Shown piece by piece: positions 1 through 38,826 of a stretch of DNA of 38,826 nucleotides. The stretch's first letter is position 1, and each line of letters begins with the position of its first letter. The notes beneath the pieces are model-generated. The model was not told where the DNA came from and ran no database searches. It was given only the letters and a program-made list of their open reading frames with translations. The DNA is from an uncultured bacterium. GTDB taxonomy: Bacteria > Bacillota > Clostridia > Lachnospirales > Lachnospiraceae. A program made the translations under genes and the position numbers. The stretch is from the NCBI GenBank assembly GCA_947063875.1, contig CAMSTY010000034.1, forward strand, positions 1 through 38,826, given 5' to 3'.

Positions 1-1109
1 GTGTCAGTCATCAAACTTTTAAACGTCACCATAATATCCTCTTTTTTCACCATATACTCTGGCATAGGATTCCCGGCCTGCGCACAACTGTCCTTAATTT
101 TCTCAATTCCTCGCCCCCATGCTTCGATAAACCCTGCCCGGAAGAAAGTATTTGCAATCAGCGGATTATACGGTCTGGAGCGGTGACTTCCCATCAAATC
201 ATCGACCGTCCAATCATCGGGAAACACACAATCGTTAGCAATTATAATTTTATCCGCATAAACCCTGATTTGAATTGGTATCAATGTCCCATAGAATTTG
301 TGCGCAATGGCATTAAAAACGGCTTCTCTGATTGCCTCCTTTGGAAAAGGATAAGTTTCTACCCTCGTAACTCCTCGATAAGAAATTTCTGCTTTCAGGT
401 ATTTGGTAAAAATCAAATCTACCACTTTATCTGCCTGCGAAATCAGTGATCCATGAATTTCATCCTGATACCGCAGTTCTGAATCTGTTTCAAAATAGCC
501 AATTTTAACATATGAACCCGGTATCCATTTCTCCGGATTATGATGAAATAGTAAAACCGCTGCCCGTTTGAGCATACCATGATCGAGCAGATTTAAGCTG
601 TCCAGCAACTGCTCATTAGAAGAATCAATATCCTTTTTGTCCATCCTTTTACTAAGAACTGCCTGCTCACGGAAAATATCAAAGCTGTCATTCCGTAAAT
701 CCCGGATCGCAACATCCTGTATAGGCACACTATCCCATGTAATGCCGGTCTTTTTAAGAAGAAACTGATTTAATGCCTGCCCTTTAAGCAATTGTTTTGT
801 ACTTCCGCTTCGATAATGATACTCACCTCTGTAATTCACAGGATAAGTGTTTGGACTTACACATATTTCAATATATTCTTTACCATCTTGTGCCAGCAAA
901 TTCACATCTACAATAATTCCCAAGACATCTCTCACCTTGTTTGGAATATCTTCCATAAGTTTCTTGCTATTTTGGACACCAATAACCGTACCATCATCAT
1001 TTGTACCAATATAAATTTTTCCACCCTGTGCATTAGCAAAGCCGCATATCCATTTCAAATATTCGTCCCGCCATGATTCTTTCCATTCAATATTCTGGCT
1101 CTCTATCAT
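1..1109 (-). CDS. AlbA_2 / HATPase_c_4 DNA-binding protein, 3' end off the left edge
   Basis: I translated 369 residues from ATG 1109-1107 with no stop before the window edge, so the C-terminus is missing. Residues about 5-120 fit an AlbA_2 (Schlafen-type, divergent AAA-4) domain: IEWKESWRDEYLKW, FANAQGGKIYIGTNDDG, and SGSTKQLL near 101-108. Residues about 255-369 fit a HATPase_c_4 domain: REAVFNAIAHKFY at 261-273 and GFIEAWGRGIEKI at 326-338. The usual HRDY of this family reads HKFY here, so ATP use is uncertain. The start is fixed by a GGAGGT ribosome binding site at 1115-1120, and a 13-bp palindrome lies just upstream. Members act as transcriptional regulators or as accessory genes of mobile elements; the exact role here is unknown. 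It sits next to an integrase, so it may be cargo of the element or a flanking chromosomal gene. Confidence 0.85.
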   Translation of the reverse strand, partial: MIESQNIEWKESWRDEYLKWICGFANAQGGKIYIGTNDDGTVIGVQNSKKLMEDIPNKVRDVLGIIVDVNLLAQDGKEYIEICVSPNTYPVNYRGEYHYRSGSTKQLLKGQALNQFLLKKTGITWDSVPIQDVAIRDLRNDSFDIFREQAVLSKRMDKKDIDSSNEQLLDSLNLLDHGMLKRAAVLLFHHNPEKWIPGSYVKIGYFETDSELRYQDEIHGSLISQADKVVDLIFTKYLKAEISYRGVTRVETYPFPKEAIREAVFNAIAHKFYGTLIPIQIRVYADKIIIANDCVFPDDWTVDDLMGSHRSRPYNPLIANTFFRAGFIEAWGRGIEKIKDSCAQAGNPMPEYMVKKEDIMVTFKSLMTD

Positions 1110-1126
1110 AAATGCACCTCCAAGTC

Positions 1127-1155
1127 GAATTGGGCAGACAATGTCTACCCAATTC
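1127..1155 (-). promoter_or_regulatory. 13-bp palindrome in the leader of the AlbA_2 gene
   Basis: Arms GAATTGGGCAGAC and GTCTACCCAATTC are separated by AAT, with one C/A mismatch that becomes a G-U pair in the RNA. The palindrome ends 7 nt before the GGAGGT site. It could be an operator for autoregulation or an RNA hairpin. A TATGAT box on the minus strand lies a few bases further upstream. Confidence 0.55.
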
Positions 1156-1542
1156 ATATCATAACAAAATATGTTATAAAATACTATATCCTGCAAACTC
1201 TTATTTTAATTTTTGCTTGTCATTTCAAGGCTCTTTCAAAAATGGTGTAATAGTGGTGTAGTAAGCGCCTTTCCCCGCCGTGAAATCATTGATTTTGCAG
1301 GCTTTTCAGGAATATTTCAAGATATTGCCGTGACATACGAATAGTATTTTTATCATATTATCAAAACCCTTGAAAATGCTTTGTTTTAAGCGTTTCTAAA
1401 CATTTTCTGTTCCTTTCTGTTTCTTTATTTTCCGCATATTTTATCATAAATTATCATAGTTTTGTGTGAATTTGAGTTATAAACTGAGTTAAATTATAAA
1501 TTTGTAACTCAAGGGCAAATGCTGTATTTATGCGGATATTCT
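1156..1542. other. Non-coding region between the AlbA_2 gene and the integrase
   Basis: About 390 bp, AT-rich, with no convincing gene. It holds the presumed promoter of the AlbA_2 gene, including the small inverted repeat ATAACA/TGTTAT near 1165-1181, and the TGAGTTA repeats annotated separately. Because it lies beyond the 3' end of the integrase, it is where an element end (att junction) would be expected, but I cannot identify a core site. Confidence 0.4.
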
Positions 1543-1576
1543 CTATATAGCAGATTTCCTTTTTGATTTTAACTCA
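1472..1576. repeat. Four copies of TGAGTTA/TAACTCA at the integrase 3' end
   Basis: TGAGTTA occurs at 1473-1479 and 1485-1491. Its complement TAACTCA occurs at 1505-1511 and, inside the integrase coding end, at 1570-1576. The first and third copies extend to an 8-bp inverted repeat (TTGAGTTA 1472-1479, TAACTCAA 1505-1512). This could be a terminator-like fold, or integrase arm-binding sites at the element end. Confidence 0.4.
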
Positions 1577-2760
1577 CATATTTCAGACATTTCCTTTTTA
1601 GCATCCTCATACTTCACATGGGTATATGTATTCAGAGTTACTCCTATATCGCTATGCCCCATGATGTATTGCAACGTCTTGGGGTTCATTCCAGACTTTG
1701 CCATGTTGCTACAGAACGTGTGGCGGCAGACATGAGGGGTAACTTTTGGCATTTGAACCCGATAAATTTTATTGTACTTTTCCCCGATATGCTGGAAATA
1801 TTTCTCCCAATGCAAGGCGACCATCGGCATACCGTTCTTGTCAAGGTATAAAAAACCAGTTTTCCCACCAATGATCGGTTCGACCTTTGGTTTCTGCCGA
1901 TTTTGAATAATGGATTTGAAGCAATCATATACTTCATCTGCCATCGGAATTTCCCTTATGCCGCATGAGGTTTTCGTGTCCTCAATCACATACTGCATAT
2001 CCCTTGTGCGCTGTAATTGGTGGTCTATGATTATTTTTCGATTTTTCATATCCAAATCAGGAATGGTCAAGCCGGCAAATTCCGAAATCCTCATTCCGGT
2101 CTTGAAAAGAATAAAAATACCTTCATAGTATTTGCAGAAATGCTTGTCATTCTTCACAAACTCCAAAAACTGCCGCTCCTGCTTTCTTGTAATTGCCTCT
2201 CTTGTCACGCTGTCATTGACTACAACCGTAGCAAGCTGGAACTCAAACGGATTTTTCACAAGCAAATCATCATCAACTGCCATTTGAAACGCCGGACGAA
2301 CAACTCCGCGGATAGAATGTATGGAACTGTACCCCCTGCCGTCTTTCTGCAATTTAATTAGCCACGCTTTGGCATCTGACAGTTCAACCTTGTCAATACG
2401 TTTTTCTCCAAAGTCTTCCTTTTTAATGATGTTGATAACAAAATTGTAATTCGCCTGCGTATTATGCCGCACTCCTGTTTTTTGTGATATGTACTTTTCG
2501 ACAAGCTGCAACACCGTCACATTTCCGCCGCATGGCACTATTCCGCTGTTCAAATCCGCAAATATCTGCTTTTCCTTTTCTCTAAGGCTTAAATCCGCCC
2601 GCTTTCCACTTGGCATCCGGTCTGATGGCAACAATTTCCAACTGTAAATGGATTTTCGCTTTCCGAATATATCTGTGTATTGGTAAGTGTACCTCCCGTC
2701 TGCCCTCTGTGTTTCTCCGTCGTTTAATACACGGCCTTTAGTGTCTTTTCTCCGTATCAT
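1543..2760 (-). CDS. int: Tn916-type tyrosine recombinase / integrase
   Basis: 405 residues from ATG 2760-2758, preceded by AAAGGAGC; the frame is open 11 codons further upstream, but that ATG has no good ribosome site. The N-terminal arm-binding domain carries KGRVLNDGETQRADGRYTYQY, close to Tn916 Int as I recall it. Then comes a SAM-like core-binding domain (about 80-165) and the catalytic domain. Catalytic residues are visible: R224 in TGMRISE, K263, H343 and R346 in TPHVCRHTFC, H369 in MGHSD and Y379 in LNTYTH, so the enzyme looks intact. It would cut and rejoin element and target DNA. An excisionase-like frame lies 102 bp upstream, the usual xis-int order. No conjugation genes follow, so the element seems to be reduced to this end. 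Confidence 0.93.
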   Translation of the reverse strand: MIRRKDTKGRVLNDGETQRADGRYTYQYTDIFGKRKSIYSWKLLPSDRMPSGKRADLSLREKEKQIFADLNSGIVPCGGNVTVLQLVEKYISQKTGVRHNTQANYNFVINIIKKEDFGEKRIDKVELSDAKAWLIKLQKDGRGYSSIHSIRGVVRPAFQMAVDDDLLVKNPFEFQLATVVVNDSVTREAITRKQERQFLEFVKNDKHFCKYYEGIFILFKTGMRISEFAGLTIPDLDMKNRKIIIDHQLQRTRDMQYVIEDTKTSCGIREIPMADEVYDCFKSIIQNRQKPKVEPIIGGKTGFLYLDKNGMPMVALHWEKYFQHIGEKYNKIYRVQMPKVTPHVCRHTFCSNMAKSGMNPKTLQYIMGHSDIGVTLNTYTHVKYEDAKKEMSEICELKSKRKSAI

Positions 2761-2784
2761 AATAGCTCCTTTCTTATGAAAAGA

Positions 2785-2820
2785 GCGTTGCAAGCAGTAA
2801 AATCATACCACAAGCAACGC
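2785..2820 (-). promoter_or_regulatory. Inverted repeat between the excisionase-like frame and int
   Basis: A perfect 7-bp inverted repeat, GCGTTGC (2785-2791) and GCAACGC (2814-2820), with a 22-nt loop, lies between the xis-like frame and the int ribosome binding site. It may separate expression of the two genes. It has no T-run, so it is a weak terminator candidate. Confidence 0.3.
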
Positions 2821-2862
2821 CAAATTTCAATGATATGAAAAGATATGACAAGTTATGCAAAT

Positions 2863-3114
2863 CTATATTGCGTCAACGCTTTCCAAATATCTCTCAAATA
2901 ACCTTCGTTTAATCAGCGTCTTTGTACCATTTTTGAGGATAAAATCATAATTCCCCTCTGCCAGTCTGTTACGCAATATCCTTTCGTTGATGCCACTATA
3001 TGCCGCCGCCTCTTCAATCGTCAGATTTAGCTTGTCCTTTATCTCAACCTTCGGAGCTCCTTTCGTTCTTCCGTACCTCTTTGTATTTGTGATAAAAAAT
3101 TGGTTGCAAACTTT
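2863..3114 (-). pseudogene. xis: Excisionase (Xis-like) frame without a usable start codon
   Basis: The minus-strand frame ends at TAG 2863-2865. It encodes a typical small Tn916-family excisionase core: LNLTIEEAAAYSGINE, then RNRLAEG, FILKNGTKTLIKRR and LERYLESVDAI-like ending LFERYLESVDAI, a MerR/Xis-type winged helix of about 65 residues. The frame is open back to TAA 3115-3117. Between that stop and the conserved core I find no ATG, GTG or TTG; the only TTG lies inside the helix-turn-helix. Either a rare start (ATA, ATC or CTG) is used or the 5' end has been damaged by a frameshift. Its position just upstream of int supports the identity. Xis would direct Int toward excision. Confidence 0.65.
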
Positions 3115-3279
3115 TTACACTTTACAAACATTATCTCAAAAAGAAAAATAATTGGAAGTTGACGAGTTATTTACCATGTACAAATAAACTGTCTGAAATG
3201 CCTGACAGGCTATTGTTGATTGTCACTCCACCTAAAAGACTTAAATGTAAATGAATATCAGATGATCCATCCCCCCCTG

Positions 3280-3489
3280 TCAATGCTCCCCCTTATCTCT
3301 CTCCCATTCATTAAGGGCAGACTGCCCTTTAGGAGTGATGCCTTCATATTCATAACCAAATGTACCGGTGTAATATCCTCTTCCAGCAGCGTCAAACGCT
3401 TCCTCGCTTCTCAACTCTTCCTCTATATATACCCTCATTTCGAGGCTTACTACCCCCCGATAATACTGTTGCATTGTATAATCATTCAT
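3280..3489 (-). CDS. Small hypothetical protein in the mobile remnant
   Basis: 69 residues from ATG 3489-3487 (an in-frame ATG also occurs 12 codons upstream). It has a helical N-terminal half rich in E/R (LEMRVYIEEELRSEEAFDAA) and a C-terminal stretch EGITPKGQSALNEWERD, which looks like the wing and last helix of a winged-helix protein. The upstream site is A/G-rich but weak. It lies between the xis-like frame and the decayed integrase and slightly overlaps the tail of the latter if the earlier start is used. I do not recognise the family. Confidence 0.4.
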   Translation of the reverse strand: MNDYTMQQYYRGVVSLEMRVYIEEELRSEEAFDAAGRGYYTGTFGYEYEGITPKGQSALNEWERDKGEH

Positions 3490-3499
3490 TTTTTCTTTT

Positions 3500-4013
3500 T
3501 TATTTAATTTTATATATATATCCATCTACCATAGACTCAACTTTCAGTGTTTCTCGATTAGTAATGATCCTCCGAAAGCACGCTGCCACTTCTTCTGTTA
3601 TAGAAACATAGCGGGCACCGCTTTCCGTTTTCGGCTCCTGAATTACATATTCCATTTGTGATGTGCGCTATAATTGATGGTCTATCTTGATACGCATTTC
3701 CCCAAACTCAATATCAGGTATTATCAACCCGCAAAACTCTGAAATACGAAGTCCCGTATGGAAAAGGGTATAGATTGCGTCATAGTATCTGTTAAAATAA
3801 TTGTTTTCCCTGATAAACTTGAGCAAATCCCTTTCCTGTTTCCGGGTAATCGCTTCTCTGGTAACAGAATCATTGACAATCACTGATGCCAGTTCAAATC
3901 CAAATGGATTTTTGCGAATCAGGTCATCATCTGCCAGCTATCTGAAACGCCTGTCTGAGAACGCCACGGATAGAGTGAATGGAACTGTATCCTCTGCCAT
4001 CCATCTGTTGAAA
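3500..4013 (-). pseudogene. Decayed second copy of a Tn916-type integrase (middle part only)
   Basis: Read on the minus strand this matches the middle of the intact integrase nearby: DGRGYSSIHSIRGVLRQAFQ, then RKNPFGFELASVIVNDSV, REAITRKQERDLLKF, TGLRISEFCGL and IKIDHQL. It is clearly dead. One frameshift lies near 3935, and TAG at 3668-3670 replaces the glutamine codon after IDHQL. Beyond the stop the match continues (EYVIQEPKTESGARYVSI, RRIITNRETLKVES) and then is lost at about 3536, so the catalytic H-R-H-Y part is absent. The N-terminal third is also missing, as the match stops at about 4013. It is similar to but clearly diverged from the intact copy, so it is a relic of a different, earlier element at this locus rather than a recent duplication. 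Confidence 0.88.
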
Positions 4014-4016
4014 CTA

Positions 4017-4092
4017 CGCCAGACAGGGGAAGATCGACAGCGAAGTCCGGCAACGGGCGCGGGAAAACCTTGGAACTAATCCTTGTCTGGCG
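4017..4092. repeat. 12-bp inverted repeat (large hairpin) at the edge of the integrase relic
   Basis: CGCCAGACAGGG (4017-4028) and CCTTGTCTGGCG (4081-4092) are complementary except for one G-U/C-T position, with a 52-nt loop. The left arm starts within four bases of where integrase similarity ends, so this could be the end of an insertion that cut the relic, or a structured RNA. I do not recognise an IS end or a known RNA family. Confidence 0.45.
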
Positions 4093-4478
4093 GTTGGGTT
4101 ATATTATACTTTTTCTGTTGCTTTGGTTGTTAAAGGGAAAAAAACGCAGTTACGGGATTTTCCCCGGCAACGGGATAGCAACGAAGCGTGCAACGAGCTG
4201 TCATCTGCCGGATTTTTTCAGAAGGGAAGTTCCATCTGCTCCAGCACTGGCTGGAATCCCTCCGATTTGGGAGAAAAGAAAATGCTATTTATAGATAAGA
4301 GAAGGCTTTTGAACCTTGGTTATAATATGATATACAGTATCGTGACAAGACTCTTTTTTGCGGGAAAGGAGCAAAACAATGTACAAATTTCTTGCCATTC
4401 ATGATTTTTTCTTTCATACTTATAAAAATCATCCAAATACTACAGGGGCAGAACTCATATGAAACAGCTGCCCATTTT
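4093..4478. other. Region without a convincing gene, probably mobile-element debris
   Basis: No frame here has both a good start and a recognisable product. Short hairpins occur, for example TCCAGC/GCTGGA around 4240-4255. The plus strand has one frame open from about 4012 to 4404 that lacks a credible start. A 27-codon ORF with a good ribosome site is listed separately. Confidence 0.35.
4379..4462 (+). CDS. Possible 27-residue peptide
   Basis: ATG 4379-4381 follows GGAAAGGAGC at a proper spacing, and the frame runs 27 codons (MYKFLAIHDFFFHTYKNHP and so on) to TGA. The ribosome site is the main support. It may be the surviving 5' end of a deleted gene. I recognise no family. Confidence 0.22.
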   Translation: MYKFLAIHDFFFHTYKNHPNTTGAELI

Positions 4479-4721
4479 TTAAGGACAGCCATAAGAAACA
4501 TCGTTTTTTTCGAATTTACCTTTCAACATCCCTGCAAACCCGTCCACATAATAGCCAAAATTATCTTTCTTCCAAAACGCACACCCATTGCGCCTGGTAG
4601 GGGAATCTCCCCGGAAAAGCGGAATCCGGCTGATGGACGAGCCAGATCTCTCAGCCTGCTCTGCCACTTCTGCCGACAGAAATCCCTGCCCGCTGTAGCT
4701 GCGCAGATAACCAATTATCAA
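4479..4721 (-). pseudogene. Probable gene fragment downstream of the DUF805 gene
   Basis: A minus-strand frame of about 80-95 residues with protein-like composition: QAALIIGYLRSYSGQGF, RIPLFRGDSPTRRNG and CAFWKKDNFGYYVDGFAGML. The only possible start is TTG 4721-4719 without a clear ribosome site; the frame stays open upstream to a TGA that overlaps the end of the DUF805 gene. It looks like the C-terminal part of a once longer gene that lost its 5' end. I do not recognise the family, and it could also be a small downstream gene translated by coupling. Confidence 0.35.
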
Positions 4722-4762
4722 AGCCGCCTGATCCTGGTCGGAAAGCCGGGATGCCTCAAGAA

Positions 4763-5332
4763 CTAATCAGTATTAAATGGTGTTGGCTGCCCATAAACAT
4801 TTTCCATCGGATCAGATTGCTGCAAAATATATTTTATATTCAAAATGGCCAAGCCAACTCCTGCCAGAAGCAAACAGGCACTAAGGACCGCCAAACCGAG
4901 AAGGCCTGACATAGCAACATCCGTACCCGCTGTAACCATATAACCTCCTGCAAATATAAATCCTATTGCCAAGAAGCCGCCAATGAAAAGTCCAAATACA
5001 ATGAAAATCAAACTCACCCCATTAAAAAGGATTACTTTCCACCCCGCCTTTCCTGAATCATGATATCTTCGCATCGTCGCAAACATGACAGGAAAAAAGA
5101 TCACAGCATTCCACATGGTAATTGCATATGCCATAATTTTTGATATAGGTTCATCATAGGAATAGTTTGAAAAGAAGGCCAAAAAGAGCATTATTTTTCT
5201 AAGGAAAAGCAAACCCGCTTCGACTGCCAAAATCCCTGCCCATGTCCATATGTATCCTTCTTTGGAAAGCCTGCCGCGCCAATTAAAAAAATTCCCAAAC
5301 AAATCCTTCATTGCATAAATGATACTTTTCAT
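4763..5332 (-). CDS. DUF805 family membrane protein
   Basis: 189 residues; start ATG 5332-5330 with AGGAGAAG about 9 nt upstream. DUF805 marks are visible: an aromatic N-terminal segment with FNWRGRLSKEGYIWTW, the loop MRRYHDSGKAGWKVI after the second or third membrane segment, and a C-terminal PMENVYGQPTPF tail. Four to five hydrophobic segments are spread between residues 28 and 168, so it is an inner-membrane protein. The family has no settled function; members are often found near phage or stress genes. It has its own promoter and no obvious operon partner, apart from the gene fragment just downstream. Confidence 0.85.
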   Translation of the reverse strand: MKSIIYAMKDLFGNFFNWRGRLSKEGYIWTWAGILAVEAGLLFLRKIMLFLAFFSNYSYDEPISKIMAYAITMWNAVIFFPVMFATMRRYHDSGKAGWKVILFNGVSLIFIVFGLFIGGFLAIGFIFAGGYMVTAGTDVAMSGLLGLAVLSACLLLAGVGLAILNIKYILQQSDPMENVYGQPTPFNTD

Positions 5333-5377
5333 GTATACATTCTTCTCCTATAACCCTCAAAACACTCTGTCTTATTT

Positions 5378-5406
5378 ATTGTAGCATAAACCAGTATCGT
5401 TGTCCT
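5378..5406 (-). promoter_or_regulatory. Promoter of the DUF805 gene
   Basis: On the minus strand, AGGACA (-35, four of six matches) and TACAAT (-10) are 17 bp apart, ending about 45 bp before the start codon. Confidence 0.45.
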
Positions 5407-5654
5407 CAAAAACAAATAAAAAGCAGGTAAAATTGTAAATTTATCGTTGTCTACCCACTCGTTGAAATATACATTCTACGTCCAATTTTATGCGGCGGAA
5501 GCACAATTCCGTTAATGCTTTTACCATACGAAACGGGAAAAATCGGTATGTGCATGCGGCACATAAGGAAAAGCTTGTTTCCTGAATCTTGGGCGAACAG
5601 TATTCCTGCACTCAGCATAGCAATGCCTGGAACATTCCTCCCTATACTATGCGA
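5407..5654. other. Gap between the M20 gene and the DUF805 promoter
   Basis: No recognised gene. A minus-strand frame of 55 codons (ATG 5618 to TAG 5451, with SINGIVLPPHKIGRRMYIS) is open but has a poorly placed ribosome site and no known relative; I leave it uncalled. No clear terminator for the upstream operon was found. Confidence 0.3.
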
Positions 5655-6824
5655 TTATTCCATGGAAAGGATTGCCAGAGTATAAATCTTTGCACGTGTA
5701 AACATAGATTCCACCAATGCATATTCTCTGCGGTTATGGTTAAATTCACCGACTACGCCACAGGAACATAATGCCGGAATATCTGCCCTCGCAATGGCTC
5801 CTGTATCAGAAGCGCCGCCCAGGATAATCTTTCCGAACTTTTCAAATCCATTCTCCTCCGCTACCTGGTTCACAAAATTATATAATTTCATAATTTTTTC
5901 ATTTGGCTCAAAAGCATGCAGTTTTGCAAACTCCAGGCGATACTCTGTTTCTGTTCCCGGCACATAAGCATGTTTCACAATCTGGTCAAACGTATCCCGG
6001 ACGCGTTTTCCCTCCTGCTCGTTCATAATTCTGACATCCACTGCAAATTCGCAAAGATCCGGAATCGAAGTCGTATTCTTTCCACAATGCAAAACGCTTG
6101 GAGTAACCGTTGTCCCCTTGTCAAGATCCGTCACTTTCATCATCTCATTAATCTTCAAAACGGCTTCACTCAGAGCATTGTGGCCTTTCGTAAATTCATT
6201 ACCCGCATGACCGCCTTTCCCATGAACCGTAACAAAAAATGTATACTGGGTTTTACGGCCTACGCACAAACTATTAGTGATATGGCCGGTCTCCATATTA
6301 AACGCACATAACGCCCCTTTGCACTCCTCTGTGAACAGCAAATCCACATCTGTCCCCACATGATCCCCCTCTTCTTCTCCTGCCAAAACAAACTTGATCG
6401 GATGTGCATTGTAACCCAGAGATTCCAGTGCCTTGCTTACGTATAAAGCCATGACAATTCCGCCCTTCATATCCAGAACGCCGGGACCATAGGCCTTTCC
6501 GTCCTCAATGTAAAATGGGTTTTCTTTCCCAAAACTTCCCTTCGGATGAACAGTATCCATATGCCCGCCAAATACAATAGGCTTTCCCGGACGATCCTCC
6601 CCCAGAATCCCCAGCAGGACACTGCAGCGATCCGGACGGGACTCGACCGTCCATGTACGGAATCCCGCTGCCTCCAATTCTCCACGGAACCATGCTTGTG
6701 CATTTTCTACGTTCTCTTTTTCATCATAACGTCCTTCCAGATTGACGAAATGTTCCCATTTTTCAATGATTTCCTCACGATGCGCATCAATATACCGGCA
6801 AACCTGCTCACGATATTCTTTCAT
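5655..6824 (-). CDS. ygeY: M20 family metallohydrolase, YgeY-like
   Basis: 389 residues, close to the length of E. coli YgeY. It has the M20/DapE-ArgE fold: GGHMDTV with H88 and D90, GPGVLDMKGG with bridging D118, AGEEEGD with the general base at E151 region, NMETG with E178, and H363 in GEFNHNRREYA. The lid domain lies between about 185 and 300 (VHGKGGHAGNEF). All five zinc ligands are seen, so a two-zinc amidohydrolase acting on an N-acyl amino acid or dipeptide-like amide is expected. It is the last gene of the ridA-dpaL-nhaC operon, 3 bp after the nhaC stop, with AAGGAG inside the nhaC end. The DpaL-YgeY pairing is the same as in the E. coli yge cluster. The substrate is unknown; a derivative that yields 2,3-diaminopropionate is my inference. 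Confidence 0.88.
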   Translation of the reverse strand: MKEYREQVCRYIDAHREEIIEKWEHFVNLEGRYDEKENVENAQAWFRGELEAAGFRTWTVESRPDRCSVLLGILGEDRPGKPIVFGGHMDTVHPKGSFGKENPFYIEDGKAYGPGVLDMKGGIVMALYVSKALESLGYNAHPIKFVLAGEEEGDHVGTDVDLLFTEECKGALCAFNMETGHITNSLCVGRKTQYTFFVTVHGKGGHAGNEFTKGHNALSEAVLKINEMMKVTDLDKGTTVTPSVLHCGKNTTSIPDLCEFAVDVRIMNEQEGKRVRDTFDQIVKHAYVPGTETEYRLEFAKLHAFEPNEKIMKLYNFVNQVAEENGFEKFGKIILGGASDTGAIARADIPALCSCGVVGEFNHNRREYALVESMFTRAKIYTLAILSME

Positions 6825-6827
6825 CTC

Positions 6828-8240
6828 TTACTCCTTTTCTGCAGCTACTTCGCCGCGTGCAATTTTAGAAAATTTCTTATCAATATTGGTTATAGTGACT
6901 ATCATTAAAATAACAAATGTGATATATGGCGCAAACATATATGGAATCATATCTATAGGTTCCACATCCAGAAATCCGCAGACCGTTAGAGGATTGGAAT
7001 TCCATGGAACCAGAAGGCCGCTAAGGAGACATCCTACCGTCATGGCACGCGTCAAATCCCACTTATTCAAACTATTCTTTTCATAAACAGGTTTCAACAA
7101 ACTTCCTGTAAAAATAAAGGAAAAGTTTCCGGATGCTGACGTAACATTTGATATAAAGCCAAGAAGCACTGTACAAATAGTTCCCGACAGCCTGGAGTTC
7201 ATCCGTGTTGTCAACGGTTCCACCACCTTGTCAATAATTCCTGCCGTACTGAGAAGTCCAAATAATCCGAAAGCAAAGATGAACATAAATGCCGTTCCGG
7301 ACATACTTGTAATACCTCCGCGGCTAAAAATCTTTGTCAAAAACGCATCTTCCGAATTAAGAACAAATCCACTCCACATATAGGAAACCGTATCTTGAAA
7401 TGAATGCTCCTGATACAGCCAGGAGATCACAAAACCGGAAACGGCTCCCGTCAAGATAGAGGGAATAGACGGAATTTTCAATAGCAACATAAGCAAAACT
7501 GCTACAAGGGGAATCAGCGTGATAATCCCCAGATTATAACTGCTCTCAATACCAGCGATTACCTGCTGGATCGAACTGATATCTGCAGTTCCCGCATCAT
7601 ATCTGCTCCCCCAGATAAAGTATATCACCGCACAAATCAAAATAGATGGGATTGTAATCGATGCCTGATACTTAATTGCCTTAAATAAATCTACCCCGAC
7701 AGATCCTGCTGCTACATTGGTACTGTCGGAAAGCGGACTGAACGCATCTCCGAAAAAGGCGCCTGTAATAATCGGCGCTGCCACGACGGTAGGACTTATT
7801 CCCATACTTAATCCGACTCCCATTAATGCTATTCCCGCAGTGCCGCAGGTTCCAAAAGATGTCCCCGTAAACAAGGAAAATATGAGACAGATAAAGAATG
7901 CCATTGCCATAAAAAATTTAGGATTAATGGTAGAAAGACATAACTTGGTAACCATTGCTACAGTACCACTTGCGTTCCACAGGCCAACCATGCTTCCCAC
8001 ACATAATACAATCGTCATAGGCGTCAGGCATTTAGCCATAAACTGAAACATTCCTGTCTGTAATTCCTTATATGTGTATCCCAATTTCATACAAAACGGA
8101 ATGGTAATCAGCCATGATATTAAAAATAATGGCTGAGTCCTCGCCCCCAAAAATACTGCCGGAATCATAATGATTCCAAAAGAAACCAGTACAGTCAATG
8201 CTGCATATCCAAAACTTAGTGTTTGTTTTTCTTTAGACAT
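6828..8240 (-). CDS. NhaC family Na+/H+ antiporter-type transporter
   Basis: 470 residues from ATG 8240-8238, chosen over an upstream in-frame ATG because AAAGGAGAGG lies just before it and the earlier start would overlap dpaL. About 11-12 membrane segments are evident. NhaC-type motifs include TGTSFGTCGTAGIALMGVG and GAFFGDAFSPLSDSTNVAAG in the middle and GNFSFIFTG followed by CLLSGLLVPWNSNPLTVCG near the end. The family includes Na+/H+ antiporters and MleN-type malate-lactate exchangers. Lying between dpaL and the M20 gene, it more likely carries the pathway substrate or an end product in exchange for Na+/H+ than serves general pH control (inference). Confidence 0.9.
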   Translation of the reverse strand: MSKEKQTLSFGYAALTVLVSFGIIMIPAVFLGARTQPLFLISWLITIPFCMKLGYTYKELQTGMFQFMAKCLTPMTIVLCVGSMVGLWNASGTVAMVTKLCLSTINPKFFMAMAFFICLIFSLFTGTSFGTCGTAGIALMGVGLSMGISPTVVAAPIITGAFFGDAFSPLSDSTNVAAGSVGVDLFKAIKYQASITIPSILICAVIYFIWGSRYDAGTADISSIQQVIAGIESSYNLGIITLIPLVAVLLMLLLKIPSIPSILTGAVSGFVISWLYQEHSFQDTVSYMWSGFVLNSEDAFLTKIFSRGGITSMSGTAFMFIFAFGLFGLLSTAGIIDKVVEPLTTRMNSRLSGTICTVLLGFISNVTSASGNFSFIFTGSLLKPVYEKNSLNKWDLTRAMTVGCLLSGLLVPWNSNPLTVCGFLDVEPIDMIPYMFAPYITFVILMIVTITNIDKKFSKIARGEVAAEKE

Positions 8241-8268
8241 ATTATACCTCTCCTTTAGATATCGAATT

Positions 8269-9495
8269 TTAAAACGGCATTGCATCCTTCCCCTCATATA
8301 CCACCTTTTTATAATGGACAGGATCTGTGTCTCCTTCTGTGCTGAAAAGCAGTACCACTGAATTTTCATTGAGGCCTAGCATATCCTTTAATCCCCCATA
8401 CCCTTCCTTCCCTGCAATCACATTCAAAAGCCCTGTTGTTACTGCCCCGCTTTCTCCTGAAATCACCTGGCGATCTCCCGGAGCCGGTGCAGCAAGAAGT
8501 CTCATGCCGTAGGCAGAAACATAATCCGGACATGACAGATACCAGTCCGCAAAATCCCTTAAGATCGGCCATGTCACCGTGCAAGGTTCCCCGCAGTTTA
8601 ATCCAGCCATAATCGTTGGCGCAGTATTTTCTGCCGGATGGGGTTCCCCGTCATCCACCTGCGCCGAACGGTAAATACAGGCAATATTTTCCGGCTCCAC
8701 AATACTGACTATCGGGCGCATTCCTTCATAGCGGTTGGTCAGATATCCCAAGACCCCGCCTGCCATAGCGCCTACGCCTGCCTGAAGGAACACATGAGTC
8801 GGGGTTTCAAATCCGGCTTCCTTAAGCTGCGAAACAGCTTCCTCTGCCATGGTAGTGTAACCTTGAATAATATATTTAGGAATCTCCTCATATCCTTCCC
8901 AACTGGTATCCTGCACTAAAAACCATCCGTTTTTCTCTGCCATTTGAGCCGCATAACGCACCGTGTCATCATAGCCGGTTTCCATAATACGCACCTCTGC
9001 CTGTCCAACCCTGCGAATTGCCTCAGCCCGCAACTCAGACGAACCTGACGGCATGTATACATGCGCCTCGCAACCCAGCTGTCCGGCAGCCCATGCCACT
9101 CCTTTGCCATGATTGCCGTCTGTCGCCGTCACAAAAACCATGCCCTTCAGCTTCTCTTTCCATTCCGGCTTTTGCAAATCCGAAAAGCTGATTGTATTCA
9201 TATCCAGCCCAAGCTTTTTGCATACAATACATATCAGTGCATATAATCCTCCAAGCCCTTTAAATGCATTCAGGCCAAAACGCTGAGACTCATCTTTTAC
9301 AAAAATAGCTTTCACACCCAGACTCTTTGCCATTCCATCCAATCTTACTAATGGGGTTGGCTTATAAATCTCCAACGCTTTGTGGATTCTGTGAGCCCCT
9401 TTCGTTGACTCTTCTGAAAGGAACTCCGGTCCTTTCCCCAAACATTTATGTTCATTTTTAATCCCGTGAACATAGCCAATGAGATACTTCTTCAT
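8269..9495 (-). CDS. dpaL: Diaminopropionate ammonia-lyase (PLP enzyme)
   Basis: 408 residues; ATG 9495-9493 follows AGGAGCGC. A fold-type II PLP enzyme of the YgeX/DpaL family: RFGLNAFKGLGG with the Schiff-base lysine K79, TATDGNHGKGVAWAA for the PLP-phosphate/substrate loop, VQDTSWEGYEEIP, FLQAGVGAMAGGVLGY (the glycine-rich phosphate loop) and LLFSTEGDTDP at the C-terminus. The length and motifs match E. coli YgeX. The family converts 2,3-diaminopropionate to pyruvate and two ammonia through 2-aminoacrylate. It is the second gene of the operon, 40 bp behind ridA. In gut bacteria ygeX/ygeY homologues have been tied to anaerobic purine degradation, but the other genes of that cluster are not in this window. 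Confidence 0.93.
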   Translation of the reverse strand: MKKYLIGYVHGIKNEHKCLGKGPEFLSEESTKGAHRIHKALEIYKPTPLVRLDGMAKSLGVKAIFVKDESQRFGLNAFKGLGGLYALICIVCKKLGLDMNTISFSDLQKPEWKEKLKGMVFVTATDGNHGKGVAWAAGQLGCEAHVYMPSGSSELRAEAIRRVGQAEVRIMETGYDDTVRYAAQMAEKNGWFLVQDTSWEGYEEIPKYIIQGYTTMAEEAVSQLKEAGFETPTHVFLQAGVGAMAGGVLGYLTNRYEGMRPIVSIVEPENIACIYRSAQVDDGEPHPAENTAPTIMAGLNCGEPCTVTWPILRDFADWYLSCPDYVSAYGMRLLAAPAPGDRQVISGESGAVTTGLLNVIAGKEGYGGLKDMLGLNENSVVLLFSTEGDTDPVHYKKVVYEGKDAMPF

Positions 9496-9514
9496 TTTGC
9501 GCGCTCCTAATCAA

Positions 9515-9526
9515 TATGCAATATAT
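9515..9526. promoter_or_regulatory. Operator copy 1 (TATGCAATATAT) between ridA and dpaL
   Basis: An exact copy of the 12-mer found twice more at 9959-9970 and 10044-10055. It lies 20 bp before the dpaL start, in the 40-bp gap after ridA, where a bound regulator could adjust expression inside the operon. Confidence 0.55.
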
Positions 9527-9534
9527 CGGATTGG

Positions 9535-9903
9535 TCATAAAATAGCCGTCGCCTCAATTTCACACAGAACCCCTTTCGGTAAAGTTTTGACTGCCACACA
9601 GCTTCTTGCTGGTTTTGATACAAAATAACGGGCATACACTTCATTAAATGCAGCAAAATCACCCATATCAGCCAGGAAACATGTGGTTTTAAACACTTTT
9701 TCCATATTGCTGCCCGCTGCTTCCAAAATCGCTGCCACATTTTTGCAACTCTGCTCTGCCTGTAAGGCAATTCCTTCTGGTACCTCTCCACTCTGAGGAT
9801 CTACTGGTATCTGCCCGGAAGTATATACCAACTCCCCGATTGCAAATCCCTGCGAATACGGCCCGATTGCGCCTGGCGCCTTAGTTGTTTCTACTTTTGT
9901 CAT
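9535..9903 (-). CDS. ridA: RidA family 2-aminoacrylate/imine deaminase
   Basis: 122 residues, full length for the family; ATG 9903-9901 behind AAAGGAGGAA. RidA marks: APGAIGPYSQG near 10-19, VYTSGQIPVDP at 27-36, the catalytic arginine R100 in KPARSCVAV, and CEIEATAI at 114-121 with E115. Trimeric cytosolic RidA hydrolyses reactive enamine/imine intermediates such as 2-aminoacrylate, which poisons PLP enzymes. The next gene codes for a PLP lyase that passes through exactly this intermediate, so RidA here looks like a dedicated partner. It is the first gene of the operon. Confidence 0.95.
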   Translation of the reverse strand: MTKVETTKAPGAIGPYSQGFAIGELVYTSGQIPVDPQSGEVPEGIALQAEQSCKNVAAILEAAGSNMEKVFKTTCFLADMGDFAAFNEVYARYFVSKPARSCVAVKTLPKGVLCEIEATAIL

Positions 9904-9936
9904 GAAGGCGATTCCTCCTTTTCTTTTGATGTTTTA

Positions 9937-9965
9937 ACTATACCACGCTCCCGATTGATATGCAA
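9937..9965 (-). promoter_or_regulatory. Promoter of the ridA-dpaL-nhaC-ygeY operon
   Basis: On the minus strand, TTGCAT (9965-9960) and TATAGT (9942-9937) are 17 bp apart, about 34 bp before the ridA start. The -35 box lies inside operator copy 2. Confidence 0.7.
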
Positions 9966-9970
9966 TATAT
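9959..9970. promoter_or_regulatory. Operator copy 2 (TATGCAATATAT) over the operon -35 box
   Basis: Exact 12-mer. With its flanks it forms the perfect palindrome CAATATATTG (9963-9972). It covers the -35 box of the ridA operon, a position that suits repression by the divergent GntR regulator. Confidence 0.65.
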
Positions 9971-10003
9971 TGGTTGACATTTTTTAATTTTTTTCAATAA
10001 TAC

Positions 10004-10032
10004 TTGCAATTTACTGATGAAAATTGTAAAAT
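10004..10032 (+). promoter_or_regulatory. Promoter candidate for the GntR gene
   Basis: TTGCAA (10004-10009) and TAAAAT (10027-10032) are 17 bp apart. A second candidate, TTGACA 9974-9979 with AATAAT 9996-10001 (16 bp), lies upstream. Either would transcribe toward the GntR gene through operator copy 3. Confidence 0.5.
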
Positions 10033-10043
10033 ATTTATACCGG

Positions 10044-10055
10044 TATGCAATATAT
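10044..10055. promoter_or_regulatory. Operator copy 3 (TATGCAATATAT) in the GntR leader
   Basis: Exact 12-mer 33 bp before the GntR start and just downstream of its promoter candidates, well placed for autoregulation. Confidence 0.6.
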
Positions 10056-10087
10056 AACATACAAACTGCACAAGAAAGGAGTTCCTT

Positions 10088-10738
10088 ATGCCGATTCCCA
10101 AGAAAACAGAAACCCTCCTTCGCACAACGGCAAAAGAACGAGTTTATAATACACTGCGGCAATGGATTATCGACGGAACCATGCTTCCGGATGAACGATT
10201 GAATGACAAGGAACTTGCCCAATATTTTTCAGTATCGCGCACTCCTGTCCGTGAAGCGCTGCAAATGCTTATGGAGCAGAAACTGGTTACCATCATACCT
10301 TCCAGCGGAACTTATGTCGCCCCCATCGATCAGGAGGATATGGTATATGTTTATCAACTTCTAATACGCCTTCAGACAACTGCCATCGAACTGATTATTA
10401 ACAAGCTGTCCTCCGCAGAACTGGCACAGTTAGCCTCCATCAACGAGGCGTTTCTTCAGCATGCCAATCATGACTCTGCCTCGGACATGACAAAAGCTGA
10501 TTTTGATTTTCATCACTATCTTGCTCAATACAGCGGCAATCCTTACTTAATCACATTCAGCGATAATCTGATTGTAAAAGCCTGCAGAAACGAAAATCGC
10601 TTTTTTAAACAAAGCCGGAACCCACAAATCAGCTATGAACATCACCAGAAAATTATTGAGGCATTACATAACAAAGATATATCCATGGCCCAGAAAATGA
10701 TTCAGATCAACTGGGAAGTTTCTTTTTGCCAGAAATAA
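10088..10738 (+). CDS. GntR family transcriptional regulator, FCD subfamily
   Basis: 216 residues; ATG follows AAAGGAG at good spacing. The N-terminal winged helix (about 12-77) shows RVYNTLRQWIIDG, RLNDKELAQYFSVSRTPVREAL and VTIIPSSGTYVAP. The C-terminal all-helical FCD domain follows (about 85-210), with DFDFHHYLAQYSGNP carrying D and H residues typical of the metal site, and a late histidine pair in SYEHHQKIIEAL. It is divergent from the ridA operon and lies beside three copies of a 12-mer, so it is the likely local repressor, relieved by a pathway metabolite (inference). A strong hairpin terminator follows the stop. Confidence 0.93.
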   Translation: MPIPKKTETLLRTTAKERVYNTLRQWIIDGTMLPDERLNDKELAQYFSVSRTPVREALQMLMEQKLVTIIPSSGTYVAPIDQEDMVYVYQLLIRLQTTAIELIINKLSSAELAQLASINEAFLQHANHDSASDMTKADFDFHHYLAQYSGNPYLITFSDNLIVKACRNENRFFKQSRNPQISYEHHQKIIEALHNKDISMAQKMIQINWEVSFCQK

Positions 10739-10758
10739 TCCTGTTTTCCACACAGGTA

Positions 10759-10795
10759 AAAGGCTCCGATTCTCACCGTGGGAATCGGAGCCTTT
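10759..10795. terminator. Bidirectional terminator between the GntR and AEC genes
   Basis: A perfect 14-bp stem, AAAGGCTCCGATTC (10759-10772) and GAATCGGAGCCTTT (10782-10795), with a 9-nt loop, between two convergent genes. T-runs are short on both sides. Confidence 0.85.
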
Positions 10796-10809
10796 GTAGG
10801 GGATTCTAT

Positions 10810-11751
10810 TCAAAATATTCCTAATTGGCTTAGTGCAAAAATCCATAAAAAGATGGTGACCAGTGAAAACAATGATGTAAACACAACCAACTGCGCCGCT
10901 AAATCTGCATCTGAGTCCATGGCGCTTGCCAGATTAAAGGAGGTTGTGGCACACGGCGCAATAAAAATACACATCAAAGCAATAAATTCCGCGCCGCGGA
11001 AACCAAGGGCTATTGTTATCGTAATCAGAATTGCCGGGACGATCAGCAATCTGGATACGGAACCCACAACAATCGGCTTTATGTTATTCCTGACTGCGCC
11101 AAAATTAAATAATCCTCCCATAACAATCAACGCAACCGGCGTACCGCAACGGCCCAGATCCCGGAAAACATTGGCAATCACATCCGGATAATGGATATGA
11201 AGCAGCTGCGTGGCAAAGCCGGCAATCGCCGCGATTACATAAGGATTCTTAATTACGCCTCCAAAGGTTTTCTTAAAACTCAGCTTGCTGTTTTCACGGA
11301 ACATTTCCAAAAGTATTACGGAAAATACATTTTGAACCGGTACAATTACAGCAATTAACAGAGAAATTCCGCCAATATTACCTTCTCCGCACAAAGCCGT
11401 GCCAATCAATGTTCCGAAAATAACAAAATTGGTATGAAAAATCCCATGGGCCAGGGCTCCTCTCCTCTTCTTCGCCTTCTCTGTAGACATCGCCACCAAT
11501 AAAGAAAACAGCATAATGGCAACCTGGGTAATGATTGCATAAATCAGAAGCTTTGCATTGAATACCTCTTTGATATCAACCTTATAAATATTGTAATAGA
11601 CATTAACCGCTAAAAACGCACGGAAACAAACGGTATTCAATTTATTCAGCATATGTTCATCTGCCATTTTGATCTTCCGCAGATACCATCCCAGAGTTAA
11701 CATGATAAACATTGGCAGCACTGCTGTCAATGCGGTCTGAAAACTACTCAT
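10810..11751 (-). CDS. AEC family transporter (auxin-efflux-carrier type permease)
   Basis: 313 residues; ATG 11751-11749 with GAAAGGGAG upstream. It has about ten membrane segments in the two-half AEC arrangement: FQTALTAVLPMFIMLTLGWYL at the N-terminus, a cytosolic basic loop EKAKKRRGALAHG near 92-104, HTNFVIFGTLIGTALCGEG, and a second half starting NPYVIAAIAGFA. The C-terminal half carries MCIFIAPCATTSFNLASAM, a family hallmark. AEC proteins in bacteria move malate, malonate or other organic acids; the substrate cannot be read here. It is divergent from a LysR gene with a palindromic site between them, so it is probably the LysR target. Confidence 0.88.
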   Translation of the reverse strand: MSSFQTALTAVLPMFIMLTLGWYLRKIKMADEHMLNKLNTVCFRAFLAVNVYYNIYKVDIKEVFNAKLLIYAIITQVAIMLFSLLVAMSTEKAKKRRGALAHGIFHTNFVIFGTLIGTALCGEGNIGGISLLIAVIVPVQNVFSVILLEMFRENSKLSFKKTFGGVIKNPYVIAAIAGFATQLLHIHYPDVIANVFRDLGRCGTPVALIVMGGLFNFGAVRNNIKPIVVGSVSRLLIVPAILITITIALGFRGAEFIALMCIFIAPCATTSFNLASAMDSDADLAAQLVVFTSLFSLVTIFLWIFALSQLGIF

Positions 11752-11957
11752 TACTTTTCTCCCTTTCTTCTATAATTCGTTTTTAACAAAGCCGGATTCT
11801 TCCTTTATAATCAGCTGCATTTGCAATCAAACCCGTAAATACAGCCATTCGCTAATTCATTATGCGTTTCCGATAGAACCAGACAGTTCAAAGATCATAC
11901 TCCTATTTCTATATTCATTATATTTCTAACCTCGCAGCATGTAAAATATCAAAACCT

Positions 11958-11990
11958 TATAATGATATAGGTTTTTTCTATATCATTATA
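11958..11990. promoter_or_regulatory. Perfect 13-bp palindrome, likely LysR binding site
   Basis: TATAATGATATAG (11958-11970) and CTATATCATTATA (11978-11990) around a 7-bp GTTTTTT spacer. It sits in the divergent region between the AEC and LysR genes. The remaining sequence of this 358-bp gap holds their promoters and nothing else I recognise. Confidence 0.65.
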
Positions 11991-12036
11991 TTTATATTAC
12001 GCCGTTGTTCAGGAGGCTTCCTAAACCGTTTTCCGC

Positions 12037-12065
12037 TTGAATATGGCACAAAATTAACTTATAAT
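12037..12065 (+). promoter_or_regulatory. Promoter of the LysR gene
   Basis: TTGAAT (12037-12042) and TATAAT (12060-12065) with a 17-bp spacer, 44 bp before the start codon. It lies 46 bp downstream of the palindrome. Confidence 0.7.
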
Positions 12066-12109
12066 AAATTATTATTGCTTTTTATCCTAATAAGGAAGGG
12101 ACATTTCCA

Positions 12110-12982
12110 TTGAAATTAACACAATTAAAATATTTCCAGGCAATTTGTAAGTACAACAATATTACACATGCCGCCCATGAACTTCATATTTCACAGCCCA
12201 GTTTATCCCATGTCATAAAAGAACTGGAGGAAGAATTCGGAATTTCTTTATTCCAACGCCGAAGCAAGGGACTTAGCCTTACAAAAGAAGGTAAAATTCT
12301 CCTGGAAGAAACCGACAAATTGCTGGAACAAGCAAACCATCTCATTTCCCGCATGAATACCGTAACTCAAAAAAGCCAGCACATAAAATTGGGAATTTCT
12401 CCTATGCTTGCGAGTTTGATTTTTCCTGAGCTCCTTCATTCCTACCATTTAAGTTTCCCTAAGACACAGCTGGAAGTGAGCGAGCATGGAACACTGACGA
12501 ACAAGTCTAAGATTTTAGATGGTTCCCTGGATGTGGCAATCATATCCTGTGATGGTTCCCTGCCCCCGTCCTACCAATATTGCGATCTGCTCGCACTCGA
12601 TATTTGTTTTTATACTTCCGTCAGCAATCCGATTGCCGCACGCTCTTTTGTCACGCTTGAAGACTGCGCTCATGTTCCCTTAGTATTATTAACCGAAGAT
12701 ACGTTTCTTACGGACTATCTCTTTCGATATTATAAAACCCTTCATCTGACCCCTAACGTAGTCGTCCATACAAACCAGATAGCAACCATCCATCAGCTAA
12801 TACATAAAAATACCGCCTCTAGCTTTTTATTTGATCAAACCATTGCCGAAGATCATGATATTGTTAAACTTCCTGTTAAGGGCCAGTCCAGCGTCCAGGT
12901 CAAATTAATCTGGAAAGCGAATCGTCAATTATCTTCCGCAACACAAAATCTGATTCGTTTCGTCCGCAAAAAATATCCATAA
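12110..12982 (+). CDS. LysR family transcriptional regulator
   Basis: 290 residues with a TTG start at 12110-12112, preceded by AAGGAAGGG. The N-terminal winged helix-turn-helix is standard: MKLTQLKYFQAICKYNNIT, AAHELHISQPSLSHVIKELEEEFGISLFQR and LTKEGKILLEE, followed by a linker helix. Residues about 90-290 form the two-lobe substrate-binding domain (IKLGISPMLASLIFPELL). It would bind the palindrome in the upstream gap and control the AEC transporter in response to a small acid (inference). Confidence 0.92.
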   Translation: MKLTQLKYFQAICKYNNITHAAHELHISQPSLSHVIKELEEEFGISLFQRRSKGLSLTKEGKILLEETDKLLEQANHLISRMNTVTQKSQHIKLGISPMLASLIFPELLHSYHLSFPKTQLEVSEHGTLTNKSKILDGSLDVAIISCDGSLPPSYQYCDLLALDICFYTSVSNPIAARSFVTLEDCAHVPLVLLTEDTFLTDYLFRYYKTLHLTPNVVVHTNQIATIHQLIHKNTASSFLFDQTIAEDHDIVKLPVKGQSSVQVKLIWKANRQLSSATQNLIRFVRKKYP

Positions 12983-13048
12983 AGCGCCAAAAAGCCGGAT
13001 TCCTTTTCCCAGCGGTATCCGAACGAGAAAACACCTATGCCCCAAAAA

Positions 13049-13081
13049 GAGAGATGCACTGCTCTTTGCAATCCATCTCTC
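13049..13081. terminator. Weak terminator-like hairpin after the LysR gene
   Basis: GAGAGATG (13049-13056) and CATCTCTC (13074-13081), 8-bp arms and a 17-nt loop without a clear T-run, between convergent genes. Confidence 0.35.
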
Positions 13082-13156
13082 CTGTCATTTAATAACTGGT
13101 TTCCTTTTCCTACCAGATAATCTTTCTTAACCCGATTTTTCAAAAATACGGTTCTG

Positions 13157-13705
13157 CTATCCTTCCATCTGCCTTCCCAGAAACCCGGCCGCTGTCATTA
13201 CCAGCTTCAGTTCCATATCTCCAAATTTCATTTTCACATCCCGGCTCAGCAGCGCCACCGCCCCGATGGCATCTCCCTCGCAGATAATCGGCGTCACCGC
13301 CTCATAGGTGATTCCTTCCATCTCCTCCTCCGTGACAGGGATAAATGCTTTTTCATCCTTAGAGGCAATAATGGTCTCCCGCTCATTGATGGCATTCTCC
13401 AGCTGCTTGCTGATATTTTTCTGCAGCAAATCCTTCTTCGGCCCTCCGGATACAGCTATGATCTGATCCCGGTCCGTGATACAGACCATCAGGCCCGTGG
13501 ATTGGGCCATAGCCTCCGCATACTGTGTGGCAAAGGCGGTCAGTTCCACCATCGGGGAATACTTTTTAAGGATGATCTCACCTTCCCGGTCCGTGAAGAT
13601 TTCCAAGGGCGTACCCTCTCTTAAACGCAGCGTTCTTCGTATTTCTTTCGGTATTACAACACGTCCAAGGTCGTCTATTCTTCTCACAATTCCCGTAGCT
13701 TTCAT
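13157..13705 (-). CDS. spoVT: Stage V sporulation protein T
   Basis: 182 residues from ATG 13705-13703, chosen because it starts the conserved MKATGIVRRIDDLGRVVIP and follows GGAGGA; the open frame extends 29 codons upstream without support. The N-terminal AbrB swapped-hairpin DNA-binding domain covers residues 1-50 (EIRRTLRLREGTPLEIF), and a GAF-like domain covers about 60-180, ending AAGFLGRQMEG. The length and both ends match Bacillus SpoVT. SpoVT is a forespore regulator of late sporulation and germination genes. A sigma-G-like promoter upstream fits this role. Confidence 0.95.
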   Translation of the reverse strand: MKATGIVRRIDDLGRVVIPKEIRRTLRLREGTPLEIFTDREGEIILKKYSPMVELTAFATQYAEAMAQSTGLMVCITDRDQIIAVSGGPKKDLLQKNISKQLENAINERETIIASKDEKAFIPVTEEEMEGITYEAVTPIICEGDAIGAVALLSRDVKMKFGDMELKLVMTAAGFLGRQMEG

Positions 13706-13761
13706 AGAAAAATTCCTCCATTTTGCATTCTGACATTTACCTGTTGTTTTAGCTGTAAATG

Positions 13762-13791
13762 TAGTATCTGTAAAACAGAGGAATTTATACA
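13762..13791 (-). promoter_or_regulatory. Sigma-G/sigma-F-like promoter of spoVT
   Basis: On the minus strand, TGTATA (13791-13786) and GATACTA (13768-13762) are 17 bp apart, close to the Bacillus sigma-G consensus TGAATA / CATACTA. It lies about 57 bp before the start codon. Confidence 0.5.
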
Positions 13792-13822
13792 CTGAAATTT
13801 TTATGTTGAGAATGATTCTGAA

Positions 13823-14719
13823 CTACCGCTTTTTCTCTTTTCCAGCCGCCAGCAAAAAAATCGTAGACAAAATACAGAAAAAACCGGCCAGATCCATTCC
13901 GCCGAAGGCCGCACGCATCCAGATCACGGAAAATACGGTAGCCGAAACAGGCTCCACCGAGGCATAGAGGCTTCCCTTCTTCGGCCCTACGCAGCGGACT
14001 CCCTCCATATAACAGGAAAATGCCACCACCGTACCCAATATTACCACAGCTGCCATCCCTGCCAGCACCTGTCCGTCCATCTGCACCGGAATCTCCCAGG
14101 GATGAAAAATCACGCAAAGCATCACACCGCCCACCAGCATTCCCCATGCCGTTACCACGGAAGAACCATATTCTTCCAGGAGAATACCCGGCTGCACCGT
14201 ATACACCGCCAAAGCCACTGCCGACAAAAGTCCCCAGAACAATGCTTTGGGGGAAAGCGCCATGGCGCCGGGATTCCCGTGAGTCGCCAGAAAAAAAGTC
14301 CCCATCACTGCCAGAAAGATTGCCAGCAGTTCCGTCGGCTGCGGCAGCTGCTTATGCCGAAGGGACAAATACACCAGGATCAGAACCGGCCCGATATATT
14401 GCAGTACGGTTGCCGTTCCCGCATTGGAAGCGCTGATCGCCGTAAAATAGGTATACTGGCACATGCTCATCCCAAAAACGCCAAAAATAAGAATCCCCAG
14501 CCAGTCCCGTTTCCAAATGTCAAAAATTCTCCGCTTTTCTTTCAGCCAGCAGATCGCCAGCAGCAGGCCGCCGGCTGTCAGCAGCCGGACCGGCACCAGC
14601 CAGTCAGAAAGTAATCCTTTGGTCTGCATCAAAAACTGACCGCACGTTCCGGAAAACCCCCACAGCATTCCTCCCGCCAATGTCATCAGCGCTCCTCGAA
14701 CCGCCATTTTTCTATCCAT
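13823..14719 (-). CDS. EamA/DMT family transporter
   Basis: 298 residues if it starts at ATG 14719-14717, which follows GGAGGAAAAG; an upstream ATG at 14740 has only a GAGGT one base before it. It has ten membrane segments in two EamA repeats: GALMTLAGGMLWGFSGTCGQF in the first and LSPKALFWGLLSAVALAVYTV in the second, each ending in a helix such as ASNAGTATVLQYIGPVLILVY and CVGPKKGSLYASVEPVSATVF. A short basic tail follows. Members export amino acids or related metabolites; the substrate is unknown. It reads toward spoVT with about a 117-bp gap and probably has its own transcript. Confidence 0.9.
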   Translation of the reverse strand: MDRKMAVRGALMTLAGGMLWGFSGTCGQFLMQTKGLLSDWLVPVRLLTAGGLLLAICWLKEKRRIFDIWKRDWLGILIFGVFGMSMCQYTYFTAISASNAGTATVLQYIGPVLILVYLSLRHKQLPQPTELLAIFLAVMGTFFLATHGNPGAMALSPKALFWGLLSAVALAVYTVQPGILLEEYGSSVVTAWGMLVGGVMLCVIFHPWEIPVQMDGQVLAGMAAVVILGTVVAFSCYMEGVRCVGPKKGSLYASVEPVSATVFSVIWMRAAFGGMDLAGFFCILSTIFLLAAGKEKKR

Positions 14720-14882
14720 CTTTTCCTCCGCGCTGTGCATACCTCACAGCATTGCATACCCGCCTTATCCTCCATATTTTACGTATTATACTATACTCTG
14801 CAATTCTTCCGCAACCAGAAACTCCTGTCCTTTGCCAACATTATCATCCACAACAATTTCTTCGGTTTCCACAACATTCCCG

Positions 14883-14910
14883 TTGCAAAACAGCCATTTA
14901 CTGATATGAT
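14883..14910 (+). promoter_or_regulatory. Promoter of the LytTR two-component genes
   Basis: TTGCAA (14883-14888) and TATGAT (14905-14910) with a 16-bp spacer, about 48 bp before the response regulator start. Confidence 0.5.
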
Positions 14911-14958
14911 TATAAATAGAAAAACTTTTTATTCCCTTGTTTTCACGGAGCGATCCTT

Positions 14959-15663
14959 ATGATAAAAATTACCATCTGCGACGACGATAAAAAGATGTGC
15001 CGCTTTCTGTCTGACATGATCTCTAAAAAACTGGATTCTTTGCATGAACCTCACACGATCGCCTGCCACACCGGCGCTGCCGGCCTGCTGGCCTCTTCTC
15101 TCGATATGGATCTGCTTTTTTTAGACATCCGAATGCCTGGAACAGGCGGCATTTCCCTGGCAAAGCAGCTCAGACAGCAAAACTTTTCCGGCGCCATCAT
15201 ATTTGTAACCGTGCTGAAAGACTATATGCTGGATGCATTTGAAGTGGAAGCCTTTGACTATCTCTGCAAGCCAGTTGACGAAATCCGCCTGGAGAACTCT
15301 TTAAAACGTTTCTTAAAGCGCCGGAACTCTCAGGGAGAAGCAAACCTGTTCATCCATACCGCAAACTGGTGCCGCACGGTCCGGCTCTGTGATATTTACT
15401 ATTGCGAAGTCATCAACCGGAAGATCTATCTGCATACTGCGGACGGGACGATCGACTATTATGGGCGGCTGAAAGAAGTGGAGAGGCAGCTGGATGAGCG
15501 TTTCATCAAATGTCACCGCAGCTATATTGTCAATCTGACATTTCTTCAAGAATATTCCGGCGGGCAAATCCTTCTGAAAAACGGAAGCCGGATTCCCGCC
15601 TCCCGCCCTCATCACCAGGCGCTTCTCGACGCCATGCTGCGGTATATGGAAAGGAGCGATTAA
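14959..15663 (+). CDS. LytTR-type response regulator (AgrA/LytR-like)
   Basis: 234 residues; ATG follows ACGGAGCG. The receiver domain spans about 1-120, with acidic pocket D8-D10, phosphoacceptor D56 in LLFLDIRMPG, T84 region (IIFVTVL) and K104 in YLCKPV. The C-terminal LytTR DNA-binding domain covers about 135-232, with DIYYCEVINRKIYLHT, FIKCHRSYIVNL and LKNGSRIPASR. It is 3 bp ahead of its kinase. Such pairs usually answer peptides or cell-envelope signals and bind paired short repeats near target promoters. Confidence 0.94.
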   Translation: MIKITICDDDKKMCRFLSDMISKKLDSLHEPHTIACHTGAAGLLASSLDMDLLFLDIRMPGTGGISLAKQLRQQNFSGAIIFVTVLKDYMLDAFEVEAFDYLCKPVDEIRLENSLKRFLKRRNSQGEANLFIHTANWCRTVRLCDIYYCEVINRKIYLHTADGTIDYYGRLKEVERQLDERFIKCHRSYIVNLTFLQEYSGGQILLKNGSRIPASRPHHQALLDAMLRYMERSD

Positions 15664-15665
15664 TC

Positions 15666-17003
15666 ATGTCCTTCTTCGATTGGTGGTTTTTTATCCCCAA
15701 CTGCTTTTTCTTTCTCATCGCTCCTGCAACTGCTTTTTACTTTTTCTGCCTATACTGTGGGAATCTGCTGCCAGCCAGGGAGTATTCCTGCCGGCAGCTG
15801 CGGTTCATACTGCTGTGCCTCGCTTATATTTTGTTTTCCGCACTCTTGTTTCTCACGGAAATATCCCTTAGCCTTACCGGCATTCTCTGCCTGCTGCCGG
15901 AAATTCTGCTGCTTTTTCTGTGCAGCCTGTTTTTCAAAAATTTCGACTGGCTTCAGTCCCTGACTGCGTCCACTTTAATTATTTCTGTCGGCAGATTGTG
16001 TCATGGCATTTCCTACTTACTGTTTTTCTGGTTTTGGGGCATCATCCCCCCTGCCTCCGGCAGATTCCTGGACAGCGCACATGCATGCCTCAAAGAACTG
16101 CTTTTTGCTGCTATCCTTTTCCTGATCCGGAAATATTTTTGCCAGGACATCACCAGGACAAGCCGGCTGACTTTCCTCTCCCTGACCATTCCCGTCTTTT
16201 ATATTGCCCTGGTTGAGAGGGCCATCCAGGATTCCATCTATGGAAACACCATTGTCTGGGACAGCGAACAAGGGATCCTGTCGCCGGTTGTGAATCACGT
16301 GGAAATCCTGATTCTCCAGCTTTTCACCTGTGCCTGCCTGTTCCTTACGCTTATCACCTGCCAAAAGGTTCAGAAGGCCCTTCGTCATGAACAGACCATC
16401 CGGATGCTTAAGCAGCAGGCCCAGGCTCAGGAAACCTATATGCAGGAAACCCGCCTTCGCTATGAACAGACCCAGGCATTCCGCCACGACATCAAAAATC
16501 ATCTGACTGTTCTGGCAGAACTGCTAAACGCGCATCAGACTGCCCAGGCCTGTGAATATCTGTCTCATCTGGAGCAGGTTTCCAGCTGTCTCTCCGTTCC
16601 GGTCCAGACCGGAAATGCCGCTGTAGACGCACTGCTGAATGCCAAATTTTCCCTAGCCAGCCAGCTGGATATCTCTGTCCATTGTGAAATAAAAATTCCG
16701 GAAGATTCAAAAGTATCCGACATTGACTGGTGCATTCTGCTGGCCAACGCCGCGGACAATGCCATCAAAGCGCTCAACGCCCTTCCCTCACAAAGCCGGA
16801 ACCTCTTCCTGTCCGGAAAACAGCAGGGCAACTTTTATCTTCTTACCATGGAAAATGACTGCTCTCCGGATATGACTGGATCTCCTCGGGACGGAATCGG
16901 CCTTTCCAATATCCGGAACGTAATGGACCAATATGGCGGCACGGTCAAAATTGAGGCGGACGGAAAAACCTTCCGGCTTCATCTGTTTTTCGTCTTTGAA
17001 TAA
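15666..17003 (+). CDS. GHKL-type sensor histidine kinase (AgrC/NatK-like)
   Basis: 445 residues from ATG 15666, behind AAAGGAGCGA that overlaps the regulator end. Residues 1-235 hold about six to seven hydrophobic segments with no large extracellular domain, as in AgrC-like receptors. A coiled stretch (240-270) leads to the phosphoacceptor H274 in FRHDIKNHLTVL. The HATPase has an N-box at DWCILLANAADNAIKAL (about 354-370) and a G-box at DGIGLSNIRNVMDQYGG (409-425). It would phosphorylate the LytTR regulator just upstream. No small peptide gene of the AgrD type is visible. Confidence 0.93.
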   Translation: MSFFDWWFFIPNCFFFLIAPATAFYFFCLYCGNLLPAREYSCRQLRFILLCLAYILFSALLFLTEISLSLTGILCLLPEILLLFLCSLFFKNFDWLQSLTASTLIISVGRLCHGISYLLFFWFWGIIPPASGRFLDSAHACLKELLFAAILFLIRKYFCQDITRTSRLTFLSLTIPVFYIALVERAIQDSIYGNTIVWDSEQGILSPVVNHVEILILQLFTCACLFLTLITCQKVQKALRHEQTIRMLKQQAQAQETYMQETRLRYEQTQAFRHDIKNHLTVLAELLNAHQTAQACEYLSHLEQVSSCLSVPVQTGNAAVDALLNAKFSLASQLDISVHCEIKIPEDSKVSDIDWCILLANAADNAIKALNALPSQSRNLFLSGKQQGNFYLLTMENDCSPDMTGSPRDGIGLSNIRNVMDQYGGTVKIEADGKTFRLHLFFVFE

Positions 17004-17133
17004 GAGCTACATATTCATAACAAATAAACCGTCATTCACATCAGAAGGCTTGAAACGAGACTATAAACCCATTACACTGGTATTTAAGAAGCAGTTGTTT
17101 CAAAAAACAATCAGAAAGGAGACGCGTAAAAGT

Positions 17134-17469
17134 ATGGATATCAATGGAATCAGTCCCAGCATTCCTGCTGCCAATACCATGGGAGGCCCGCAAGGGTCCG
17201 GTAAAAATCCGCAGCTGTCTGCCCTGGAGCAGAAACTCAATCGTCTGACTAACGAAAAGAAGCAGGCTGTCCGGAATAAAGATAAAGACAAAGAAAGAAA
17301 GCTGGAACAGGAAATCCAGGCAGTAAAGCAGCAGATTGCACAGCTAAAGCAAAAAGAAAAACAAAAAGAGAAGCAAAAAACCCAAGAAGAAGCAGGCAAA
17401 AATGCTATGTCACCAGAGATCCCGGCCCACATTCAGGGACTGGGCGGCAATGTTGACCAATATGCCTGA
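17134..17469 (+). CDS. FlxA-like coiled-coil protein
   Basis: 111 residues from ATG 17134, preceded by AGAAAGGAGACG; the open frame extends upstream into the kinase end without support. The N-terminus is rich in P, G and N and lacks a signal. Residues about 30-85 form a highly charged K/E/Q coiled coil (LEQKLNRLTNEKKQAVR, KLEQEIQAVKQQIAQLKQ). This fits the FlxA-like family of small coiled-coil proteins, whose function is not established. It follows the kinase by 130 bp and may be a target or a separate gene. Its length suits a complete member. Confidence 0.7.
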   Translation: MDINGISPSIPAANTMGGPQGSGKNPQLSALEQKLNRLTNEKKQAVRNKDKDKERKLEQEIQAVKQQIAQLKQKEKQKEKQKTQEEAGKNAMSPEIPAHIQGLGGNVDQYA

Positions 17470-17477
17470 AAACACAA

Positions 17478-17519
17478 GGGCGCCGCTTAGCTATCCTTCC
17501 TGATAGTTTTGCGACGCCC
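17478..17519. terminator. Terminator between the FlxA-like gene and mfd
   Basis: A long imperfect hairpin, GGGCGCCGC...GCGACGCCC outer stem with an inner CTATC/GATAG stem, between convergent genes. T-rich stretches on both sides suggest it works both ways. Confidence 0.7.
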
Positions 17520-17573
17520 CTCTCTTAAGGCAATCGGCTTATCTTTCCATCCCCTGGCTTTTACCCCTTCCTT

Positions 17574-20500
17574 TTACTCCTTGCTTTCACGGCCTGCATG
17601 GTCGATCATTCCTACCATCTTTCCGATCAGTTCTCCCGCCCGTTCCAGCATCGCATTACAGTCTTTATGCGCATTTCTTCTGTCTATATAATGAAAATAC
17701 GGTGCTTCCCCCATCTGGAATTTCAATTCCCCCCCATAGTCCTGCACCATCTGGGGAATCCCGGTTGTGTCCAGCCTGGCATCGGGATACATGGTCAGCC
17801 TCACTTCCTGCCGGTTGACCTTTACTTCTGTCACATATGCCCGATGGGCCAATGCCTTCAGTTCCGCCACTACCAGCAGGTTTTCCACAGACTTCGGAAT
17901 ATCTCCGAACCGGTCTATCAGTTCATCCTGCATATCCATATGCTCTTCTTCATTCTCAATTCCGGATATCCGCTTATAAATATCCAGTTTCTGATATTCA
18001 TTTTTAATATAAGAAGAAGGAATATAAGCGTCAATGTCACAGTCCACCACCGTCTCGAATTCTTCTTCCTCTGTTCGTTTTCCACGCAGGGCCTGAACCG
18101 CCTGGTTTAAAAGCTTGCAGTACAGATCATATCCCACTGCTTCCATGTGTCCATGCTGCTCCGCCCCCAGCACATTTCCGGCGCCGCGGATCTCCAGGTC
18201 CCGCATGGCAATCTTGATTCCTGACCCTAATTCCGTAAACTCACGGATCGCCTGCAAGCGCTTCTCTGCCTCTTCCTTCAGAAGCTTATCCCTCTTATAC
18301 ATAAGAAATGCGTAAGATGTCCGGTTCGACCGGCCCACACGTCCCCGAAGCTGATAAAGCTGGGAAAGGCCCATCCTGTCCGCGTCATGAATGATCATCG
18401 TATTGGCATTGGGAATGTCCAGACCTGTCTCAATGATTGTGGTGGACACCAGCACATCGATCTCTCCGTTTACAAAATCAAACATGATCTTTTCCAGCTG
18501 CCGCTCCTGCATCTGCCCATGGGCATACACTACCACGGCATCCCCTGCCAGTTCCTGAATATGGGCCGCGATCTCATCAATCCCCTTGACCCGGTTAAAC
18601 ACATAATATACCTGCCCGTTTCGTGCCAATTCCCGGTTGATCGCCTCCCTCACCATCTCGTCATTATATTCCATCACATAAGTCTGGATCGGCAGACGGT
18701 CCACCGGCGGTTCTTCCAGTACGCTCATATCCCGGATTCCCACCAGGCTCATGTGCAGTGTCCGTGGAATCGGGGTAGCCGTCAGAGTCAATACATCCAC
18801 ATTTTCTTTCAGTTTCTTGATCTTCTCCTTATGCGTCACCCCGAAACGCTGTTCCTCGTCAATAATCAGCAATCCAAGATCCTTAAATTTCACATCCTTA
18901 GACAAAACCCGGTGGGTACCGATCACAATATCCACCAGTCCTTTCTGCAAATCCGTCAAAGTCTTTTTCACCTGGGCCGGGGTGCGGAACCGGGACATCA
19001 GATCCACCCGCACCGGGAAATCCTTCATTCTCTGCAAAAACGTATTATAGTGCTGCTGCGCCAAAATAGTGGTTGGCACCAGATAAACTACCTGCTTGCT
19101 CTCCTGCACGGCCTTAAAAGCCGCCCGCAGGGCCACCTCCGTTTTTCCGTATCCCACATCCCCGCAGACCAGCCGGTCCATGATTTTTTTGCTTTCCATG
19201 TCCCGCTTGGCCGCCTCAATGGCTTCTGCCTGATCCTCGGTCTCCTCATAAGGAAACAATTCTTCAAACTCCCGCTGCCACACCGTATCCGGGCCATACT
19301 GAAAACCGGTGGTCCCCTGGCGGGCAGCATAAAGTTCCACCAGATCCTTCGCGATCTCCCTGACCGCGTTTTTTACCCGGCTGCGAGTCCGCTTCCATTG
19401 CTCTCCGCCCAGCTTGTTAAGCTTTGGAGCCTTGGCATCAGCGTCCGCATATTTTTGAATGCCATCCAGCCGGGTCGCCGGAAGATAAAGATTCCCCCCA
19501 TCTGCATATTCAACCTTCAAATAGTCCTTGATTACCTTGTCCCGCTCAATCTTTTCGATTCCACGGTAAATTCCCAGTCCATGCTCTTCATGGACAACAT
19601 AATCCCCCACGGACAATTCAGAAAAGCTTTGAATCTTCTGCCCCTCATAGGAAGTCTTTTTCCGCTTCCTCCTTTTCTTTTCGGTGCCGAACATGTCCCC
19701 TTCCGTAATGACCACAAACCTGATCTGAGAATATTCAAAACCCCGATGCAAATTTCCATAGACAACCTGAATCTCTCCCGGCTGCACCTGCCGGTCTTCA
19801 TGATCCGGGCAAAACGCACTTAATTCATATTCCCGCAGATCGCCTGCCAGGCGGCTGGCCCGCGTCCGCGAACCGGAAAGCAGAATCACCCGGTATTTTT
19901 CCCGTTTCCAACGCTGCAGATCTTTGATCAGAAGTTCAAAGTTGTTCTGATAAGAGCTCACGTTCCTTACACGGATTTGATACTGGCCATTCACAGTCAT
20001 CCCTGGCAGTTTCTGTTCCAAGCCGGTCAGATACATCGTATTGCTCCGCTGCGCCCGCGCCAGCAGTTCTTTGGCCGTATACAGAAGGTCTGTCTGTCCC
20101 GGAAGCAGATATCCCTTTTCCAGCCGGTGCGACATACTCTCCCGGAATTCCATTTCCACCGCCTCGCCCTTTTCCCGCAAACGAGCCGGCTCATCCAAAA
20201 TGATCATACTGTCTTCTTTAAAATAGTCCAAAAAGGACACCGTTTCCTCGCAAAAATAAGACAGGCAGGAATCCAGTCCGTTCACCTTCCAGCCTTCTCT
20301 GATCCCTTCCACCAGTTCCTGCGTAATCCCTAAAAGCCGGTGTGCTTCCTCTGTCCGCATCTGTTTTCGCAGCTTTTCCACCGATATCCCGGCTTCTTTT
20401 TCAATCTTTTGGGCCCCTTCTTTTCTCTGCTCTCTGGTAAGCACAATCTCTGATGCCGGATAAATCGCAATCTCTTCCAGCTGTTCAATCGAACGTTGGC

Positions 20501-21125
20501 TCTCCAAATCAAAGAAACGGATGGAATCCACCTCCGTATCCCACAATTCAATGCGGATCGGCTGCTCCTCCGTGAGCGGGAAAATATCCAGAATCCCGCC
20601 GCGAATCGAAAACTGCCCCATTCCATCCACCTGTCCGGTACGTTCATAACCCATCTGGGCAAGACGTTCCTTCCATTCGTCCAGTTCCAGCTCCTGCCCG
20701 GCCTTTACCACAATCACCTGGTCCGCAAGCTGCTTGGGCAAAAGCAGATGGTCCATCAGTCCGTCTATCGTCGTCACTACCACTCCGGAGGCATCCTCCA
20801 TCCGGTGGCGCAGCACCTGCAGCCGCTGGCGTGCCATCAGGTTTCCATGAATATCCGCACTGTAAAACAGCAGGTCTTTCGCCGGATACAGCCATACATC
20901 CTGCCGGAAACAGCCAAAATCCTCATAGATTTCCCGCGCACGCGAATCATCATAAGTTACGATCAGCTTCCACGCTGCATCCGGAACCGTTTCCTGGATC
21001 AGGTGTACCTTCTGGGAATCCATACAGCCGCTCACCTGCACCGGCCCTTGCCCCTGCTCCAATTGCCGGTTTAACTCTTCATATTCAATCAACTCTGTCA
21101 ATGGATTGGCAAATACCCTGCTCAT
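17574..21125 (-). CDS. mfd: Transcription-repair coupling factor Mfd
   Basis: 1183 residues, the usual Firmicute length. Domains in order: the UvrB-like N-terminal part (to about 350), the CarD-like RNA polymerase interaction domain (about 495-560, SVGDYVVHEEHGLGIYRG), the RecG-like translocase with Walker A GDVGYGKTE near 654-662 and the DEEQ box near 755 (LLIIDEEQRFGVTHKE), the TLTATPIPRTLHMSL motif, motif VI region QLRGRVGRSNRTSYA, and the C-terminal TRCF domain. It removes stalled RNA polymerase and recruits UvrA to DNA damage. It lies 12 bp behind pth, the common pth-mfd arrangement of Firmicutes. Confidence 0.98.
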   Translation of the reverse strand: MSRVFANPLTELIEYEELNRQLEQGQGPVQVSGCMDSQKVHLIQETVPDAAWKLIVTYDDSRAREIYEDFGCFRQDVWLYPAKDLLFYSADIHGNLMARQRLQVLRHRMEDASGVVVTTIDGLMDHLLLPKQLADQVIVVKAGQELELDEWKERLAQMGYERTGQVDGMGQFSIRGGILDIFPLTEEQPIRIELWDTEVDSIRFFDLESQRSIEQLEEIAIYPASEIVLTREQRKEGAQKIEKEAGISVEKLRKQMRTEEAHRLLGITQELVEGIREGWKVNGLDSCLSYFCEETVSFLDYFKEDSMIILDEPARLREKGEAVEMEFRESMSHRLEKGYLLPGQTDLLYTAKELLARAQRSNTMYLTGLEQKLPGMTVNGQYQIRVRNVSSYQNNFELLIKDLQRWKREKYRVILLSGSRTRASRLAGDLREYELSAFCPDHEDRQVQPGEIQVVYGNLHRGFEYSQIRFVVITEGDMFGTEKKRRKRKKTSYEGQKIQSFSELSVGDYVVHEEHGLGIYRGIEKIERDKVIKDYLKVEYADGGNLYLPATRLDGIQKYADADAKAPKLNKLGGEQWKRTRSRVKNAVREIAKDLVELYAARQGTTGFQYGPDTVWQREFEELFPYEETEDQAEAIEAAKRDMESKKIMDRLVCGDVGYGKTEVALRAAFKAVQESKQVVYLVPTTILAQQHYNTFLQRMKDFPVRVDLMSRFRTPAQVKKTLTDLQKGLVDIVIGTHRVLSKDVKFKDLGLLIIDEEQRFGVTHKEKIKKLKENVDVLTLTATPIPRTLHMSLVGIRDMSVLEEPPVDRLPIQTYVMEYNDEMVREAINRELARNGQVYYVFNRVKGIDEIAAHIQELAGDAVVVYAHGQMQERQLEKIMFDFVNGEIDVLVSTTIIETGLDIPNANTMIIHDADRMGLSQLYQLRGRVGRSNRTSYAFLMYKRDKLLKEEAEKRLQAIREFTELGSGIKIAMRDLEIRGAGNVLGAEQHGHMEAVGYDLYCKLLNQAVQALRGKRTEEEEFETVVDCDIDAYIPSSYIKNEYQKLDIYKRISGIENEEEHMDMQDELIDRFGDIPKSVENLLVVAELKALAHRAYVTEVKVNRQEVRLTMYPDARLDTTGIPQMVQDYGGELKFQMGEAPYFHYIDRRNAHKDCNAMLERAGELIGKMVGMIDHAGRESKE

Positions 21126-21137
21126 ACTCCGTCTGCC

Positions 21138-21716
21138 TCACTCCTCTGTTTTCTTTTTTGTGTTAAAATGATTCATGGCACGATCCGCCCCGTCACAAAT
21201 CATCATCACAGCCGCCTTTGCCGCTTCCTGAAACGCCTCCTCCATCAACTCCTGCTCCCCTTTGGAGAACCGGCCAAGCACATAATCCTTCAAGTCTATC
21301 CGCGGCGGTTTTTCCCCCACCCCCACCTTAATCCGAGGGAATTCCTGCGTTCCCAGGTGCGCAATAATATTCTTAATTCCATTATGCCCGCCGGCGCTTC
21401 CCTTCAACCGGATTCTTAACTGTCCTGGCGCCAGGCTGATATCATCATAAATAACAATCAGCTTCTGCGGCATTTCTTTATAATAATCCAATACGGCCCG
21501 CAGGCTTTCCCCACTGAGATTCATAAATGTCTGCGGTTTCACCAAAAGCACTTTCTGGCCTTCCATCACACCTTTGCCGCAAAACGCACGATGCTTCCGT
21601 TCACTGATATCAATATCATATTGCCTCGCCAGTTCATCCACTACCGCAAACCCTACATTATGTCTTGTTTTATCATATTCCTTTGTTGGATTTCCAAGTC
21701 CTGCTATAATATACAT
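21138..21716 (-). CDS. pth: Peptidyl-tRNA hydrolase
   Basis: 192 residues from ATG 21716-21714, chosen because GGGAAGGAAC precedes it and it begins the conserved MYIIAGLGNPTKEYDKTRHNVGF. Catalytic N9 and H19 are present, with N-M-S type contacts in KPQTFMNLSGES and D92 in VIYDDISLAPGQLRIR; GSAGGHNGIKNI is the second signature. It recycles peptidyl-tRNA released from stalled ribosomes. It is probably co-transcribed with mfd. Confidence 0.97.
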   Translation of the reverse strand: MYIIAGLGNPTKEYDKTRHNVGFAVVDELARQYDIDISERKHRAFCGKGVMEGQKVLLVKPQTFMNLSGESLRAVLDYYKEMPQKLIVIYDDISLAPGQLRIRLKGSAGGHNGIKNIIAHLGTQEFPRIKVGVGEKPPRIDLKDYVLGRFSKGEQELMEEAFQEAAKAAVMMICDGADRAMNHFNTKKKTEE

Positions 21717-21914
21717 TTTCGTTCCTTCCCAACGCACCAAAAGCGCTAGCCGCCGCCCAAGGGGGGGATGCTAACGCCAATGCCGCTTAGATTCATTTAC
21801 TTTATTTTAACAGGTCGCAAAAAGAATGTAAAGGCCTCCTTCTTGCTTTTCCTTTTTACTTATGTTAGACTGTTACCGTTCACAGCAACCAGCAAGAAAG
21901 AAAGAAGAGAGGTT

Positions 21915-23318
21915 ATGAATAAGTCTCAATTTGATGTAATTATTATCGGGGCCGGTCCTTCCGGTATTTTCTGCGCTTACGAACTGATTGAAAAACGCCC
22001 GAATCTGAATATCCTGATGATCGAAAAAGGCCGTCCCATTGAAAAACGTGTCTGCCCCAAGCGGACAACCAAAACCTGTGTGGGCTGCAAACCCTGTTCC
22101 ATCACGACCGGTTTTGCCGGCGCCGGGGCTTTTTCCGACGGCAAACTGTCCCTGTCTCCCGATGTGGGCGGCAATCTCCCGGAAATTCTCGGCTACGAGC
22201 AAGCCGTGCAGCTGATCAAAGAATCGGATGACATCTACTTAAAATTCGGCGCCGACACGAATGTATACGGCATGGACCGGCAAAAAGAAGTGGAAGAGAT
22301 CCGTCGCAAAGCCATTCAGGCCAACCTGAAACTGATCGAATGCCCGATTCGCCATCTGGGTACGGAAGAAGGGTATAAGATCTATACCCGCCTGCAGGAA
22401 CACCTCTTAAAGCAGGGAGTTCACATGGAATTTCACACTATGGTAAAAAATATCCTGATTGAAGGAAATCAGGTTAAAGGGGTCATCACAGACAAGGACG
22501 AGACCTTCTGCGCCCCGGAAGTAGTTGCCGCTATCGGCAGGGAAGGTTCCGACTGGTTCAGCCATATCTGCAAGGAACATGGGATTGAAACCCAGGTCGG
22601 GACCGTTGACATCGGTGTCCGCGTAGAAGTCCGGGATGAGGTAATGAAGTTTCTCAACGAGAATCTGTATGAGGCGAAACTGGTATACTACACCCCGACA
22701 TTTGACGATAAAGTCCGCACCTTTTGTACCAACCCCTCCGGCGAGGTGGCGACGGAATATTACGAAAACGGGCTTGCCGTGGTCAATGGCCATGCCTACA
22801 AATCCAAAGAATACAAGACCCGCAACACCAACTTTGCCCTTCTGGTTTCCAAAAACTTCACAAAACCGTTTAAAACACCGATCGAATACGGCAAGTACAT
22901 CGCCAGGCTCAGCAACATGCTCTGCGACGGAAAAATCATGGTTCAGACATTTGGTGATTTTCAGCGAGGCCGCCGCACTACGGAAGAACGTCTCTGCCGC
23001 AACAATCTGATTCCCACTCTGAAGGATGCCGTCCCCGGCGACCTCTCCTTAGTCTTTCCCCATCGGATTATGGTAGACATTCAGGAAATGCTGTTGGCCT
23101 TAGACAAAGTCACTCCGGGGATTGCCAGCGATGAGACCCTGCTTTATGGCGTAGAAGTAAAGTTTTATTCCAATAAAGTAGTAGTAGACTCTGACTTTGA
23201 AACCAGCATCCGCGGCCTTCGGGCAATCGGAGACGGCGCTTCCGTTACCAGGGGACTCCAACAGGCATCTGCAAACGGACTTTGTGTGGCGCGAAGCATT
23301 TTGCACAGTCTTTCCTGA
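21915..23318 (+). CDS. FAD-dependent oxidoreductase with a four-cysteine motif
   Basis: 467 residues from ATG 21915, behind AGAGAGG; the frame is open 49 codons upstream without support. The N-terminus carries the dinucleotide fold IIIGAGPSGIFCAYEL (G12, G14, G17) and an acidic strand end (MIEKG). A cluster C47-x7-C55-x2-C58-x2-C61 follows, then TTGFAGAGAFSDGKLSL. The C-terminal GAGD-like FAD contact is LRAIGDGASVTRGLQQASANG. This is the COG2509-type family of uncharacterised FAD dehydrogenases, common in anaerobes. The cysteines could hold an Fe-S cluster or a metal (inference). It stands alone, divergent from pth. Confidence 0.85.
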   Translation: MNKSQFDVIIIGAGPSGIFCAYELIEKRPNLNILMIEKGRPIEKRVCPKRTTKTCVGCKPCSITTGFAGAGAFSDGKLSLSPDVGGNLPEILGYEQAVQLIKESDDIYLKFGADTNVYGMDRQKEVEEIRRKAIQANLKLIECPIRHLGTEEGYKIYTRLQEHLLKQGVHMEFHTMVKNILIEGNQVKGVITDKDETFCAPEVVAAIGREGSDWFSHICKEHGIETQVGTVDIGVRVEVRDEVMKFLNENLYEAKLVYYTPTFDDKVRTFCTNPSGEVATEYYENGLAVVNGHAYKSKEYKTRNTNFALLVSKNFTKPFKTPIEYGKYIARLSNMLCDGKIMVQTFGDFQRGRRTTEERLCRNNLIPTLKDAVPGDLSLVFPHRIMVDIQEMLLALDKVTPGIASDETLLYGVEVKFYSNKVVVDSDFETSIRGLRAIGDGASVTRGLQQASANGLCVARSILHSLS

Positions 23319-23337
23319 ACTATCCCTTCCTGTCAAT

Positions 23338-23420
23338 CCGGCAAAGCACATCACCGGCGCGTTTTGCCGGATATTTCGTTACGGGAGAAGGGGCAGACTC
23401 CTCTGATCTGCCCCTTCTCC
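23338..23420. terminator. Two hairpins between the FAD oxidoreductase and spoVG
   Basis: The first is CCGGCAAA/TTTGCCGG (23338-23345, 23363-23370). The second is a perfect 14-bp stem, GGAGAAGGGGCAGA (23384-23397) and TCTGCCCCTTCTCC (23407-23420), with a 9-nt loop. The genes on both sides converge here, so the pair probably terminates both. Confidence 0.8.
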
Positions 23421-23468
23421 TGTTGATACTATTCTGATACTATTCTCACCGTTAGATCGTCACTCTCC

Positions 23469-23732
23469 CTAGCTTTCCAGCGCTGTAGTCTCATACTTGT
23501 TCAGAATCACACTCTGAATCATGTCTCGCGTCTCTGAGTTGATCGGATGGGCGATGTCCCGATATTCGCCGTCCGCTGCTTTTCGGCTTGGCATGGCAAT
23601 AAACATTCCCTTTTCTCCTTCAATCACCTTAATATCGTGAATCACGAATTCATTATCCAGCGTAATCGAAACGATCGCCTTCATTTTGCCTTCTTTTTCT
23701 ATCCTTCTCACTCTTACATCTGTTATCTGCAT
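23469..23732 (-). CDS. spoVG: SpoVG, septation / RNA-binding regulator
   Basis: 87 residues, full length; ATG 23732-23730 follows GAGGGAAAGGG. It shows the SpoVG core [19 protein letters not shown], then [40 protein letters not shown] and [13 protein letters not shown]. SpoVG is a small nucleic-acid-binding regulator used in sporulation, septation and virulence control. It lies 26 bp after glgD on the same strand, so it is probably read from the glg transcript, unlike the purR-yabJ-spoVG setting of Bacillus. Confidence 0.97.
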
Positions 23733-23758
23733 ATCAATAACCCTTTCCCTCTAGTACA

Positions 23759-24880
23759 TTACAACGTATATCTCTCGTTTTTTTCCACCACAATCCGAAC
23801 GTTTCCCGGTTCTCCGATATAAGTGGTATTGGCCCGAATGGTATCACGGCTTTCTACGATACAATTTTCAATCACCGTATTATCGCCGATATAAACATCG
23901 TTTAAAATAATGGAATTTTTGATTACACAATTATTTCCCACATAAACCTTCTTAAACAGAATGGAATTTTCCACCGTGCCGTTGATGATGGAACCGCTTG
24001 AAATCAGGCTGTTCTTCACCATCGCCCCCGGATTATATTTTGCAGGGGGAAGGTCGTCCACTTTGGAATACACATCCGGATAGTCTTTAAAGAAATATTT
24101 GCGCACTTCCGGCTTTAAAAAGTCCATATTCGTCCGATAATAGGAATCCACCGAAGCAATATTGCTCCAGTAAGTATTCAGACGATAAGCAAATATCCGC
24201 TTCAGGTTCTTATAGCGCACCAGAATGTCGCGCACCAAATCTACCCGATCCTCCGCCGCACACCGCTCGATCAGTTCAATCAGCTGGCGGCGCCGGATCA
24301 CATAGATTCCGCAGGAGACAAGGTTCCCCGTCGCCACCATGGGTTTCTCTTCAAATTCCACGATCCGTCCGTCATCGTTGACCACTATATTCCCGAAACG
24401 GGTCACATCTTCCCCTTCCGGAAGCTGCGTGCACACTACCGTGATATCTGCTTTCTTCTCAATATGATGTTCCAGTACCGTATTATAATCCAGCTTATAA
24501 ATCCCGTCACCGGAAGTAATCACCACATACGGTTCATGACTGTTCTTCAAAAACGCCAGGTTCTGATACAATGCATCCGCGGTTCCCCGGTACCAATCGC
24601 TGTTCTCTGTGGTAATCGTAGGCGTAAACACATACAGGCCGCCCTGTTTCCTTCCGAAATCCCACCATTTAGAAGAACTTAAATGTTCGTTCAGCGAACG
24701 GGAATTGTACTGGGTAAACACTGCCACATTCTGAATATGGGAATTGCTCATATTACTCAGCACAAAATCAATACTCCGGTAACTTCCGGCAACCGGCATT
24801 GCGGATATGGCACGTCTGTTGGACAATTCCCTCATCCGTTTGCTGTTGCCGCCTGCCAAAACAATACCAATCGCTCTCAT
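23759..24880 (-). CDS. glgD: Glucose-1-phosphate adenylyltransferase subunit GlgD
   Basis: 373 residues; its ATG overlaps the glgC stop by 4 bp (ATGA-type coupling). The nucleotidyltransferase fold is present, but the phosphate loop reads [16 protein letters not shown] instead of the GGxGxRL of active subunits. A left-handed beta-helix repeat region follows at about 290-365 ([31 protein letters not shown]). This is the non-catalytic or weakly active GlgD partner of Firmicutes, which stimulates GlgC. The two together make ADP-glucose for glycogen (granulose) synthesis. No glycogen synthase or branching enzyme is in this window. Confidence 0.95.
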
Positions 24881-26151
24881 TGTATATCACCTGCCTTTAT
24901 AATGGATTCCCCTCCGGCCAGCATTCCCCCTGCATAGTCCACCGCGGATGTGATGCCGGATATCGCCGTATTCTTGCCTATCTTTACATTTTCCGGAATC
25001 ACGCTATGCTCGCCGACGGTAACCAGGTCAAACTGATACACCTTGGGGTCATAAGTACTGGGAGCATACTCCCCCACGCCCAGTTGTGCCCCGGCCCCCA
25101 CCGTACTGTCCTCAGCTACAATCGCTTTTGTGACTTTGGCGCCTTCGCCGATTACGCTGTCCCGCATGATAATGGAATCCCGGACCACCGCGCCCTTCTG
25201 AATCATGACGCCGGCGCCGATCACGGAATTATGTACTTCTCCGTAAATCTCTGTCCCTTCGCCGATGATGCTGCGATCAATCACGGCTTCCGCCGCCACA
25301 TACTGAGGCGGAATGATATCGCTCTTGGTATAGATCTTCCAGTATTCTTCGTAAAGATTGAACTCCGGAATAATGTCGATCAGTTCCATATTAGCTTCCC
25401 AATACGATCCCAGCGTACCCACATCCTTCCAGTAGCCGTTATACTCATAGGCAAAGATCCTCTTGCCGCCGCCATGGCAATGCGGAATGATATGTTTGCC
25501 AAAATCACAGCCCGGTTCCTCTGACAAATGAATCAGGGCCTCCCTCAGCACCGGCCAGCTGAAGATATAAATACCCATGGAAGCAAGATTGCTTCTGGGT
25601 TTCGCCGGCTTTTCCTCAAACTCCACAATACGGTTCGTATCATCTGTAATGACAATGCCGAAACGGCTGGCTTCCTCTATCGGCACCGGCATCGCGGCAA
25701 TGGTAACATCCGCATTATTCGCTTTGTGGTACTCGAGCATCACTTCATAGTCCATCTTATAAATATGATCACCCGACAGGATCAGCACATAATCCGGGTT
25801 ATAGGTTTCCATAAACTCCAGATTCTGAAAAATCGCATTGGCGGTGCCGGTATACCAATCGCTGCCTTTACTCTTTTCGTAAGGAGGCAGGATCGTGACT
25901 CCCCCCACATTACGGTCCAAATCCCACGGAATGCCGATTCCAATATGGGTATTCAGGCGCAAAGGCTGATATTGTGTCAGTACTCCGACGGTATCTACGC
26001 CTGAATTGATGCAATTACTCAAAGGAAAGTCGATGATTCTGTACTTTCCCCCGAAGGAGACCGCCGGCTTTGCGACCTTCTGCGTCAGCACTCCCAAACG
26101 GCTGCCCTGCCCTCCCGCCAATAGCATGGCAATCATTTCTTTCTTAATCAC
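24877..26151 (-). CDS. glgC: Glucose-1-phosphate adenylyltransferase GlgC
   Basis: 424 residues with a GTG start (26151-26149) behind GAGGTGATAGC. Catalytic motifs are intact: [43 protein letters not shown] near 9-52, [23 protein letters not shown] with the catalytic aspartate, and [20 protein letters not shown]. The C-terminal beta-helix repeats run from about 290 to 400. It makes ADP-glucose from glucose-1-phosphate and ATP, the committed step to glycogen. It is the first gene of glgC-glgD-spoVG. Confidence 0.97.
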
Positions 26152-26186
26152 GCTATCACCTCGCTGTAGTATTTTGTATAGGTATA

Positions 26187-26215
26187 ATTATAGCACATAA
26201 CAAAAAAATAGTGAA
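26187..26215 (-). promoter_or_regulatory. Promoter of glgC-glgD-spoVG
   Basis: On the minus strand, TTCACT (26215-26210) and TATAAT (26192-26187) are 17 bp apart, about 36 bp before the glgC start. The -35 box overlaps the palindrome listed next. Confidence 0.65.
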
Positions 26216-26250
26216 CAAATTTTTTGTTCATTTTTAAGATTTTTTGTTCA
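26212..26250. promoter_or_regulatory. Palindromic operator plus extra half-site at the glgC promoter
   Basis: TGAACAA (26212-26218) and TTGTTCA (26224-26230) form a palindrome with a 5-bp centre. A third half-site TTGTTCA lies at 26244-26250, exactly 20 bp (two helical turns) from the second. The regulator is unknown. Confidence 0.5.
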
Positions 26251-26338
26251 TTTTCCGACATCTTTTGTATGATTTCATTTTTTTAGCAGATAGCGCAGAA
26301 ATGTCAGAAAAAGTACGTAAGAAAGCCATCTCTTGCCC

Positions 26339-26367
26339 TTGAATCCTTTAAAAAAATAAAGTATAAT
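26339..26367 (+). promoter_or_regulatory. Promoter of asnS
   Basis: TTGAAT (26339-26344) and TATAAT (26362-26367) with a 17-bp spacer, 37 bp before the asnS start. The leader is too short for a T-box. Confidence 0.7.
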
Positions 26368-26403
26368 CGCCATATAGCACCAAAGCTTGAAAGGAGAACC
26401 ATC

Positions 26404-27795
26404 ATGGATTTAATTACCATAAGAGAATTATACCGAAACCGGGAAGAATATCTGGACAAGGAGATTTCCGTAGGCGGATGGGTCCGCAGTGTACGCGGTT
26501 CCAAAGCATTCGGCTTTATTGTCGTCAGTGACGGCAGCTATTTTGATACGCTTCAGGTTGTTTACCATGACACCATGGCCAATTTTTCCCAGATCAGCAA
26601 GCTGAATGTCGGCGCTGCCATCCTGGTGAAGGGCGCCCTGGTCGCTACCCCTGACGCCAAACAGCCTTTTGAGATCCAGGCGTCGGAAGTGACGATAGAA
26701 GGCGCTTCCGCCCCTGATTATCCTTTGCAGAAAAAGCGGCACTCCCTGGAATATCTTCGCACCATCACCCACCTGCGTGCCCGCACCAATACCTTCCAGG
26801 CCGTGTTCCGCGTCCGCTCCTTGATTGCCTACGCAATTCACCAGTATTTCCAGGAACGCGATTTCGTCTATGTCCATACTCCCCTGATCACCGGAAGCGA
26901 TTGCGAGGGCGCCGGGGAAATGTTCCAGGTGACTACAATGGATTTGGACAACATTCCCGTAAAGGAAGACCATTCTGTGGATTTCACCAAGGATTTCTTC
27001 GGCAAGCCCACCAACCTCACGGTCAGCGGGCAGCTAAACGGCGAGACCTATGCCATGGCCTTCCGCAACATCTATACCTTTGGCCCCACATTCCGGGCGG
27101 AGAATTCCAATACCACCCGCCATGCGGCTGAATTCTGGATGATCGAACCGGAGATGGCGTTTGCTGACCTGCAGGATAATATGGCCGTTGCTGAGGGAAT
27201 GCTGAAACATATCATTCATTATGTGCTGGAGCACGCACCAGAGGAAATGGCATTCTTTAACAGTTTTATTGACAAAGGCCTGCTGGAGCGTTTACATGGC
27301 GTACTCAACTCCGAATTTGCGCATGTGACCTATACGGAGGCCATCCAGCTCCTGGAAAAGAACAATGACAACTTTGATTATAAGGTGTCCTGGGGTTGCG
27401 ATTTGCAGACCGAGCATGAACGTTATCTGACGGAGCAGGTCTATAAACGCCCTGTATTTGTCACGGATTATCCCAAAGAAATCAAAGCTTTCTACATGAA
27501 GATGAATCCGGACAACAAAACCGTAGCAGCCATGGACTGCCTGGTTCCCGGTATCGGTGAAATTATCGGCGGCAGTCAGCGTGAGGATGATTATGACAAG
27601 CTTCTGGCCCGCATGAAAGAACTTGGCCTGAAGGAAGAAGATTATGGTTTTTACCTTGATCTGCGCAAATATGGCTCCGCCCGCCACTCCGGCTTTGGCC
27701 TTGGCTTTGAACGCTGCGTCATGTATCTGACCGGTATGAGCAATATCCGCGATGTCATCCCCTTCCCGAGAACCGTTGGCAACTGCGAATTATAA
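26404..27795 (+). CDS. asnS: Asparaginyl-tRNA synthetase
   Basis: 463 residues; ATG behind GAAAGGAGAA. The N-terminal OB-fold anticodon-binding domain (about 15-110) shows [25 protein letters not shown]. The class II core has motif 1 near [16 protein letters not shown], motif 2 [25 protein letters not shown] and motif 3 [15 protein letters not shown]. The ENSNTTRH string and the [11 protein letters not shown] segment mark AsnRS rather than AspRS. It charges tRNA-Asn. A YhaO/YhaN pair follows after 47 bp on the same strand. Confidence 0.97.
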
Positions 27796-27842
27796 GGCAT
27801 CGCCTTTCAAGACACCTGATCACCACAGTTAAAGGAGTTTCC

Positions 27843-28913
27843 ATGAAATTCATCCACACCGCAGACATTCACTGGGGCATGAACCCCGACAGCGATAAAC
27901 CCTGGAGCCGCGACCGCGCACAGGCCATCAAAGATACCTTTTCTGAGATTGTCCGTCAGGCCAGGCTCAGGGATGCCGATTTTCTGTTTGTTGCCGGAGA
28001 CCTTTTCCATCGTCAACCCCTGCTTCGGGACCTGAAGGAGGTCAATTATCTGTTCTCCACCATCCCTGGCATCCAGGTTGTCCTGATCGCCGGCAACCAT
28101 GACCGGATACGCCCGAATTCTGCCCTGCGCAGTTTTTCCTGGTGCTCCAATGTGACCTGGCTGACAGAAGAAACCCCCTCTTCTCTTATTTTTGAAAAAC
28201 AGAATGTCGACGTGACCGGGTTCTCCTACCATACGGCTGAAATTACGGAACCCAGGCTAAAAGATGTGGTCCCCCCCGATGCGCCGCGCATCCACATTCT
28301 GCTGGCCCACGGCGGGGACGGCGCCCATCTCCCTCTTGAAAAAAAACAATTCGCTTCCTCTGGCTTCTCCTATGCCGCCCTGGGGCATATCCACAAACCG
28401 GAGCTGGCGCCGGATCTGTCTTATGCCTATCCAGGTTCCCCGGAGCCTCTTGACAAAACCGAGACCGGACGTCACGGCATGGTATATGGAGAAATCAGTC
28501 CCACCACCAGGCAGGTCACACGTCTGGAATTCATCCCGCTTGCCCAGGCGCAATATGTCCCTCTCGTGATCCACGTAACGCCGGCCACCACGAACGGGGA
28601 ACTCTCCGACCGCATTTTTGATGAAGCCAGCCGCCGGGGACTGGAACATATCTACCGCTTCCGCATCCGCGGCATGCGTGATCCGGATATCCGTTTTGAC
28701 TTAAATCCGCTGGAGCGCAAGATCCAGGTCGTGGAAATCCTGGATGAGTCGGAACCCCAGTATGACTTCAGCCGCCTGTTTGCGGAACATCCCGGCGATA
28801 TGATCGGCTTTTATATCCGCGCCCTGCAAAAGGAAGAGATGAGTTCCATCGAAAAAAAGGCGCTCTATTATGGGATCGATGCCTTGCTTTGCACCATGGA
28901 TGAGAGGAGATAA
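27843..28913 (+). CDS. yhaO: Metallophosphoesterase, SbcD/YhaO-like nuclease subunit
   Basis: 356 residues; ATG behind AAAGGAG. The calcineurin-like metal-binding motifs are in order: HTADIHWG (D8, H10), VAGDLFHRQ, IAGNHDRI, LLAHGGDG and LGHIHKPEL. A C-terminal cap domain (about 235-356) follows. It is the Mre11/SbcD-type partner of the ATPase in the next gene, 14 bp away. Known relatives process DNA ends; the YhaO/YhaN pair itself is poorly characterised. Confidence 0.9.
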   Translation: MKFIHTADIHWGMNPDSDKPWSRDRAQAIKDTFSEIVRQARLRDADFLFVAGDLFHRQPLLRDLKEVNYLFSTIPGIQVVLIAGNHDRIRPNSALRSFSWCSNVTWLTEETPSSLIFEKQNVDVTGFSYHTAEITEPRLKDVVPPDAPRIHILLAHGGDGAHLPLEKKQFASSGFSYAALGHIHKPELAPDLSYAYPGSPEPLDKTETGRHGMVYGEISPTTRQVTRLEFIPLAQAQYVPLVIHVTPATTNGELSDRIFDEASRRGLEHIYRFRIRGMRDPDIRFDLNPLERKIQVVEILDESEPQYDFSRLFAEHPGDMIGFYIRALQKEEMSSIEKKALYYGIDALLCTMDERR

Positions 28914-28927
28914 GGAGGCTTGACAGA

Positions 28928-30811
28928 ATGAAATTACTGGATTTACACATTGACGGATTCGGTAAATTTCACGACCGTGACCTGACATTTTCAGACGGTC
29001 TGAATATCGTATACGGCAAAAATGAAGCCGGAAAATCCACAATCCACACCTTTGTCCGCTGTATGTTGTTTGGTTTGGAACGAGGCCGGGGCCGCGCCTC
29101 CCGCAATGATGCTTATTCGCACTTTGATCCCTGGGACCGCCAGTCCGCCTACGGAGGACAGATGCGGATAGAACAGAACGGCACAATCTACCGGATTGAA
29201 CGGAATTTCCAAAAAGACAAAAAATCCCTGGCCGTCATCAACGAAACCCTGGGCAGACAGATCGAACCGACCAAAGCCTTTTGGGACGAACTTCTGTGCG
29301 GGTTAAGCGAAACCACCTATATGAATACGATAAGTATCGGACAGCTGAAAAGCGTTACGGATGGAGGCATGGTCGCCGAACTGCGCAATTATATTGCCAA
29401 TATGAACACTTCCGGCAATATGTCCTTAAACATCACCCGCGCCACTTCCCGCCTGCGAAGCCGGCGCAAAGAGTTTGACCAGCAGCTGGACCCGGAAGCA
29501 GCCAGAAATTATGCTACCATCCAAGGTGAGATCCGCGCAATCGAACGAGAGATTTCCGCACCGGAATACGAAAACCAGCTCCAGGCTTATCAGGACATGC
29601 GGTCCCGGATTCACGCTCAGATTGCGCAGAAACAGGAAGAGCGGGAATCGTTGCTGCAGAAGATGGCCTCCGCAAAACAGGCTTTGGCCAGCGCCCAGTT
29701 TTCCGATGAAGAATCGGTCGTACACTACCGCGGCGAGACCTGCGATACTTACGACGCCTATGAGACTGCCGTAAATGCCTGTTCACGCAAATCCCGGGTT
29801 GCCCTTGCCGTCCTCTCCTTTGTCATCGCGGCGCTCACCGGAGGATTCACTGTTTTTGTCGCTGTCCAGGAACATGCCCGAATGACTGCCCTGGCTGATA
29901 CCGGGCCTCTTTTAAGCCTCCACAATCCTGCTTTTTTCCTGATCTGCGCCCTCGCCGTTTTTACCATGCTCTTTACCGTAACCGGTATTGTATTGATCCT
30001 TGGAAGAAAACGGGAGCAGCAAAATCTTGCCTATACTGGCAAGCTCTTGCAGGAAGTATTCTCCCGCCATCTCGGAGACCCGACAGTCTCCAAAGAAGCT
30101 ATGGATGCCTTTCTTGGCCGCATGGAAGAATACATCCGGCTTGGACAGGCGATTCTCCGCTCGGAAGCTTCCATCGAAATTCAGGCCGGAGAAATCGCCG
30201 CTTTGAAAGAACAGGTCAGTTCCTGTGACGATGTCATATCCAAGCAGCAGAAAACCCAATGGGAATTGGAAAAAAAGCTGGATCGTCTGGCTCAATACAA
30301 GGACCAGGCCGAAACGCTCAAACAGGTATTGGAAGAAAATGACCGTATCCGCGAGGAAATCTCTGCCATCGATCTGGCGCTGGATACCATGACCGAGTTG
30401 TCCTCCACGATTCGCAATTCCTTCGGCCTCTACCTGAATAAGGCGGCCTCGGATATGATTGGCGAGATCACCGGAAACATCTACGACAGCATGAGTGTAG
30501 ACGAAAATCTGGATCTGTTTCTGAATACGCGCACCAAGCTGGTGCCTGTTTCCCAGGTCAGCAGCGGCACCATTGACCAGGTGTACCTGGCCCTCCGCCT
30601 CGCTGCCGCCCGCCTGATTCAAAAAGGGCATGACCAGATGCCGTTGATTTTTGACGACAGTTTTGTACAGTATGATGATGACCGGTTGCGAATCGCATTG
30701 AAATGGCTTTCTCATGCTTATGAAAATCAGATGATTATTTTCACTTGCCATCAGAGAGAAGCGCAGATGATGACCGCAAACCAGATACCCTTTTGCCTGA
30801 TCGAAATTTAG
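28928..30811 (+). CDS. yhaN: SMC/Rad50-like ATPase with a central membrane hairpin, YhaN-like
   Basis: 627 residues; ATG behind AAGGAGGC. The N-terminal half-ATPase has Walker A YGKNEAGKST at about 29-38 and FGLERGRGRASRNDAY. Coiled-coil stretches lie at about 195-260 and 395-490. Between them are two hydrophobic segments, about 290-313 and 334-358, that would form a membrane hairpin at the tip of the coil. The C-terminal half has the signature VSSGTIDQVYLALRLA (544-559), Walker B MPLIFDDSFVQYDD (571-584) and an H-loop TCHQRE (606-611). Bacillus YhaN is far longer, so this is a compact version. It pairs with the upstream phosphoesterase; the membrane hairpin suggests the complex sits at the cell membrane. 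Confidence 0.88.
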   Translation: MKLLDLHIDGFGKFHDRDLTFSDGLNIVYGKNEAGKSTIHTFVRCMLFGLERGRGRASRNDAYSHFDPWDRQSAYGGQMRIEQNGTIYRIERNFQKDKKSLAVINETLGRQIEPTKAFWDELLCGLSETTYMNTISIGQLKSVTDGGMVAELRNYIANMNTSGNMSLNITRATSRLRSRRKEFDQQLDPEAARNYATIQGEIRAIEREISAPEYENQLQAYQDMRSRIHAQIAQKQEERESLLQKMASAKQALASAQFSDEESVVHYRGETCDTYDAYETAVNACSRKSRVALAVLSFVIAALTGGFTVFVAVQEHARMTALADTGPLLSLHNPAFFLICALAVFTMLFTVTGIVLILGRKREQQNLAYTGKLLQEVFSRHLGDPTVSKEAMDAFLGRMEEYIRLGQAILRSEASIEIQAGEIAALKEQVSSCDDVISKQQKTQWELEKKLDRLAQYKDQAETLKQVLEENDRIREEISAIDLALDTMTELSSTIRNSFGLYLNKAASDMIGEITGNIYDSMSVDENLDLFLNTRTKLVPVSQVSSGTIDQVYLALRLAAARLIQKGHDQMPLIFDDSFVQYDDDRLRIALKWLSHAYENQMIIFTCHQREAQMMTANQIPFCLIEI

Positions 30812-30846
30812 ACCATTTTCCATCCGGCCGAACCTATGCTGACACA

Positions 30847-30899
30847 AACAAATCCGCCCCTGCCATTTTCTGTCCTGGCCGGAGCGGATCTGTTATTTT
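30847..30899 (+). terminator. Terminator after the yhaON genes
   Basis: A hairpin built on AACAAATCCGC (30847-30857) and GCGGATCTGTT (30884-30894) with inner GC pairs, followed by a T-rich ATTTTTATT. It abuts the end of the convergent lipoprotein gene. Confidence 0.75.
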
Positions 30900-31714
30900 T
30901 ATTCTCCTACTGAAATCACCGGCGAACGCTGCCCACTTTCGCCCTCCTCTTCAATCTCCTGCGAAGCCTGGGAGTCCGCAGCAGACGACTCGGTCTCCTC
31001 CGATAAGTTCTCTCCGGATACATTCCGTTCCATCTCTTCCGCCGCCGGCGCGGGCAATGTAACAGCCGCGGTTTCCGGCTCTGCCTTGATAACATTGGTG
31101 ATCTCCCCAATATCGATCGTCGGCATATTCTCTGTCCCCCCTGTCTGCATCCGGTAACGAACCATTCCCAAAAACTCCCCGGACAAGGTTATCCTGTCGC
31201 CGACCGCCAGATTGGTGGATACAATGCGTTTTTTATATTCTCCCACAATCCGGTTGCTTTCCTTTTCGCCCACTGCCAGTACAATCTGAGCCGCCGTGCT
31301 GTCAATCGACGCAAAACGCACAATCCTTCCCGAAAAACGGACCTGTTTTTTCAGATAGTCCTCCGGCTTTTCTTTCAGTTTGGCATAGTTTGTCTCTTTC
31401 CCGGACTGCTCAGATTCCTCGGATTCCTCTGCCAAGGAAGACTCCGCCTCCTTCAGCGACTCCTCCATTGCTTTTAAAGATTCCTCTGCCGCCCGAATCG
31501 ACTCCTCCGCCTCTTTCGCAATATCTGCCTCTGCCTTCTGCCCCTCCTCAGATGTATCCGCCTCTTCTGACGCATCCTCCCGTGTATCTTCCGGACCTTC
31601 CGTCTCCGTTGACTCCACAGTTTCCTCGATAGCCGCCATTTCCGCACTCTGCGGAGCACAGCCAGCCGCCAATACCATAATTCCCAGCATGATGCCCAAA
31701 TGACTCTTTTTCAT
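30899..31714 (-). CDS. Putative lipoprotein with an OB-like domain
   Basis: 271 residues from ATG 31714-31712, chosen because GGGGAGGA precedes it and a lipoprotein signal starts there: MKKSHLGIMLGIMVLAAGC with the lipid-attachment cysteine C19. Residues about 25-125 are acidic and low-complexity (E, S, A and D rich, EESIRAAEESLKAMEESLKE), probably a helical spacer from the membrane. Residues about 125-215 look like an OB fold of the tRNA_anti-like type (YLKKQVRFSGRIVRFASID, NLAVGDRITLSGEFLGMV, IDIGEITNV). A second acidic tail ends the protein. It should sit on the outer face of the membrane. Function unknown. Confidence 0.75.
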   Translation of the reverse strand: MKKSHLGIMLGIMVLAAGCAPQSAEMAAIEETVESTETEGPEDTREDASEEADTSEEGQKAEADIAKEAEESIRAAEESLKAMEESLKEAESSLAEESEESEQSGKETNYAKLKEKPEDYLKKQVRFSGRIVRFASIDSTAAQIVLAVGEKESNRIVGEYKKRIVSTNLAVGDRITLSGEFLGMVRYRMQTGGTENMPTIDIGEITNVIKAEPETAAVTLPAPAAEEMERNVSGENLSEETESSAADSQASQEIEEEGESGQRSPVISVGE

Positions 31715-31859
31715 CCGTATAATCCTCCCCAAATGGTCTCTTTTCATTTTAAGCATCTTTCTCTGCTGCGTCAATCCCTATCTATCCAAAAATTTCCTGA
31801 CAAGTTTCATTTCCCCGGTTTCATCATATTTTATAGCAACAATGTTCCTGGAGGCATTC

Positions 31860-32366
31860 ATGTCTCAATATACTCCTACATCCGGAACCATTCTTCAAAT
31901 CGAACCTCAAAGCAACACCGGCACACAGGATGGCTGCAGCCTGCGCCTTACCCTGCAGACGCTTGATCAGGGACTGGTTCAGGTCACCGTCACCGGCTCC
32001 ACCTATGTTCTCGACAACCAGCTCTTAAGAACCGGCGATCAAATAACCTGCTTTTACTCTCTCCTCGCCCCGGTCCCTCTCATCTATCCGCCTCTGTATC
32101 GCGCACTGGCAATCGTTCCTACGCCTGCGGGCACTTACGCCTCACTGGATGTTTTCACTCAAACATCCTATAACAATCAATTTGCAAACTCGGATAACAC
32201 CCTGCTCCTGAATCTTTTTAAACAAACCAGTGTCACACTTCCCAACGGCCAGCCTTTTTTGGGTTCCCTCTCCGGACATCTGCTGCTTGTAACCTATGGC
32301 GCCACTACCCGCAGTATCCCGGCTCAGACCACTCCGGACCGGGTTATTGTATTCTGCAATACCTGA
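31860..32366 (+). CDS. Conserved-looking hypothetical protein, OB-like
   Basis: 168 residues from ATG 31860, behind CTGGAGGC at good spacing. No signal peptide, membrane segment or catalytic motif is visible. The N-terminal half (SGTILQIEPQS, CSLRLTLQTLDQGLVQVTV, LLRTGDQITCFYS) reads like a small beta-barrel, followed by PLIYPPLYRALAIVPTP and a T/N-rich C-terminal half ending RVIVFCNT. Codon use and the ribosome site support a real gene. It converges with comF, with only 5 bp between the stops. I do not recognise the family. Confidence 0.65.
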   Translation: MSQYTPTSGTILQIEPQSNTGTQDGCSLRLTLQTLDQGLVQVTVTGSTYVLDNQLLRTGDQITCFYSLLAPVPLIYPPLYRALAIVPTPAGTYASLDVFTQTSYNNQFANSDNTLLLNLFKQTSVTLPNGQPFLGSLSGHLLLVTYGATTRSIPAQTTPDRVIVFCNT

Positions 32367-32371
32367 TCGCC

Positions 32372-33112
32372 TTATCTTCCATATCCAATACAGACAGCAA
32401 GGAAGTGAATCCTGGGAATCCCTGCTTCCCGCAGTACCCGCGAGCACGCTTCTATCGTGCTTCCCGTCGTATAGATATCATCTACCAGCACCACACATTG
32501 CGGAAGCCTTTCCTTCATCTCTCCGGCCTGATACCGCGGATGAAGCCGAAAGGCTTCCTGCAGATTTCTCAGTCTTTCCTGCGGATTCAGATCCCGTTGC
32601 GGGGCGGTCTTTCTGCTGCGGATCAGCAATTGATCCTCCATCAAAATCCCCCACTCCCGGCTAAGACGCCTTGCCAGTTCCTCCGCCTGGTTATATCCTC
32701 TTCTTCGCCTGCGGGAAGGATGCACCGGCACTGGCACCAGCACATCTGCCTTCCAGGAAAACACGAGTTTCCGATAGCGATACGCCATCGCTGCGCTGTA
32801 AAAATCAAGATATTCCCGTTTATTTTTATATTTTACTGCGGCCAGGGAGTGCCTTGCCGCTTCATTGTAGTTCAAAAGCGCCGCTCCGGAATCAAATGTA
32901 CGTTTGTGGCGCACACAATCAAGACAATATTCTGCCTGCTCCCCATGGATTTCTTTCCCACATTTCAAACATGTCGGCGGCTCTACCGGGGCCAGCCGGG
33001 ACACACAGCCCGGACAGATCAAGTCCCCTTTCGGCTCCACAATCCTCCCGCAGACCGGACATCTGCGCGGAAACAGCCAATCTGTCAATCCTGCCGCCAT
33101 TCTGTCTATCAT
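32372..33112 (-). CDS. comF: ComF family phosphoribosyltransferase-like protein
   Basis: 246 residues. The N-terminus holds two zinc-ribbon pairs (C18/C21 with C33/C36 and C48/C51 with C63/C66). The C-terminal phosphoribosyltransferase domain shows VLVPVPVHPSRRRRRGYNQ and the PRPP loop VVLVDDIYTTGSTI with D211, D212 and T215-T219. ComF is needed for DNA uptake during transformation in model Firmicutes; in anaerobes its role is less clear. It is 34 bp downstream of recD2 on the same strand, so the two DNA-handling genes are likely co-transcribed. Confidence 0.93.
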   Translation of the reverse strand: MIDRMAAGLTDWLFPRRCPVCGRIVEPKGDLICPGCVSRLAPVEPPTCLKCGKEIHGEQAEYCLDCVRHKRTFDSGAALLNYNEAARHSLAAVKYKNKREYLDFYSAAMAYRYRKLVFSWKADVLVPVPVHPSRRRRRGYNQAEELARRLSREWGILMEDQLLIRSRKTAPQRDLNPQERLRNLQEAFRLHPRYQAGEMKERLPQCVVLVDDIYTTGSTIEACSRVLREAGIPRIHFLAVCIGYGR

Positions 33113-33146
33113 CGATCGTCTCGTACGTTTCCTCCTTTTTTATCTC

Positions 33147-35390
33147 TCACACCGGGATACCCGCCTGGATCTCCCGAATTCGTGCCTTCAGTCCTGTATA
33201 ACGCCGCTGCTCTGACTCATTATCCACCATCATCTGAAACATTTCCGGTATCCCCACCAGGCAGACACAGCGCCGCGCCCGGGTAACTGCCGTGTAAATC
33301 AGATTCCTTGTCATCAGCATACGGGGGCCGGAATGAACCGGGATCACCACCGCCGGATACTCGCTTCCCTGCGATTTATGTATCGTAATGGCATAGGCCA
33401 GTTCCAGCTCTTCCAAATTGCGGAAACTATAGTCTACCATGCGGCCTTCATCAAATTCTACGGTCAATTCCTCTGAAAAGGTATTAATTTCCCGGATCAT
33501 TCCGATATCTCCGTTAAACACTCCTGTGCCGCTTTCTGTCACCCCTCCCCGGCTGCCCCGTATCTGCCATTCCAGCTGATAATTGTTCTTTACCTGCATC
33601 ACCTTATCGCCGACCCGGTAAACCGTGCCTCCGGACTCTTTCTCCGCCTTTGACGGCGCACGGGGGTTTAAATACTCCTGCAAAATGCCATTCAAACGTT
33701 CCACCCCCAGCGCCCCTTTTCGCATCGGCGTCATGATTTGAATATCAAAGGGATCTGCATGAACATATCCCGGCAGCTTTTCTGTCACAAGCGTAACCAT
33801 GGAACGGATAATGACATCCGGCTGCTCCCCCCGGATAAAAAGAAAATCCTTGCTGCGCCTGCCAAGTAAAATCTGTTCCCCCCCATTGATCTTATGGGCA
33901 TTGACAATGATGTCGCTCTCTGCCGCCTGCCGGAAAATCCGGTTTAAGCATACTACCGGAAACTCTTCCGACTCAATAAGGTCACGCAATACATTTCCCG
34001 CGCCCACACTGGGAAGCTGGTTTACGTCCCCTACCAGAATCAGCCTGGTCCCAGGAGACACCGCCTTCAGTAACGCATGCATCAAATAAATATCCACCAT
34101 AGAGGTTTCGTCAATAATAATCGCGTCCGCGTCAAGCGGATTCTCCTCCCCCCGTTCAAACCGCATCCCCGATGTGCTTCGGTCATCATCCGGCACTCCG
34201 CTTAATTCCAGCAGACGATGAATCGTCTTCGCTTCATAGCCGGTAGCCTCTGTCATTCGTTTTGCTGCCCTTCCGGTAGGCGCCGCCAGCAAAATCGTCA
34301 TCTCTTCCTGCTCAAAATAACGGATGATCGTGTTGATCGTCGTCGTCTTCCCGGTTCCCGGCCCCCCTGTAATAATCAGAAGCCCACTGTTTACCGCCCG
34401 GATTACCGCTTCAATCTGCATCTCATCCGCCTCAATCCCTTCTTCCTTGCAGATTACCTCCAGTCGGTCCCGAATGGCTCCCTCCGGTTCCGAGCCTTTC
34501 AGATTCAGGTCATGCAGCATACGGGCCGTATTCAGTTCCATATAATAATACTGCGATGCGTAGATATGGCGGCCAAGGCCCTCCCCCTCCCCTGCCTTCA
34601 CCACAATCTTTTTCTCCATCTGCAAATCCATTAAGTGCTTTTCCATCACTTCTGCCTTCACATGCAAAAGGTCTGAAGCGCCAGCCAGCAGTTCCCCCTG
34701 CGGGAGGTAAGTATGTCCGTTCACCACGGACTGCAGCAGACAATAAAAAATCCCGCTGCGGATACGATAATCCGAATCCATCAAAATCCCGACTTTCTGG
34801 GCAATCTCATCCGCGATCTTAAACCCGACGCCTTGGATGTCGTCCGCCAGCTTATACGGATTCTCCTTGATAATCCCATACAGCAGCGGCCCATACTCCT
34901 GATATATCTTTAATGCCAGATTCATCGATATCCCGTACTGCTGAAGAAAAATCATTGCCTGGCGCATCTCCCGCTTTTCCTCCATCTGTTCGGCAATCGA
35001 CTGCGCCAGTTTTTCACTGATCCCTTTTACTTCTGCCAGGCGTTCTGGTTCCTCCTCTACAATCCGAAAAGTGCCTGCCTTGAATCGCCGCACAATCCTC
35101 GCTGCCAGAGCCGCCCCCACTCCTTTGATGGCTCCGGAACCCAGATAGCGTTCCATGGATACGGTATCCTCCGGCGCCTTCAGTTCATATTCCTCTACCT
35201 GCAGCTGCTCTCCGTAAACGGGGTGTTCCACCATCCGCCCTTTTGCTTCAACCAAGTCGCCTTCATTGATATAGGGGAAGGTCCCCACCAGCACATAGTC
35301 TTCTCCTTCCCACCCTGCCTCCAGAACGGTATAGCCGTTTTCCTCATTCCGGTATTTTATTTTTTCCACATATGCTTTCACCGTCGCCAT
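33147..35390 (-). CDS. recD2: RecD2-type ATP-dependent DNA helicase
   Basis: 747 residues, the usual length for RecD2/YrrC. The N-terminal extension (to about 300) carries an OB-like region and helix-hairpin-helix repeats (AIKGVGAALAARIVRRF, NPYKLADDIQGVGFKIADEI). The SF1B helicase core has Walker A ITGGPGTGKTTTI near 338-350, Walker B AIIIDETSMVD near 422-432, VGDVNQLPSVGAGNVLRD, and the C-terminal ITIHKSQGSEYPAVVIPV and YTAVTRARRCV motifs. It is a 5'-3' helicase in DNA repair that works without RecBC. Its own start has only a weak ribosome site (GCAAGG). Confidence 0.95.
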   Translation of the reverse strand: MATVKAYVEKIKYRNEENGYTVLEAGWEGEDYVLVGTFPYINEGDLVEAKGRMVEHPVYGEQLQVEEYELKAPEDTVSMERYLGSGAIKGVGAALAARIVRRFKAGTFRIVEEEPERLAEVKGISEKLAQSIAEQMEEKREMRQAMIFLQQYGISMNLALKIYQEYGPLLYGIIKENPYKLADDIQGVGFKIADEIAQKVGILMDSDYRIRSGIFYCLLQSVVNGHTYLPQGELLAGASDLLHVKAEVMEKHLMDLQMEKKIVVKAGEGEGLGRHIYASQYYYMELNTARMLHDLNLKGSEPEGAIRDRLEVICKEEGIEADEMQIEAVIRAVNSGLLIITGGPGTGKTTTINTIIRYFEQEEMTILLAAPTGRAAKRMTEATGYEAKTIHRLLELSGVPDDDRSTSGMRFERGEENPLDADAIIIDETSMVDIYLMHALLKAVSPGTRLILVGDVNQLPSVGAGNVLRDLIESEEFPVVCLNRIFRQAAESDIIVNAHKINGGEQILLGRRSKDFLFIRGEQPDVIIRSMVTLVTEKLPGYVHADPFDIQIMTPMRKGALGVERLNGILQEYLNPRAPSKAEKESGGTVYRVGDKVMQVKNNYQLEWQIRGSRGGVTESGTGVFNGDIGMIREINTFSEELTVEFDEGRMVDYSFRNLEELELAYAITIHKSQGSEYPAVVIPVHSGPRMLMTRNLIYTAVTRARRCVCLVGIPEMFQMMVDNESEQRRYTGLKARIREIQAGIPV

Positions 35391-35464
35391 CCTTGCACCG
35401 CCTGCGTTTCAGAGTCCGGCAAAACGTATCTCCTGCACATTTTACCGGTTTCCATATTTGTACT

Positions 35465-35495
35465 CAAAAACCCCGCGCCATTTCCGGTGCGGGGT
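35465..35495 (-). terminator. Terminator of mreB
   Basis: On the minus strand, ACCCCGCACC and GGCGCGGGGT form a 10-bp stem with a 6-nt loop, followed by TTTTT. It separates mreB from recD2. Confidence 0.85.
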
Positions 35496-35548
35496 CTCCC
35501 TTACCCGTCCTCCTGATGCGCCGGCCCCTTCCAACCGGCCCGGCTGCC

Positions 35549-36553
35549 TTAATACTCGTGCCCTCTGACTTCTCCATGTTGAAATTCAATAAACTTACCG
35601 GTACCGATCGCCACCGCCGTCAGCGGGTCTTCCGCAACCATAGTCGTGATCCCTGATTTCTCCTCTATCAGCTGATCCAGGCCATTCAGCAATGCCCCGC
35701 CGCCTGTCATCACAATCCCGCGGTCGAAAATATCCGCCGCCAATTCCGGCGGTGTCCGCTCTAATACATTGTGCACGGCATCCACAATCTGCATCGCCGG
35801 CTCCCGCAGCGCCTCCAGGGTCTCATCCGAAGTCACCACAATCGTCTTGGGAAGGCCTGTCACCAGGTTCCGGCCGCGCACCTCCATGGTCAGGACCTCC
35901 GGCCGCCGGTAGGCTGCGCCGATATTGATCTTGATCTCCTCTGCCGTCCGCTCTCCAATCAGCAGATTATGCTTCTTTCTCATATAGCGAACCAGCGCCT
36001 CGTCGAAATCATCCCCGGCAACCTTGATGGAAGTGCTCACTACCGGGCCGCCCAGGGAGATAACCGCAATATCCGCCGTACCGCCTCCGATATCAACAAT
36101 CATGTTGCCGCAGGCCTTGGCAATGTCAATGCCGGCTCCGATTGCCGCTGCCACCGGCTCTTCAATAATCGCCACATCCCTCGCCCCGGCATTGTAAGTG
36201 GCGTCCTCCACTGCTTTTCTCTCCACCTCTGTCGCACCACTGGGGATGCAGACAGCAATGCGGGGTTTGCGCAATGTCCGCTTTCCGACTGCCTTGGTGA
36301 TAAAATACTTCAGCATCTTTTCTGTCACCGTATAATCCGAGATCACACCCTGGCGAAGCGGGCGGATCGCGATAATATTGCCCGGTGTTCTTCCGATCAT
36401 CAGCCGCGCTTCCTCGCCAATCGCCATAATCTTGTTAGAATCCCGGTCAATCGCCACCACGGACGGCTCTTTTAATACCACGCCTTTTCCTTTAATATAT
36501 ACCAAAATACTTGCTGTACCTAAATCAATTCCAATATCATTGGATACCAACAT
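35549..36553 (-). CDS. mreB: MreB/Mbl family actin-like cell-shape protein
   Basis: 334 residues; ATG 36553-36551 behind AGGAGGAAG. Actin-fold nucleotide motifs: GIDLGTASILVYIKGKG at the N-terminus (phosphate 1), VDIGGGTADIAVISLGG (phosphate 2) and IVMTGGGALLNGLDQLIEE (adenosine). The connecting motif IEEPVAAAIGAGIDI is also seen. It polymerises under the membrane to guide cell-wall synthesis. No mreC or mreD follows, so this is a stand-alone MreB/Mbl paralogue of the kind found outside the mreBCD operon in spore formers. Confidence 0.94.
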   Translation of the reverse strand: MLVSNDIGIDLGTASILVYIKGKGVVLKEPSVVAIDRDSNKIMAIGEEARLMIGRTPGNIIAIRPLRQGVISDYTVTEKMLKYFITKAVGKRTLRKPRIAVCIPSGATEVERKAVEDATYNAGARDVAIIEEPVAAAIGAGIDIAKACGNMIVDIGGGTADIAVISLGGPVVSTSIKVAGDDFDEALVRYMRKKHNLLIGERTAEEIKINIGAAYRRPEVLTMEVRGRNLVTGLPKTIVVTSDETLEALREPAMQIVDAVHNVLERTPPELAADIFDRGIVMTGGGALLNGLDQLIEEKSGITTMVAEDPLTAVAIGTGKFIEFQHGEVRGHEY

Positions 36554-36668
36554 TCCTATTCTTCCTCCTGCTTGTTCCTTCCGGTTCCGTTATCTACAGT
36601 ATTTACAATATTTCCACATATCAACCGTAAATTCTGATACAATTATTTTCTTCTTGGATTTTCCTTTT

Positions 36669-36697
36669 ATTATATACAAAGATACCTTATTTTGAAA
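36669..36697 (-). promoter_or_regulatory. Promoter of mreB
   Basis: On the minus strand, TTTCAA (36697-36692) and TATAAT (36674-36669) are 17 bp apart, about 115 bp before the start. A second candidate, TTGATA 36624-36619 with TACTGT 36601-36596 (17 bp), is closer to the gene. Confidence 0.55.
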
Positions 36698-36740
36698 GGG
36701 TTTTTTTATTTTTTATTTTGTTTTGAAAAGTTTAATATTA

Positions 36741-36783
36741 AATGCGAAGGGAAGCGAAAGCCTCCCGACGCATTATTTTTTTA
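36741..36783 (+). terminator. Intrinsic terminator with no gene upstream
   Basis: AATGCG...CGCATT outer stem (36741-36746, 36769-36774), an inner GGGA/TCCC stem and a closing C-GAAA-G tetraloop (36755-36760), then ATTTTTTTAT on the plus strand. The only gene to its left, mreB, runs the other way. A second small GGCC/GGCC hairpin with T's follows at 36798-36820. Confidence 0.7.
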
Positions 36784-37094
36784 TCTAAAAACAGCAGAAA
36801 AAGGCCAAAAACGGCCATTTTATAAAGTCTGTATTTATCGGTGTAGGCTGACAAGTTTTAAGTTCGGTTTTTAAGGTGAAAACCGGGCAGCGGTGGAGAA
36901 CATCAACGCTCTAAAAGGTTCCATGTCGTTCAACAAGTTTGCGGCTTTTAATGTGAAAGTCGATACGGTCAGGGCGGCCCAGAAAAAAGACGCCAGCCGG
37001 AGCGCGTGAAAACCGGTGGAAAAGTACACGCCCGAAAAATGCAGATTTTACAAAATGGCCGTGGCATGAAACCAAATCACAAGGAGGTGAGAAC
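36784..37094. other. Junction region between mreB and the right-hand mobile block
   Basis: No recognised gene. A plus-strand frame GTG 36893 (or ATG 36923) to TGA 37007-37009 encodes up to 38 residues (ENINALKGSMSFNKFAAF and VKVDTVRAAQKKDASRSA), protein-like but without a clear ribosome site; it may be the tail of a lost gene. Base composition shifts here from AT-rich to GC-rich, so an element boundary probably lies in this stretch. Confidence 0.35.
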
Positions 37095-37370
37095 GTGAGA
37101 AACTACCGATATTTGACGCTGGCCGATCGCGAGAAACTGGAGTCCCACTATCTGAAAGGAGAACGCCCGCAGGACATAGCCGACACTCTCGGCGTACATG
37201 TAGCAACTATCTACAAAGAGCTGAAACGTGGCGACACCGGAAAACTCGACAGCAATATGCGGCAAGGGTACAGCGCGACACTGGCCCAGTATCGCCTCCA
37301 GCAGAACTTTAAGTGCAGAGGGCGAAAAGTCAAAGGCGAACAGAAAAGCCCTGAAACTGTCACAAGCTAA
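37095..37370 (+). CDS. Small IS30-type helix-turn-helix protein
   Basis: 91 residues with a GTG start at 37095 behind a strong AAGGAGGTGA. Residues about 4-45 match the HTH_38 domain of IS30-family transposases: RYLTLADREKLESHYL, QDIADTLGVHVATIYKELKRG. The following YSATLAQYRLQQNF is like the segment after it in IS30 transposases, but the DDE catalytic domain is absent and the tail is short and basic. It is more likely a regulator of the phage-like block than a transposase remnant, since the start, length and neighbours look intact. First of four or five closely spaced genes on the plus strand. Confidence 0.75.
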   Translation: MRNYRYLTLADREKLESHYLKGERPQDIADTLGVHVATIYKELKRGDTGKLDSNMRQGYSATLAQYRLQQNFKCRGRKVKGEQKSPETVTS

Positions 37371-37394
37371 CCAGAAAGAAAGGAATACACCACC

Positions 37395-37670
37395 ATGGCA
37401 AAAATAAACGGTTTTCAATACGGCGCGGAGCTATTATGCAAGTCGTCGTTTCCGGCCACACTGGAGGCTGATAACCTCCCCTGCATTATCGAAGTAATGG
37501 TCTACCGGCTCAACGCCGTGGCCGCCACCAGCTATTCACTTGACGGGGAGGATCCTCTGCTCCATTTCCTCGGACTGGATAAAACAGATACATACATCAC
37601 CCGGCATGAAATTGACGACCTTTTCACCGTCGTTCACGCCAGAAGGGAGGCAGAACCATGGCAGCAATAA
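37395..37670 (+). CDS. Hypothetical protein of the phage-like block
   Basis: 91 residues; ATG behind AGAAAGGAATA. It is slightly acidic, with no signal or membrane segment: FQYGAELLCKSSFPATLEADN, IIEVMVYRLNAVAATSY, LHFLGLDKTDTYITRHEIDDLF. It overlaps the next gene by 13 bp, a sign of coupled translation. I do not recognise a family; the composition and packing are typical of phage or conjugative-element early genes. Confidence 0.65.
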   Translation: MAKINGFQYGAELLCKSSFPATLEADNLPCIIEVMVYRLNAVAATSYSLDGEDPLLHFLGLDKTDTYITRHEIDDLFTVVHARREAEPWQQ

Positions 37671-38467
37671 ACACGATCGCAAAAGAATGGGCTGGCGAGC
37701 TCCGCGACGGGATCGCGTGGGTGATCGTCTGGAAAACCGGTCGGAGCTGGAACGCTACGGCGGTATGGCTGAACAGTGACAACGACACCTTCGAGCCGGA
37801 GGATCTGGAGCGGGCCCGCAAGATACTGGAGCAGGATCCAAACGCTGTTATGCTAAATGGCTACTACTGCGGACACTTCGGCGAGGACATGACCGTGGCA
37901 GAGCTGGCGGCAGGGATCCGCTGGCACTACGAGAACGGCTACAACCTGCTGGACGGCTCGACGGCATTTCCACCGGGGCCTATGGAACACCTGGCAGATC
38001 AGCAGCAGGAAACAGATAAATGCCCAGCGCCCAGCGCTCTGTATATTGACGGGAAATGCTTCACCGGACAGATCACAGAGCTGACGCTTCCGCGCTTCTC
38101 CCCTCCTGAGCTGAACCTCCCAGAGCTTCGGAGCCCGCCCAGCATGGAGCTGAACCTCACGATCACACCGAACACGGCCGCGGCTATTCTGGAAGCCCTA
38201 CAACCGGCAGTGCTACGCTTTTTCGAGGCGCTTGTCAACGCTGCAAGGGAGGCGTGGGCTGGGATCAAACGATCGGCCAAGGCGGCGGGCAGGATCGTGG
38301 CCCGGATCGCTGGCAGGTGCATAGACGCCATGCTCTACAAAGCAAACGATCACCCGAAATGGTGGCACTACTACAAGCACGCTAAAAAGTACCGTGTGCG
38401 CAAAAAATACCGGCGACGACTGGAGCAGCAACTCTGTGATAAGCTGCTGGCCGCCGCTGCTGGATAG
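37658..38467 (+). CDS. Hypothetical two-part protein of the phage-like block
   Basis: 269 residues; ATG behind AAGGGAGG inside the end of the previous gene. The N-terminal part (about 1-110) has WVIVWKTGRSWNATAVWL and EDLERARKILEQDPNAVMLNG, then a proline-rich linker (about 145-170, LPRFSPPELNLPELRSPP). The C-terminal part (about 180-269) is helical and strongly basic, ending KWWHYYKHAKKYRVRKKYRRR, which suggests nucleic-acid binding. The segment is GC-rich compared with the core genes. The DHPKWWHYYKHAKK-type tail looks familiar from small phage genes, so the gene may be a fusion of two phage domains (inference). Function unknown. Confidence 0.65.
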   Translation: MAAINTIAKEWAGELRDGIAWVIVWKTGRSWNATAVWLNSDNDTFEPEDLERARKILEQDPNAVMLNGYYCGHFGEDMTVAELAAGIRWHYENGYNLLDGSTAFPPGPMEHLADQQQETDKCPAPSALYIDGKCFTGQITELTLPRFSPPELNLPELRSPPSMELNLTITPNTAAAILEALQPAVLRFFEALVNAAREAWAGIKRSAKAAGRIVARIAGRCIDAMLYKANDHPKWWHYYKHAKKYRVRKKYRRRLEQQLCDKLLAAAAG

Positions 38468-38478
38468 GAGGTGGACAC

Positions 38479-38655
38479 ATGAGCAAATCTAAACCGTACC
38501 GCGTATGTCCGAATTGCGGCTGCAATTTGGATCCCGGCGAGCGTTGCGACTGTAAAGAACGCGCGGAGCTGGACGCCGCCAAAGAAGCCGCGCAGCTGGC
38601 AGCAGACCTGACGCACATAGACCGGCGCGAGCCCGTACTCATGCCCGGCGCATAA
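38479..38655 (+). CDS. Small zinc-ribbon-like protein
   Basis: 58 residues; ATG 38479 behind TAGGAGGTGG, 11 bp after the previous stop. The N-terminus has CPNCGCNLDPGERCDC, a five-cysteine zinc-ribbon knuckle, followed by an alanine-rich helix (RAELDAAKEAAQLAADL). Such proteins are common in phage and plasmid early regions. It overlaps, in another frame, the open stretch that encodes a second zinc ribbon. Confidence 0.7.
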   Translation: MSKSKPYRVCPNCGCNLDPGERCDCKERAELDAAKEAAQLAADLTHIDRREPVLMPGA

Positions 38656-38807
38656 GCGGCGCACGCTATGAGACATGCCGCGAGTGCGGGCTGGAATGGA
38701 ATATAAGCAAACAAGCGACGATCCCGTGGTATGGCTATCTCTGCCCGCGGTGCCGGGCAAAGTATAAGCAGCCACGCAGGATCCAACCGAAAGGAGCAAA
38801 CACATGA
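38556..38807 (+). CDS. Second zinc-ribbon frame without a normal start codon
   Basis: The frame is open from just after TAA 38553-38555 to TGA 38805-38807. Its second part, from 38667, encodes YETCRECGLEWNISKQ and then YGYLCPRCRAKYKQ, a clear CxxC...CxxC zinc ribbon. No ATG, GTG or TTG lies in frame before it, so it needs a rare start or a -1 frameshift from the overlapping 58-residue gene (they share 38556-38655). I see no classic slippery heptamer. A sequencing error or decay is also possible. Only the zinc-ribbon half is strongly supported. Confidence 0.5.
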   Translation, partial: RTRGAGRRQRSRAAGSRPDAHRPARARTHARRISGARYETCRECGLEWNISKQATIPWYGYLCPRCRAKYKQPRRIQPKGANT

Positions 38808-38826
38808 GAAACGAGGTTATTTTTGA
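38804..38826 (+). CDS. Start of a further gene, cut by the right edge
   Basis: ATG 38804-38806 follows GAAAGGAGC and overlaps the previous stop by 4 bp. Only MRNEVIF is visible, so the product cannot be named. Confidence 0.5.

What the first reader, a model, noticed from the sequence alone, without database searches (positions are those of the whole stretch)
5655..10738. Self-contained RidA-DpaL-NhaC-M20 catabolic operon with its own GntR switch
The sequence shows four genes in tight series (gaps of 39, 28 and 3 bp) divergent from a GntR/FCD regulator. DpaL-family enzymes pass through 2-aminoacrylate, and RidA clears that compound, so their pairing in one operon is chemically logical. The YgeY-like M20 hydrolase pairs with DpaL as in the E. 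coli yge cluster, but the carbamoyltransferase, hydantoinase and purine genes of that cluster are missing and an NhaC-type transporter is present instead. My inference is a small import-hydrolyse-deaminate module for an N-substituted 2,3-diaminopropionate (for example an acylated, oxalylated or carbamoylated form), yielding pyruvate and ammonia.
Basis: partly seen in the sequence, partly recalled or inferred. Interest (0 to 1): 0.75.

Follow-up and report, generated by a model that had tools for sequence, protein, structure and literature searches.

The report
Diaminopropionate-derivative breakdown operon with own switch
A small, horizontally shuffled set of bacterial genes probably imports an unusual amino acid derivative, cuts off its attached group and turns the core into pyruvate and ammonia, under the control of what looks like its own dedicated genetic switch.

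Summary
In detail: ridA-dpaL-nhaC-M20 lie in series (gaps 39, 28, 3 bp), divergent from a GntR/FCD gene. DpaL passes its curated cut-off and keeps the known catalytic residues. One detail is wrong: the M20 is not YgeY-like (45 bits, cut-off 321.5) but a rare carboxypeptidase-G2-like branch. The genome has no YgeY or SsnA above cut-off. In the genomes searched, six loci have an M20 at least 50% identical; all six carry dpaL and nhaC, one in another genus, while eight more distant M20 loci have neither. The six M20s form one clade (95/93) but their DpaLs come from two (AU p about 1e-55), and module relatedness contradicts species relatedness: parts are exchanged yet re-assembled. New here: a predicted operator, TGCRATATATYGCA, in the spacer of all seven loci with this GntR (strict in six, 12 of 14 letters in the window); six of the seven carry dpaL. 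Best reading: import, hydrolysis and deamination of an amide-linked 2,3-diaminopropionate derivative to pyruvate and ammonia. The attached group is unknown. New variant of a known kind.

The parts
9535..9903 (-). ridA: Rid-family enamine/imine deaminase
   Evidence: TIGR00004 158 bits, cut-off 106; PF01042
8269..9495 (-). dpaL: diaminopropionate ammonia-lyase
   Evidence: TIGR03528 547 bits, cut-off 532; best PDB matches 5ygr and 4d9g, named diaminopropionate ammonia-lyase; K77, D120, D189 (E. coli numbering) invariant in 50 rows
6828..8240 (-). nhaC: NhaC-superfamily transporter, putative importer
   Evidence: PF03553; TIGR00931 315 bits, below cut-off 370; ArcD model 192 bits, below 650
5655..6824 (-). 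M20 metallohydrolase, carboxypeptidase-G2-like branch
   Evidence: PF01546 and PF07687; best PDB match 1cg2; metal-ligand columns conserved; not YgeY
10088..10738 (+). GntR/FCD regulator, putative switch of the module
   Evidence: PF00392, PF07729; five genus homologues at 128-149 bits, the next match at 94.5 bits
9961..9974 (+). predicted operator site (12 of 14 letters) in the gntR-ridA spacer
10046..10059 (+). predicted operator site (12 of 14 letters) in the gntR-ridA spacer
9517..9530 (+). predicted operator site (12 of 14 letters) in the ridA-dpaL gap
10810..11751 (-). AEC-family carrier, possible accessory organic-acid transporter, convergent with gntR; membership of the module uncertain
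   Evidence: PF03547; a copy 80% identical lies beside the L093 module

Best explanation
A catabolic module for an amide-linked (N-acyl or peptidyl) derivative of 2,3-diaminopropionate. NhaC imports the compound; the M20 metallohydrolase cuts the amide bond, freeing 2,3-diaminopropionate and a small acid or amino acid; DpaL (PLP) eliminates ammonia to give 2-aminoacrylate; RidA speeds its hydrolysis to pyruvate and a second ammonia. The GntR/FCD protein sits on TGCRATATATYGCA-type sites between gntR and ridA and in the ridA-dpaL gap, and is released by the substrate or by diaminopropionate. The neighbouring AEC carrier may move the released acid. Shown by sequence: gene order, families, catalytic residues, conserved neighbourhood, co-occurrence of regulator and sites. 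Inferred: substrate, direction of transport, co-transcription, operator binding, inducer.
For: DpaL above its equivalog cut-off with catalytic residues kept. All six loci found with an M20 at least 50% identical carry dpaL and nhaC. The six M20s form one clade (95/93) while their DpaLs belong to two (p-AU 1.2e-55): different DpaLs recruited to the same hydrolase. In seven of seven loci with this GntR the spacer holds the site; six carry dpaL, six an M20 hydrolase (of three M20 branches), six an NhaC or AGCS transporter. DpaL as a 2-aminoacrylate source: PMC9127364 (passages).
Against: No sequence feature names the attached group. The M20 is below the cut-off of all 25 NCBIfam models shown of 42 matched, and eight relatives at 37-45% identity occur without dpaL. 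The window's DpaL clade also holds loci in which no nhaC or M20 of this kind was seen (Anaerovibrio, Pyramidobacter, L095, L097; L002 and L004 are short contigs). NhaC relatives include true Na+/H+ antiporters. RidA is missing from 2 of 6 modules; one locus with the GntR has no dpaL (L153) and one has no hydrolase or transporter nearby (L100).
Confidence: 0.6

Rival explanations
1. The DpaL of this clade works on another beta-substituted alanine (for example D-serine, or a beta-N-substituted alanine cut directly), and the M20 releases that amino acid from a conjugate.
For: The 11-row clade has two residues seen in none of the 39 other rows, at E. coli positions 151 and 290, the latter next to invariant C291, so specificity may have shifted.
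Against: Catalytic residues are kept and the equivalog cut-off is passed. Modules with the same M20 and GntR also use DpaLs of another clade that have A, not N, at 290 (L093, L185).
Confidence: 0.15
2. General dipeptide scavenging with detoxification: the M20 is a broad dipeptidase, DpaL and RidA only remove toxic free diaminopropionate, and NhaC is a pH-homeostasis antiporter that offsets the ammonia made.
For: Relatives of the M20 occur beside other enzymes and membrane proteins without dpaL. The role of NhaC is said to be unknown even where a lysine riboswitch controls it (PMC11477304, passages read).
Against: This hydrolase branch, nhaC and dpaL re-assemble repeatedly, and at loci with the same GntR an AGCS symporter stands in for NhaC, as expected of an importer rather than an antiporter.
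Confidence: 0.15
3. A salvage tail of the reductive uric-acid route: the M20 does the YgeY step on 3-ureido-2-aminopropionate (albizziin) taken up from outside.
For: YgeY plus YgeX turn albizziin into pyruvate in vitro (PMC12507026, passages read). One locus with this GntR and a strict site carries a YgeY-like M20 (L153, 33% to E. coli YgeY).
Against: The window M20 is far from YgeY and has GGASD, like GGGTD of carboxypeptidase G2, where two YgeYs compared have STNG and CTNG. No SsnA or YgeY above cut-off in the genome.
Confidence: 0.1

Closest known systems
yge/uac reductive uric-acid cluster (E. coli ygeW-ygeX-ygeY-hyuA, C. difficile with UacX/UacY)
   Same: DpaL (YgeX) as the last step to pyruvate, preceded by an M20 hydrolase that frees diaminopropionate
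   Different: No purine or ring-cleavage enzymes recognised; M20 of another branch; NhaC transporter; GntR instead of the YgeV-type regulator; DpaL only about 50% identical and in another sub-clade
Carboxypeptidase G2 / glutamate carboxypeptidase-like M20 (1cg2; NCBIfam PRK06133)
   Same: Metal-ligand columns, H229, R288 and the GGxSD/GGxTD motif conserved; best PDB and best NCBIfam match
   Different: R324 of CPG2 is not kept; 165 bits against the family cut-off of 349
NhaC superfamily carriers (NhaC antiporter, ArcD)
   Same: Family domain PF03553
   Different: Below the NhaC and ArcD equivalog cut-offs; substrate unknown
RidA pairing with 2-aminoacrylate-producing PLP enzymes
   Same: RidA next to a 2-aminoacrylate generator
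   Different: The Rid gene-neighbourhood survey PMC4433059 has no occurrence of 'diaminopropionate' or 'ygeX' in its main text (term search)

Membership tests
Diaminopropionate ammonia-lyase (TIGR03528) | score above the curated equivalog cut-off | tested here: met
   547.1 bits, cut-off 532.25
Diaminopropionate ammonia-lyase (TIGR03528) | Schiff-base lysine and catalytic aspartates (K77, D120, D189 in E. coli; roles recalled) | tested here: met
   invariant in all 50 rows
Diaminopropionate ammonia-lyase (TIGR03528) | activity on 2,3-diaminopropionate | not testable with these tools
   needs an assay
YgeY hydrolase (TIGR03526) | score above the curated cut-off | tested here: not met
   45.1 bits, cut-off 321.5; separate branch in the trees
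Glutamate carboxypeptidase / CPG2-like M20 (PRK06133) | metal ligands and base H112, D141, E175, E176, E200, H385 (numbers recalled) | tested here: met
   all six columns conserved in the window protein
Glutamate carboxypeptidase / CPG2-like M20 (PRK06133) | score above the curated cut-off | tested here: not met
   165 bits, cut-off 349; CPG2-like, not a member by this model
NhaC Na+/H+ antiporter (TIGR00931) | score above the curated equivalog cut-off | tested here: not met
   315 bits, cut-off 370
RidA (TIGR00004) | score above the curated cut-off | tested here: met
   158.4 bits, cut-off 106.25
GntR/FCD regulator | PF00392 and PF07729 above gathering score | tested here: met
   67.8 and 66.7 bits, cut-offs 27 and 24.3
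Reductive uric-acid degradation cluster | SsnA and YgeY in the genome | tested here: not met
   none over cut-off in the 92%-complete genome

The most novel reading that the evidence does not exclude
The module degrades a diaminopropionate that carries a small dicarboxylic acyl group, such as the dietary neurotoxin beta-N-oxalyl-diaminopropionate or a malonyl analogue: the M20 releases the dicarboxylate, DpaL and RidA make pyruvate, and the organic-acid carriers found beside several modules (AEC in the window and L093, a MatC-type dicarboxylate carrier in L094, LctP-type permeases in L096 and L132) move the acid. This would supply genes for a rumen activity for which a 2020 review lists pathway and metabolites as not identified (PMC7590051, passages and one section read).
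Probability: 0.1. Interest if true: 0.85.

Novelty: new variant of a known kind. Interest (0 to 1): 0.55.

Why it matters
The activity of diaminopropionate ammonia-lyase was known but its physiological role was not, until the recent uric-acid work (PMC12990295, first of two parts read). These results show the enzyme also at the core of another kind of module, linked to a regulator of its own, in which hydrolases and transporters are exchanged. That suggests sources of diaminopropionate other than purine breakdown, and offers a specific regulator and site with which the inducing compound can be found.

Tried and rejected
YgeY identity of the M20: rejected by profile score, motif and trees. Uric-acid pathway in this genome: not supported. 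Rfam RNA in the window: none at gathering threshold. tRNA: none. The fourth exact TATGCAATATAT in the own genome (C4:15789) lies inside a long ORF and was taken as chance; the strict palindrome in G021:C43 also lies inside an ORF. The Anaerovibrio and Pyramidobacter DpaLs (65-70% identical) were examined for the module; none was seen in the stretches held. Structure prediction and fold search were not run, since they would not settle the substrate. The Spearman values use non-independent pairs and are not used as a test. Rows dropped: L109 (same contig as L001); L008 (long branch) and L103 (partial), where the N-terminal extension of the L185 ORF was also trimmed; CPG2 and the four M20D rows from the tree. 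An earlier count of chance sites used 38 of 45 other long dpaL loci; one search repeated it on all 45.
Full report
Observation. Profile scans assign RidA, DpaL, NhaC superfamily, M20 and GntR/FCD. DpaL passes its equivalog cut-off (547 bits against 532), and its best solved relatives, 5ygr and 4d9g, are named diaminopropionate ammonia-lyase. In an alignment of 50 DpaL rows, K77, D120 and D189 (E. coli numbering; their roles are recalled) are invariant. Co-transcription is inferred from spacing. Promoter-like matches are no more than in shuffles (13 against a mean of 12.2); terminator-like ones are 11 against 5.1, sd 2.5; neither is evidence of function. No call names the organism; the genomes compared bear handles only.

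What is wrong in the finding. The M20 is not YgeY-like: 45 bits to the YgeY model whose cut-off is 321.5; its best model is glutamate carboxypeptidase-like, 165 bits, itself below the 349 cut-off. Its best solved relative is carboxypeptidase G2. Aligned to carboxypeptidase G2, the metal-ligand columns, H229 and R288 are conserved, and it has GGASD where carboxypeptidase G2 has GGGTD and two YgeYs have STNG and CTNG; R324 is not kept (residue numbers recalled). In a tree of 38 M20 rows it lies with carboxypeptidase G2 and away from both YgeY branches, though the program warns that long branches meet there; without carboxypeptidase G2 and the M20D rows the separation from the YgeYs stands at 100/100 (34 rows), again with a long-branch warning.

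Not a uric-acid cluster. The E. coli yge region was fetched as a yardstick. The own genome (92% complete, 3,485,877 bases in 111 contigs) has one DpaL over cut-off and no YgeY or SsnA over cut-off. Of 49 DpaL loci compared, 13 have purine-cluster genes within 6 kb and 5 have this M20 with nhaC; some loci are cut by contig ends.

Conserved neighbourhood. The M20 was searched in 24 genomes of the genus (6 with a match at E 1e-50 or better), 391 of the class (4 at 1e-60) and 397 of the family (2 at 1e-80), the own genome counted each time. Six loci have an M20 at 50% identity or more: the window; G020 (L093, 84%); G017 (L094, 61%); a second G017 locus on two contigs (L098 and L132, 52%; that they belong together is inferred); G023 (L096, 52%); and G1061, of another genus of the family (L185, 50%). 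All six carry dpaL and nhaC in the stretch held. Eight loci at 37-45% identity (two each in G000 and G018, one each in G021, G741, G558, G668) show neither dpaL nor nhaC at E 1e-6 in 16-19 kb. RidA is in four of the six (window, L093, L096, L132), this GntR in three (window, L093, L185). The L094 copy of the M20 has one in-frame TGA. The module is rare: 4 of 24 genus genomes.

Exchange of parts. Mfd identity to the window genome is 88% for G023, 76% for G017 and 75% for G020, but M20 identity runs the other way: 52, 61 and 84%. L093 and L094 share NhaC at 94% but M20 at 62% (one open piece of L094) and DpaL at 48%. The six module M20s form one clade (95/93; 91 in the earlier quick tree without L185). 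The window DpaL lies in an 11-row clade (100/99) with L094, L096 and L098, while those of L093 and L185 lie in another (99/97); forcing the six module DpaLs into one clade is rejected (p-AU 1.2e-55; the group was defined by context, but after a first tree had been seen). The 11-row clade has two private residues, A151 and N290, in 11 of 11 rows against 0 of 39; L093 and L185 have L and A there. Parts that are exchanged independently and yet found together again are the best evidence here for a joint function. Against exclusive partnership: the same DpaL clade also holds loci without this M20 or nhaC (L001-L004, L006, L095, L097).

The switch. TATGCAATATAT occurs three times in the window, all in this operon (chance expectation 0.30 at one mismatch), and four times in the own genome. 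Like sites lie in the spacers beside the GntR homologues of L093, L100, L102 and L103, giving the palindrome TGCRATATATYGCA. In 24 genus genomes this occurs at eight places, seven at loci with this GntR and one inside an unrelated ORF; the reversed control pattern has none. The GntR has five close homologues in the genus (128-149 bits); the next match has 94.5 bits. Seven loci with this GntR were examined: all seven spacers hold a site of at least 12 of 14 letters, 13 sites in 2,047 bp, against at most 2 spacers and 2 sites in 2,000 first-order Markov shuffles, and 2 sites in the other 122,991 bp of the same loci, both next to module genes. In 45 other long dpaL loci (694,087 bp) there are 9 such sites, none of them strict. 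Limits: the motif was drawn from window, L093, L100, L102 and L103; L153 was found through the motif; only L185, found through its M20, confirms it independently, with two strict sites. The window's own three sites match only 12 of 14 letters and none is strict. Some gene starts, hence spacer lengths, are uncertain (L103, L185). Six of the seven loci carry dpaL; L153 has a YgeY-like M20 and an AGCS symporter instead. The hydrolase is the carboxypeptidase-G2-like M20 in window, L093 and L185, an M20D amidohydrolase in L102 and L103, YgeY-like in L153, and none seen in L100; the transporter is NhaC in three and AGCS in three, none seen in L100.

Mechanism. Import, hydrolysis and deamination of an amide-linked diaminopropionate derivative is the simplest account. 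YgeY plus YgeX do the analogous two steps on albizziin in vitro (PMC12507026, passages read; overview PMC12990295, first of two parts read). Diaminopropionate ammonia-lyase is named among the 2-aminoacrylate generators of Salmonella (PMC9127364, passages read). Genes beside some modules, IlvD (L093, L094), MatC-type carrier (L094), AEC (window, L093), LctP-type permease (L096; L132, 67% identical) and a carboxyltransferase like OadA (L132), hint at organic-acid products, but this is weak.

Literature. In nine searches of the held library no listed title or abstract start describes a ridA-dpaL-nhaC-M20 operon or a GntR regulator of dpaL. Several listings were capped (one search shows 15 of 240 papers), and most subscription papers are not held, so absence from print is not shown. 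The Rid neighbourhood survey PMC4433059 was searched for terms only. In the passages read of PMC7590051 the oxalyl-diaminopropionate degraders of the rumen have no genes assigned.

Noticed in passing
L077, L078, L079, L080, L081, L085: Six loci with a YgeV-type regulator, dpaL, YgeY-like M20, sodium:solute symporter and UacY-like Amidohydro_3 (RidA in three) but no purine-cluster genes within 6 kb: looks like a stand-alone ureido-diaminopropionate module.
   Followed up: partly
L153:5211-8838 (G004): Same GntR and a strict site beside a YgeY-like M20 and an AGCS symporter, without dpaL.
   Followed up: partly
L001, L002, L003, L006 (Anaerovibrio), L004 (Pyramidobacter): dpaL genes 65-70% identical to the window's, in Anaerovibrio beside DUF1848 and bPH-domain genes, with no nhaC or M20 of this kind in the stretch held.
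   Followed up: partly
window 1543-2793 and 1-14000: Tn916-type integrase at the left, and G+C of 0.38-0.45 over the left 14 kb (operon included) against 0.48-0.54 to the right: the operon may lie in acquired DNA.
   Followed up: no
L126:5818-12399 (own genome, contig C24): Two tandem M20 relatives (41 and 39% identical) near a distant RidA homologue and a membrane-protein-like ORF without Pfam match; G018 has the same arrangement (L128).
   Followed up: no
L094:11860-13041: The M20 frame is interrupted by a single in-frame TGA; pseudogene, sequencing error or other reading not decided.
   Followed up: no
L093:3651-5324 and L094:6045-7799: Dihydroxy-acid dehydratase (IlvD) genes beside two of the modules, the L093 one with a strict operator palindrome upstream (L093:5378).
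   Followed up: partly
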